In this document: positions 1 to 64,000 of the stretch, piece by piece | Position numbering within the stretch: the first letter of the stretch is position 1 | Layout: the number at the start of each line of letters is the position of its first letter | Source: Rhizophagus irregularis | Lineage: Eukaryota; Glomeromycota; Glomeromycetes; Glomerales; Glomeraceae | DNA length: 64,000 bases | Direction of reading: 5' to 3' | Assembly (NCBI RefSeq): GCF_026210795.1 | Contig: NC_089453.1 | Span: forward strand, 808,501 to 872,500 | Made by a program: the position numbers and the translations under genes | The notes under the pieces: generated by a model | The model's input: only the letters and a program-made list of their open reading frames with translations | The model's database searches: none | Told to the model about the DNA's origin: nothing

Positions 1-230
1 AATTTGTACTGATTTGATCCAAGATGTTACTGCCACAGTGGCTTGGAAATATTCTCAAGATACACAACAAGTATCAACCATCTTGATTCTTCTCTTACAC
101 ACTTCAGTTGGAAACTGTAATTGATATACTGTTATTATAACGCCACCAGGCGACTTATATTTTTCTATCAACTTTGAGGTGTTTAATAGTCCATGATGTA
201 CCAACCTTATAGTAGGCCATAAACTAATTA
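1..230. other. Unresolved left-edge sequence, possibly coding
   Basis: The first 230 bases are less A+T-rich than what follows. There are open frames on both strands: about 50 codons on the minus strand ending near base 60, and about 38 on the plus strand ending near base 120. It may be the end of a gene cut by the window edge. I do not recognise a protein family and cannot choose a strand. Confidence 0.25.
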
Positions 231-394
231 ATTATATAATTATTATTAGTTTAAAATTATCATATATTAGAAAAGTTAATATCAAAAAATAAATATTGAA
301 GTAAATTACCTTTTCAAAAGATTGGGTAATTAAAAAATTTTTAAATATAACTAAAAATGAAAAGCAAAAGCACCTAGACATTGTACTTTTTAGT

Positions 395-840
395 GGTATC
401 CGGACTTTTCGCTGAAAGTCCTTTTCACCGAAACTCATTTCCCCGAGTGGGCCATTTTGCCGAAACCATTTCGCCGAAGCGGACATTTCGCCGAAAATAT
501 GGAATTTTTTTTCTTTTTTTTTGAGAAGACAAACGAATTATTTAATACATTATATTAAGTCACGTTTGTTTAAAAAAGAGAACAAAAATCATCATAAAAT
601 GAAAATGAAATAGTTTAGAGAATTAGTACTTTGAGCGTGAATTGTTAATGATCAAGGAAATATGTTAATCACTAACATTTTCGGCGAAATGTCCTTCGAC
701 GAAATGGACGATTTCGGGGAAAAGGATTCGACGAAATGTCCATTCAACGAAATGCACGTTCGGCGAAAATGTCCCTTCGGCGAAATAGTTTCAGCGAAAT
801 GGTTTTCGGCGAAATGAACTTCGGTGAAACGTACTGTACC
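395..840. mobile_element. Foldback element with sub-repeated inverted arms and 9-bp TSD
   Basis: Two arms (about 395-498 and 677-840) are inverted copies built from a degenerate phrase close to TTTCGCCGAAATGGAC. They are separated by about 180 bp of A+T-rich DNA. The innermost 18 bases pair perfectly (481-498 with 677-694, GGACATTTCGCCGAAAAT). The outer ends both begin GGTA. The 9-mer CTTTTTAGT lies at 386-394 and again at 841-849, directly outside the element, and fits a target-site duplication. A 9-bp duplication with long arms is characteristic of Mutator-like (MULE) elements. No transposase is present, so this is a non-autonomous copy. Confidence 0.7.
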
Positions 841-849
841 CTTTTTAGT

Positions 850-2103
850 ATAATACAGTATTTTGGTATATCAGAATATATGTTGTTATGTGTATAAACC
901 ATAATAAGAGGAAGTGAATAAACAGCAAGAAATGAATTTATGAAGTCAATTTTTGTTTATTTTGTAATATATTTCTTGTGGCACAGCAATGATTATCATT
1001 TTTGGGTCACTGCCTCAATATAATGCACATTTACCAAATTTTTATCGAAAGCGAAACAAAATATACTTTATCAATTAGCAATATTTTGCAATTTTCTTGA
1101 TTATAAATTATCTTTTTTTTAAAAAAAAAATCTCCTGGTTAAAACGCCACGAAATTATTCAACACGACTACACTAAAATACAACACAGTAGAACATAATT
1201 CAACTTCCTTTATTTGTAGGTGCATCAATGTAACGTGATTCGTGAAACTTTTTTAACTAAAAAAAAACGCATTTCTAATTCGAAAACTTAATAAATTTTT
1301 TTTAAAGTTCTGTCTAAATAACTTTAACTAAAGTCAATTACAAGATATTACTAAACTACACCGAATAGAAATTATTTCAAATTTTGGGAGGAAGTATTTT
1401 GCGGATTTATAGATCGACATGTGATTTGTACACTTGACCAAAAAAATGTTACATCTACTCGGGTATTTTGCTTACCTTTTATCAACTTTTTAAATATTCT
1501 GAAAATAACTATTTATAATGTGAGGTTCTTAATTTGGAAAGAAACACACGAGGATTAAATTTTCACAATTTTATGGCTAATCTGACCTCGACATAGTAAG
1601 TAACAGTTGGATCAGAATAAACTTTGAACCAGATAAAATATTAAAATAAAAATTCACTTTAATTTAAAGAATAATTTCGCCAAAAGAATTATGTAAAGAT
1701 TCTTATTAAGGTTGACAATTTAGTAAAAAGTTTAATTTCGTATTATAATAATTTGCTAAAGTGAAAGGCAAGAATGAACCATTGAATGGAAATTAATAAT
1801 AATGACAGAAATGAAAAATGAAAATTATATTTTAAGTCATATTGGTAGCTTATTGTTTTGATATAATATATTTCGAAATTAAATTATATATTTGATTAGT
1901 TGAGACTTGTGATGTTACACTAGATTATAAACACGTGCGTAATATTTTTAAGTCATACCTCAAAACAAATCGGTATGCTTTAGACGTGATTTGAATTGTG
2001 TAAACTGGAAGTGATTATTTTCTCATTAAAAATTTCGATCAAATTTTATGCCAATCTGTAAAAAGTTTTTATAAACCATTATTATTTTATTCTAAATTCA
2101 CAG
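850..2103. other. Intergenic A+T-rich stretch
   Basis: I see no gene here. The stretch contains a T8/A10 palindromic run near 1112-1131 and otherwise unstructured A+T-rich sequence. Confidence 0.6.
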
Positions 2104-2555
2104 ATGGTTCAACCTTACATGTTTGTCGGTTGTATTTTGACAATTAAAATTGTGTATATGAATAAAATTTTGACTTTCCTATTTCTTTATTTATTGACAT
2201 CAACAGATATGAGCTTGAAAATCGCGAATAAGAACATCTTTTTCTGGTCTTCCACAAAAGCTTCACATGTACTTGATGGTATTTCTCTTATTAATAACAT
2301 TTGTAGGATTTTCTTTGATGTGAAGATAAGTTAAATTAATTATATTTTGGAATGGCCTTATTAAATCATGATGATTAATTAGAAATCGAAAAGTATTTAT
2401 TGTTTGTATTATGTGTTATTAGGGATAAATTTGTGCAACAAGCAGGAGCAGGATTATTTGAGAATGCTTCTCAGACCATCGCGGTTGTATACAATGAAGA
2501 AAACATTTCCGTATCAGTTATAGCTCGGCCGTTTGTTTGTGACAATCACATGTAA
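2104..2555 (+). CDS. Small four-exon gene of unknown function (predicted)
   Basis: I assembled this model from splice signals: exons 2104-2128, 2207-2278, 2307-2319 and 2423-2555, giving 80 residues in one open frame. The third exon is only 13 nt. The last exon has unbiased amino-acid content (QQAGAGLFENASQ... ARPFVCDNHM) and a higher GC content than the surroundings, which argues for real coding. The first exon starts right after a good acceptor (TTCACAG), so the ATG may be internal and the gene could begin further upstream. The donor of the first intron (GTTGTA) is weak. I recognise no domain. It ends about 120 bp before the KH gene on the same strand. Confidence 0.4.
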
Positions 2556-2610
2556 TATTTGATTCACAAAAAAAATTGAGCTTTTGTTTACAAATAAGGA
2601 AATTTTTAAT

Positions 2611-2618
2611 ATATAAAA
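2611..2618 (+). promoter_or_regulatory. TATA-like box of the KH gene
   Basis: ATATAAAA lies about 68 bp upstream of the KH gene ATG, in the only short interval available for a promoter between it and the preceding predicted gene. Confidence 0.45.
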
Positions 2619-2678
2619 GTTATAAAAACTTCAACTTTGACTCTTTACATTCTTTAAAAAATCTTCCAAGATTACAAA

Positions 2679-3167
2679 ATGTCACACCCAGGACTCTTGT
2701 TAATTTCAACTGTAATCTCAATTCCTGAACATATTGAAGTTGGAAAGTTAATTGGTCGTGAAGGGCGTAACCTAAAACCTATTAGTGCTAAGACCGGTAC
2801 ATTTGTTAGTGTTAATACAAATACAAATCCAGCACAGATTGAAATTAAGTATAATCCACATTATTCACCATCTAACAATCAAATCAATGAAGCAAAAGAT
2901 TTGTTAAATAATTTAATCAAGAATATTGAAAAGGAAGAGAAAAGGAATATACGTCTTTTGGAAAAGAAGAAGGAAAAAAACGTTGGATTTCTAGATGATT
3001 TTGATAGTGGTACTGTTAGCAACAATCGTGTGGTATCAAGATATCAAAAAGAAATTACTGTGAAGAAAGAGAAACAAAGATCTAAGAAAAAAATTTCGAC
3101 TACTATTAAATCTTATATGGAAGGAGGACTGAAGGAAGGATGGGAGATGGAAATGGAAAATTGTTAA
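2679..3167 (+). CDS. KH-domain putative RNA-binding protein
   Basis: This is a single-exon gene for 162 residues. Residues 11-75 resemble a KH domain: the GxxG loop sits in IGREGRNLKPI (Gly26-Arg-Glu-Gly29), preceded by a hydrophobic strand (ISTVISIPEHI) and followed by TFVSVN and IEIKYN strands and a helix. KH domains bind single-stranded RNA or DNA through this loop, so an RNA-binding role is likely. The C-terminal half is rich in Lys/Glu and Arg/Lys and has no recognisable fold, which is common in small RNA-binding proteins. An AATAAA-like poly(A) signal follows about 40 bp after the stop. The target RNA and cellular role cannot be told from the sequence. Confidence 0.75.
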   Translation: MSHPGLLLISTVISIPEHIEVGKLIGREGRNLKPISAKTGTFVSVNTNTNPAQIEIKYNPHYSPSNNQINEAKDLLNNLIKNIEKEEKRNIRLLEKKKEKNVGFLDDFDSGTVSNNRVVSRYQKEITVKKEKQRSKKKISTTIKSYMEGGLKEGWEMEMENC

Positions 3168-4330
3168 GACTATTGACTTATCTTATATATTAGAGTATAA
3201 GTACAGAAATAAATATATTTTAGAAGTTTTCACCTTTTTTTTTCATTTGGAATATTATTTAAGAGAATTTGTATTTACGCATCCTGCACAAAATGAACAA
3301 ACGTATCCCTCTATGTTTGGCAATTTGAGATTAGGATATTAATTGTACAATGTGATAAGCCCTTCTATGTATTTATTTTGGAATTTCTTTTTTTTTGTAA
3401 TTATATAATACTGCATTTGTGCAGGTGTGTAAAAAAAATAAAACTCCATTATTTGAATATTACTCATAAAAATATTAAAATGCATTCGTAATCATAAAAT
3501 GTGTTAGTACAATTAAATGAAAATTTTATCGCACACAACGAACATGCGCTTAAATTATTGTAGTTAATGCGTCAATATGTTTATACATGCTATCCCACAC
3601 TTTACTCTTCGTATTGAAATTAACGTAGAATCAACTCCGATGGATCGTATCATTTCGTGCCAGTAACGTAAATAAAAAGGAAGAAAAAGATCATAATATT
3701 TGGTAAAATATTAAAAAAAAATCTGAATTGAATGAAGCGATATTTAAATGTTGTGTATTTATATTAGTAATTGAAAGAAACACAAATTAATACTGATCAA
3801 TTTTTAGACCAAATTAAAATAAAAATCATCTAGAATGTACATTGCTAGCTAACGCTACTTCTCCTCAAACAGCATTATCTATTCGGATAGTTAACTGAAG
3901 TGCAGAAATTCTGGTTCAATAAACTTCTACCGAGTTGACTTGTGACTGACTCAACTCGTTCATATATTATTAACTAGAAATTCAATCTCTACATTCTTAC
4001 ACTGCATCAAGGAATGTTTAAAAATAAGTGACATATTGCTTTATTTCCGAATAATATGCAATTGAGTAATACTTTTCAGTCAGCTAACAAATAGCTATGC
4101 CGTATTCTCATTAGTTTTATCGTTTTATCCACGAATTCTATAATTTTTATCTACGATTAAAATACCTAGCTAAACTAAAGGATCTTTCACAAGAAGAAAT
4201 TTATTTATTGAGAATAATTTGAATAAACTGTTATGAGACCAGAGTGGTAAACGTATTCGTGGGTGGAATTTTATAATAATTGATACTAAGGAATTTTTAA
4301 TTAGAAAATTCGATAAAATTATATATTATT
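3168..4330. other. Intergenic stretch
   Basis: I found no open frame or repeat that I can support. Short, slightly GC-richer patches near 3840-3960 carry no recognisable signal. Confidence 0.6.
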
Positions 4331-4540
4331 GTCCGGAGCGAAGCGAAGGACTATATATGTCTACGCACTATGATGATCTATGGAAATAACGTGTAAATTT
4401 TCAATCACGTGAGTTTCTCTGTCCAGGAATTCCAAGGCGTTATGCTGCTAATCAGCAGAAAATTACCGGAATTCCAAGGCGTTATGCTGCTAATTAGTAG
4501 AATATCGCTACATCTTTATTTATTATACCTCGCTCCGGAC
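4331..4540. mobile_element. Short MITE-like element with GTCCGGAGCG ends
   Basis: The sequence starts GTCCGGAGCG and ends CGCTCCGGAC, a perfect 10-bp inverted repeat spanning 210 bp. Inside, a 42-bp unit beginning GGAATTCCAAGGCG is repeated in direct orientation at 4426 and 4468. There is no coding capacity. I could not identify a clear target-site duplication, so the class is unknown. Confidence 0.55.
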
Positions 4541-5758
4541 TTACAACGGTTCCCGTTTCCTAGTTAAGTAATCCGATCAGTTCTCATAATCCGGGCCGGT
4601 TCGTCGGTTCGGATCCGCAATATCATAATTTTATATGAACCGAAATTATTGACTATTTTGGTGTTGATAATAATAATATTATCGAACTATTCATAAAATT
4701 TTCATAATAAAATTCCATTATTATCCAATAACTTTATTATTATGCCAATACATGGTAATACAGGGCGACCGAACAAAATAACAATTATGTTAAATATTCA
4801 TAAGATTTATGAAAAATTCTCTCATATTGGATATTATTATTTTTTCGTCATAATAAACAATCTTCGTTTTAACAAAGTAATGATATTAGCTAACATGGCC
4901 AATAAGCTTTAGGACCTGAATTCAGTTTCTTAAGAAACATTATAGTTTGAATATTATTACAAAATTCATATAGGTGAATTTATAATATTATTTTCAAGCA
5001 AAAAAGTCGTTATATTCTTTTCATAGTTTTTAGGGATCGATTAAAAAATAAAATTTGAGGACAGAATGAAATAGCCAGATATATTTATCATTTAAGCAAC
5101 TTAAAAATTCCTACTTATATAACATATTTTCGCGGAAGATCAAGGAGAAAATCCAATTAAGTAAACGAACACTAATAGATGACAATCTTTTCGTAATTCA
5201 AATTTTCGACTTGTTCACTCTCGCTAAGCTTGTGGAAATTCCGTCTATCTTTTGGAAATAAATTATTTCATATTAATTATAACCAGTCAATCATAGCTAA
5301 TCTCTCAATATTTAAAAGTTACAAGGTTCACGTTTATTAATTTATTTGTAAAATAAATATTTTCTGATAATTAATGTAATTAATGATAATTAATGAAAAA
5401 AATTTTGAATAAATTCTTTACAATCTTTACAAGGGATCAATTGATAAATAAGATTGTTCTCCAGTTTGATTAACATTAAATCAAAAATACTTATCAACGG
5501 AAAATTGTATAGTCACGCAACATTTAACTTATTTTGAGCTAAAATTTATATATTACGAAGTCTTTAACGTGCACGCAAAATCGTAAAATGCATACATTTT
5601 TAATGTATAGTCGTTTACATCAAATTTACATCAAAATCATTGTGCTATTGTAAAATTCCAGACCAAAATACAGCATATCATTAGAATATCCTATATTTAT
5701 AAGAAAAGAAGATAAGTTAAACTTTTTTTTAAATCAATTATTTTCAAAAAATAATGAA
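4541..5758. other. Intergenic A+T-rich stretch
   Basis: This region runs from the MITE to the 3' end of the kinase gene. Bases 4560-4620 are GC-rich with repeated CCGG/TTCGG words. I see no gene in it. Confidence 0.6.
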
Positions 5759-6882
5759 TTATATATACCATGTTTGACTCATATAGTTGGTTTCTCTATG
5801 GTAATCTGATTTCTTTACCGGTTTGATTGTGTCCCATTTTACATCCTCAAATCGTTCATCATCATCAATCCAATCGCAAAATTTATTGTACAAAGTACAA
5901 GCATTAGGCCTATTTTTAGGATTAAAATTCCAACACTGATGCATTAAACTTTCAAAACACGGAGGAATTTCGTCGTCTTGATAAATTGTTGGTTTAAGCC
6001 CTTCAGAAATTTGTCTCATTAATCGTCTGTTATGAGCTCTTTCATAAAAAGGAGCTCTGTTAGTTGAAACATGATACATAATGCATCCAAAACTATAAAT
6101 ATCCGCTTTTTTACTATACGGTAATTCTTTAAGGATTTCTGGCGCCATAAAGGCCATTACACCACGAAAACCATCGTATTTTTTCTCATTTTCTTCTTCT
6201 CTACAAAATCCAAGATCACCAATCCATGCAATATTTGGGTCATCTTTATCATCATCAATCATTATATTTCCACTATGCAAATCTCCGTGAACTAAATCTT
6301 GATCATGAAGTATGTAAAGAGCGTAAGAGATGTCTCGAAGAATTTTTAATCTTTCTTCCCAATAAATTTTTTTCCATTTTTTATATAAGTAATTGCTCAA
6401 AGAAGATTGTGAATAATATTCCATGACAATACCATATTCTTCATTATCATAATCATATGTAGCACCATAATAATGAACGAGATTTTTCTCTGATATAGTG
6501 TCATCCTCACTAGAACACCTTTTTATCATTCTGTGAATATTTGTAAACTTTTTTTTTTAAAAAAAAAAGATTAAAAAATAAATTTAGATGATTTTACGTT
6601 CCCTTTTTGATCTCCTCTTATTTTCAAAAGAAAAAAAAGGTTGTTTACCTCTCTTAAAAATTCTCTATCATCATGAAAAAATTTCACGGCAACAGTATCT
6701 GTATAGTTTCTTTTATACCATCTAGCCTTATGAACAACTCCAAATGCTCCTCTATCCAATTCATGTAAGACTTTTAAACGGGAAGATTCTATCCATTTAA
6801 GGAAGTCTTTAGCATTTTTCCTATTATTTTTCGATGCAATAATCATGTCATTAACATTTTTATTTCCACTGTTAAAACTCAT
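5759..6882 (-). CDS. TKL-like protein kinase (two exons)
   Basis: The proposed exons are 6649-6882 and 5759-6547 with a 101-bp intron, giving 340 residues. The donor is GAG|GTAAAC. The acceptor that keeps the frame is AAAAG|TTTACA, which follows a T/A-tract, so this junction is the weakest part of the model. The kinase domain has a glycine-rich loop (RGAFGVV, about 44-50), the ATP-anchoring Lys67 (TVAVKFF), the catalytic loop HGDLHSGN (Asp167, Asn172), the metal-binding DLG (Asp189) and MAPE (212-215). All key catalytic residues are therefore present. The HGDLH loop and the DLG in place of DFG are typical of the large kinase expansion in Rhizophagus, whose substrates are mostly unknown. The last 30 residues lie outside the domain. 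Confidence 0.85.
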
Positions 6883-7994
6883 TGTTGTTTTAATAAATCT
6901 TTAAAACACGTCTTTTGTTCACTCAACAAAAAAAAATTGCAAATGTACCATATTTATTTAACAAACGCTTGAATTAATTTTAGTTATTAGTCAACCATGA
7001 TTATTTCATAATTGGAAATATTGAAGCAATGTGTTTTCTAAATAAACATTATTTAAAAGGGTTATTATCAATTTATGCCATATGACACGACATATGACAT
7101 ATCATATGACAATAATATTGACCTAATCAATTCGCGCTATTGACAAATCGGATTCAATCCCAACCGATCAAAATTCTATTGGTTACAACATAAAGCCAAG
7201 AATTTTAGTATGTATTACATAAATATTTGCTAAATACAAAAGATTATATGCAGAATACAAAAAGATTATATGCAGATAACATAATTATTTATTTTATTTC
7301 AAATAACATTTTTAACAATAAAAATTTTCCCTGCAGTATTATCAAAAATTGCATTAATAGTAATAATGTAATAATCAAAAAAAAAAAAATTATGCCGGAT
7401 CGCATTGACTTTCAAGTCATGCGTTTTGTGTTTTAACATTTGATCATTTTAAGTTCACATGTGAAAATCAAAATCTTTTATGCTCTGGCGATCATCAACC
7501 AATACTTTTTTGTACCAATTTTTTACGAAAATCGTCAATTATTTACTATTTCAAAAAAATTCGAAATGTTCAAAGAAAAACTTCATTATTATGTTTAACA
7601 AAGGTGTTCGTTCATCCATTTTATCGTACGATTTAATACAATGTAAATAATAATATAATAATGACAATCAATAATTCTCTCATGATAAATGCACTATCAT
7701 CTAGCTAAAGAAGAATTATTATCACATGAAATTGGATAACGAAATAATAAAAATTAGAGGAAACATTCCTAGATTAACAGAAGAGAAACTGGTAGGTTGG
7801 TAAGGTATCGAATTTTAGGCTTTATTCTTATTACCGCCAAATATACCACCAACTGATAGTTGTTAGCCGAGACTGTCAACTTTAGCGTAAATACAACAGG
7901 CCAATGATAGTATATATGATTAATATTGAAAAAAATGTTCTCGCTTCTATAATATAAAATTTTATTAAATAATATTTCTTTCAGCCAATTATAA
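6883..7994. other. Intergenic stretch
   Basis: This lies between the kinase start and the end of the F-box gene. It holds two direct copies of AAAAGATTATATGCAGA around 7240-7278 and A runs. I see no supported gene; a 69-codon open frame at 7227 has poor composition. Confidence 0.6.
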
Positions 7995-9623
7995 TTACCA
8001 TTGATTTAATTCGTATGAGGGAATGATAAAAATTCCATAACGTTTCTTTAACATTTTTAATTCTTTAATCCCCTGAGAGGTCATATCATCCATTCCAACT
8101 ATTCCTAACGTTTTAACAGTTTTCTTTTCTCTAATAAATTTAGTAATAACTTTTATATGATCATAATTCAAATCTACATAATCAATTATAATGGTCTCTA
8201 AAGGAGCATTACAAGTTTTAAATAATTCTTTAAATTGATCAATAGTAAATCCACAACTTAATTTTAAATATTTTAAAGAAGGAGGTAAATCTTGTCCAGT
8301 TAATTTCATATCTTCATAATCTAAATTTTTTGAATTGATAAAAATTTCTAAATTTTCTAAACTTAAACCAAAAAATAATTGATAAAATAAATAATTATTA
8401 TCATGAGGAAAATAATTGGCTAATTTGATTTCTTTAACATTTGGACAACAATCCAATATTATTTCAACAATTATTGAATTAATTAAATCAATTTCTAATT
8501 CTTTTAAAGAAATACCTCCAACTTGTAAAATTAATCCTGCCACATCACTACAAATTGGTGAAAATCCTAATCTCAACTTTTTTAAAGAGAATTTAGATTT
8601 TAATAATACTGAAGTATTTTCAATATATAAACCTCTACAATACCATAAACTTAAATCTTTTAAATTTTCACAAAGAGCTAAAGCATTAAAACAAGCTTCC
8701 GTGATATAAACATTTTCCAATCTTATTATATTTAAAGTTTCATGCCGTGATTGTAAAGAAAAAAGAATTCTTTCGCTTCCAATTCTAACTCCAGATAAGT
8801 TAAATTCATTTAAACATTTTTGAGTACTAATTATACGTGAAATAGATTTATGATTATGTTCAAATATAGGAAATTTGATATCAAGACAACGTATATTAGA
8901 ACATAAATATGGTAAATTTTCTAATAATTTTATGGTATTCGTTGTCATTGGTTTACAATAATCAATTTTAAATCTGGTCAGATGACTTAATCCTGGTTGT
9001 TCGATAAACGTGGAAATTTGTGGAATATCTGAGTGACTAAAATATTTATCTATAATAAAAGATTTTAAAGAAATTGATCTCCTCATAAATAATTTACAAA
9101 GTGTTGTAGCGATTAAAAGAATTTGATCTTGCTTATGATTATTTATAAATGTTTTATTACACCAAATATGAATGGTAGAGTGTACCGCAATTTCTAATTG
9201 TTTATAAGAAAATTCTTCTAAATACATTGAATAATTGAAAAGCGGTTGTCTAATTTCAGGAATTTTTATATTATAAGATTGTAATGATGAACTTAAATTT
9301 AAATAATCTTCACGATCAAGACATGCGAGATATGTATGAATTAATTTGTAACGATTCTCAGTTGATAAAGCTTCAAAAGGACGAGACCATAATAAAGGTA
9401 CTATATTTTTACACCAATATCGATTGACTAAAAGGCATGAATACAATCCAGAATCTTGAGCTTGAACATGTTTAAATATTTCTAACATGCATTCTGTTGG
9501 TAAGTAAGGTGCAGGTATATCAGAACGTTTTCCGTGAAATAGATTGTTTTCAACAGTATCTGCAGCAGTAGATCCAACAAAATTAAGGATAAATTGTATT
9601 AAAAAACAATAAGTAGATGACAT
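7995..9623 (-). CDS. F-box protein with leucine-rich repeat-like C-terminus
   Basis: This is a single-exon gene for 542 residues. An F-box-like motif lies at about residues 40-85: LPTECMLEIFKHV, then LYSCLLVNRYWCKNIVPLLW. The rest is a long series of irregular leucine-rich repeats with L..L.L..C spacing, ending near residue 530. Such proteins act as substrate receptors of SCF ubiquitin ligases: the F-box binds Skp1 and the repeats bind the target. The family is greatly expanded in Glomeromycotina. Oddly, about 38 residues precede the F-box and look hydrophobic (CFLIQFILNFVGS), whereas relatives in this window start almost directly with the F-box. The true start could therefore be later or on another exon. 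Confidence 0.8.
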   Translation of the reverse strand: MSSTYCFLIQFILNFVGSTAADTVENNLFHGKRSDIPAPYLPTECMLEIFKHVQAQDSGLYSCLLVNRYWCKNIVPLLWSRPFEALSTENRYKLIHTYLACLDREDYLNLSSSLQSYNIKIPEIRQPLFNYSMYLEEFSYKQLEIAVHSTIHIWCNKTFINNHKQDQILLIATTLCKLFMRRSISLKSFIIDKYFSHSDIPQISTFIEQPGLSHLTRFKIDYCKPMTTNTIKLLENLPYLCSNIRCLDIKFPIFEHNHKSISRIISTQKCLNEFNLSGVRIGSERILFSLQSRHETLNIIRLENVYITEACFNALALCENLKDLSLWYCRGLYIENTSVLLKSKFSLKKLRLGFSPICSDVAGLILQVGGISLKELEIDLINSIIVEIILDCCPNVKEIKLANYFPHDNNYLFYQLFFGLSLENLEIFINSKNLDYEDMKLTGQDLPPSLKYLKLSCGFTIDQFKELFKTCNAPLETIIIDYVDLNYDHIKVITKFIREKKTVKTLGIVGMDDMTSQGIKELKMLKKRYGIFIIPSYELNQW

Positions 9624-10386
9624 TTTCTAAGAAGTGAATTTTAAAAAGATTTTTCGAATAAAAATCAAAAAAAAGTTTTTTTTTTTCTTGACTGTTATAT
9701 ATCTATTATTCACAAGTCGTACAAAGAAAAAAGAATCATATTGCCTAAATGTGAACAACATCATTGTTTCAAAAAAAAGTATATTGAAATGCCTATGCGA
9801 GATATCACCCATTAAAATATTTCCATTGTTAATTTGTTGATTTATACAGCAATTCAAACTGTTGATCTCAGTGAATGTATCTATTGAAGTAATTCCCTGC
9901 AAGTATATAAAAAAAGAATAATGTATATGAGTTTGTTTGCATAATTTTTTTTTTAAAAAAAAATAGTACATGCCCTTTTTTTTGTTTTGCCCACAGTACT
10001 ATAATATTGACAGGTAATTTGCTCATGAAACTTAAAAGTGAAACACTTTTCAAACATACATGACGATTGACGTCTATATGTAGGATGAAAATTATTTCCG
10101 TACGTAAAACATCCTTACCCGGCCTGCATGTTCATGACCTTGTCATACTAAATGCGGTAAAATACGTCACAAGTAAAATTTACTATAGCGAGTATAAGGT
10201 AAAATAATTTTTTATTTTTTAAAAAAAAAACGTACAAATCATACAATCATATACAAAGTAGTTTAAGAAAATACAAACAGACATCCTGAAAATATTTAAA
10301 AGAATAAAAGGGGAAAAGAAAAATCTACAAAAAAAAAAATACAAAAACAAGGGGAAAAAATATACAAAGAAACAAACGCGTTAAAG
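9624..10386. other. Intergenic stretch between F-box and HMG genes
   Basis: It contains A7-G-T12 and T10A9 runs near 9666-9688 and 9943-9963. The overlapping short open frames on both strands are mostly homopolymer translation and are not supported. Confidence 0.6.
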
Positions 10387-11418
10387 TTATGGTGATTGCT
10401 CACCACCAAAAAAGTAATCAATCTCAGAAAATAATGGAGGCAAATCACAAGAGTAATAAAGTGGTTCTGAATGAATTTCATTTCCATAATAGATATCCGG
10501 ATTAATTGAAGGAGAAGGAGAAGAATCAAATAGATCCTCATCAGATGATAATTGTGGTAATTGTAATGATTGTGGGGATTGTGGGGATTGTGGTTCGAAT
10601 TGCTGGTATTGTGGAGACTGTGGTGTTTGTGGTGTTTGTGGAGTCTGTGGTGCTTGTTGGTATTGGTATTGATAGAGTAGGAATAGTTCAGATTGCGGAG
10701 ATAGTGGAGATTGCGGAGATAGTGGTGATTGCGGGGATAGTGGTGATAGTGGGGATAGTGGAGATTGTGGGAAAAATGGAGATTGTGGGGATAGTGGAGA
10801 TTGTGGGAAAAATGGAGATTGTGGAGATAGTGGAGATTGTGGGAAAAATGGAGATTGTGGAGATTGTGGAGACGGTGGCCATTGAGGATTACTGGGATTA
10901 CTGGGAGGAATTTGAGGAATATTCGATTCTGGAGATTCCATGATGAAATTCTCTGCTAAGATTGGATTGGCGATGATTGAAGTGGTAGTACTTTTAGTCT
11001 TTCTACTCTTTTTGGTCGTAGATTGTGATGATGACGCAGTAGCATTAACAAAAGTAATATCCGATTCTGAAATGGACATATCCAGTCCATTAATAACGTC
11101 AAAAGACGACCTATAAGATGAATTTAACTTAGTACGTTCTGCCTCTTGATCCCAGTATTGTTTTATTTCAGGAGGTTCTTTTTCCCACATTCGAGCAACC
11201 ATTTTTGATAAATCCCTCATATTAGCAGGATTATTTGGATCGGTATTGATCCTATTTTGAATATGTTTACGGTAAAGAATGAAACGATTTGGTGACCGTG
11301 GAGGTTTTGACGAATTCAATTGTTTTTCAATGCGTTTATGTCTTCTCCTCTCGTTTTTTTCATTTTTGCTTTTCTTTTGCCTATTATTTTTAGGCGTTTT
11401 TATTGTTGATTTTAACAT
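10387..11418 (-). CDS. MATA-type HMG-box protein with Pro/Ser/Gln-rich tail
   Basis: This is a single-exon gene for 343 residues. A basic stretch (residues 10-32) precedes an HMG box at about 40-103: PPRSPNRFILYRKH, then NMRDLSKMVARMWEKEPPE and YWDQEAERTK. The arrangement matches the MATA_HMG subfamily, sequence-specific DNA-binding proteins related to fungal mating-type regulators and present in more than a hundred copies in R. irregularis. Residues about 170-290 are a low-complexity SPQSP/FFPQ/TPQ repeat that may serve as an activation domain. The protein is probably nuclear. A T/A palindromic tract lies about 12 bp before the ATG. Whether it has any role in mating cannot be told. Confidence 0.85.
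   Translation of the reverse strand: MLKSTIKTPKNNRQKKSKNEKNERRRHKRIEKQLNSSKPPRSPNRFILYRKHIQNRINTDPNNPANMRDLSKMVARMWEKEPPEIKQYWDQEAERTKLNSSYRSSFDVINGLDMSISESDITFVNATASSSQSTTKKSRKTKSTTTSIIANPILAENFIMESPESNIPQIPPSNPSNPQWPPSPQSPQSPFFPQSPLSPQSPFFPQSPLSPQSPFFPQSPLSPLSPLSPQSPLSPQSPLSPQSELFLLYQYQYQQAPQTPQTPQTPQSPQYQQFEPQSPQSPQSLQLPQLSSDEDLFDSSPSPSINPDIYYGNEIHSEPLYYSCDLPPLFSEIDYFFGGEQSP
10555..10885 (-). repeat. Coding minisatellite in the HMG gene
   Basis: A degenerate tandem repeat of about 9-18 bp (GGAGATTGTGGRGATAGT-like on the plus strand) encodes the SPQSP/FPQSP units of the HMG protein. The repeat also creates long open frames on the opposite strand, which are artefacts. Length variation between strains is likely. 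Confidence 0.8.
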
Positions 11419-11427
11419 GTTAATCTA

Positions 11428-11455
11428 AAGATTTTTTTTTTTTAAAAAAAAAAAG
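11428..11455 (-). promoter_or_regulatory. T/A palindromic tract before the HMG gene
   Basis: A run of about 13 T followed by about 12 A ends a few bases upstream of the HMG ATG. The same structure sits just upstream of two F-box genes in this window. Its function is unknown; nucleosome exclusion at a core promoter is an inference. Confidence 0.35.
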
Positions 11456-11539
11456 AGATATAGGACTTAGTTAATTTTTGTTTTCGTTATAAATATTTAC
11501 AATATGTACAATAATAGGTAATTTTATTATAATCAATGA

Positions 11540-11641
11540 TTAATATAATATTTTTTCAAATGGAAGGTGAACTCCGGAGAAATTAGTTGGGCATTTCAAA
11601 CGTCTTTTATATTCTTTTGTTATGGTTGTGGCATCCTCCAT
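11540..11641 (-). CDS. Possible short exon or ORF, 33 codons
   Basis: An ATG-initiated frame of 33 residues (MEDATTITKEYKRRL... ending FEKILY) follows a plausible acceptor (GTAAACAG) a few bases before the ATG. Its composition is protein-like and GC is higher than its flanks. I found no partner exon and no known domain. It could be the last exon of a gene whose other exons I could not find, or chance. Confidence 0.2.
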   Translation of the reverse strand: MEDATTITKEYKRRLKCPTNFSGVHLPFEKILY

Positions 11642-12952
11642 TAAAATCTGTTTACATTATAAAAGGAAGAAATAATTCATACGAATAAACAAATAAACAT
11701 AAAGCCGAAGATAAAAAAAGAAATAAAAGAATAATGAATTTTAATTGTTAAAAAAGACCCTAAACACGGTAAACTAATATTCTTTTCTTTCTTTATATAG
11801 AAAGTACCGTTTTACTAATACATGTCGTAAATATCAAAGATAAGACTTACATTATTTATTTTCACAAGCAACAATCCAAAAAAGTAGATATTCCGTATAA
11901 ATAAATATTTATCTAACGTAAAAAAAATTTCTTTTTATTTCTAAATGCTTTGTTTAATAGATTTTCTTAATGGGCTACACGGAGTTGTAGAACCGCTCAA
12001 TTGAGAGAAAGAGAACAAGTAAAGTTTGATTTTTTGTTTCAGTAATCTTGTCACATTTTATTTATGCATTTTATAATCCGTGGCACGATAAAGCATGCTT
12101 AAACCCTTAAATATTTATTAATACTTTGTGTGAATTTATAATCTTAATTCATTATATTTCGTACAAAAAAATCATAATATCTAAATAGGAAACAGGAGAA
12201 ATCGAGACTTATTATTGGTCAATAACTTCCCTCATATAAGATAATAGCTATAAATAACTATGAATAAACCTGTTTTTTGTGTAGCGCAAATCTTCAATGA
12301 TCATATGCGCACGGGTTCACAATTCCCGGACGCCAAAAAAAAAAACTATTAAAACTATTCTAGAAAGTAAAAAAAGCAAAGTATGAAGGATTTTCTTTAT
12401 TTCTATATAAAAATTCATTATTCTTTTATATATTATAAAGTTCGTGCGACAAGCTGATTTTTACATATAAGCATAAATATGTAAAACATAATCTATCCGA
12501 ATATGGCAGGAATAGGATAAAGTTCATGTGTGTTGCATAATAGTATTATTGTAGTTTAGTGGACGGTTCATAATAAGACCGTTTTGAACACATGACATTA
12601 TTCTCAATGACAAAATAGTCAAATAATTATAATCTTTTGAGTATCCGATGGATTATCATTTTTTCATGGAATTTTTTTTTTTAAAAAAAAATCAAGAATA
12701 GAAAGTAAAACAAAGCGAATAATTAATTACTTAATCTTGGCTAATGATGAAGTAACTTAACACCGCATGTTAATTTAGATCGAATGAATTAACTCCGAAA
12801 TTATAAAAATAAAATCATTTAAAATTTAATAATTTATTTAATAATTTTTAATAATATAAATAATTAATAATTTTTGTACTTATTTATAATATATATATAT
12901 ATTATATATTAATTAAATAAAAATAGATTTTAAAAAATCTATTTATAATATG
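11642..12952. other. Intergenic stretch
   Basis: This is A+T-rich DNA with a T11A9 tract at about 12669-12690 and an (AT)n run near 12890. I see no supported gene. Confidence 0.6.
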
Positions 12953-14278
12953 TTATGCCTTTTCTATAAAAAATCTATATAATGTATATAATGTATATTC
13001 AATCATTTCATGTTTAACGTTCCAATTTCCATCAATTCTTAGTTGTTTTTCTAATTTTTTACTAATCGTTTCACAATCATCAATAATTTCATCATTTCTG
13101 ATTGGTTCAATATTCGTAAGAGTGAGACTTTCCAATTCATTGCATGATGATAATAAATATTTCAAGAAACTTAAATCTTCAGTTAATTTGAAAATTGTTG
13201 TTAATGATTTAATTTTTGGACATGATTTCGCAATAGAACGTAATAATACTTGAGTATCAGAATTCTGATAAATAGGGTATGGATACATAGAAGAATATGA
13301 CTCCAAGTAGAAACATTGTAAATGACCTTCAGTCTTTTCTATAAATTCTGCCAAAACATTTAAAGGTGGGAAATCACGATGAAATTTTAAAACTTCCAAG
13401 AGTGGACAAGTTACGTTCCGGAATGTAGCAACTATTTGAGGAGAACATAATGTAAATGTAAATTCTAAACGTTTTAAATTTGAAAGAGTTTTAATTTGTA
13501 CAAACATGAAATTTTTCATAATAAGTTCCTCAATATTTGAAAGAATTTGTGTTGATAATTCTTCGGTAATTATTTGACATTGATTTAAATCATTCAAGAA
13601 ATGTATAATTTTTAAATTTTGTTGAACTTTAAAGAGATTAACCAATTCTTTAGAGTTATTAAATGCATTTGTAATAATTCTAATCTTTTTAATTTTTTTA
13701 CAAACATGAACTAATTTTTCAAAGAATTTAACCGTGGTAAAATTACAAATTTCTAATTCTTGAAGGTTTGAAAGATTATTAAAATTCTGATTTTTAATTA
13801 TTATTTTAGGAAGACTTGATATCCTAATTTTCCTAATTTCTGTACAATTCTCAAAAATTATTTTATAAATACTAATACATAGAATTGATGAAACTTTTCC
13901 TACATTTTTACTGGTTACTGCATGAGCACATTTATCGACAAATCCATAAAATTCGGCGAATTTAAAAATTCTGCAAAAGTTAAGATAATTATAAAATGAT
14001 TGTTTATAATTAAGATGAATAAGTTCATATTCATATAATTTTAATTTTTCTTCTATAATTTTATCAAAAGGAAACATTGAAATAATTGTTGTAAGTAATT
14101 TTCTCGAATTTTCTCTTTTACGAACAATTGAAAATGGATCTTTCCATAAATAAGGTATTGCAGATTCACACCAAGAACGGTTAACTAGAATACATTTAAA
14201 TAATATATCTTGATCATTATTATATTCGAAAATTTTAAAAATATTTTGTAAACAATCATAATTAAGTTCTGAAGTCAT
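12953..14278 (-). CDS. F-box/LRR-like protein, tandem paralog A
   Basis: This is a single-exon gene for 441 residues. The F-box-like region is residues 5-48 (LNYDCLQNIFKIFEY, then LFKCILVNRSWCESAIPYLW), followed by leucine-rich segments with repeated L..L.L motifs up to about residue 410. Its closest relative here is the next F-box gene (15474-16754), which shares the NRSWCE/NRLWFE region, the SFYNYL segment and the LEVLKF and GHLQC motifs, so the two are a tandem duplication. It is predicted to be a Skp1-binding substrate receptor of a ubiquitin ligase; the target is unknown. The start is set by the first ATG, seven residues before the F-box. Confidence 0.85.
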   Translation of the reverse strand: MTSELNYDCLQNIFKIFEYNNDQDILFKCILVNRSWCESAIPYLWKDPFSIVRKRENSRKLLTTIISMFPFDKIIEEKLKLYEYELIHLNYKQSFYNYLNFCRIFKFAEFYGFVDKCAHAVTSKNVGKVSSILCISIYKIIFENCTEIRKIRISSLPKIIIKNQNFNNLSNLQELEICNFTTVKFFEKLVHVCKKIKKIRIITNAFNNSKELVNLFKVQQNLKIIHFLNDLNQCQIITEELSTQILSNIEELIMKNFMFVQIKTLSNLKRLEFTFTLCSPQIVATFRNVTCPLLEVLKFHRDFPPLNVLAEFIEKTEGHLQCFYLESYSSMYPYPIYQNSDTQVLLRSIAKSCPKIKSLTTIFKLTEDLSFLKYLLSSCNELESLTLTNIEPIRNDEIIDDCETISKKLEKQLRIDGNWNVKHEMIEYTLYTLYRFFIEKA

Positions 14279-14279
14279 T

Positions 14280-14335
14280 TTTTAAAAAAAATTCTTTTAA
14301 GAAAAAAAAAGAATTTTTTTTTTTTTAAAAAAAAC
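14280..14335 (-). promoter_or_regulatory. A/T tract cluster before F-box paralog A
   Basis: Two palindromic runs (T6A8 and T12A8) with a short AAGAAAAAAAAAGAATTT link lie directly upstream of the ATG. A comparable tract is found at the same place in the paralogous gene. Confidence 0.35.
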
Positions 14336-14649
14336 AGGAAATCATACTCTTTTATACATATAAAGATGTTATTGTTTCAAGTTTTAGTAATAAAATTGTT
14401 TTTGTACCCTAATTTTGATCATGTAAATTCTATAATAGTCAATTGATTGTTATCTAATGGTATTACCTCATAGTTTGTGTGTAATTTATTAGTTGGATAC
14501 CGAACAAACCAAACTTTAAAGAAATGAACCAAATTTTTTTTTTAAAAAAAAATATATTGTTTAACCGCTTTTTGATTTCTTCCGGTAATAAAATGAATGG
14601 GACGTTTTTTTATTTGGGATCCGGTTTAATTTTAATTTCAGCCGAAACT

Positions 14650-15062
14650 ATAATTTTGGCCAGAATTAATAAATTTCAGAGTATGTATATTTCAGTATAT
14701 GTTATTTTCGAATTTCGTAAAAAAGCGAAATAAACGAATTCAATTGAAGATTAAGGCATAAAAGTTAGTATCGAAGCTTCTATCCGAAAACTCGAGCTTG
14801 GTACAAATAATTATTATCTTCCCCCACCATTATAAATAATTCAGAAATCTTTAATTTTGGCCAGAATTAATAAATTTCAGAGTATGACCATACTATATAT
14901 TCAGTATATGTTATTTTCGAATTTCGTAAAAAAGCGAAATAAACGAATTCAATTGAAGATTAAGGCACAAAAGTTAGTATCGAAGCTTCTACCGAAACTC
15001 GAGCTTGGTACAAATAATTATTATACTACCATCATCTTCCCCCTTCCCCCACCATTATAAAT
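14650..15062. repeat. Direct duplication of about 190-210 bp
   Basis: Bases 14650-14836 and 14850-15062 are near-identical direct copies, both starting around TTTGGCCAGAATTAATAA and ending CACCATTATAAAT. They differ by a few small insertions, including an extra TACTACCATC-type segment in the second copy. The repeat lies between the two tandem F-box genes. Short open frames inside are not coding. Confidence 0.8.
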
Positions 15063-15473
15063 ATTTGAAATATAATAATATATCCTTTTCAAAGTTAATT
15101 TCTTGATAATAATTCGATTAACTTACGGTTTTCAACGAAAAAATCACCAAGAAAGAACGAAGAAATAATTGGTATAAAACATTAATAAAGTAAGCATGAA
15201 ACAAACTTGTCTCGTATAATGCGTATAATGTCAATTTATTTTGTAAATTAACATATATTAACATATATTATAATAATTTATAAATTCACAATTTTAAAAC
15301 AGTACTGTAATTTAATAAAGTTATTATCGATCCATTAACAGTTTTGTTCTCGCTATAGCTTTATTTTTCATTTATACACGATAAATCGACTAAACAAAAA
15401 ATATAATCATGCAACCTTTCTCCGAAAAAAAAACAATATGAATAACGCTTAAAATATTTACGGTAATTATTAT
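15063..15473. other. Intergenic stretch
   Basis: This is the A+T-rich 3' flank of the second F-box gene. I see nothing specific. Confidence 0.6.
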
Positions 15474-16754
15474 TCAATTATGAAATTTATTAAATTCTAT
15501 TCGCCTACCATATTCACTAAATTCGCTACTAACCTTCCAGTTTTCATCTATCGTTCTCAGAACTTCTTGTAATAATGTTAACCTTATATAATCAAAGCTC
15601 ATGAGAGTAAGACTTTTTAATTCATTGCATGAGAGCAATAAATGTTCCAAGAGGTTTAAATCTTCAGTTATATTAATAATTATAGCTAATGATTTAATTT
15701 TTGGACAGGATTTCGCAATAGATTTTAATAATACTTGTGTGTCTAAATGCTCATAAGGGTGATCCAAATGTAAACATTGTAAATGACCTTCCGTTTTTTT
15801 TATAAATTCAGCTAAAACATCTAAAGGTGGAAGACTATCATCAAATTTTAAAACTTCTAAGATTGGACACGATATAGTCAAAAGTGTCGCAACTGTTTGA
15901 GAAGTCCATTCACTAACAGTAATTTCTAAACGTTTTAACTTTGATAAAGTAATAATTTGCCCATTAGGTAATATGAAATTTTTTATACATAGTTCCTCAA
16001 TTGAATGCATTTGTATCAATAATTCATTGGAGATTTGAAATAATTTAAACCGACTTAAAAGATATACAGCTTTCAACCCATGTTGAACTTTTAAAAAATT
16101 AATTAATAACTGAGAATTATTAAATCCACCATGTAAATTGATTACGATCTTCTTAATTTTTTTACAAATATGAGCTATCTTTTCGAGGTATTGAATTTCA
16201 CCAATTTCTAAGACGCAAAGATTTGAAAGATTATCAAAAGATTTCATTTTCATTATTCTTTTAGAAATGGTTAATAACGTAATTTGTTTAATCCCGCTAC
16301 AATTCTTAAAAATAATATCATAAACATGATATGATAAAATAGATGAAATCGTTCCTTCTTCATTTTCGTTATTTGTCTTATGGTGTGTGTAATTCCGAGA
16401 ACATTTGTCAATAAATCCATGAAATTCGATAGATTTAAAAATTTTTATAAACCTCAAATAATTGTAGAATGATTGCTCATACTTATGATAAGTAACTTTA
16501 TAGGTTTTACATGAATTTAACTTGTCTTCCATACTTTTTTCAAAAGGAAACATTGAAATTATTGTTTTAAGTAATCTCCTTGAGTTCGCTACCCCTTTAC
16601 GATAAACAATTGAAAATGGATTCTCCCATAAATAAGGTATCGAAATTTCAAACCATAAACGATTGACTAGAAGACATTTGAATAATACACTTTGATTAGA
16701 CTCAAGACATTCCAAAATGTTACGAAAACAATCGTGATTAAGTTTTGAAACCAT
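15474..16754 (-). CDS. F-box/LRR-like protein, tandem paralog B
   Basis: This is a single-exon gene for 426 residues. The F-box-like motif at residues 5-46 (LNHDCFRNILECLES, LFKCLLVNRLWFEISIPYLW) is followed by irregular leucine-rich repeats. It parallels paralog A along its whole length, including the SFYNYLRF, LEVLKF, EFIKKTEGHLQC and RSIAKSCPKIKSL/KSIAKSCPKIKSL segments, but ends earlier and in a different tail. The likely role is as an SCF ubiquitin-ligase receptor. The two genes have the same orientation and are 1.2 kb apart, consistent with unequal crossing-over. Confidence 0.85.
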   Translation of the reverse strand: MVSKLNHDCFRNILECLESNQSVLFKCLLVNRLWFEISIPYLWENPFSIVYRKGVANSRRLLKTIISMFPFEKSMEDKLNSCKTYKVTYHKYEQSFYNYLRFIKIFKSIEFHGFIDKCSRNYTHHKTNNENEEGTISSILSYHVYDIIFKNCSGIKQITLLTISKRIMKMKSFDNLSNLCVLEIGEIQYLEKIAHICKKIKKIVINLHGGFNNSQLLINFLKVQHGLKAVYLLSRFKLFQISNELLIQMHSIEELCIKNFILPNGQIITLSKLKRLEITVSEWTSQTVATLLTISCPILEVLKFDDSLPPLDVLAEFIKKTEGHLQCLHLDHPYEHLDTQVLLKSIAKSCPKIKSLAIIINITEDLNLLEHLLLSCNELKSLTLMSFDYIRLTLLQEVLRTIDENWKVSSEFSEYGRRIEFNKFHN

Positions 16755-16759
16755 GGTGA

Positions 16760-16780
16760 TTTTTTTTTTAAAAAAAAAAA
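16760..16780 (-). promoter_or_regulatory. T/A palindromic tract before F-box paralog B
   Basis: A T10A10-type palindrome lies about 6-26 bp upstream of the ATG, the same placement as in the HMG gene and F-box paralog A. Confidence 0.35.
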
Positions 16781-17817
16781 GTGAAAGAGTTGAAACTTAT
16801 TAGAAGAATATTCTTTCCAAAATGGTACTTCCTTGGCTGCAGTCTTATCAATTCGTCCAATCGACAATTACATCAAATTTTATCTTTTATTGTAATTTTT
16901 TTTTTAAATTCATTTAAGGATGTTGAAGCCAACATACCAAAAAAAAAAGAATCTAATACTAACGGAGTATTCATTTTCCTTAAAATTTAAAATTTAATGC
17001 AATGACGCCAAAATTTCCATGGAATTTGGAGTAAATATTAATGCTGATCACGGTAATGAACTAACAGATATGGTTTTATTAAATTCAAAATATTTGTCAA
17101 TATATATATTTATAGGCAAGGTTTGTTAATCACCATCTCATCTCAATTAAAAAAACATTTATCCTAAGATATCCATGATTTTCGTAGCGAAACACAATCA
17201 CGTGTTTTACATTCCGTCCATTCGAGAGAGTTATTAGCACGCTTAATGTTTACATTAAATAAATACAGACAAAGAATGACACAAATTTAAGACATCGAGA
17301 TAAACTGCTTACTTCAGAGTTTTCACAATTATCCAGCATTTATTCATTTTATTCATTTATTTTTTATTATGTTCTTGAACTTCAGCTCATTTCTTCCAAA
17401 AATCACAGCATTTCTGCCAGACTCTTATCAATAATACCAAGGTGTACGCTAGAGTCATGGTGGACCTTTCAAGAACCGAACATTTGTAACATCTGACATG
17501 TTTCTCGCTCCTTAATGAGCAATCTCCGTTAGTTAAAATGTGCAATATCGGCTTATTTGTATATTGTTTCGTTTGTCAGAAGCCTTGATCGCGTCAGTGT
17601 TGCGGCCAGAGTCTTAAATTGCAATAAATGTAATTAGAGCTACAAACATTCCGGTGAATATCCTAACCTTACCCTAAACCTTTACATCTGCTTAAATAAC
17701 TGATAATGGGACGGTGCGGGTTTTATGTAGATAAAGACGCTTTATAACTATGGTATGCTAATTCAATAACATTAGTCGAAGTAAAATGCTCATCATAAAT
17801 TCGTTACGCGCATTATG
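16781..17817. other. Intergenic stretch
   Basis: I see no supported gene. Bases 17400-17720 are GC-richer than the surroundings but have no long open frame and no RNA gene that I recognise. Confidence 0.5.
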
Positions 17818-17973
17818 TACCGTAAATGGTTGACTAAAGTAGTACCCCACCCCATAGCATTCCCACAAAAAAGTATTATATTTGAGAGTACTATATCGTG
17901 AAAATATGGATCTTAGTCCCCAAATTCAATGTAATTTGTGTGGTACTTGAGTATCTTAGTCAACCGTTTGTTT
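17818..17973. mobile_element. MITE with GTTGACTAA inverted ends
   Basis: The left arm (TACCGTAAATGGTTGACTAA) and the right arm (reverse complement AAACGGTTGACTAAGATAC) form an inverted repeat about 155 bp apart. GTACC sequences lie inside both arms. A relative occurs at 56641-56728. There is no coding capacity. Confidence 0.55.
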
Positions 17974-18183
17974 AAGCGTTATTATTTAATAAAGATGTAA
18001 AGGATTCCAATTCTTTTAATACGTATAAATAAATGATAATAACGTGAATAGTCAATTAGGAGGAATAAATTTAGAAAATGAAAATAGCGTCTACGAATTT
18101 TATAGTATGGTCCCATGGACCTTCTAAGAGGGTTCTGGAAACTAGAACTGAATATAGTCTAAGATGACATAGACAGCTGCCTC

Positions 18184-18373
18184 CAGTGATGGCCGACCCA
18201 AATACTGGTCACGTGCTATCTGGGCCATCTCGACAAATGACCTTAATCATTTAAAAATTACATCATAATTCTGGCCAAAACTTATATCACGTGATAATAT
18301 AAATTAATTCTGGTCAGCATAATACATAAATTTGGCCTGAATGACTCAAATGCCGAATGACTAGTCATCACTG
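18184..18373. mobile_element. MITE with CAGTGATG ends (hAT-like)
   Basis: The sequence begins CAGTGATGGCC and ends with the reverse complement of CAGTGATGACT, about 190 bp apart. CAGTGATG-type termini are typical of hAT elements, which make 8-bp target duplications. The flanks here do not show a clean 8-bp repeat, so the copy is old or the assignment is wrong. The interior has several GGCCAAA/CTGGTCA words and no open frame. Confidence 0.4.
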
Positions 18374-19188
18374 CAGCGGCGCAGCACCAAGGGAACAAAT
18401 ATAACATATCCGCAGAAACCTTAAAAACAATGCTTTATCATTGCTTTCTTCACCACCTTCGATTAAAGTTCTATTACATGCAACTTGAAGCAGCAAATTC
18501 AAGTACCAAGGCCAAACATAATTATTATCGCGATTTATTTACTATAATAATTTCTGCTATAAAATTTTAAAAGTAGAAAGTCAGAATAATTTAAATTTCC
18601 AAAAGTTAACCCGATAACTACTTATAGGAGGGCGTGAGTTTTAACTTTGGAAAAATATAATTTTTTAAAAAGGGCCAAACGCCAAACGCCAAACACGAAT
18701 TCGTATTTATCAATCAAGAAATGTATAGTAGTAGAATTTTCAATTTAATTTTTTTTTCAAAAAAAAAAAAGAAATCTTAGATGATAAAGCGTTAAACTAT
18801 CAAGTATCAATTGCCTAAATTTTATAATGCTATCATAAATTATTTCGTGAATCAACGCGATTTACTGTAGCAAGTAAAGCAGAAACTTCTTTGATAGCCT
18901 ATATAAACATTTCATATTGAAGAATCTAGTTACGTATTCTTATATTCTTATAACATTACCTACTTAACAAGTTGATTAATAAATCGATGATAACGGATAA
19001 AAAAATATAATCTGAATCATAAAACGATTCTACAATCATGATGAATCTTTTTTATTTGAATCTTTTTTAAAATTTCTAATGATTCATAAAAAAAAATAAA
19101 ATGTATTTTTATTGACCCATTGGTCTATCAGCATCGTGGTTTATCTACTTTCAAATCGATTTAATTGGTTTGATTTTATCCTAAGTCG
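18374..19188. other. Intergenic stretch
   Basis: A+T-rich DNA with a T9-C-A11 tract at about 18750-18770 and a doubled CCAAACGCCAAA word near 18675. I see no gene. Confidence 0.55.
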
Positions 19189-20525
19189 AGAATCGGACCG
19201 TTAATAACAACGGCACTATTAACAAATACTATATAATTAAAATATTATTTCTTATTATTATTAGAATAATCTTTAAATTAAACGGTTGAGCATTTTTTAT
19301 TTAATATTTTAACGCCACGTCCAATATAATCTTTGCTGGATGGAGGATACATGAATTTAACTAAATGCATACTGTATAGCGCTGCATACAGTACCCCCTT
19401 GTAATAGTACCCCCTTCAAATAGTACCGGGGTATTATTCAAATTCACATTCGGGTATTTTTGAAAAATACCCCGGTACTAATCAAAATTCGATTTTGAAT
19501 AGTACCCGGATACTAATCATATTCTGACTTAAAACTAATCAAAATTTATGTACTAATTTATTTAATTGTAATAAAATCAATGTACCCCCCTTCCAATATA
19601 CCCCCTTTTAATAGTACCCCCCCCCCTTCCTATAGTATCCCCCCGGGTACTATTCAATCTAAGCGGACTTTCTTGAATAGTACCGGAGGTACTATATGCA
19701 GCGCTATACGGTATGTTATAGGAATAAAAAAGAAATAATTAAGATAAATCTATAATTTTACCTGATTTAATAATCGATTAATTATAAATCCAATTCTTCA
19801 TCTAATTGTAATAATAATATCACATTCAATAAATCTTTTAAGAAAATATAAATTAAGTTGAGAATCGGACCGTTAATAACAACGGCACTATTAACAAATA
19901 CTGTATAGTTAAAATATTATTTCTTATTATACTTAATTATTAGAATAATCGTTAAATTAAACGATTGAACATTTTTTATTTATATTTTAACGCCACGTCC
20001 AATATAATCTTTGCTGGGGGATACATGAATTTAACTAAATGCATATGTTCAGTTATAGGAATAAAAAAAGAAATAATTAAGATAAATCTATAATTATACC
20101 TGATTATAATAATCGATTAATTATAAATCCAATTCTTCATCTAATTGTAATAATAATATCACATTCAATAAATCTTTTAAGAAAATATAAATTAAGTTGA
20201 GAATCGGACCGTTAATAACAACGGCACTATCAACAAATACTGTATAGTTAAAATATTATTTCTCATTATACTTAATTATTAGAATAATAGTTAAATTAAA
20301 CGATTGAGCATTTTTTATTTAATATTTTAACGCCACGTCCAATATAATCTTTACTGGAGGATACAGTACATGAATTTAACTAAATGCATATGTTATAGGA
20401 ATAAAAAAGATAAATCTATAATTTTACCTGATTTTAATAATCGATTAATTATAAATCCAATTCTTCGTCTAATTGTAATAATAATATCATATTCAATAAA
20501 TCTTTTAAGAAAATATAAATTATAA
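19189..20525. repeat. Triplicated ~340-bp tandem unit upstream of a kinase-gene 3' end
   Basis: A unit starting GAGAATCGGACCGTTAATAA and ending near ATCTTTTAAGAAAATATAAA occurs three times in direct orientation: about 19189-19857 (interrupted by a 340-bp insertion), 19858-20190 and 20194-20525. The copies differ by small indels and a few substitutions. The last copy runs to within about 15 bp of the kinase stop codon. No open frame is conserved. This is a tandem duplication of intergenic sequence. Confidence 0.85.
19372..19711. mobile_element. 340-bp TA-flanked MITE inserted in tandem copy 1
   Basis: The element starts CTGTATAGCGCTGCATA and its other end, read on the opposite strand, starts CCGTATAGCGCTGCATA. 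It is flanked by TA on both sides (19370-19371 and 19712-19713). Copies 2 and 3 of the surrounding tandem repeat preserve the empty site GCATATGTT with a single TA, so insertion at TA with TA duplication can be read directly. TA duplication is the hallmark of Tc1/mariner elements. The interior is made of AGTACCCC/GGGGTACT words and has no coding capacity. Confidence 0.85.
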
Positions 20526-20538
20526 ACAAAATGTAGTA

Positions 20539-22335
20539 CTAACTTATTTCGATGTATTTAATAAATTGGCTGATTTTACTGATTTTACCAGTTACTTCTT
20601 TATCTTGAATAAAAGTTTGAATGTTATCAGCTTGTATAAATTGATCATAGAATTCACCAATACACCATCTTCTAAATATCATCTCTAATTCAGTAGCTGA
20701 AGGTCTTTCTAATATATTATTATCCCAACATCTTTTTATTAAATCCATATAACATTTAGGAGTTCCTTCAACAATAGAAGGCCTTTCACCTTTGCATATC
20801 CTTAATGCCAATAGAGAATCATAATCATTTTCAAAAAAAGGGTATTGACCTGATGTTAACATCCACATAATCATTCCAAAACTATAGACATCAGAAGCAG
20901 CAGTATATTCACCACCACGTAAAACTTCAGGAGCAACGAACGGTAATACGCCATATACGCCAAATTCAGATGATTCTTCATTTACCGGATGGTTTAATTC
21001 TAAATCTGCTAAATAAGCTTTACCTCCTTGTCCTATTAAAACGTTGCCAGTATGAAGATTATGATGTAAAAGACCAACTCCATGAATTATTCTCAATCCA
21101 ATAGCCATATCGTTCAATAATGTTAATTTATCATTCCAGTTAAGTGATGAAAAATTATTTTTTAAATAATGATGTAAATCTCTATTTTCTTCCAAATTCA
21201 TTATAAGCAAATATGCTTCTGTAATGGGATCTTTACTTAGACCATAACATCTAATTATCTTTAGATCTTCGATATCGCTCGCATGTGACGTAACACATTG
21301 TATGTACGCATTTAATTTACGTAAAAATCCTTGAGAAATATTAGCCGAATAACCAAGACTTTTAATAACAACATTTTGTTGACCATATCTTTCAATTTTT
21401 CCAAATAACATAGTTAAAGGACCATTTTTCCATACAGCAGAATAAACGGTACCAAATTTACCTTTTCCAATTTGATTAATATTTTCAAATTCATCATAAG
21501 GTATCCATTCTATATAATCAAGTGAATTCTTTGTTTTTGATTGAGTATCATTAATTATTTTATCAATAATTTCATGATCGCTTGTAAATTTTGATAAATT
21601 TTCATTAAAATATTCTCTTGCACAATTTTGACACCAATCATATCCTGATAATAATTGTTCACAATTAAAACATATTGGTATACATAACCTTAAAAATATA
21701 CTCGAAATATTAATAAAATAATATTTTCGTGAATCATCACAAAAAAAATTGATGTATATATATACTAATAATATGATTAAAGAAACACTTAAAAATATTT
21801 GTAAATATTCATAAATAGCATAAGATAATATATCAACAACTGATCTTGGTGTAAATAACATTTCTAATAAGATTTTAAACCAAATAACCATAAAAATTGT
21901 TGGAATACAACAATAAAGAGATTTTTCAATTATTTCTCCAAATAAAGTTCGATCTTGTAAAGAATTATTAAAAAATAAACATAATATTATATAAATTAAT
22001 GAATTTAAATTAATAAATTCATAAAATATTAATAATATGAGAATAATTATAAATAAATATACTTGACGTGGTTCATTTTTATAAAATTTACGAATTGTCC
22101 ATCGTAATTCTTGTTTTGATAATCGTATTCTTTTTGGTTCGATATATGATATAATATAAAATATTCCTATTAATAAAATTATTGTTTCGAATGGTGTTTG
22201 AATTCTTGCATCTTTAGTATATAATAACCATATACTCGCATCCAATGCCGCAATAATAAATGCTATCAAGCCATATTTCCATCCTTTACGAAAAATGATC
22301 CACTTAATAATTTCTTTTAAAACAGTTAACAACAT
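20539..22335 (-). CDS. Multi-pass membrane protein with C-terminal kinase-like domain (likely pseudokinase)
   Basis: This is a single-exon gene for 598 residues. The N-terminal 215 residues hold about five or six hydrophobic segments (near 22-38, 49-64, 92-122, 141-160, 176-198, 205-221). A zinc-ribbon-like pair follows: C222-x2-C225 and C235-x2-C238. The kinase-like domain starts near residue 283, with a glycine loop (IGKGKFGTVYS), Lys325 (VVIK) and an APE-like VAPEVL. The catalytic loop reads LLHHNLHTGN: the catalytic Asp is replaced by Asn426. The metal-binding motif is DLE (444-446) in place of DFG. Loss of the catalytic Asp predicts weak or no phosphotransfer, so a signalling-scaffold or ATP-binding role is more likely. 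The membrane location is inferred from the hydrophobic segments. Confidence 0.85.
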   Translation of the reverse strand: MLLTVLKEIIKWIIFRKGWKYGLIAFIIAALDASIWLLYTKDARIQTPFETIILLIGIFYIISYIEPKRIRLSKQELRWTIRKFYKNEPRQVYLFIIILILLIFYEFINLNSLIYIILCLFFNNSLQDRTLFGEIIEKSLYCCIPTIFMVIWFKILLEMLFTPRSVVDILSYAIYEYLQIFLSVSLIILLVYIYINFFCDDSRKYYFINISSIFLRLCIPICFNCEQLLSGYDWCQNCAREYFNENLSKFTSDHEIIDKIINDTQSKTKNSLDYIEWIPYDEFENINQIGKGKFGTVYSAVWKNGPLTMLFGKIERYGQQNVVIKSLGYSANISQGFLRKLNAYIQCVTSHASDIEDLKIIRCYGLSKDPITEAYLLIMNLEENRDLHHYLKNNFSSLNWNDKLTLLNDMAIGLRIIHGVGLLHHNLHTGNVLIGQGGKAYLADLELNHPVNEESSEFGVYGVLPFVAPEVLRGGEYTAASDVYSFGMIMWMLTSGQYPFFENDYDSLLALRICKGERPSIVEGTPKCYMDLIKRCWDNNILERPSATELEMIFRRWCIGEFYDQFIQADNIQTFIQDKEVTGKISKISQFIKYIEIS

Positions 22336-24023
22336 GGTATAAGAATATAAACATATAATTATTTATTTCATAAAATTAACTTCAATTGGAAAAACATTCG
22401 AACAATATAAACGTTTCAGCATTAAGGGGGGAATAATAGTGTATCATGGTGATCAAAACGTGATATTCCTAATATTTTCTCACCCATGTTCCGGAAAATT
22501 TTCTGGTTATTCTCTGAAATATCCAGGCCTGTCCGGAAACGTACCGACATGTCGAATTATACGGATACCGCTAATTTACCTAAGAGGGGATTTCTTTTGT
22601 AACAGATAAGTCGAACAAATGGACCTCGATAATTTTTCTGTGAAACGTGACCGGAAGCAGGGGTGGTAGAAATTCGGCCTCAATGATTTCTTCCTTAGAT
22701 GGTTCTCTAATAAGTTTACTCTTTGTTGACGATTTTTTCTCGATACGATGCGCGCGCACATGTGCTGATGTGCGCATTCACACGAGAGAAAAAAATCGCG
22801 CCTTTTTCACTATATTTCTTGTTTACAAAATTTTGGAAATAACTATCCTAAAATAATATTAATTCAGCTATAAAAAACTTTTATCAGCAGTGACTTTAAC
22901 AGTTACAACAGTTACAGTTCGCTTGCTATAACTAAATTAATATAGATGTCCGATACTATTACATCAGAACTAAAGTTATAGCATAATTTTTGCCAAAATT
23001 TTATACAAGTATAGCAATAAGCAATAAATAAATAAATAAATGATTCAAGAGCCCATAAGTTAGTAGAGATTAGGGAAGGGTCATACGTGAAATACGTGAA
23101 AATAACCGGTTTATATAACGGGCTTAACATCATGTAGCAAATATCTAGCCACCGATAAAATAATCAATCTTTTTTTAACTAACAAATCCGTGAAAATATC
23201 GTCACGAACGACTAATATGAACTATAATTAAATAGAAGAAATCATTCAAGAAATTGGTGTTTATTTATTTATTTACTGAATCTAATACAATTTATGGATT
23301 ATTTGATTCTAATTTTAACAATTTTTTCAAAGAAAATAAAGAAATCTACTAACGAACATAAACTGTATCATTTTAGAATATTACAAAGCCTATTTTAAGA
23401 AGAAGAAGAAGAAAAAAAAGCAAGCCGAACCTCTTCCAGCTGGTAAGATGACAATCGTATCGAAATAAGCAAACCTTGAACGTCATAGTCATGTGAAATT
23501 ACAGAAATTATTTACCTTATTCACCGCAGGGAGGAATTTCCAATCTATTATAAATCATATAAATCATTGTGTCCATTGTACAACTCTTTATATTATTTGT
23601 TCGCGGGTCGATGTAAATTGTGCATATTGTATAAAAATTAATTTGGTAAGTATAACGGCGTGCATTAACTACAGACTTGTTAAAGTTAGAAACAAATATT
23701 TTTTTTGTACTCGTAATTAAAATTTATATTGAATAAACGAGAACAATATAAATACGCCCTCGATTTTTTTTTCCTAGATAATAAAAAAATTTTTTTTTTT
23801 TTTCCTTTTAAAATTTTGAAGGGAGAATACCGACGCCCTAATTTTTTTTTAGCAAATCACATTGTTTAAAAAAAACCTTGTTTATATATATTATTATAAA
23901 ATAGATTTTCAAAAAAAAAAAAAATTTAAAAAAAAAATAAAATAAAAAAAGTTTTTTTTTTTCTTTTTAAAATCATTATAAACATTTATTCGATTATCCA
24001 ATAAATAAAATATATACATAAAA
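22336..24023. other. Intergenic region between divergent kinase-like and MATH-BTB genes
   Basis: This 1.7-kb region contains the promoters of two divergently transcribed genes. Bases 22440-22790 are relatively GC-rich with CCGGAAA words; three overlapping short frames there have no recognisable domain. Long A and T runs fill 23760-23960, next to the BTB start. I see no supported extra gene. Confidence 0.5.
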
Positions 24024-25461
24024 ATGCATGAAACAACTGATTCTAGTAATGATAAAGTTTCATTCAAATTTAAAATTTCTGCGAAATTAGTACAAACTCA
24101 ACGATCGATATATACGCCTCCATTCGCTACGACACAAAATATGTTTTGGCAATTAAAATTTCATCCGGTATTTAATTTTTTTTTTATTATTTGAAAAAAT
24201 AAAATTCTTTTTTTTAATAATAATTAATATACTAAAAATTATTATCTTTTTTTTTTTTCAGGAAAGTAAAGATCATAATGAATTTTGCGCCCTTTGGTTA
24301 GTAGCTTTACCAAATCCGATAGAAAAATATTCACCAGAAAATTGGTCAGATAGATCAAAATATTCTGTTACATACTTTATGAAAAATCCCTGTGAAAAAT
24401 TAAATTTTGGTAAATTAGAAAATTATAATGCTAGATCCCCGGTATGGGGTTTTACAAAATTTTGTAAAAAAGATCGTTTACCAAAAGAAGGGGAAATAAC
24501 TATTGGAGTGAGATTTAATAAAGTTAAATATGAAACTGAAAAGATTGCTACACCTCTTCCTTCTCAACCATTTCCTCAAGATTTATTAAAAGCTTGGAAA
24601 TTAGAATTGGATCAACCCAATATTTCTGATGTGCAATTTCATTTTAATGATTTTAATGATAAAATCTTATATGCGAGAAGTTCTATATTAGTTGAACGTT
24701 CAGAATATTTTAGATGTATGTTTCAACAAGATAAATGGTCAGAATCAAAATTTACAACAAATTCTTCGACAACAAAAGCCTTAATAACTTCCCCAATTTC
24801 ATCAAAATCTTGCTCATCAACGATTTCAACGAAAAGATCTTGGAATAATCTCTTTGATTTATATTCAACAATGTATCGTAGAATAAAAACAATTAAATCA
24901 CCAACATCAACATCAGCGAGGACATCAACGACGACATTGGTAACATCATCCTTTGGAACCACTTGTACAATAATATATGGAGGTGAAAATATTTCCACAA
25001 AGGTTCCAAAGAAGTATATAGTAAATGTAAGTGATTTTCATCATGATACATTCAAAACAATGTTAAAATTTCTTTACACGAATCAAGTGGAATTTTATCC
25101 GAATTCATTATACAAACGACCTATAGACCTATTCATAATAGCAGATAAATATTTAATAACAGAGTTAAGGGATCGTTCTAAATCAAAAATTCTTAAAGAT
25201 TTAAAACCTGATGGTGCAGTAGAAATGTTATTTAATACAGAATGGTTCTGGCCTGATTTAAAAGAAATGATTATGAAATATGTTGTAAAAAAATGGGAGA
25301 TAGTTAGAGAAACTGATAAATATAAAGAAATATTAGAAAAGCCTCAAGATTATCCTAATTCTAAAGAACTTGTAGAAGAAATTATGGAGAGAGTTAGAGA
25401 AGATGATGAAAGAAAAAAAATCTCTCAAGAAACCACTTCTGTTAGCGTTAGCGCTAATTAA
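24024..25461 (+). CDS. MATH-BTB domain protein (two exons)
   Basis: Exons are 24024-24167 and 24262-25461 with a 94-bp intron (CCG|GTATTT...TTTTCAG|GAA), giving 447 residues. A MATH domain covers about residues 13-140 (FKFKISAKLV, FWQLKFHPES, CALWLVALPN, WGFTKFCKK). A BTB/POZ domain begins near 169 (ISDVQFHF, ARSSILVERSEYFRCMF). It is interrupted by a 70-90-residue Ser/Thr-rich insert and resumes at about 309 (FHHDTFKTMLKFLYTN). A BACK-like helical segment follows. Proteins of this order (SPOP-like) are substrate adaptors of Cullin3 ubiquitin ligases: MATH binds the target and BTB binds Cul3. The Ser/Thr insert within the BTB core is unusual and would loop out between the strands and helices. 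Confidence 0.85.
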
Positions 25462-26038
25462 TAATATTTTGGTATGTTTGACAAAAAAATAATAATTATT
25501 CATTGGACAGTTTTTTTTTTATTTTTTTTATCTTTTTTTATAAGACTTAATTTGTAATAATTTATTTGTATAAAAAAAATTTATTAGATGGGAAAAAAAA
25601 GTAATAATTAGATGAATAAATAAATAATAATGTACTGTATATACTATATAGAGGATATATTTTCATATTAAAAATATTAAAAAGAAACTTATGTAATCGT
25701 TTTTTCTTGTTTATTTCTGGAATCCCGCCCACAAAATGCGAAGCATTTATCGGATAACTTCGTGATAAGATTACGATAATACGGATATTACGATATTACG
25801 TATCTTTTAGATAAACCATTGGTTTCCCATAAAGTTTGATGACAATTTCAACGCCAACTGTAATTAATATATTTTTAAAAATAATTCTTGATTTTATTTA
25901 CAAAATTTAAAATATTTATAATATTTAAAAAAAATATTTGGAAGTATTCTAAAAAAAAAATACATTAAAAGAAATATAATTATTTAAAAGAAAAAGAAAC
26001 AAAAAAAAAGAATATCTGTAATTATTTAAGAAATAAAT
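25462..26038. other. Intergenic, convergent 3' ends
   Basis: The MATH-BTB and Stf2-like genes converge here. There is a short palindrome AAATGCGAAGCATTT at about 25735 and repeated ATTACGATA words to 25800. No gene. Confidence 0.55.
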
Positions 26039-26475
26039 TTAATATGATGATTCAATAATTGGTTTTGGTTGTGCGCTAAAAGAGTTCCTCATTTTCAGGA
26101 ATTCCTCAGGTGTAATAACCTTGATGTGAGAAGATTGTACATTTTTTGTACCTGTTATCATATAATTATATTCCCTAATAGATAATAATAATTCAGAATA
26201 TTAGAAATAGACGTCACCAAATAATAAAACAGAATCAAAATATTGTTGAAAATGCTCACATAGTATTAATTTCATCTCCTACAACACCCCAATTACCATT
26301 ACCAGCTCCAGATTTCTTTAGAGGACCGCGAATATCAATTAATGTTCCGCTATTTAAAAAAAATATAAAATTATTTAATATTTAAACATCAATAAATAAT
26401 AAATAATATTACATACCGTTGATGATGTTTCTTATAGACAGAAGTACCATTTTGTTTCTTACTATCAGCAATCAT
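26039..26475 (-). CDS. Stf2-like small hydrophilin (ATPase-stabilising factor family), three exons
   Basis: Exons are 26417-26475, 26260-26349 and 26039-26174, all joined at GT-AG introns in one frame, giving 94 residues. Residues about 28-46 read GPLKKSGAGNGNWGVVGDE, which matches the conserved core of yeast Stf2/Tfs-type proteins (KKQGSGKGNWGKPGDE). These are small, highly charged proteins, first described as helpers of the F1F0-ATPase inhibitor and later as desiccation-protective hydrophilins. The N-terminus is short and basic. The tail is unrelated to yeast. The gene converges with MATH-BTB. The assignment rests on the one motif. Confidence 0.7.
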
Positions 26476-28842
26476 TATTTTAATGTTCTTTTGAAAAAAT
26501 GAATAATATAAAAAATAATTTACTGCTTGATCGAAATCAAAGTTAATTTATAGTATTTCCGTAGAGGAAAGTCAAGTGCTTTTGTTTAATCACGCAATCT
26601 TTTACGTTGTGTATGGGAATATGCTAAGCATTAGAATGTAAACAAATGAGACGATCAGTTGTGGCCAACTTTCTAAAATAAACCCGATTTAGGCCAAATT
26701 TGAATCATCAACCGAGTTCATATGATCTACACAGCATTGATCACGCGCTCTTGAGAGAATAATAAAGATCGCATGATTGCTTTTGTGTAAAATAGAGCTT
26801 CTCGAAATTGTTTTAAATTTTGCCTAAAAGAGAAAAAATTATTTCATTTGTCAAATCATACGTAATTCAACACTGCCTACTTAACAATAAATAGAATGAA
26901 TCGAAAATAATCGAAAATATCATTTCTCCCCAACATCTGTTTTAAAATGAATGACTCATTTTTTATCAATAATAATTTTTTTGACAACAATAGCACTATT
27001 TAGTTTATATTTAACTTTATTGGTAAAGTAATTGTTTCTTTCATTTAATAAGTTTGGTAAAAAATAACCTGAATTTGAATTTCATATTACTTTTATGTCT
27101 TTGATAAGGTCATGGATTTCCATAAAAGAAAAAATATATTTATAGTGCCAAGTACTGTAATGATGGTTACACAAGTATAATCCTGAAAATCTATTGTCTA
27201 AGCATATATATATAATTTTTGTGTTTCAAATCAAGAAAATACTTTTAATAAAAAAAAGAAGATCGAAATATTTAATTAAAAATATTGTTGTAAATTGCTA
27301 CCTCTAAATTTTAATAAATATTAAATGTAATTAATAAACAAAATTTCCAAATAATATTTAATTAATTTTATCTGTTCGGTTGCATTTGTATATTCATTTA
27401 TATTATTATTTTATAGTATGTCCGACAGTCCGACTACAGAAGGGATTCACCTTATTAAGTTATTCTTTCTATCTTTCCTTTTTTATTTAAAAAATTATTA
27501 TTTTTTTTTTTACATTTTTATTTGCGATTTATGTTAATTACAAACATGTCTGGTCTAATAATATTAAAAATCAAAACCAAAAATTTTTAATACTCAATTA
27601 AAAATAAATAAAAGAAAAACAATTACAATTTTTTATTAAATGAAAGTTGAGTGGTTTGATTAAATAGTTATTCTTACATGTCGATGTTTATGTTTTCCGG
27701 ATTAACATTCCTCCAAAAGATTTCGGAGAATTTTGATTGGTTATATTTCAGTATGACATAGTCGTTTGTGATCTACAAATACCGGGATCTCCGGGCCTCC
27801 TGTTGAAAAAAATGGGACGCGAACGTTCTATTCTTTTTTTTTTCCAGATATGTTAAAAAAAAAAGAAAAAAGAAAGAAAGAAAGAAAACCTGAATAATAA
27901 TTATAATTTTCTATAAATAAAATTTCAAATTTGTAATTAAATCCCTTATATTTCTAAGTATTCACAATGAATTAAGCCAACTAGTACAAATTTTATTATA
28001 AAATCTAAAAAAGTATTAAAATTTCCATCAAATCAAAGTAATAATTTCCTTTTAACCAATCCTTATAATGATAAACCAAAAAGACCCATGTAATTTATAA
28101 CCATTTAATAACCAAATTTAGTAATTTAGAATCGGAGAAAGGATTATATACCAAATATAATCTTATTGATTTTTTTTGAATGCGTGGCACGATTTTGTAT
28201 TTTTCAATAAGGTTTTTTCACTAACTATTAGAAGAAAAGTAGTAAAGTGTCATGTGCTTGTCGTAATCCTTTTTTTTATATCTCAATTTGTGGACTATAA
28301 TAAAGTTTTTTTAAAGGTGTTGATCCACACATCCACAAAAAAAAAAAATGAAAACCGCAACACAAAAATTAAAGCACGAAGAATCTTTTATCCAATCAAA
28401 ATATATATAGAATATTAAATAATTTAATTATAAAGGTTTCGCGAAATATTAAAACTACGTATTTTAATTTTTCCGTAATAATAGATAAAATTTTTCCAGC
28501 ATAACTGAATTTGGGAAATTGTATGTCGGAGTACCATTTATTAAGGATGACATTACGCACCGGTATAAAAATATAAAGGCCTTCAAAAATTTTCCTGTTT
28601 TTTCTTGTTTATTTTTTATCAAGTATTACAAATAAATGCTAGAAATATAAATATAATAAAATAAAAAAAAACAGTTTTTTTTTAACGGAGCCTCTTTATA
28701 CAAAACGTTCGCAATAATTTTTTAATACATTCTTTAAATTTTATCCTTTCACTCTTAAAAAATAAAGCCATTTTTTTGGCGATAAATCCGTCAACCATTA
28801 TACATAACGAAATATATCAAAACGCAACGAATAAAATTCATA
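26476..28842. other. Intergenic region between Stf2-like and 7TM genes
   Basis: This 2.4-kb A+T-rich region contains poly-T/poly-A runs, a GAAAGAAAGAAAG tract at about 27865 and TATAAAAATATAAA at about 28564-28577, a possible TATA element for the 7TM gene. I see no supported gene; the 28176-28418 and 28776-28994 frames have poor composition or shadow the real one. Confidence 0.55.
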
Positions 28843-29915
28843 ATGTCATATTCATTAGAAGCAATTTTTTACATTACATTACAGAGCATAAGCATTTTGT
28901 TATTATTGTATCTTGTTTTCAATATTTTAAAATCAAAATCATCCTTTACAAAATGGACATTATTTCAATTATGTATCTCTGCATTGGGAGATGAATTAAC
29001 TAATCTTCCACCAATAATAATTTACGGAGATAATTTATTAGAACGAGCAAATGAAACCCCCCTATGTATAATCTTACAAAAGATTTCATCATATTTCTTA
29101 TATCCTTTAGAGTTTTTCTCTTTAACATTAACTTTCTATCTATGGCATGCATTAATTACGCAAAAGCTTGATATTGAAAAGAAATGTTTTGTATACATTT
29201 CTGGAATGATTTGGGGTTATACAACTATTTATAATGGAATTTTATTAAGAAATATTGGTAAAGATGATATTTTAGTAAGTAAGTTAAGTTGTAATAAGAT
29301 CAGTAATAGTAATCTGGTTTACTATGGATACATCATACCTACAACTATCCTAGTTTTTTGCGCAATTTTAATATCATGTGAGTTCGTGAGCTCGATACTT
29401 TAATATATATGCTGTTCATTGCTTTTTAATGCTTATTTTTTACTTGAAATATTAGGTCACTCAACATTGATGTTATGGAGATATTGGATAAATTTTTCCA
29501 ATTATTCGAACAGAAGAAATGCAATTAAATTAGGAGAAGCTGCGCGTTTATGCGTTTGGTGTTATATATCTGTAATTTTGTTGCTCTTATTATTAATTCC
29601 TCGAGCAATATATCATGATCCAACGAATGTATTGATTGTTGAAATTTGTAATTTTGGTTCAGCTTTAGTGTAAGTTTAAAAATTTTTTTTTTTGCTTAAT
29701 TATTCGATATATTAAATTTTAATCTTAATATTTTTAGCGGAACACTTTTATTTCTGGTATTCGGGACCCAAAAAAAGGCGGCAGTCTTTCTTCCATGTTG
29801 TTATTATGTTCCACCAGGAACTCCCCAATTTCTTCCTGATGAAACAACGGACGGAAATAATAATAATTCAAATGAATTAACTCAAATGCCTATTGCGCAT
29901 ATAAGACAAAAATAA
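28843..29915 (+). CDS. Seven-transmembrane GPCR-like protein (three exons)
   Basis: Exons are 28843-29377, 29456-29669 and 29738-29915, all frames joining correctly, for 308 residues. Seven hydrophobic segments are visible: about residues 7-28, 39-60, 73-105, 113-134, 157-179, 206-230 and 238-265. A short extracellular N-terminus and a 40-residue C-terminal tail (rich in Asn/Pro, after FGTQKKAAVFLPCC) give the topology of a G-protein-coupled receptor. The adjacent Cys pair after TM7 could be palmitoylated. It resembles fungal and amoebal cAMP-receptor-like proteins in layout only; I saw no diagnostic motif, so ligand and class are unknown. Introns are 78 and 68 bp. Confidence 0.75.
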
Positions 29916-30705
29916 CAAAATTTTACCAAGTTAATATATGTTTATTTGTAATATAAAAAAACCCCCTTCCTTCTTTGTATACATGTGATCGCTGAATTTT
30001 CATTAGTAACCTTGTATTATATGAAGTATTTATATAGTGAATTTTTCAAGAAAAAAAAAAAAAATTTTTCTTGTTTCCCCGATTTAAAAGATTGTTATGT
30101 ATAGTAAATGCATCATAAACGTCTGAAAATGCATTATTACATCTTATATTTCCAATTTTATTACATTATAAGACAAAATTAGTGTAAAAAAAAAATGTAA
30201 AAATACATCATTAAAATCATCAATTAAAGAATTTCTCGGATGTCATCAATATCTAACTCTTATTTGATCGACAAATTTGATTTTCTATGTGGGCTTAATA
30301 AGTTGTTCCTATTACATAATAAGATTACGTAATCAAAAGTTGGTGAACGTTCACAAATTTTGAATTCGGCTGTTTGTTTTGTTCATTTTGTCACCTCACA
30401 TCAAAAAAAAAAAAAAATTTTGAAAAAAAAAAGATAACACCAATTATTTGTTTTATTGTAAATTTGAAATTGATTTTCGTTTAAATTATTACAACATTAT
30501 TTGTTAACCAATAATAATTTAGGAAATATATTATTTATATTTTAAAAAAATAAAAAAACTCCCATATATATAAATACTGTTTGGCTTTTTTTAGCTTTTT
30601 TGGTACATGTTAGTTATGAAAAGATTTTAAATTGTGGAATTTAATATTTGTTTAAAAAAAATCTGTTATAAATAAAGTTATATATTTAGTACTTGAACCA
30701 TTCAA
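29916..30705. other. Intergenic stretch
   Basis: A+T-rich DNA with A13/T runs near 30045-30070 and 30400-30435. I see no gene. Confidence 0.6.
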
Positions 30706-30977
30706 AATCCCGACGATCAGAATCCGTTACAATACTGACAAATCATAATCATCACGAAAGGTTCAATCCTGACACTTATTTATCCTGAAACTTAATATTA
30801 TCAATATTATCTTTTTTTTAATTTTTTTTTAGGTGTAAATGATTTTAATAATTTTGTAATACTTTGTAATAATTAATATTTTTATAATAATTTAAAATAA
30901 TTTTTATTTTGATTATAATATTAAGTTTCAGGATAATGAGTGTCAACTGTCGAGATTTTTGTTAGGATTGTGAACGT
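30706..30977. mobile_element. Short foldback element with phrase-like arms
   Basis: The left arm carries repeated words ATCCCGAC, ATACTGAC, ATCCTGACAC and ATCCTGAAAC. The inner part (ATCCTGAAACTTAATATTA) recurs inverted at about 30910-30935, followed by TGTCGAGAT and TAGGATTGTG words. The whole is about 270 bp with no coding capacity. The arm design is the same as in the larger elements at 50.3, 59.4 and 63.4 kb. Confidence 0.5.
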
Positions 30978-31127
30978 AAGTATTGTAGTAATACTGTTTC
31001 ATACGCAGTTATGATGTCATACGGCTTTCAAATAACGTGATCAAAATAGTAACGTGATCATTAACTTGATGACGTGATCAATAATTAGTCATAGTTGTAA
31101 AGAGAAATTTGGCCATAAAAAAATTCT

Positions 31128-31246
31128 ATATGCATTTAGATGGATCCTGCATTTAGATGAATCTTGCATTTAGATGGATCTTGCATTTAGATGGATCCTG
31201 CCTTTAGATGGATCTGCCTTTAGATGGATCTTGCCTTTAGATGGAT
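31128..31246 (+). repeat. Minisatellite, ~17-18 bp unit, about seven copies
   Basis: Seven tandem copies of TGCATTTAGATGGATCT-like units run from 31128 to 31246. The first four have GCATTTAG and the last three GCCTTTAG, which shows two rounds of expansion. Just upstream, ACGTGATCA occurs three times between 31030 and 31085. It is non-coding. Confidence 0.85.
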
Positions 31247-31791
31247 CTTTAAGTATTTCAAACAAAAAAAAATTAGTTATTCCATCACTTATCGTTATAT
31301 TAATGGTTTAAAAAAGTACTATTGCCCTACTACACAACCAAACCGTTCTTATCATAGATTGGGTCAATTTTTTCGCTAATGAATTATAATAAACAGAATT
31401 GGTCGTAGTAGTTTAACCCAGATTCATTGAATTACCTAATAATTATGTAAATAAAGCAAGCACGAGAAAAACTATTAAATCAAAATATTCATAACAATTT
31501 ATTTCAAATAGTTTATATATTAAAATTTATTACATCAAATGTAATAGTGATAAAATTTATTAGATAATACTATTTAATGATATAGATATAAAATTAGATA
31601 AGAGATTCAATTTAATTGAAAAAAATATATAAATTTAAAATTATAAAAATTTGTTAAATTATAAGATTGAAAATTATTATATTCGAAATTCCAAATCCAG
31701 ATGTTTCCGCATAAACAAAAAAGAACGGAAATATGGTTTCAAAGATAATTATGTGTGAAAAGAATGGTATATTCCACATATAATTTAATTA
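31247..31791. other. Intergenic stretch
   Basis: No supported feature; A+T-rich. Confidence 0.6.
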
Positions 31792-32042
31792 TTAACAATT
31801 TGGAGAACAAGAGTTTTTACAATGTGGATTTGCTACGACAGTATTTAATACAGAAGTGCATTCATTCTTAATGCTCTGACTGCAATCATTATTTCTCTCC
31901 AAGCTGACCAAGTACAGCAATTACATCTACTACAAGAACTTAAATTTTGACAATTCTGAATACGTTTAATAAGGCTTAAACGATTGCATACAGCCTCAGT
32001 TTGATATAATACCAAACTGAAGATTAAGAAACACCAGATTAA
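31792..32042 (-). pseudogene. Decayed small secreted cysteine-rich protein gene
   Basis: On the minus strand an open frame starts with a signal-peptide-like stretch (LIWCFLIFSLVLYQTEA), then a Cys-rich part (NCQNLSSCSRCNCCTW). A second frame carries on with another Cys-rich segment (NDCSQSIKNEC, then HCKNSCSPNC) to a stop at 31792. There is no in-frame ATG before the hydrophobic stretch and the two halves are not in the same frame, so this copy is not a working gene unless I have missed introns. The overall design is that of a small secreted protein, a class used by mycorrhizal fungi at the host interface. I do not recognise the family. Confidence 0.45.
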
Positions 32043-33146
32043 TTTTATAATTTAGTGATTTTTTTTTTAGCAGAAGGGTAGTTCGAACCAATATAATATT
32101 TATATTAATTAGACAAGATTACGTTTTTTAATACATTGCTATTGAAGGACAAAGCTTAGTCAACATTCTTGTAATAATCCGGTTAGTAGATGACAATATC
32201 TGGCATGCATGAATTAATTTGTGATGTCTATCATTATTATATGGTTTGGTTTTCTATTTTTAGCTTATAGTATTGGGAAGAAATGATCTTTTATTATTTT
32301 TTTTAACTTACCAAAGGAAAATTAGAGGTTATGAAGTATGATTATCTTTTTATCCCTCTTTGGGACAATATTAAAATTGAAATTTAATTCTTGATGACAA
32401 AATTCTGATTACAAATTTATAATATAATTTTAAAAGGAAAAAGGAAAATTGCCTATTTATCCTTCTTTGGGATAACAAATTTAAATATGATTTTATACTT
32501 ATATAATGTTTCTTCGATTTATTAATTAATTTATTTCTTTTTTAGCAATATTCACGGAATTTATAATATTCCGAAGCGAAGCGCGGGATAATACTTTTAT
32601 TATCACGTGAAATTTCGTAATAATCGTCCGTTTCACAAAGTTTCAATTGCTAACTTTAAAAAACCTGATTGTGACACAATGAACATTTTTCTCATTCAGA
32701 ATGGATGCTAGCTCCACACTTTTACTTTCACCGCAAAAAAAAAAAGCTTTTTTTCATACAAAATAAGCGCATTTTCTTATTTGTAATGTAAAATGTTGTT
32801 ACATCACACATTAACTAATTTTAGAATACAGTATATCAAATACATTATTACTTGTGAAGAATTCTTCCTTCTTATCTGATAAAGATTTTTTGCAAGAAAT
32901 CGAATTTATATTAGTATAATAGTAATAAATATCATATATCGTTTAACAGGTATTCATGAAGAAAAGAATTCTATTTAATAGATTCCTTTTATTCCAATAT
33001 GATTATGAGTTTTTGTTTTTTTTTTCCTATCCGCAGAATATATTAAAAAAGATTTTCAAATTTTTTAAATTTTTAAATTTTTTAAGGTTAATCAAAGTTC
33101 GATTAGTCATTCATGAGATAATTCGATAAGCAAGTCGATCATGGGG
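32043..33146. other. Intergenic region upstream of the oxygenase
   Basis: It contains CCGAAGCGAAGCGCGGGA near 32572, a word shared with the MITE end at 4331, and poly-T runs. No gene seen. Confidence 0.55.
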
Positions 33147-33154
33147 TATAAATA
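33147..33154 (+). promoter_or_regulatory. TATA box of the oxygenase gene
   Basis: TATAAATA lies 66 bp upstream of the ATG at 33213 in a locally GC-richer context (ATGGGG just before it). Confidence 0.5.
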
Positions 33155-33212
33155 TGTCAAAAAAATGAGTGAACCTGAAATGAAATTTTGAATCCTCATC
33201 ATTCTCCTAAAA

Positions 33213-34868
33213 ATGCCATCCAAGTTCAAACTTCCGATTATTGATGTTTCTCCATTCACCACTGATTCAAGTGATCGAGCAGCAAAACTTGAAGTGGCTA
33301 AACAAATTCATAAAGCATGTCGTGACGTTGGATTTTTCTATTTGACGGGTCATAATATACCTCAAGAAATTATGGATAAAACATTGAAATTAGGTTATGA
33401 ATTTTTTCATTTACCAGATGAAGAAAAATTTAATTATAGTATAACCAAGCAAGATAATGCAAGGTTTGTTTTTTATTTATAAAAATTTCGTGTTTTTTGA
33501 TTAGATTATATAAAAAATAACCGTATATATTTATTATTTTTTACTTTAAAGAGGATATCAAAGACTTGGTGAGGGTGTTACAAAATATCAAAAAGATTGG
33601 AATGAGGTAATTTATTTTATTAAGAATTATAATGAATAAATGCAAATTATAATTAACATGTAAACGTTTCAGGCACTTGATTTCTATAAACCAGTACCTC
33701 GTACTCATCCGTTAGCTTTAAAAAAACTTCCTATCGGAGGCGAAAATCAATGGCCTGAGAAACCATCAGAATTTCGTGCGGTATTTAATGAATATAAAGA
33801 TTATATGTTGAGACTAGGTGATCAAGTTATGAGAGCCATTGCATTAAGTTTAGGACTGGAAGAAAATTTTTTTAATAAATTTTTAGATGATTGCTTTTGG
33901 TAAAGTATCTTAACAAAGTATATGCTACAATCACGGGACATTAATTTAACTTAAGATATTGTAGGGTTATGAGAATTAGTGGATATCCGGATCTTAGGAG
34001 TGCATCCGGAAAAGATCGAGTAGGTTTTAGCCTCGGCGAACATACAGGTGATAATTTATATTTGATATTTATACATGTATTATTCTTTATTATTGCTTCG
34101 TATAATTCAACTTAAACTTATATATATATTCTTTTTTCAAAAGATTATGGGTATGTATACATAATACGTATGAATCTTGCAAACCTTTTCTAAAACTTGG
34201 TATTCACATCATTTTAATCAATAATTAGTTTGTTAACCTTCTTAAATCAGGTAAAGTCTATTTTATTTTTGATTATTAATTCGAATCATAAATATTAATA
34301 TTTATAATGCGATCTTATATTACAAAGGATGATACCAAAGGAGCCTTACAAGTTCAAACATCTGATGGTGATTGGATTAATGCGGATCCACTACAGGGTG
34401 CTTTTGTGGTGAACATCTGTGATATGTTGAATGTAATAAATTTGTTATGATAGTAAACTTTTTTTTTTTTAATATTAATTATTACAATAAAATTAACAAC
34501 AATGATAACAATATAGGTTTGGACAAATAATATATATAAAAGTACTCTTCATAGAGTTGTTCACAAAGGGGACAGTTACCGTGTAACGTAAGTATTTTAA
34601 TCTTTCTGCAATGCCGCATCTTTTATTGCGTTAAATAATTCTTTTTTAAAAAAAAATGTCGCGTTAAATGATTCTTTTGTTTAAAAAAAAACCTTTTTTT
34701 TTTAGTGTTCCGTTCTTTTATGAGCCCAACTATGATGCTAAAGTAGAACCACTTGAGGCTTGTTTACAAATTGATCCCGTGAAACATCATGAACCCATTA
34801 TATTTGGAGAACATTTGTTGAAAAAGGTTTCAGGAAATTTTGAAATTATCGATCATAATTTTTTGTAA
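33213..34868 (+). CDS. 2-oxoglutarate/Fe(II)-dependent oxygenase, isopenicillin-N-synthase-like, nine exons
   Basis: Exons are 33213-33463, 33552-33606, 33673-33899, 33965-34047, 34144-34150, 34229-34250, 34328-34432, 34517-34587 and 34706-34868, giving 327 residues with every junction in frame. The N-terminal DIOX_N part has PIIDVSPF and VGFFYLTGH. The double-stranded beta-helix carries the iron ligands His204 and Asp206 (GEHTDYG) and His262 (STLHRVV), with Arg272 in RVT as the expected 2-oxoglutarate anchor. Such enzymes hydroxylate or oxidise small molecules; the substrate cannot be told. Exon 5 is only 7 nt and completes the Asp-Tyr-Gly of the metal site, so skipping it would destroy the enzyme. 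Exon 6 is 22 nt. Confidence 0.9.
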
Positions 34869-36401
34869 CTAATCATCGAAAAATCTCTTCTTTTTCTATT
34901 TAATTTATTATTCTCTTTAAAAAATTGTAATAAATAATTTATTAAAATTGTTACTATTTTATATTTTTATAATGATGGAACTGAAATTTATCTAAATTTT
35001 AAAAGAAATGTATGCGTAATATTATTAATTAAATCTTCTAAAAGACCATCTTTATAGTATTAATTAATCTGACATTTCCGATGAGATCATGATTGTTAAA
35101 ATAATGTATGAGTTGGAGACATTTTGATCATATAAAAATCTGCATAAATACGCCCCTTTTATTGGTTCAAACCGTAAAATTATTAACTGGCTTATTAAAA
35201 ACTATACTATATATTATAAATTAAATTAGTCAAAACTTCATTTATGAAGCGGTCTGTTTGAATCTGATCTGCCTTTTTCTTAGCAGGTCCAGGCTCCTTA
35301 GCTAGAGTCCTTTTTGGCCTTCTGCATAGCAAATAATAATTGCTTAATTTCATTATTTGATATTACAGATCCTAATGTTTTGTTAATATACTTTTTAATA
35401 ATAAAATTTTATATATAACTTTAATAATAAACTTTTTACTATATTTTTATTTTTACCAATTATTACAGACTTACAATAATGTACAGTATGTAAGAGATTG
35501 AATGGTCATGATTTCAAACATCCAAACTAACTTTATAATAATATATTATTCTATTCGTGCATGATCTCAGTTTTATTGAATAACATCATCTAAGTTCAAA
35601 TACCAATAAATTACTTCTTCAAATATACTATTGACAACCTTAAATAATAAATTTTAACCGGTTAAGGCAGTGATGCTCACTGGAAGACTTATTGGAAACT
35701 TCTAAATTCTAATGTATACATATACTGTACGAAAAAAAAATAAACTATTGATTAGAAGATCCAAATTCAATGAGTCATTGGAAACTTTTAAGAATATCCC
35801 CGGATTAAAGACGTCCCAATAATCGGATAATCCGGATAATCGAGTAAAAACTATTTAGTTGGTCAGAGAATTAAAATATGTTTTTCTACACAAAAAACAA
35901 AAATTTAAAATTTTACAGAAATTTTTTTATAAACCAGTTAGTTAACAGGTTAAATCCATTTAACCGGTTTTTAGCCGGTTAAAGGATTTATTTGGTCCGA
36001 TTTTAATTCTCTAAAAAGGTACTCTTTATTGTAATTCTACATTACACAAAAAATAAACAAAAAAAGAAAAAAAGAAAGTTTTTTTTAATGCTTTTAATTA
36101 TTGTTTTCCTGCTTTAAAACAGGTTAAATTTTTTTTACCAATAAAAAAGAATCTCTTTCAAAAAAATAATTAAATAAACATCAAAATTGATTTGTTATGA
36201 ATTTTGGATTTTGTAAAAAAAATATTCATTAGATAAAGACTTTGATACATTGTAATTTACTTTTTAATTTGAATGAAATATTAAAGAAATTACGAAATCC
36301 TCATATAAGTGTAACATAAACAGTAAAAATAAGTATTAATTATATTCTTAATAAGATACGAGTTTGTTTGACGAATTCAGCCATGATAACAATATAACGA
36401 A
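34869..36401. other. Intergenic region with a possible coding relic
   Basis: On the minus strand around 35220-35375 an ATG frame of 48 codons (MKLSNYYLLCRRPKR..., then EPGPAKKKADQ) overlaps a second frame with NNEIKQLLFAMQKAKK. The Lys/Arg-rich content and local GC suggest an old exon, but I find no intact gene. Bases 35800-36010 contain repeated CCGGTTAA and GGATAATC words with a weak inverted repeat around GAGAATTAAAAT. Confidence 0.35.
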
Positions 36402-36404
36402 TCA

Positions 36405-36412
36405 TATAAAAC
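36405..36412 (+). promoter_or_regulatory. TATA-like box of the Smr gene
   Basis: ATATAAAA lies about 88 bp upstream of the ATG at 36493. Confidence 0.35.
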
Positions 36413-36492
36413 TAGGATTTAAATATTTTCACACGGGTTTAAAAAAATACTTATTTTTCCCCTAAATAAAAATTTTTATCAGTACACTTATC

Positions 36493-36966
36493 ATGGAAGA
36501 CGATATCAAACTCTTAAAAAAGAGCCTGGGTGATGACCTTAAGATCAAATCTCCAAAGGATGGGCATCCTAAGGACCCAGAATTTCTAGTCCAAATAGAC
36601 TTTCATGGGCTGACCGTTGAACAGGCAGAACCGGTCCTGCAACGTTTCAAAGATTCCGAAAAGCTACTTAAAAAAGCTGCATGTGTGAGATTCATTACCG
36701 GACATGCGAGAAGTCGAGAAACTGAATCGAAATTGAAGCCTCTGGTGTCGAAATTTTTAAACACCAACTATAGGAGAGCTGCCGGTAAAAAAGTAGATGA
36801 AAAAGCAAAGGGTCATATCGACTTAATGATAACGAGGAGTAATGGTCAGAAAAATAAGAACAGTACCCAGTCTACTACCAGCAGCGAATCAAGAAAGAAT
36901 CAAGGAGCAGGAAAATCATCATCACGCTCCGGAAATCGAGCTGACCGGCATCACATTGAGTTATAG
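36493..36966 (+). CDS. Smr (MutS2-like) domain protein
   Basis: This is a single-exon gene for 157 residues. The Smr domain spans about residues 31-112: IDFHGLTVEQAEPVLQRF (the DxHG motif), then ACVRFITGHARSRE and KPLVSKFLN, with a final IDLMITR strand. Smr domains are small nucleases or nucleic-acid-binding folds found in MutS2 and in proteins acting on mRNA or DNA structures. The usual HGxGxHS motif is altered here to TGHARSRE, so nuclease activity is uncertain. The C-terminal 45 residues are Ser/Gly/Arg/Lys-rich and disordered. Coding GC is about 40%, clearly above the flanks and most genes in this window. Confidence 0.75.
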   Translation: MEDDIKLLKKSLGDDLKIKSPKDGHPKDPEFLVQIDFHGLTVEQAEPVLQRFKDSEKLLKKAACVRFITGHARSRETESKLKPLVSKFLNTNYRRAAGKKVDEKAKGHIDLMITRSNGQKNKNSTQSTTSSESRKNQGAGKSSSRSGNRADRHHIEL

Positions 36967-38346
36967 TGTTACGCGTCAGTCCATAGCACACAGTTCGCAG
37001 CAATTCACAGCATTCGTTTTTATATCGAAGCGAGCGATTCTTTGTTCAATCAAGTATTTGTGTTTTTTTTCAATTTTCACTATATATTTAAAAAAATGTT
37101 TATATATTATATAATTTATTAAGTAAGACATATCTTATTGGGTTTTTTATAAATTAGCGGCATTTAATTTTTAATTATCTACTATAAATTGTGATGATTT
37201 ATAAATTAATCATAAAAAATTTTTAAATTGTGTTTCAATGCTAGCATTATTACAATATGAACATGCACTTACTGTATGAATTTGTAGATGACGAAGTTGT
37301 GTCATTGAATATGGAAGTGAAAGTTTAAAGTGCATACCCTTTCATTATTTGAGTCAAAATTAAATCTATTGGTATCTTAGCTGGTTGTTTGGCCAGGGTT
37401 ATCATTTTGACTATCTGGCTGTCTGACCACGGGCGAATTGCTCAAATTCAAATTTTGGCTGGTCAAAGAAAAATGGCCAAATATATATCAAAGTAGCTAA
37501 TTAAAAATTATGATTGCATATAAATAAATGCCAGATATCAGCCTTTTCTGATATTTTAATAAAACGGTATAGTTGAACTTACATTATATTTAAAATTCGA
37601 ATTATACACCGGAGGATATCGTATTTTCCCCTATTTATTATTTTCATTCTAACGTCATCTTTATGTATCACAGTATCACACCTAACCTGGGTAACGTGTA
37701 AGAGATGGCCATAATTTATGATAACCAGTGGGTCCCAATTGCCCTTTGACTATTAATAGCCATTGACCGATTTGGTCAAATCGGCCAAAGTTCTTTGGTC
37801 ATTTAAATTTTACCAACTTTATTTTTAGTAAAAGTTAGTTATCAACGGACCGGTGAAAATTCGGGTAACCAGGTGTTAGCAGTTATCAAAATATTTACGG
37901 AATACTTTGACCGACAAGACGACTGTACTACTAAATTACTATCGGACATTTAGACCCGATTTTTAATCATTTACATTAAAATTACCGTAAAGAAATTTTC
38001 ATTTAAACAATTAACGACTTTTTAGGGTTCTTTGGGATCAGCAAACCATTAAAATGTACCGATCATCAGACGATCGTATCATGTACCACGTTTTATATGA
38101 ACTTATTATTTTGATTGTTTCATTTTGTTTCGATGATTTTTATTTTCTTATAAATAATATTTTTATTTGTAATGATGTCCCTCAATTGGATAATATATTA
38201 AGTTTTTCACATTTTGACATTTTTTTTCTTGTTTTTTTTTCTTTGTGTTTTTTTTTGGTTTTTTTTTTATTTCTAGTAAAAGGAAGAATAGAAAAAATTC
38301 CATATATACTATTATTATTAAATAAATAAATAAATAAATAAGAAAT
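36967..38346. other. Intergenic region with degenerate GGCCAAA/GGTCAAA words
   Basis: Bases 37375-37490 and 37700-37930 are rich in TTGGCCA, GGTCAAAT, CTGGTCA and related words in both orientations, perhaps the worn arms of another foldback element. A 91-codon open frame at 38054-38329 is dominated by Phe/Leu from T runs and I do not call it a gene. Confidence 0.4.
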
Positions 38347-39084
38347 TTAAAAGAAAGGATTCATCTTATATGGATGTTTGAAATGAATGATAGGTTGAAA
38401 TTTAGGTTCAATTGGTAATAATGGTAAGAAATGATTATATATATTAGTACCATTGGTTGGATTAGGATCAGCAGATCCTCTGATTCCAGAATCTCGTTCA
38501 AGGCGTAACTTTCTCCGATACCAAAAATTTTTAATTTTATTTTCTGAGTGTAATTTATCAAAACGCAATTCCATTACAAGAATTAAATCCTTCCAATGAA
38601 TGGTACCATTCGGTCCTTGATATTGTTCAACCCATTGAACAATATAATCTTTTTCATCATTACTTAATCCATCTTTATTAACTAATCAAGAGAATCCTTA
38701 ACGTTAATAAATTAATCTACGTTTAATAAAATTAAAGTAATAAATTGAAAACTTACGTCGAACGTTAAGAACATTTTTATAACTAAAGTTACAATAAATA
38801 ATAATATAAGTAATACGTTAAAAATATATATAATAATATATATATATTACAACTTAGTGAACTTACTGATGTCGAATTTGACGAGAACTATACTGAGGAA
38901 GTACTTTGCTTATTCTTTCATATTTATTACGAACGTTACTTTTTTCCAGAAAACACATACAATCCAAAATAATTTGGTTACTCTGTGAATGAAAGAACAG
39001 TATTAATGAGAGATTCTTTTTATATGATAAATACTAAATTAATGGGTTAATAAAAAAAAAACATACCACTTTATCGAATAACAT
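38347..39084 (-). CDS. Two-repeat Myb/SANT-like DNA-binding protein (four exons)
   Basis: Exons are 39067-39084, 38867-38982, 38757-38782 and 38347-38681, joined at GTATGT/GTAAGT donors, giving 164 residues in one frame. Residues about 8-52 form a first Myb-like repeat (IILDCMCFLEKS, YERISKVLPQYSSRQIRHHY). Residues 58-110 form a second (SNDEKDYIVQWVEQYQ, IHWKDLILVMELRF, NKIKNFWYRRKL). This layout matches small Myb-like proteins common in Rhizophagus, presumed nuclear DNA-binding factors. The third exon is 26 nt and the first encodes only six residues. The Pro-rich tail (LLPIEPKFQPII) is outside the domains. The gene converges with the Smr gene. Confidence 0.75.
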
Positions 39085-40495
39085 ATTATTAATCGAACAA
39101 AATGTTGGGTAACGTCTAACCAAAAAGAAATAATTGATTTTTTTCTCTTAAAAGGGAAAAAAAAAGTTTTTTTTCCTCAAAAAAATAAAATCAATTTGAT
39201 TTTGTTTTGTGTGCAAAACTTGTTCTTATATAAGAATTCGTTATTATTTTTGACATTCATCACGCGAGCATACGAAGCGTGGCTTTAAAATAATACATAT
39301 AAATAAATAATCGGTAAAAAAGTTTGAGGATTTTATTATTTGAATGTTTCTGTAATCATCGATGCATGACATAATGAATAATAATATTTAGGAACACATG
39401 AAAAAAGAAAAAAAAGTAAAAAAAAAGTGATTATTGTTTATGTATCAAGTGATCAAATTATATACATTGTCCAAAGAAAATTTAAAACAGTACGACCTAA
39501 CAAACTTATTTCTTACAGATTAAAACCTAAATTAATTAAATATTCAATCCTATAAAATTAGAAAAAAAATTGGTATTTTTAATATACATGTTCGATTTAA
39601 AAAAGTAAATCTTTTTTTTTATACGCGAAGACATTGATTTTACTAGTTATGTCGATCCAATTCTTATCAATTAAAGACATTTCAAATAACTATGTACAAC
39701 TGCTGCAGATCGGATCAAAAAGAAGAATCTTCCCCTTTTCATTATCACGGGTCTAATCCATTAAAATCCATTAAACATTCTAATTTTTTCTAATTGCTGT
39801 CACGCGTTAAAGCCACGCGACTTATATTAAGGTTTTCTTTGATTAAATTAATATTTTTGGAAGAGATCAAAAAATGATCCAGCGATTAGTCTATCATATG
39901 ACACCTTTCAAACAATTTATTTGTCATGATTTTTTTATAAAGATCTAACTTTCCCATTGATAATTCGTTACCGAATCTTTGGATCAAAATCAGATGACAG
40001 ATGATTCAAATATCCACATGATATGAACATAGTTCAAGTGCTAGTATCTTTTAACCTGCTAAAAAAATCCATATCAATGAGCATGTATTATGTTTGTTAC
40101 ACAAAGAAAGATCATATGTCACATATAGTTTCTGGATAACAAAAAATGTTTACCAATTACGGTTAAAATTTTTAATAATTATCTGTTATAACTACGCATT
40201 ATTAAAAATTACATCCGTAATTAGATAAGAGACAACGAACATGATTATAATACTAATTTCACAATAAGAAATAAAAAGGATAGTAAGTAACAATTTGATG
40301 ATCCTTATATACGCAGCAATATATGCTACCCGGATTCGATTAGGCGTTTTATATTAGTGGTACAATCTTCTAGATCGTCATACCAACGTCACTTTATTAT
40401 AATTTATAAAAAGTCTGCCACTTTTTTTTCACCTAATTGTCTCTTTCTTTTTTTTTGAATTTACCGAAAAATTTTTTATTTAGTACTTTTAAAAA
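39085..40495. other. Divergent intergenic region
   Basis: It lies between the Myb-like gene and the sucrose-type transporter, so it should carry both promoters. GCGTGGCTTTAA at about 39280 recurs inverted (TTAAAGCCACGC) at about 39808, about 530 bp apart, possibly the ends of an old element. T-rich tracts occupy 40425-40480 before the transporter ATG. No gene seen. Confidence 0.45.
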
Positions 40496-42868
40496 ATGAA
40501 AGAAACGCCACGTTCTTCAACGACATCTGTAGATATATCTGTAAGAGGAATAGACGGTCAAGATGATAATATAAATTTTACTGTAAACTCAAAGGATAAT
40601 GATGATACGTCGAATATTCGAGGAAAAAATAAAACCATGAAAATGATATTATTGACTCAGTGCTTTGCTGGGTGGGTTTCTATTTTTTTTAAAAAAAATT
40701 TCTTTGATTTTATTATTAATCTTTATAATTATTTCTAACCTTAACGATATATCAACTTAGTTTACAGCTTTCCTGTACGTAATTATTATCATTCTTTTTT
40801 TTCTTTCTTTCTTTTTTTTTTTAATATAAACTAACTCTGTTAAACGTGATCGTTATTTAAGGGTCAGTAGAACTAGCATATGGTATGTTAATAATTAATT
40901 GTATATAAAAAAAAGTTAATGTAATTAATTACTGATTGAGCTATTTTTAAATGGTTGTTTCATTAGGAACTCCATATTTACTTTCTTTAGGTTTATCAAA
41001 ATCATTAGTATCTTTAGTATGGCTTGCTGGACCTTTATCAGGTAAATTATATTATTATTATTTTTTTTTTACTTATTTTATTTATTAAATCTAAATTATA
41101 ATATAAATAGGTCTTGTAATGCAGCCTATAGTTGGATTACTTTCAGATAATTCAACGTCTAGATATGGTAGAAGGAGACCTTTTTTATTAGTTGGTGGTT
41201 TCGCTGTAGTAGGTTCTTTCATATGCATTGGTTGGACGCAAGAAATCGTTAATTTATTTTTTGAAAGCGGGTCTTCAACGGTAATTAATTTTAAATTTTT
41301 TGGATCAGTTAAAAAAAAAAAGTTATTCAAGTCGAAAAAAAAAAATCGGATTTATTTTTAATTAGGCAAATTCATTATCAAGATGGTTGGCAGTTACATC
41401 ATTCTATGTTCTCGATTTTGCAATAAATTGTGGTAAGTTATAATTTTTATATTTTAATCGAATTTACTAGCAAATTTATTCTTTAAATTAATATAATTTA
41501 ATTATTATTATGTAAGTTCAAGCAAGTTGTCGAGTTCTTATTGTTGATAATTTACCTCCATCTCTACAAGAAGAAGGTACAGCTTGGGCTAGTAGAATGA
41601 TTGGAATTGGAAATGTCATTGGTTATTTTTTGTAGGTTTAAATAATTTAGTAATATAACATCAAGATCAACTTAATTATTTATTCTTATTAATCTAATTT
41701 TATTTAATTATATAGGGGATATGCTAATTTAGTCGAGATTTTTCCTTTTCTTGGTAGAACTCAAATGCAAGTTTTATGTTCTCTTGCATCTATACTTATA
41801 TTATCTTCAGATATATTGACATGTTGGGCTGTTAATGAAAAGATATTTACTGGAAGTACAAATAAATCAAGAAATTTTTTTACCGCAATTTATGAAACAT
41901 TTTCTTCCATTATTAAATCCTTTCGTAATCTTCCAAGTTATGTTCAATTATTATGTAACGTTCAATTTTTTGCTTGGATTGGATGGTTTCCATTTTTATT
42001 TTATTCAACGACCTGGGTAGCAGAAGTTCATGCTCGTTCTATTGGTGATTATTCATCCAAAAGTTCATCTTCATCTAATGATTCAGTTGGAGAAAAAACT
42101 CGTGATGGTTCATTTTCTTTATTATTATATTCAATTGTAAGTTTAATGGCATCATTTATATTACCAATGTTAATCAAATTCGCTGGAAGGATTACAACAA
42201 ATTCAACAAAATTATTACAAACCCAATTTATACCATTTTTAACACTACCAAAATTATGGACAATATCACATTTCATATTTGCATTTTCGATGTTATCAAC
42301 TTGGTTCGTAACTAATATTTTTCAAGCAAGTATTTTAATTAGTTTATGTGGAATTTCTTGGACTATAACTATGTGGGCACCATATTCACTTTTAGGAGAA
42401 TTTGTTGCAAATGAAGAATCTAAAACGTTGGGAACTACTGAACGACGTAATAATGAAGAAACAGTAATTTATAATTTAGTTGAAGGGGGCGATAATGATA
42501 ATGATTCGGAAGATAATGATAATGAAGTTGATACTGAAAATTTAAGAAGGACATCAAAAGATCTCAAGAATTCAAATGTTAATATTTCAACCAACTCAGA
42601 AGCTGGTGTATTATTTGGAATTATGAATACATATATCGTATTACCAGAATTTTTAGTAACATTTTTTAATAGTATAGTATTTGCTATATTAGAACCTGGT
42701 GGTTATGATGATAATGATACGGATATTGATACAAGACAACGTCATCAAACACATACTAATGAAAATTTAAACGCTGATGCTATTGGTTTTGTATTAAGAT
42801 TTGGGGGTTTTATGACTATTGTTGCAGGAATCATTTCTATTAAATTATGGTACAAAAAAATAAAATAA
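40496..42868 (+). CDS. Sucrose/H+ symporter-like transporter (SLC45/GPH family), eight exons
   Basis: Exons are 40496-40671, 40761-40774, 40862-40882, 40967-41041, 41111-41280, 41366-41432, 41517-41631 and 41716-42868, giving 596 residues. The joined sequence reads GLQLSWSVELAYGTPYLLS across the two microexons (14 and 21 nt), which matches the first helix of sucrose transporters. The signature LLSDNSTSRYGRRRP between helices 2 and 3 is intact. About twelve hydrophobic segments are spread along the protein, with an acidic Asp/Asn-rich cytoplasmic loop near 440-500. Family members import sucrose or related glycosides with protons at the plasma membrane. A sugar transporter is of obvious interest in a fungus fed by plant carbon, but the substrate is inferred from family only. 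Confidence 0.85.
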
Positions 42869-44389
42869 TTTCAAGATAATAATTTTTTATTTTTTATTAT
42901 TATATAGAAAATAAAATGGGTCTTGTATATTTTAAACTTAGAGTCAATTAATATATTATATCAAAAACTTTTAATTAGTTAATAATAATATAAATTAGTA
43001 TTCTTAATTAAATATATGTAAAAATTAAGGGGGGTAAAATACGAAAATGGTAAAATTTTACTATTCAAAGGATAGTTAAAATAAATCATACTTTAAAAGG
43101 TTACTGAAGATCTACTAAACGCATTTTTTTCGTGATAAAATTTCAAATTTTAGAAATATTATAAAGAAGTTTCAAATGCACGAAAATTTATTTAGTGTAA
43201 CTTATTTTTTCCCATATTGGATCTGTTTCATTTCAGTTCTTTGTGCGTGATATGTTTCACGCCGGGTATCCCAAATATAAATTATGCTATCTTATTATTA
43301 TTTTTTTCTATGATGATAAATAATTTCTACCTATAATTGCTATATAATTGTGAAAACCCTTTAGGATTTTTTAATATAATATTTAGGTTATATATAGTAA
43401 TTGCATGTGATTGATGATTGGTTACAGTAAAAGACGGATTTAGCTAATCGGTCCGACTTAAAGCCAAAGTAAAACCAAAACTGCTAAAAAGTCAAACTAA
43501 GCTCCATCGGCTTGAAAGTACGAGTCGATTCAAAACCGTGAAGCCGATGATCGATGGATTAATGTTTTAATTCAAGCCAGTAATTTTATTTAAAATCAGG
43601 GTTTTTTGTAAATAAAGTGATCGATAATGCTGTTAAATTGTTAATAAATTTTATTAATATTATTTTTTTAATATAATTAACGATATTATTTGTACTCATT
43701 CTTTATTTTACCATCGGCACTATCTGGATATCCTAGTAAGTGACTTTATTTTATTTTATTTTATTTTATTTTTGATGATTAATAACAATCCATCACATAT
43801 AAAGAATTAATTAAACTTCAAGATAATTGTTAGTCTCATCAACTTGCAACCAAACTGCAACTAAATAAATTCTCAAGCTGGACCGGATCGATCCACTGGC
43901 CCTGTCTGGATTGGATCGGTCCGAATTATGATAATTTAACGAGCCCTCTGGTTTTCACCTCAAATGATTATAGCGAAGAATTTAAAGAATTTAGCTAGCC
44001 GATTCGTTTTTCGGTATAGCGAGGAATATTTGACGTATTTGATTGGTCAAATGTCACATGTTGAGAAATTCGTTATAAAGGTTGTACCTGTTTACAACAA
44101 ACGATAGTTCTTGACAAAGATTATATAAAAATTAACAAAACATTTCCTAATATATGTGACTATTAAAAATTCCTCTCCACTTAATCATATAACATTATAA
44201 TCACACCATATACCGTAAAGAAATTTTATTAATTATTTTATTCATTGAATTATGATTGTAATTGATTTTTTCTCTTCTCGCTGTTTTGCCTGCTATAGTG
44301 GAAAATAATTTTTACTTGTATTTATTCATTAAAATTCAGAGTTCCGGGTTACAGGTAAGATATCTTCACTATCATTATAAGGAAGTTAT
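42869..44389. other. Intergenic region
   Basis: Bases 43430-43560 and 43860-43990 contain repeated CGGTCCGA, GATCGG and GCCGAT words, perhaps remains of an element. No open frame of note. Confidence 0.45.
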
Positions 44390-45960
44390 TGAATCGACCA
44401 GTGGAATCATCTTTATAAGTTGTTTTTGAATCTCTTCATTAACTAGTGCTTAAGCCCGTACGTTCTTAATTACTTGAAGTGATCAAAAAGCGATATAGTA
44501 ACTAACGACACTTTGAGACCCTTTTCTTTTTCATTACTTCCCTTCTTCAATAAATTCAGATTTTTCTGTAATGATGTTATTCGATATTGCAAAATTTGGA
44601 TAAAGACAGGGACTGAAAAAAAAAATAATTAACACAGAGTTTAGTTTGTGATTATGGATGAATGAACTATAATAGCAAAAGTTTCAAAGGTAACTAAAAT
44701 TGGCCATATAAATAGTCATATAAATAATAAATCTCGGTCTTTGTTCACATTTTTAGAAAAAAATCATGTTTAGAACATCAGACACAAATTATTGATAATC
44801 ACTCGTTTTACTTGTTTCTACCATAAATGAAATTTAAAATAGAAACTATCCATTGATATCCACGAATCATATTCAACTACCTTGATACTGAAAAGGATTT
44901 AAATACGGTAAAAAATTTGTAGACTGGTCATCGATTAATCATTAGAGCTCTATAAAAAAACAGGACGAATTTATTTATTAGGATATTCCTGTTTTGCGCA
45001 AGTAAAAAATAACAAAACCTACTTACCATCGCGATAAACGTTAAATAAGAATAATTATTTACATAATATGGTAGTGTGTCATAATTCAAAAGACTCGGTG
45101 TCCCGATATTTGTTCTCTTCATTAACCAGTGAGCATTTACTTATAAATGAAATGTAATATGTATTAGCCTTAATGATTACATCCCCTGAAAAAAAATTGA
45201 ACAAATATATGCAGACCTTGGCGAAAGTGATGGAAAGTAATGACGGTCAGTTTCTTTAAGATCATGCACGAATTTTATAATAACGTATGAAATTATTTTA
45301 TTCTCTGAAAGATGAGCAAAGAATGATAAATGTTTTGATATTATATCTCTCAACTGGTCTTAATGAAGTTTTTTAATCTTTCTCCTTTTGATTTTCTTCA
45401 TCATCTTGATTTTCTATTTTTGCAGGTTTGCGAGATAATCAATATCATCACAACTTTAATTCTGAAATTTGTTTTGCAGAAAAAGATTTTATCTTCGCCG
45501 ATTTCATTAAAAATTCGTAAACTTACTTTCTGAGCTATAGTCTTAACCTCTTCATTAACTAGTGCTTGAGCCATACGTTCTTTATTGCCTAATTCTTTGA
45601 AGTGATCAAGGTGATTCTTAGTGTTTTTCTAAAAGAGTAATAACAACGAATGACTCTTTATTTCTTCCTTTTCAGTGTATATACTAAATAATATCTTGAT
45701 ATTAATTGTATATTCTAGCATCAATTTCTAAAATAGTTTAAACAAACGGAAAGCGGAATCAAACGTCAACTCATCATTAAAGCCAGCCGACTTTGTCAGT
45801 TCATTGACAAGTTTATCTAATGTTCTCTGTGAACGAGAATGTGAACGTTTTTTCAATCTTTCATTGATAAAATGATAAATATGAAAGACTAGAATTGCAA
45901 AAATGGCTAATAAAAAAAATGTGTATAATTATATATAAATATTTACGTGTCTTAAAGGTC
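44390..45960 (-). pseudogene. Decayed multi-exon gene with a duplicated exon
   Basis: On the minus strand, 45728-45888 is an open segment preceded by TTCTAG, with protein-like content (HIYHFINERLKKRSHSRS, then KLVNELTKSAGFNDEL). Downstream, 45527-45628, bounded by TTTTAG and GTAAGT, encodes HFKELGNKERMAQALVNEEV and so on. A third segment near 45376-45440 is Glu/Lys-rich. Frames do not join cleanly with the splice sites I can find. A worn second copy of the middle exon occurs at about 44410-44500. I do not recognise the family; it looks like an abandoned host gene. Confidence 0.4.
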
Positions 45961-46280
45961 ATTTTTATATTTATAGTGAAGTCATTAACACCAAAAGGTA
46001 CAGTATTTACCGTCATCAAAGTTTCTTTAAATTAATTTCGCAAATATTTGTATAGGAAAGTAGCCGAAGTAGGTAGCTAAGTAAAGGAACCAAGGTAACT
46101 GTAACACAAAACAGATCTTAATAAAGCGTGTTTCCTGAAAATTTCAAAGAAATTGTTGTAATATGAATAAAGTATCGTAGGTAGTATATAACAAATTGCA
46201 AAGTGGGTGACAATTACGGTATTCCATAGTAATCGATTGAAAGACTAATCTAATCTGTATGATGAGTGCGCTTACGTACC

Positions 46281-46930
46281 GTTTCCCGACATCCATCTTC
46301 CTCCCGAAAAGCATTTTTTTTCGAAAATTGGTTTACGAAAAATAATTGATACTGCTGAAAAAAAAAATAAAAATAAAAATAAAATACTTGATTTTTTTTT
46401 TATATAATAATAAATAAATCAATGGAAAATTTTAATTTATATTTATATTTTATTATAATAAAATTTTGCATTGTATTTATTTGTTTAAAACAATACCTAA
46501 TATTTAAAATATTTTCTAATGCTTTTTTTTATATATAGCATAATTCAAACACTCAAACTAAACAGGCGAAGGGAAACATGTTTACTATAAAAGATTATTT
46601 TGCTCAATTTATTTCGTATGCCTATTTGTAAAGCATTATTCGTATAGTTATTGCAAAACAATATTTATTATCAATAAAACTAATTTAAAAATTTGCGATT
46701 TATAATATATTATAATCAATACTATATATACCCAACCCAAAGTTACATTTTTCATAATTTGATTTGGGAAAATGTCGTGTCGGGATAATGTCTTTCAGGA
46801 TACATTTCGTCAGGATATTATCATCTTGAAAAAAAGTGCTTTCAGGAAAATGTTTATTTGAGAATATGTCCTGTTGGGAAATCATTGTCGGGAAAAGGTT
46901 ACTTTGGGAAAATGGATGCCCTGCAAAAAT
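46281..46930. mobile_element. Foldback element with CCCGACAT phrase arms, copy A
   Basis: The left end reads GTTTCCCGACATCCATCTTC followed by a short arm. The right arm (46755-46925) is an inverted array of GGGAAAATGTCNTGTCGGG-like phrases ending GGAAAATGGATGCCC. The middle is A+T-rich and shares blocks (ACAGGCGAAGGGAAACAT and the CCCAACCCAAAGTTACATTT block) with the larger copy at 59.4-60.7 kb. About 650 bp; no transposase. Confidence 0.6.
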
Positions 46931-47939
46931 AGTCGATCCGTTTTTTATATTCCATCTTTTTTCCGTAAAAGGCTCATATTTCCGGAATTAATAACCTTAT
47001 ATCACGGAATTTATCGAATTATTTACATTTTTCATGAATGGATCCGTGAAAGGCTCATTTTTACGGAGTTTTTACAGAAATAACGGATAAAATTTTTATA
47101 GGGATGTTGGGAAATCATGCCGTAACCTAATACATGTAAATTACGTGGTAATTTTTGGATATGTAACAAAGTTTGAAAATTTATCGCGGTATAAAAAATA
47201 TTCATGAATTCTTTTTTGAATTCTTTTAATTCCAAGTAATATAATTTTATTTACATATTGGTCAGAACATTTAATCTAAACGTAGATGAAATTGGGTTCG
47301 ATGAATAGTACACTGATCAACAGGACAAACTTAGTATTTTATTTTATCACAAGCATAATTTCACTAATACAATAGCAATTTTTATAGTTCATTTTAAAGC
47401 AAAGAATATTTCATATCGATGGCCGAGGCGCAAAAATTTGGATTGTCAATTAGGGAGCTTACAGATATTACGTAATTATTAAGGGGGACCAAAATCTTAC
47501 GTTACACTTAATAAAATCATATAATTTATAAATATTATAATTTGATAAATCTGACAAGGAAGGGAGAGCCGGAGAGGAGTAAGTTTATATTAAATTGAAT
47601 ATTACGTAATATACGTAACTCCCCTTACATAAGATTATCGGTAATCAGACTCTAAACACGCTCTTATTAATATCTTCATTAAAACCTTTAGGAGTATATC
47701 ACACATTCTCTTATTGCAAGCTGATGATTATTCCAACTTACAAATAAAAAAGTTCTCCGGAAATACACTTGAATCTAAGGAAGGAGGATACTAGGAAAAG
47801 ATTCTAGGAAATAAAAGATTCTTGAGAAAGAAAAAATATCTAAAGAATTTAATTTGAACTTTCAAGAATACTATGCTGAGGTACAAAAGCTTTTTATATT
47901 ATTACTTGCAATATTATCTTTGCTAATAATTTCACATTA
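46931..47939. other. Intergenic region flanking the foldback element
   Basis: Bases 47178-47260 (around AAAAAATATTCATGAATTC) are repeated at 57615-57690 and 61340-61420, so this flank belongs to a dispersed repeat. Otherwise no feature is seen. Confidence 0.5.
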
Positions 47940-49674
47940 GATTGTTCTTGATGAAGAAGATGGCGGGCTGGAAGTTATTAATAAAGTCTTATCCCAAAAA
48001 CTTTTGATAAAACCGAAGAGAATGAACTTTTCGTAAGCAATTATTATTTCAACAATCGTAAATGTGATATCTATTAAACCTGATTTTTCATAGAATAACC
48101 CGTGACATTTATTATTTTTTTTTAACTATTTTGCAGAGCTAGTAATCTTTCAATGTGTACGTTAAAAGAAAAAGTAAGCGAAGGAACATTAGTAGCCAAT
48201 TTTATTAGTCCTATATTACGAATCTTTCTACATAACGCTTCTGTTCATCCCGAATACCGCTAGCACCAGTGCAAAGATTCGTAAGCTTGCCAACAATGAT
48301 CCTTCCCGCGCAAAACAGCTGACATTATTGGAAAAGTTGTCCATAATGATATTTATAGAAAAATTTCATGAAAACATAAATAAAACCAAAGAGTTTTTTT
48401 CTTTTTAACATAAATTATGAGCTTGTGTTCGGAGAAGAGAAGTGATGGGCGAGGGCAAAAATAACACGAAAAAGAAAAATATCATCGACCTAATTAAATT
48501 AGGTATTTTTATGAAAGATTCTATTGACTTGATTCTGCAGAAAACAAATGTCAATAGTGTTTTATTCAGATGGCAATGTATTGGTAAGCAAGAAAATTCA
48601 AAATTATTTTATTTAATTGTAACAATTTATGTAATTAATAGTATTGAAATGGACTGTATATTTCATGGTTTTAATCGCACCTGGTATTTATGTAATGATA
48701 GAAGCTGGCAATATAAATCTGCTAAAGTCGTTTGAAGCCTGCTGTAGCATGTTTTTAATGGCTTAGATACTTTGGGAACATTTCAGGTATAGCTACTAAA
48801 ACATGTTTGACACATCTGTTCAATTCTATATACATTGACTAATTAACCGACTCTTTAGGTAACATATGAACGAACAGTAAAGAAGTTCTTTCGGTAATAA
48901 ATAAGGCCGAAGAAGATTCAAGGATGATAAACTCAAACAATGCTCCAGCGTTTAAAGAAATTGTCCGTTTTTAAATGATTCAATGAACATAGATTTTTAA
49001 GGTCTATTATTGTTTTTTATTTGCTATATAATTTTACTCTCGCCACAATTATAATGTGTGATTTAAAATGAGCGAACCTGAAATTTGTCACATTTAACAT
49101 AATATTATAATTTCGTTATGTTTTTTACTATGATATACAATAAATCTGATGAAGGAATAAAAATTTTAAAAATGCATGAATTTTTTTCACGGGTCACATG
49201 ATTTTATTTTCACAGAGTTATTACTTTAAACATAATACAAATAAAATTTGTCTACATTTCTAAAATAAAATAAAAATAAAATAATACAAATAAAATAAAT
49301 TCATCGTTAGAGTGGATCTTATTATACAGTATGTACTACATTAAATGCTTTTAGAGAATCCTGGCCGGATATAGATCTGTGTAGGATATTTTGGTCGGAA
49401 GAATTCGTGAATTGCTTTTATGCATGCCCAGAATACCACGAACCTATTTACACAAGTCCGCAACAAAAAAATATTACTATTCTTACAGATAGTAGACGCA
49501 TGATTCATAGTGTTCTTCTTGAATGTTCAGCTACCAAAGCCGAAGAAAGAAAGGTTGCTCAAGTAACCGCTAAGATCAAACCTTCACAGGATAATAAACC
49601 CTTGAACCATGACATAATGCGAAAAAAACAGAAGTCACTTTCGGACCATCTACTTCAAAAACAAGCTTGCTGAC
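47940..49674 (+). pseudogene. Decayed gene of a lineage-expanded unknown family
   Basis: Several coding-like pieces lie in order on the plus strand. Bases 47942-48031 (VLDEEDGGLEVINKVLSQ), ending at a GTAAGC donor, are followed by 48138-48262 after TTTTGCAG (KEKVSEGTLVANFISPIL, interrupted by a stop). Bases 48440-48735 encode KLGIFMKDSIDLILQK and then VLFRWQCIGK. Bases 49340-49674 are open without an ATG (SWPDIDLCRIFWSEEFVNC ... YHEPIYTSPQQ). The SEG/SET...ISPIL and KLGIFMKDSID phrases remind me of a large uncharacterised protein family in Rhizophagus, but I cannot name it. The frames are broken in more than one place, so this is a relic. Confidence 0.4.
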
Positions 49675-50290
49675 AGCGATATGGTTGACGCACCTATTAT
49701 AGACAGGTACCCGATCTGATCAGGTCAGATTTGATTATTTATAGGAAATATAAAAATAACAATAGTAACTAAGAAATTTGTATCATTTAGAGTAGATTTC
49801 TATTGTAATCAAAATAAATATTTTGAAATTTTAATATTATGTTTATTATATATATTAGTTGGTATACTGATATATCAAATAGTAAATGACCTGATTGTAC
49901 TTTATTTGAATAACCTGATTAGAAATTATTTGAATGTCCTGAATGAATATTCTGATCGGAACACAAGTGTCGCAACAATCGGGTTCCCCAATTGATGAAA
50001 ATAAGGACCAATCAGGGTCAGATTTCAAACTGCTGATACGATATCTAATATATGATGTAGCATAATACGCCTGATTTGGTTTTATGTTTTAACTTTAATA
50101 TAGGATCTTATATGTAGTAATATAGAAATTTATATAATATTTAATAATCATCATGTAACATTATTTATTTTGTAACAATGTAGCATTAATAATTTTAACT
50201 TAAATTTGTCGTTGAATCAACATAAATTGGTGCTTCTAAAGACTCATCAAATAAAATCTCTGCTGGATGAATATCATGTTCACCACTTCA
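49675..50290. other. Intergenic stretch
   Basis: Bases 49700-50040 contain scattered CTGATCAGGTCAGATTTGAT and CCTGATT words in both orientations, suggestive of another worn phrase-type element. No gene. Confidence 0.4.
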
Positions 50291-50427
50291 ATATATATAT
50301 GGGTTTACCACAAATTCCCGACAACCATAATATCGACAGTCTACAATTCCGACACCAAAAATCCCGATAAACCCAAATCCCGGTTGAAGCAAAATACAGT
50401 TAAAATTCTTGACGGTCAAAATCCAAG

Positions 50428-52783
50428 TTTTTTTTTTTAAAAAAAAAAATATATAAATTTTATAAATTTTTAATTATAAATTATAGTACTTGTAGCGATT
50501 AATATTACAATTATTAACCAATGCTAGCAGATGATTGGTAAGGATTTGGCCACGTAGTGGCCAAATCTGTCCAATCAGAATGCAGCATTGGTTAATAATT
50601 GTATATTTATCAACGCAAGCACAATAATGATATTATCGTGTAACATTATGATGTTTTATTTAAACTTTTATTAAACTCGAATTAAACTCATAAATTAAGC
50701 TTTTATCATTTTTTTCTTTATCCAATTTCATTTCTCTCCATTTCTGACTCTCTTTTTTACACAAAACCTTTCTATTAATATTTTAAAGATGCAAGATAAC
50801 AAAGATAAATGACCTTGTAAGAAATTAAAGGTGAACTTTACTTATAAAAAGCCTACTGATGATGAGCTTCGCAATCTTATTGATAGTAGCCGATGTAAAA
50901 ATACTGATTATTCAACTTCAAATTGGATACGAGCTTTGGAAAAATTTAGAACAGATGTTAATTATCAAGGATTGATTGAGGAAGTTGATACAAAAGAAGA
51001 ATTAGAGGATCAGCTTTGTAGATTTGTTCATGCAATGAGAAAAAAAGATGGTTCTGAATATCATGTTTCTTCAGTTAATAGTTGCATGTTTGCAATAAAT
51101 AGACATTTGAATAATAAGTCTGTCCTTTCAAAACCTATCAACATTATGGATAAAGATCAATATTACAAATTATGGCAGATTTTGAATGGTAAAGTTAAGA
51201 GTCTTGTGAGTCAAGGTCGTGGGGAGCGTAACGGTGCTGATGGATTTACTGAAGATGATCTTCTTCAGATTCTTGATCATCCAGCAATGTTTGGCAATGA
51301 TCCTGCCAGTTTATTATATAGGATCTTTTTTTTTAATGCTATTTTTTTAGGATTAAGGGGAGGAGAACATTTCAATTTGCAGCTTCAAAATTTTATACGA
51401 AGAAAAGACAAATATGGTGGATTTGATGTTATCATTTACAAATCAAAAACTAATCAACACGGTGCCAATAATATTGAATCTCAAGGTGATAAGTTATACA
51501 TTCCCGAAATACCTAGTATCATTGAAATGTATGAAAATTATTTTACCAAACGTCCAACCCAAGCTGATCCACATTTTTATTTAAAGCCATGCAATATTAG
51601 TGAAGGTAAATATTAAAATTTTTTTTTTTTTTGACAAATCTAATGTCAAAATTTTTATTATTTTTTATTTCATATTATACAGTTGAATTTAATGGACAAT
51701 GGTATCATAAGCAACATGTGTCTGAAAAAGAAATTAAATCCTTTATGAAAAAAATTGTTACCTTAACCGGAATTAACGTGGATGATTGCAAAATTAGTAA
51801 CCATTCAGGTCGGAAAACGCTAGTACAAATATTAAAGCGACGAGGATTTTCAAATTCTGAATGTATGGCAAGTACACGACATAAGTCTGAGCAAGGGCTT
51901 GCTAGATATGAGCGTCCAGAAACTGAAATTCAACGAAATAATGCTTTTAACCTTGTTGAAGCATTTGGTTTTAATAAAAATAATATTCGATCAGGTAAAA
52001 ATTTGAAATTTTTAATCATTAATAAATGACCTGCATTCTAATTTTCTTCTATAGAAGAATCAATGGAACAATCAACTTTATCAACAGACAATTTCGTTGT
52101 TGCAAAATCATTACTTAATGGTAATATTCTAAAATTTTATTCTATTTTTTGATAATCAATTTAACAAAATTGAACTTTTTCTAGATAATCGTGAAGTTAT
52201 TAATTCGGCAAACAGTAATATTAAAGTTACAAGAAGGCCATTAAAAGATTTAAATGAAATTCAAGAAAATAAAAGTCAAAATTTGGAAGAATTAGTTTCG
52301 AAATTAACAGCTGATAAAGTTTTTATCAATTCTGTTATTATTTTCAATAATAATCCTAATAGCCATAATTAATAATTATAACACATGTATTGTTTATAGC
52401 TTAAATATAGTTTATTGTAATTATTAAACTTACGCATAAAAAATAATTAAATTACAAATCATCAACATCATACAGCGGAGCACGATAATTAAACAAATAA
52501 TTTTAAAAATACAGCGGCGCAGTATTGGGTCTTAATTTATCCAATATAATTAAAAATATATTTTGAATTATTTGATTAGTATTAACGAAAATATTTGTAA
52601 ATTTTATCAATACCAATGCAAATCGTTTGCATATTAATGCAAATTAACTAACGTTACTATATTATTAATGAAATTAAAAGGAAAATTTTTTATTTTAACT
52701 AAAAAAACTATGTACAGTATATTACTAAATTACTAATCTTTCGAAATTAGAAACAATTGCATTAAAAATTAACTAATCTCAAG
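50428..52783 (+). mobile_element. Crypton-like insertion inside the left arm
   Basis: This segment interrupts the otherwise collinear left arm of the 5.2-kb element. It contains the tyrosine-recombinase gene and has no inverted ends of its own, as expected for Cryptons. CAAG is found at both junctions (50424-50427 and 52780-52783) and could be the short target repeat. The boundaries are inferred from arm pairing and are good to perhaps 20 bp. Confidence 0.5.
50789..52372 (+). CDS. Crypton-type tyrosine recombinase (QRICH1/ZMYM2-like DUF3504 domain), four exons
   Basis: Coding exons end at 51605 and continue at 51683-51994, 52055-52120 and 52185-52372, with all introns in frame. Counting from the first open GTG (50831) there are 446 codons. 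The recombinase residues are all present: Arg176 (LGLRGGEH), His299-x2-Arg302 (NHSGRKT), His325 (TRHKSEQ) and Tyr334 (LARYERP). This set defines tyrosine recombinases, and the surrounding sequence resembles Crypton proteins and the animal ZMYM2/QRICH1 domain. The last two exons encode a Lys/Glu/Asn-rich tail. The start is odd: the only nearby in-frame ATG (50789) is followed by a TGA at 50810, so either an upstream exon exists or the 5' end is damaged. It would cut and rejoin DNA during transposition. Confidence 0.8.
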
Positions 52784-52899
52784 CTCATTCCAGTCAGGAT
52801 TTTGGCTCATCAGGAAATTTTTAAAGGATATTCATCGATAATTATCACTTTATCGATAATTATCCCATTTTATCATACCAAATAAATTAATAACTAACG

Positions 52900-53210
52900 T
52901 ATTATGATGATTATCGATAAATAACTGGAAAAATATAATGATATTTAACATTAATAATATTTATTGATAATATATTTAATGGTATTAAGTGTTAAAAATT
53001 TTATCGATGAATTTTTATAAGATATTTAACATTAATGATATTTATTGATAATAATCTGAAAAACAAATAATGATATTAAGTGTTAAAAGATTTTATCAAT
53101 AAATTTCTGTAAGTTTTTTAACATTATTGATATTTATTAATAATTATCTGAAAGATAAATAATGATATTAAATGCATGTTAATTTTATTGATAAATTTCT
53201 GTAGTGATAA
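52900..53210. repeat. A+T-rich tandem repeat, ~100-bp unit, three copies
   Basis: About three direct copies of a unit containing TTTAACATTAATGATATTTA, TTGATAATNATCTGAAA and AATAATGATATTAAGTGTTA run from 52900 to 53210, with TATCGATAATTATC palindromes just upstream. It lies inside the composite element, between the recombinase gene and the structured array. No coding capacity. Confidence 0.7.
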
Positions 53211-53379
53211 TTTTCGTTTATGTTACTTATTACCATAAGGAAATATTAAAAATAAGTTACGAGAATTCTTTATTTCACAATCACGTGTATCATATCATGT
53301 GACACGTCTTTGATTATACTAAGACGCGACGCGATAAGATTTTTTTAAACTTTTTTTTTTTAAAGTTTAATTAAACACT

Positions 53380-53600
53380 TCTTTTGCCTTTCCCATTTCT
53401 CTCACCTGTTTCTCTTTCGCACTTTCCCTTGCACCCACTTTATCCTTTTCTTTTTTTTTGTTTTCCTTTGTTTCATTCCATTTTTTTCATTTTTGGCTCT
53501 CTTCTGTTTTTCCCTTTCCCTTTTTTCGTTCCGTTTAGTTCCCTCTCCCTCTTCCTCTCTTTCATTCCTTTCTTTTAACCTTCCCTTTAATTTAAACACT
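53380..53600 (+). promoter_or_regulatory. Strong pyrimidine-rich tract upstream of the structured array
   Basis: About 220 bp is almost pure C/T on the plus strand (TTTCCC, CTCTCC and similar). CT-rich tracts mark core promoters and transcription starts in many fungi. Its position directly before a series of exon-like units makes it a candidate promoter for a plus-strand transcript. The open frames on both strands here are composition artefacts. Confidence 0.35.
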
Positions 53601-53640
53601 TTTCTTAAAAAATTATAAAATTTTTTTGAAGTTACATTTT

Positions 53641-55095
53641 CGTTTCAGCGGTTCCCTTGTAGGAATGTAAGTAAAATTTTATTTTAAACTTATTTTTTTT
53701 CGCATTTAGTACTTAATCTTCCTTTTTTTTTTATAGATTTTGTCTTCATTTCGGCCTTCAGACATTTGGGAATTCGCGTTTCTGTTTAGAAGGCCAAAAA
53801 ATGTGTTGAAATTCGGCATTTTTTTCATTGACGAAACATTTATTAATGTTTGGAGTTTTTCTTTTTTTTTAAAAACGATTTTCTGGATTTATTTGGACGC
53901 GTGAGTCTCTTTGGCTTTTTGACTCAGGATTTTGGTAAAACACTAATTTTTTATTAATTTTTTTTATTTTTAACGAACTTTACTAAAAGTTCATTTCTTT
54001 TTCTTTTTTAGGCGGTTCTTCGGCTCTTCAACAAGGGATTTTGGTAAGACAATAAGATGATATTTTTTCTTTCTTTATTTCTTTAACGAAAGTTAACATT
54101 CATTTTTTCTTCTTTTTTTAGGCGTTTCTTTCGGTCTTGAAAGGGAGATTAGTGTGTAATTTTCTTTTGACTTGGGATTTTGGTAGGCTAATTATTTTTA
54201 CTTTAAGTTATTCTTTAACGAAGTTTACTAACTGACCGTTCATTACTTTTATTTTATAGATGGCCGTTCTTTGAAAGGCGAGTATCTTTTTTTATTTATT
54301 TTTTTTATAAGAAATGTTATTCATTTCTTTTTTTTTTTTTGTAGGTTCGTTTCAGTTTGAAAACTGAGAAACGGTCCAAATGGTTAGTTTCACAAAGTTT
54401 TATTTCATTGTGAAGCTTTAATTTCTTTCTTTGAGAAACGTTATACTAACGTTTCTTCTTTTGTTCTTTGTAGGTATTCTCTGGATTCCTTCTGAACAGT
54501 TACGTGATTAGATACTGAAGTTTCATTTCAAACTTCAGTTTGTTTTTTTTTTAATATTTTTAAAGAAACGTTACGTTTCTTTATTTATTTTTGTAGGTTC
54601 CCTTCAGCTTTCGATTTTGGGTTGGAATGCCAGGTAAACTTCAAAGAAGCTATCTTTTTAGTTTTTCTGAAAACGTCTTATTAACGTTTCTTTATTCTTT
54701 TTTGTAGGTCCCTCCTTCTGGCTTTAATCTCGGATTTCTATTACAGGTAGTTTCAAAATATGGTTGGTGAAGTTTTGTAACAATTTTCGGTATGAAACTT
54801 TTAAAATATTTTTTTGCTTTTTAAGAGGAACGTTTCTAACGTTCTTTATTATTTTTTTTTAGGTTCTGTCCAGTGTTGAGCTTTGGATGCAGAAACGGTA
54901 AATTTCACAACGTTTTGTTGTGAAACAATTTTTTTTATTTTATTTTATTAATAGAAACGTTTTCTAACGTTTCTTCTTCTTTTCTTGTAGGATTCTTGAG
55001 AATTTGCTGGATCGGGTACCAGTAACAGGGAAACTTTGATTTTTTTTAATATTAATATTTTAATAGAAACGTAAACTTCACTTGTAGGTTAGATT
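53641..55095 (+). repeat. Array of ~10-11 mini-exon/hairpin units
   Basis: Each unit of roughly 100-150 bp has, in order: a pyrimidine tract ending in TAG; a GC-richer segment of about 30-60 nt often starting GTTC or GCG and ending near a GTAAR/GTAGN donor-like word; usually a first hairpin; then a second hairpin and the next pyrimidine tract. TAG-ends lie at about 53736, 54011, 54121, 54259, 54344, 54474, 54596, 54708, 54862, 54990 and 55088. The second-hairpin stems vary but stay paired: AAACATT/AATGTTT (53834), GAACTTT/AAAGTTC (53975), AAGAAATG/CATTTCTT (54309), GAAACGTT/AACGTTTC (54455), GAACGTT/AACGTTC (54828). There is no long open frame. It may be a spliced non-coding RNA or a structured satellite. 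Confidence 0.7.
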
Positions 55096-55531
55096 TGATT
55101 AGATTAGTATATATTTAGTATAGATTTAAAAATGTATCATTTGTTATTGAATAACGCAATAAATAAAATAATCTAATTTAACAATCTAAAATTATTTAAT
55201 CATGAATAAATACAATGATATTTAACTATAAATAATATAACGCTATTTAGCTGTAGTGATAATTATCGATTTTTAACTGTATTGATGATTATTGTCAATT
55301 TAATCTGATTTATCCATATCGATGCTACTCGACGAGTGCGATTATTATCGATATGTGTCACGTGATCTTTTATCGATATATATTCCCCAAAAAAATTTCC
55401 TGATGGCTGTCAAATTTTAGATCATCGGGATTCTGTGACTGTCAGGATTTTAATTCAATCGGGATTTGCAGGGTTATAAACTGTCGATATTATGGTTGTC
55501 AGGATTTTTGGGAGATCCCATATATATATAT

Positions 55532-55896
55532 GTTGTACGTCAGGTGTCGATTTGCTGACGCGCGTCAGATGCCAATTTTGAATAGTTTCTTATAAGTAAA
55601 CATTTTTATTTATTAATTAAATTGTCTTTTATTTTATAAGTAAATCTGTGCATCATAATAAATACCATTAATGCTGAATTATATATCACAGATAATGTTA
55701 CGATATTCAAAATTTTAGTATAATTAAACATAATTTTTCAGTCTTAATGTGCTTTTATTTCCTAAGTAAATTAGTTCATCACATTTTTAAATAGATAATG
55801 CTAAAATTTCAACACGTTCGGATTCATATTGGCGGAAATTTCCTTCTTTAAAATATGCAGTTGTAATCTGACGCAAATCGACATCTGACGCACAAC
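55532..55896. mobile_element. MITE with GTTGTRCGTCAG ends
   Basis: The left end GTTGTACGTCAGGTGTCGAT and the right end (on the other strand GTTGTGCGTCAGATGTCGAT) form an inverted repeat about 365 bp apart. CTGACGC words recur inside both arms. It abuts the right end of the 5.2-kb element. No coding capacity. Confidence 0.65.
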
Positions 55897-56279
55897 CTAC
55901 TTCAAAATCATATAGTCTTTCGTCAGAATTACCACTGATTTACCTACTATATAATTTTACTATCTATTTTGTATTACCATATCAATCTAATCTTCAATTG
56001 TTTTGGTTCATCACTCAGAATTAACATTATTATTAGTAATATTTTCATTATCACTTTTACTACTTTTACTGTACAATTAATTTTCTACATTTTATAACAA
56101 AAATAATTCATTTTTTTTTTACAATATAAACGGAATTTATATAAAAACGTATATCAGACGCATAAAAACGTATCAATTCCATATAAAGAATTTAAAAATG
56201 ATATAGAGTCGGATATGGAAGAATGTGAGACGTAGTGATTTTCAATGCTTTTATGCTGTATTTTAATAATGGGTTATCT
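55897..56279. other. Intergenic stretch
   Basis: A+T-rich, no feature supported. Confidence 0.6.
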
Positions 56280-56521
56280 GCCCTATAAAAAAAAGTTGTC
56301 CAAACACTGTTCGGTTTTTTGTTTGGAAAATTGACCCCGTTCCGAAATTTACTTGACATTTATTGGACATTTATCATGATATTGTACGTTTTTTATGTGG
56401 TTGAAAATTCTCGATCTCTGCATCTTGTATTAAAGTGTGACAAATATTATATAATAACGTGCTAGTGTTCGGAAATTGACCCCATTCCGAATATTTATCA
56501 GACAAACATTTTTTATAGGGC
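56280..56521. mobile_element. MITE with GCCCTATAAAAAA ends
   Basis: The left end GCCCTATAAAAAAAAGTTGTC and the right end (other strand GCCCTATAAAAAATGTTTGTC) define a 242-bp element. Inside, ATTGACCCCRTTCCGAA occurs twice in direct orientation. The palindrome at 62480 has the same CCCTATAAAAA terminus. Confidence 0.6.
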
Positions 56522-56640
56522 TATTATACCATTTTAAATATATTTGCGTTCTTTTTCATTTATTGAATTTGGATAAATTGATATTAAAACAAGTAAATGT
56601 AATACGATCACGGACTGTGAGTTACTCCATAATAAAAAAT

Positions 56641-56728
56641 TACCGTAAACGGTTGACTAAGATATCCGAGTATAATACATACAAATTCCAGGGGGTTAAC
56701 CTTGTATTACCATGTATATTACTCGATT
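56641..56728. mobile_element. Second, shortened copy of the GTTGACTAA MITE
   Basis: TACCGTAAACGGTTGACTAA matches the end of the element at 17818. An inner arm (ATCCGAGTATAATACAT) recurs inverted near 56710-56728, but the right terminus is missing. Confidence 0.5.
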
Positions 56729-57076
56729 TTTTTTATAAATAAAATACATTTAAAACTTGTATAATAATCAGAAAAATATTTACGTGTAATACCTAGGCAA
56801 AATTATAATATTTAAATAAGGAGAAATGAGCCTTTTTTTTTTTGTTAAAAAGGAGGATACGATATATAATAATAATAAGACTTTGGGACTTTGGGAGAAT
56901 AACAAAAGAAGAAAGGGCTTCCGTCTTTTCTTGACAATCATGCGAAATACTATAAGTAATATAATTACATCATGATTGCAAATCTGAGTATGAAAAATAT
57001 TATTTCATGCGAAATAATTGATATAATTACATCATCATTTGCATGACTTTCTATTTATGCAAATCAGATCGGAGTA

Positions 57077-58766
57077 TGAAAATATTATTTTAGAGATCTT
57101 TTTTTTTTTCAGGATATTATCATTTTAACGTTCAAGATCGATAAGCAATAAATAATAACTTTATAATCCTGAAAACATTTATTCACGAAAATGTAAGTAA
57201 AAAAAAAAGATTAATGTATTATAAACAACGAGATAAATTTAATAAAAATCATCTAGATAATTCAAAAGGAATAAAATTATTTACTTTTAGTAGTATTACT
57301 TTGTTTTTTATAACTTTAACTTTGAAATGCTAAATAAATTAAATAAACTTTTCTAAAAATTTTTGAATAAATTCATTTAATGCACTCCTTTCTAAATCAA
57401 ATTGTTCAATAATTTCGTTTTTGAATGATATTTTTTGAATCAAAATTATTATATTTTATTATCAATGAAACTAATTAAAATTTAAAATTTGTGATTTATA
57501 ATGTATTAGAGTCAATACTATATACCCAACCCAAAGTTACATTTTTCACAATTTGATTTGGGAAAAATGTGGGATACATTTCGCAAAAATTAATATTTAT
57601 CATAATAAAAAATTGCGGTGTAAAAAATATTCATGAATTCTTTTTTGAATTCTTTTAATTCTTTCAAGTAATATAATCTTTTATTTACATATTGATTATA
57701 AAGAAGAATAATTTTATTGGCGGTCGCTTTATCATTAATTATTGAATTTTAATAAAGTTATCTTTTGATTTTTACTATGAACTGAACATTTAATAATAAC
57801 AATTCTATGAAATAGCAACATTTTGGGACTTACAAAGATACTTATAAAAATAATTTAACTAATAGAGATAATATAAAGTAAGTATAATGAATAAGAATAT
57901 ATAGAAATAATAGAAACTAGAGAAATAATTTGATTTACGTCTTCAATATACTGTAATACCGATGAGATAATAGCTTAATAACATAATAACAATTAAGATC
58001 ATGTACAGTTATATTGATCAAAATAAAACTTTCCAGAATTTCCATGTATACGAAAACAGGTATTGCCATTGAAAGAACCTCGGACTTTCTGTTTCCTAAG
58101 AGTAAAATGAACTTTCGCAACTACATAGTACTCTTGATCTGGAAAATCAATTTCTTTATAGTCACCACTAGTTCCATCACAAGCATGGTAATCTCCTTTT
58201 CCGTCACCAGCTATGCGTTTATGATTTGAATCTTCAATCCAAATTCTACAAGCACCAGCATTCATATCTAAGTATACGCCGACACTATATGCTATATATC
58301 AAACCAAAATGTCGAATTATTAGAAAAAGAAAATGGAGAAAATACCGATTGTAAGAACTTTACCTTCAATGACCGGAGCAAATGTCATGTAGAAAAACAT
58401 GAAAATAGCGGTAAGAAGGTAAAAACTTCGAGGTCTCATATTGGTGTTAGATTTATAATATTACGTTTTGTTATTTTATTACGACAATTCCGTAAAAAAC
58501 AAAATTTTTGGTGGGCATAGTAAGGCTATATATCTATATTTTTTTATTTGTTATCAACCACGCATAACCGTAAAGGGAAGTTAATCAGAAGCATTTGTTA
58601 AATGCCAAGCTTTTTTCCCATAATTTGTTTGGTTCTAAACCTTCTCTTAGTAGATTTTCAAATAATAACTTTTCATTCATTCAAAAAACCTATAATTGAC
58701 AAAAAATTTCGCACATCTCGGGATTTTTTTTTGTGACATTGTAAATCAAAACCTCACAGCAAAATT
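57077..58766. repeat. Segmental duplication, copy 1
   Basis: This is a 1.69-kb segment that is largely collinear with 60803-62428 in direct orientation. The match begins around TTTTTTTTCAGGATATTATC and continues through the secreted-protein gene to GTGACATTGTAAATCAAAAC. Differences are small indels and substitutions, so the duplication is fairly recent. Bases 57410-57700 within it also match the flanks of the foldback element at 46.7-47.3 kb. Confidence 0.85.
57999..58439 (-). CDS. Small secreted protein with four cysteines, copy 1 (two exons)
   Basis: Exons are 58364-58439 and 57999-58291 with a 72-bp intron (GAAG|GTAAAG...TATATAG|CATATAG), giving 122 residues. The first exon encodes a clear signal peptide (MRPRSFYLLTAIFMFFYMTF, then APVIEA). 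The mature part has four Cys: GACRIW, YHACDG, NTCFRI and YNCT, which could form two disulphides. Aromatic and charged residues alternate as in a small beta-rich domain. I recognise no family. A candidate effector or cell-wall protein is an inference from size and secretion. The promoter side has TATAGATATATAGCC about 100 bp before the ATG, conserved in copy 2. Confidence 0.75.
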
Positions 58767-58827
58767 CGAAATATAGTGGACACTTGAAAATTTTTATTGT
58801 TAGGATTGTCGGGTACTCGGGTTACTC

Positions 58828-58954
58828 CTAGTCGGGTTATTAAAAAAGATATATAACACATATATATGATGGCGTAGTATAAAGAATAATAAAGTAATTG
58901 TATATACTATATAATGTAATTATGTTAATTAAAATTTTCTAATAACCCGACTAG
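58828..58954. repeat. Inverted repeat CTAGTCGGGTTATT
   Basis: The 14-mer CTAGTCGGGTTATT at 58828-58841 recurs as its exact reverse complement at 58941-58954. TCGGGT words precede the left arm. It lies inside the 2.0-kb element. Confidence 0.6.
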
Positions 58955-59392
58955 CGATGAATCACGTTGCCACCGCAGTCTTAACAAAAGATACTTTATT
59001 AATAATGAACTAAATATAGTAATGAATATAACCTTTTATAATAAACGATTTTCATCACAATAAAATCTGTCCATAAAAATATTTCAGTTCTCCCTTTTTG
59101 AGTTCCGATTTCTGACATAGTCAACCTTCATGTTTTCCGTCAAGAATAATATTTCCAACTTTGCAAAAAATATAAACTTTACAAAATTCCCAAAAATTGA
59201 TCTTCAAAATCCTTTCCTAATATATTTTAAAAGTTCTCGATCCTAAAATCTAAATATAGATCCTTAACCTTCATAGTTCATAGTTTTACATCATCGCGGA
59301 TGCAACATTTGTAACACAATTTTAATTATTTAAATATAATGCTGCGCCTAATAATTATTAAATTTACTAGTTAAGTCACGGCATTAGTCATC

Positions 59393-60712
59393 GGTTTCCC
59401 GACATCCATTTTCCCGACGTAACCTTTTCCTGATAACGATTTCCCAAAATCCCGAATGGACATTTTCCCGAATAGTATATTTTCCCGACATGACATTATT
59501 CCGACATGACATTATTCCGACATGACATTTTCCCGAAATCAAATTGCGAAAAATGATTCAACTGCAAAAAAAATAAAATAAAAATGAATTTTTTGATATA
59601 CTAATAAATAGAAAAATTAAATTTTATGTTTATTATATTTATTTAATTTACTTTTTGCATAATATTTTCAATGAATTTATTATTTTACAAATGGATTTTA
59701 TAAAAAATCGCCATAGCAAGTGTCACGTGACTTTACATATGTGAATAATTTGTCACCCCGCGTCACATCCTCTAGTTTTCCATTTTTATTATTTATTCTG
59801 GGGACTTAGAATTTTTTCAGTGCAAAAAATACTCCCTATACATCACGTGCTTAATTTCGGCCAAATTTTATAACGCTGGCCAAAATATCCTTTTTTGAAG
59901 CTTTAGGTAACGTTACACAATCCAAAAAAGGCCATTTTATTTTTCAGCAAAATTCAAGTTTTGTTACACAAAACTTCCAAAATAGGAAATTTCTTTGACG
60001 ATCTTTTAATTCCGGCCGGAATTATAAAATCACGTGACACTGGCGATGCATCGCCATGGCGATAAAAAACAAAACCCTTTACAAATTATTACATTTATCA
60101 CGTAATTTATCTTAATTGAGACAATTGTTTTTTAAAAAACACAATTACGATTTCACATATTAAACATATTATACTAAAATTACGTAATTTATTTTTATTT
60201 TTATTAATTTATACCTTTAATAAAATTAAATTTATTATTCTTTGTTTGTTGTAAATAACATTAAAATACCTCAATGCTTTCTTACCCAAATTAAACAAAT
60301 TAAACAGGCGAAAGGAACCATATTTACTATATTTAATAAAGTATTATAAGTAAAAACTTACAAATTGAAAAAAATTAAAGAGAAATAGTATGCGCAATCC
60401 CTCTTAAATAATCTAGAAAGGAATAATCTAATCATCACAACTATTGAAAATGGTTAAAAGACGATTTTCACGGTCAACAATGTAAATAAATTATTGTTAA
60501 ATACTATATACCAAACCAAAGTTATTACATTTTCATAAATTGAATTCGGGAAAATGTCATGTCGGGATTTTGTCTTGCAGGATATTTATCGTCGGGATGA
60601 TGTCATGTCGGGAAAATATGCTATTCGGAAAAATGTCCATTCGGGATTTTGTCCTGTCGGGAAATCGTTGTCGGGAAAAGGTTACGTCGGGAAAATGGAT
60701 GTCGGGAATCGG
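59393..60712. mobile_element. Foldback element with CCCGACAT phrase arms, copy C
   Basis: The left arm (59393-59545) and right arm (60545-60712) are inverted arrays of about eight degenerate phrases like TTTCCCGACATCCATT. The outer part (TCCCGACATCCATTTTCCCG) is identical in both arms. The 1.0-kb centre is A+T-rich with the ACAGGCGAAAGGAACCAT block shared with copy A, and has a nested inverted repeat around CACGTGNTT...CGGCC at 59845-60040. No transposase is present. Confidence 0.7.
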
Positions 60713-60802
60713 TCCGACAACTTACCGGCCGAGTCTGACGATAAAAATTTTCAAGTGTCCACTATATTTCGAATTTTGCTGTAACATTTTATCATCGCGC
60801 AA

Positions 60803-62428
60803 TGAAAATAAAGAAATAAATTATTTTAGATAACTTTTTTTTTCCAGGATATTATCACTTTAACATTCAGGTAACTGATATTAATTGCTAAGCAATAAAT
60901 AAATAATTTTATAATCCTGAAAACATTTATTCACGAAAAAGTAAGTAAAAAAAAAAAGATTAATGTAACAACAAGATAAATTTAATAAAAATCATCTAGA
61001 TAATTCAAATAAGGAATAAAATTATTTACTTTTAGTAGTATTACTTTGTTTTTTATAACTTTATACTTTGGAATGCTAAATAAATTTAAATGAACTTTTT
61101 TCTAAAAAATTTTGAATAAATTCATTTAATGCACTCCTTTCTAATTCAAATTGTTCAATAATTTCGTTTGAATGATATTTTTTGATCAAAATTATTATAT
61201 TTTATTATCAATAAAACTAATTAAAATTTAAAAATTTGCGATTTACAGTATATACCCAACCCAAAGTTATATTTTTCATAATTTGATTTGTGAAAATATG
61301 GGATACATTTCGCTAAAATTAATATTATCATAATAAAAAAATTGCGGTGTAAAAAATATTCATGAATTCTTTTTTGAATTCTTTTAATTCTTCCAAGTAC
61401 TAATATAATCTTTTATTTACATATTGATTATAAAGAAAGAATAATTTTATTGGCGGTCGCTTTATCATTAATTAATAAGCATGCTTTTGAATTTTAATAA
61501 AGTTATCTTTTGATTTCTATTATGAACAATAATAACAATTCTATGAAATATCAATATTTTGGGACTTACAAAGATACTTATAAAAATAATTTAACTAATA
61601 GAGATAATATAAAGAAAGTATTAATAAATAAGAATATATAGAAATAATAGAAACAGAGAAATAATTTAATTGATTTACGTCTTCAATATACTGTAATACC
61701 GATGGGATAATAACATAATAACAATTAAGTCATGTACAGTTATATTGATCAAAATAAAACTTTGCAGAATTTCCATGTATACGAAAACAGGTATTGCCAT
61801 TGAAAGAACCTCGGGCTTTCTGTTTCCTAGCAGTAAAATCAACTTTCGCAACTACATAGTACTCTTGATCTGGAAAATCAATGTCTTTAGAGTCACCACT
61901 AGTTCCATCACAAGCATGGTAATCTCCTTCTCCGTCACCAGCTATGCGGTAATGATCTTCTATCCAAATTCTACAAGAACCAGCATTCATATCTAAATCT
62001 ACACTGGCACTATATGCTATATATCAAACCAAAATGTCGAATTATTAGAAAAAGAAAATGGAGAAAATACCGAATGTAAGAACTTTACCTTCAATGGCCG
62101 GAACAAATGTCATGTAGAAAAACATGAAAATAGCGGTAATAAGGTAAAAGCTTTGGGTCTCATATTGGTATTATATTACGTTTTGTTATTTTATTACGAC
62201 TATTCTGTAAAAACAAAATTTTTGGTGGGCATAGTAAGGTTATATATCTATATTTATGACCAACCATAACCGTAAAGAGAAGTTAATCAGAAGCATTTGC
62301 CGAATTGCCAAGCTTTTTGGTTCTAAACTTCCTCTTAGTAGATTTTCAAATAATTTTTCATTCATTCAAAAAACTATAATTGGCAAAAAATTTCGCACAT
62401 CTTGGTGTGACATTGTAAATCAAAACGA
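60803..62428. repeat. Segmental duplication, copy 2
   Basis: This is the second copy of the 1.65-kb unit. Relative to copy 1 it carries small indels throughout, including in the signal-peptide exon. The match ends near GTGACATTGTAAATCAAAAC, where copy 1 meets the 2.0-kb TIR element. Confidence 0.85.
61730..62163 (-). pseudogene. Small secreted protein, copy 2, with damaged first exon
   Basis: Exon 2 (61730-62016) is intact and encodes the same four-Cys domain with about ten substitutions relative to copy 1 (for example HYRIAG for NHKRIAG, and SAGSC). The equivalent first exon (62089-62163) is one base shorter than in copy 1. The conserved ATG therefore no longer reads into the signal peptide, and the next in-frame ATG gives only a short hydrophobic start (MFFYMTFVPAIEA). 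Splice sites are conserved. Either this copy is a recent pseudogene or it starts at the internal ATG with a shortened, weaker signal. The mature domain itself shows no damage. Confidence 0.6.
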
Positions 62429-62479
62429 ACCGGGTCCTGTTATTGTTTACGGTTACTATAAAACTAAAGAAAACGAAAA

Positions 62480-62654
62480 CCCTATAAAAACGGAATGTGT
62501 TAAATTTGTTGTTCATGTGTAATAAGTGTCTAAAAAAGCACCATTTTGTTTAATTTTCGTTTTTTTGTAATAAGACATAAATCGGACAAAATGGTGCTTT
62601 TTTAGACATTTATACACATAAACAACAAATTTAACACATTTCGTTTTTATAGGG
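62480..62654. mobile_element. 175-bp near-perfect palindrome with CCCTATAAAAACG ends
   Basis: Bases 62480-62549 and 62585-62654 are inverted copies about 70 bp long with only a few mismatches, joined by a 35-bp loop. The ends read CCCTATAAAAACG and CGTTTTTATAGGG, like the MITE at 56280. It is a foldback MITE. RNA read through it would form a long hairpin. Confidence 0.8.
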
Positions 62655-63359
62655 AAAGTATATAACAAAAAAGTACTACAGTCTGCAACATTTTTTGCCA
62701 ACTTTTTCGATGACTCACATTCTTAATATAGAGTGTATCGGATGAGAATAAAATTTTTAACGATTAAACTTCCGGTCACTGGATTAACAGTCGGCATGAT
62801 TTATTTTGTTGCATTTTTTGTTATAACAAATTAACCATAAACAATAAATTAGGACCCGAACAATACCAGATCCTGTGTAATGAAAATTTCAAAACAAAAT
62901 TAATTATGATTGTCGGAGAACGTTATACTTTTACGAATAATTGACTGTCGATCATCGTCACGTGGAGTTATACAAATCTCAATTTTTTTTAAAGTATTCC
63001 TCCAGGCTTTATAAAGGGAACAACATTACTGTTTGATTGTATTACATTTCATCACATATTTTTCCTATTTTGCAGAAAGCAAAATTCGGGGCACAATCAT
63101 TTTGGGCATCTTTCTAATTAATTGGTGCCGCTCAAATTCGAAAAAAAAAGGAAATTGGAGAATGCATCTGTTTATTAATTATTTCGTTGTTCGAATTTGT
63201 GTGTGAAAGAACACGCGACAAAGATTGCCAAAGAACTATTTGAATAAGTTCATCTAATACACTCCTTCCTAAATTCAAATTGTTCAATAATTTCGTTTTG
63301 AATGATTATTAAATCAAAATTATTAAAAAATCTGCTATTTGTTTAAACTATTTAAATAG
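62655..63359. other. Intergenic stretch
   Basis: A 30-codon ATG frame at 62742-62834 (MRIKFLTIKLPVTGLTVGMI...) ends in a hydrophobic helix; it could be a micro-protein but has no other support. Bases 63240-63320 repeat the TTCATTTAATGCACTCCTTT-like block found at 57375 and 61120. Confidence 0.4.
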
Positions 63360-63361
63360 TC

Positions 63362-63595
63362 TTTTTCTGAATACCATTTTCCTGAATATCCAATTTTCTG
63401 AATGCCTATTTCCAGAAATTGATCATTTCCTGAAACTCCATTTTACCGAATGCCAATTTCCTGAATCTCAATTTCTGGAATTATATGAAACATCCAATTT
63501 CCAGAATTCTTTTCTCCTGAATTATTTTATCCCAAATTCCAATATCATGAACCCTGATATTCTGAATGGACATTTCACTGAATTTAATATTATTT
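63362..63595. mobile_element. One arm of a further phrase-type element, cut by the window edge
   Basis: About a dozen degenerate phrases like TTTCCTGAATNCCAATTT run in one orientation from 63362 to 63595. By analogy with the other foldback elements this is a left arm, with the opposite arm lying beyond base 64000. Confidence 0.5.
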
Positions 63596-64000
63596 TGTAT
63601 AATTTTACATCATAAATTAGAATTATTGATTTCATAAACTCAACCTTTATTTTATTTAGTATACTAATCAATAAATTATATATAATGTATAGTATATTAT
63701 AATATGTAATAAACTAACTTGTATTAAAACAAATAAAATAAATAATGCAAAAGTGAGCAGATTTTATTATTCAATCAAAGTATCTGTTTGAAATTTGTAC
63801 CTATACCAAATCTTTTTCTCCTAAAATGTAAATTAATTATATTTACTTGATGTAGTATGTTTAGGAAAATATTATTAAGCACTTAAACTCAGCAGTGGGG
63901 CAGAGAAAAATTTTATTAGCTAAAAATGCAATATTTCCTAATTGATTGTATATTGCCTTATGTTTACTTCACTCCCCAAATTACATATAACATGTTGGCG
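63596..64000. other. Right-edge A+T-rich sequence
   Basis: Possibly the interior of the phrase-type element. No gene seen. Confidence 0.5.

Follow-up and report, generated by a model that had tools for sequence, protein, structure and literature searches.

Tandem arrays of candidate hairpin mini-introns carried by transposons in Rhizophagus irregularis

Results

Organization of the array and its element

The window, i.e. the whole analysed stretch of 64,000 nt from R. irregularis contig NC_089453.1, contains at positions 53641–55095 a tandem array that sits within a 2,598-bp element bounded by terminal inverted repeats (TIRs; 52808–55405). The predicted anatomy comprises a CT-rich tract, 11–12 exons of 18 to about 63 nt, and a conserved last exon with AATAAA. 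The introns, of about 65–115 nt, carry a GT-type donor, a branch motif, a polypyrimidine stretch and AG in this order, and some units are degenerate. The original prediction described about ten repeating units with hairpins; the units and the order of their splice signals were recovered, but hairpins are missing from three of the seven branch sites chosen by motif. The stems that it listed were located in the array, as was the promoter-like CT-rich tract that it placed upstream. The features are as follows.

52808..55405, + strand: whole mobile element of family A, 2,598 bp; own transposase absent; boundaries from homologous loci
52808..52822, + strand: left TIR, CATCAGGAAATTTTT; matches the bounds of the homologous loci
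53380..53590, + strand (approximate): CT-rich tract, putative promoter; can be aligned, allowing for indels, across the four copies compared
53667..53736, + strand: predicted intron 1 (GTAAGT...TATAG); branch site without a hairpin
53834..53851, + strand: branch-type hairpin AAACATT[TATT]AATGTTT; the splice sites of its intron are degenerate here
53935..54011, + strand: predicted intron; branch hairpin GAACTTT[ACTA]AAAGTTC at 53975–53992
54012..54043, + strand: predicted exon, 32 nt
54044..54121, + strand: predicted intron; perfect 6-bp branch hairpin absent
54122..54182, + strand: predicted exon, 61 nt
54183..54259, + strand: predicted intron; branch site TACTAAC, perfect 6-bp hairpin absent
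54260..54277, + strand: predicted exon, 18 nt
54278..54344, + strand: predicted intron; hairpin AAGAAATG[TTATT]CATTTCTT at 54309–54329; donor GC here, GT in the homologous locus L032
54345..54382, + strand: predicted exon, 38 nt
54383..54473, + strand: predicted intron; branch hairpin AGAAACGTTA[TAC]TAACGTTTCT at 54434–54456
54514..54539, + strand: hairpin ACTGAAGTTT[CATTTC]AAACTTCAGT of the next predicted intron, whose donor is uncertain
54561..54583, + strand: hairpin TAAAGAAACG[TTA]CGTTTCTTTA, preceding the acceptor at 54596
54597..54633, + strand: predicted exon, 37 nt
54634..54707, + strand: predicted intron; hairpin AAACGT[CTTATTA]ACGTTT at 54671–54689
54708..54746, + strand: predicted exon, 39 nt
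54747..54862, + strand: predicted intron; branch hairpin GAACGTT[TCT]AACGTTC at 54828–54844
54863..54897, + strand: predicted exon, 35 nt
54898..54990, + strand: predicted intron with both hairpins, TTTCACAACG[TTT]TGTTGTGAAA at 54903–54925 and AGAAACGTT[TTCT]AACGTTTCT at 54953–54974
54991..55021, + strand: predicted exon, 31 nt; uncertain donor for the next intron
55088..55163, + strand: predicted last exon and 3´ end, putative poly(A) signal AATAAA at 55158–55163; exon start conserved among copies
55391..55405, - strand: right TIR, AAAAATTTCCTGATG; matches the bounds of the homologous loci

The carrier is a non-autonomous transposon

Among the six loci homologous to positions 50001–58000 of the window, the matches begin at 52808 in four (L031, L032, L033 and L036), at 52806 in L034 and at 53249 in L035, and they stop at 55405 in five (L031–L035). 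The element has no stop-to-stop frame of 150 aa. In the genome searched (146.7 Mb, 32 contigs), the TIR motif CATCRGGAAATTTTT occurs 265 times versus once for the reversed control, with many inverted pairs at a spacing of 1.7–15.5 kb among the 100 places listed. Between the ends of L051 (8.9 kb, TIRs at 116–130 and 9004–9018) lies a segment that matches Plavaka transposase (PF18759, E 5.8e-24), and no similarity between L051 and the window element was found beyond the 15-bp TIRs. L052, a 6.1-kb inverted pair of CATCRGGAAATTTTT, is crowded with units and has no frame of 120 aa. Target duplications of 2 bp flank five of the seven family-A elements with both ends read (TA in L031, CA in L032 and L033, AC in L051 and CT in L052); the window copy shows only a 3-bp duplication (GCT/GCT) and L034 shows none. 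On the basis of the TIRs and of the transposase-bearing element with identical ends, we class the element as a probable non-autonomous Plavaka (EnSpm/CACTA-type) transposon. The suggestion that the array is carried by a transposon is thus supported by the TIRs, the shared ends of the copies and the Plavaka transposase lying between like TIRs.

A second TIR family (B: L049, L050, L044 and others), with the ends CACTGGTC...GACCAGTG, bears arrays of the same type; the three copies read have 3-bp target duplications (GCA, AGG and AAA). As families A and B both bear such arrays, the same kind of cargo is found in elements with different ends. L049 contains about 18 units of the hairpin mini-intron type, and the cleanest array, with 14 introns, is that of L054. 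The pattern searches suggest that many further arrays exist at a spacing of 120–130 nt.

Several other features were observed. The L054 array (reverse complement, 3043–4930) is regular, has a long CT-rich tract and lies outside the families first found. In L031 (G000:C11:5172500-5178500, positions 729–5285), the family-A copy is nested within a different element, the inverted repeats of which are long and interrupted. About 1.2 kb upstream of the window element, an open frame (50813–51616, + strand) has weak matches to DUF3504 and QRICH1, both under the Pfam cut-off; we take it to resemble a Crypton-type tyrosine recombinase. At 19712–20522 lies a 339-bp tandem repeat of 2.4 copies with 91% matches.

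Hairpins recur at branch sites and donors

To quantify the hairpins, perfect stems of at least 6 bp were counted at branch sites chosen by motif. Such a stem is present at 4/7 branch sites of the window array and at 0/21 control branch sites in the remainder of the window (1–52700 and 55500–64000, both strands), and in 0.64% of 1,400 local dinucleotide shuffles. The share varies among the other arrays, being 12/17 in L049, 4/7 in L034, 3/6 in L043, 2/4 in the second L038 span, 3/9 in L033, 2/9 in L048, 2/12 in L042 and 2/28 in L052; the first L038 span has zero branch sites under the motif rules used. Among 149 distinct donors chosen by word alone, 32 bear a stem of 8 bp or more, with 0.9 expected. 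In L054, perfect stems of 6 bp or more occur on the 5´ side of 11/14 introns, on the branch side of 11/14, and on both sides of 8/14. Genome-wide, the pattern GAAACGTTN{3,4}AACGTTTC has 666 sites, with both strands of each site entering the count, and GTAAGTTTCGN{3,16}CGAAACTT has 636 matches, some of which are both strands of one place; the reversed controls have 0 in each case. A search with a single exact version of the branch hairpin gave no match in viral contigs and one match in bacterial genomes, which is taken as chance.

The T-richness and tandem repetition of the region would fit palindromes that arose by chance or slippage in AT-rich sequence; slippage had already been raised by the original prediction. 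The shuffles and control sequences, with few or no stems, and the empty reversed patterns contradict this explanation, which we regard as scarcely credible.

L052 contains in addition a sub-array of about 10 units (reverse complement, 1500–2680) in which the 3´ splice site itself lies inside a hairpin, TAGGTTCC[AGAT]GGAACCTA, and A-run/T-run inverted repeats occupy the branch region. Hairpins over the 3´ splice site are found at 9 of the 49 acceptor-like sites of the L052 array and at 3/388 sites in control sequence. The frequency is 1/18 in the window array and 1/13 in L038a, both being branch hairpins beside the AG, and none is found in L048, L049 or L043.

The two arms covary

The orthologous intron of the hairpin at 54514–54539 illustrates the change of stems between copies: the window has ACTGAAGTTT/AAACTTCAGT, L033 has GAAGTTTCA/TGAAACTTC, and family B has TCGAAGTTTC[GTTTT]GAAACTTCGA. 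When arms were swapped among 196 motif-chosen units, the mean stem fell from 5.60 (own arms) to 4.21, and 0/1,000 permutations reached the observed value (best permutation, 4.64). For the 78 distinct units without ACGTT the means are 4.27 and 3.03, and again 0/1,000 permutations reach the former. As the units are related, these permutation counts are not strict probabilities.

The 5´ hairpins allow a test on bases that the search left free, since GTAAGTTTCGN{3,16}CGAAACTT sets only the outer stem. The sample was drawn from listed places with at least 7 inner bases in which the next base is C (100/176), A (100/256) or T (66/66), and yielded 126 unique inner segments, each 9 nt or longer. Inner pairs 1, 2, 3 and 4 are Watson-Crick in 120/126, 120/126, 94/126 and 64/108 segments, respectively, and the first pair is A-T in 61, C-G in 36 and T-A in 23 of the 120 Watson-Crick cases. 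The inner run averages 3.17 with the own arm and 0.93 with a swapped arm (0/2,000 reach). Swaps past the third pair within a class lower the match for AAG and CAA (0/2,000 each) and produce no clear change for TAA (670/2,000 reach) or AAA (498/2,000). The inner-pair result is the strongest evidence that what recurs is the pairing and not the sequence.

A covariation count over mixed registers (A1) is weak, with 59.1% paired versus 56.7% shuffled (8/500), and 59.8% paired when slid by 2 columns. The register-7 subset (A2) is 91.9% paired versus 82.0% shuffled and at most 48.4% when slid, the first value being biased upward because the subset was chosen with at least 6/8 Watson-Crick pairs. Covariation between the arms is far above chance. 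The compensatory change described by the original prediction therefore holds across units and copies, but it does not amount to proof of selection on RNA, G-U mismatches being about as frequent as A-C.

The exons are probably non-coding and diverge faster than the intron ends

With the exons of the window array joined, no more than 64 codons run free of stops, and the mean is 65.6 codons with exon order shuffled, which agrees with the earlier statement that no long open frame explains the array. The observed frame length is reached by 154/300 exon-order shuffles for the window and by 78/300 for L049. In L054, an ATG lies at the first donor, exons of 31 and 38 nt change the frame, and the frame started by the ATG stops after 47 codons. 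Copies of the array differ by exon indels of 1, 10 and 14 nt. The exons are therefore probably non-coding, and the frame tests and indels support the non-coding look of the multi-exon RNA proposed originally, of which the transcript is predicted.

We also compared identity by part, with two of the seven exons scored as intron. Between families A and B, identity is 53–54% for exons, 66% for other intron sequence, 78% for branch hairpins and 89–91% for the polypyrimidine-AG segment. The corresponding values are 60–61%, 67–69%, 77–80% and 87–89% for L043 versus family A. For B versus L043, exons (77%) and other intron sequence (75%) do not differ, and branch hairpins and the polypyrimidine-AG segment reach 90% and 97%. 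By this comparison, the predicted intron 3´ ends are the best-conserved part of the arrays. No spliced (processed) genomic copies were found among the 48 matches of one search or among the best of the 334 matches of another; the matches track single exons save for short overlaps. An indel near intron 1 in L038, L046 and L048 does not correspond to a precise loss of the intron, and presence or absence of this intron was rejected as proof of splicing.

DNA transposons are able to carry pieces of host genes. A captured and degenerate multi-exon protein gene (e.g., a repeat-protein or SP7-like effector gene), spread by the transposon and with the hairpins as relics, would have the multi-exon anatomy of the array and an ATG such as that of L054. 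A coding gene was rejected on the frame tests of the window, L049 and L054, and exons that evolve faster than intron ends (A versus B) and carry such indels also argue against a captured one, which leaves this origin improbable. SP7-like effector genes (PMC11333574), presumably of the same species, resemble the array in having repeats and introns; as described there, they encode secreted repeat proteins, whereas the array has no frame.

A comparable layout, with many short introns, short non-coding exons and a pyrimidine-rich 5´ end, is that of snoRNA host genes, and the array could be a host gene for intronic small RNAs of this kind. However, Rfam gave no gathering-level match in the window and none at E<=1 in 53300–55300, and a snoRNA family match is absent from the window introns; moreover, both hairpins, where present, fill much of the 75–110-nt intron. 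On this search of the window the candidate was rejected, and we judge it very improbable.

Selection on RNA is not favored by three tests

A structured RNA under selection would be expected to tolerate G-U more than A-C. The G-U to A-C ratio among mismatches is 29:27 at the inner pairs of the 5´ stem, 29:25 within families and 57:53 at branch hairpins; one set of 5´ hairpins leans toward G-U (47:27, and 30:16 when over the donor word). The folding z-scores (sense/antisense) are −1.96/−3.15 for L049, −2.15/−3.12 for L038a, −2.71/−2.56 for L048 and −1.60/−1.69 for L043; that of the window is −0.95/−1.34, and that of L034 (−0.58/−0.62) is hardly under the controls (0.02/0.05 and −0.44/−0.30). Over these six arrays and two controls, the sense strand does not fold more strongly than the antisense strand, a weak test because the sense strand is T-rich. 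The non-CpG change rates for stem and non-stem positions are 0.0027 and 0.0023 in family B, 0.012 and 0.014 in C, and 0.029 and 0.051 in A, which gives a hint of constraint in family A only. Neither the G-U/A-C parity, nor the strand folding, nor the stem rates favor RNA selection.

Within families, stem changes in resident copies are one-sided in 61 cases and two-sided Watson-Crick in 3. CpG sites change several-fold faster in resident copies of families A, B and C (0.017 versus 0.002 at non-stem positions of B), as expected of methylated repeats. The one-sided changes and the family rates indicate that resident copies mostly decay like other repeats, with CpG fastest, and this decay accounts for much of the mismatch spectrum. 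We infer that pairing is kept or renewed in source elements, which selection or a templated process could each do.

The palindromes may accordingly be a DNA-level feature, renewed through repair templated by the hairpin or through template switching during replication, or kept for a role of the DNA hairpin in amplification or transposition, with any RNA effect a by-product. The nearly pure Watson-Crick and strand-symmetric matching and the folding without sense bias fit such a process, as do the several registers of the hairpins around the branch site, the two window hairpins (54309–54329 and 54561–54583) that persist where the branch consensus is lost, and a 22-nt gap through which one palindrome is absent in L032 and L036. 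Against it stand the recurrence of the palindromes at donors and branch sites, the lean of one 5´-hairpin set to G-U, and the 61 one-sided versus 3 two-sided changes, which give no sign of rapid templated correction in resident copies. We consider this reading a serious possibility, clearly short of an even chance.

Predicted structure and a working model

Donors are predicted to be largely closed in L054 (mean 0.16 unpaired; 12/14 below 0.3) compared with 53 control donor words (mean 0.30; 55% below 0.3). Those of L049 (mean 0.34; 9/18 below 0.3) are predicted to be no more closed than controls, and those of the decayed window copy, with two of the seven positions set 1–2 nt off, more open (mean 0.50; 1/7 below 0.3). 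The branch motif of L054 is predicted not to be closed (mean 0.60 unpaired versus 0.65 for control CTAAC); branch motifs would be as open as controls because the motif falls within the loop and the start of the 3´ arm.

The reading that we tentatively prefer, with a little under an even chance of being correct, is that the arrays are transposon-borne, probably non-coding spliced genes of tandem hairpin mini-introns. The element would be mobilized in trans by a Plavaka (EnSpm/CACTA-type) transposase. Its cargo would be organized like a Pol II gene, in which a CT-rich 5´ tract is followed by mini-exons of about 18–65 nt multiplied in tandem, short introns and a poly(A) signal. No more than two small palindromes would shape each intron. 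The first, at the 5´ splice site, would place GU at the base of the stem, inside it or at the edge of the loop, and the second would show the branch motif UACUAAC in the loop and the 3´ arm. The hairpins may fold locally during RNA synthesis, the 5´ hairpin keeping the donor shut until U1 binding or helicase opening and the second presenting the branch site, such that each intron would act as an independent unit within a highly repetitive transcript. Under this model, source elements would preserve the ends of the introns, with their pairing, better than the exons. The closed donor and displayed branch site constitute a working model in which the donor half derives from the single array L054 and splicing is presumed.

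Discussion

Introner elements are DNA-transposon-like introns. They resemble the present arrays as repeated introns tied to mobile DNA; here, in contrast, the introns lie inside the transposon and do not themselves constitute the inserted unit. Among the open-access papers listed, none describes hairpin mini-intron arrays as judged by title and abstract opening. Within this scope the original view that no equivalent is described stands, but the symmetrical introns of Hypoxylaceae are near in kind (PMC8469720). In these symmetrical stwintrons and sister introns, an inverted repeat of about 45–55 nt makes the intron ends, the introns occupy novel gene positions, and the reacting residues are frequently unpaired (PMC8469720, section 3.5). 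As described there, they share with the arrays a fungal host, small size, self-complementarity and multiplication, and the branch motif of the arrays is likewise predicted to be largely open. The arrays differ in having up to two short hairpins per intron, a tandem arrangement and a location within transposons; they have separate local hairpins and not a terminal inverted repeat spanning the whole intron, the trait of the Hypoxylaceae sister introns.

Plavaka elements are particularly prevalent in several R. irregularis strains, whose genomes contain many unclassified repeats (PMC11075540). The family-A elements are like the non-autonomous Plavaka transposons of that report in sharing TIRs with a PF18759-bearing element; duplications of 2 bp flank 5/7 family-A elements with both ends read, and duplications of 3 bp flank the three family-B copies read. 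In contrast, their interior consists of tandem mini-introns, and the word "intron" is absent from the main text of that paper.

In a broader version of the preferred reading, the genome would contain many transposon-borne non-coding "splicing arrays", whose donors are closed and whose branch sites are displayed by fast-evolving, strictly paired hairpins. These hairpins would be selected in source elements since structure-gated splicing, or a retained, lariat or hairpin RNA, aids persistence, e.g., through nuclear RNA retention or spliceosome-linked silencing. We regard this extension as speculative and rather unlikely.

If the arrays are spliced, a single genome would supply naturally occurring compensatory variants of the same intron design by the hundred, and thus a test bed for the role of RNA structure at donors and branch sites in splicing control; they would also bear on why a transposon would conserve intron ends over exons. 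If they are not spliced, a strong DNA-level force would have to create and renew short palindromes at defined locations. In both cases, some of the unclassified repeats of this genome acquire a recognizable anatomy.
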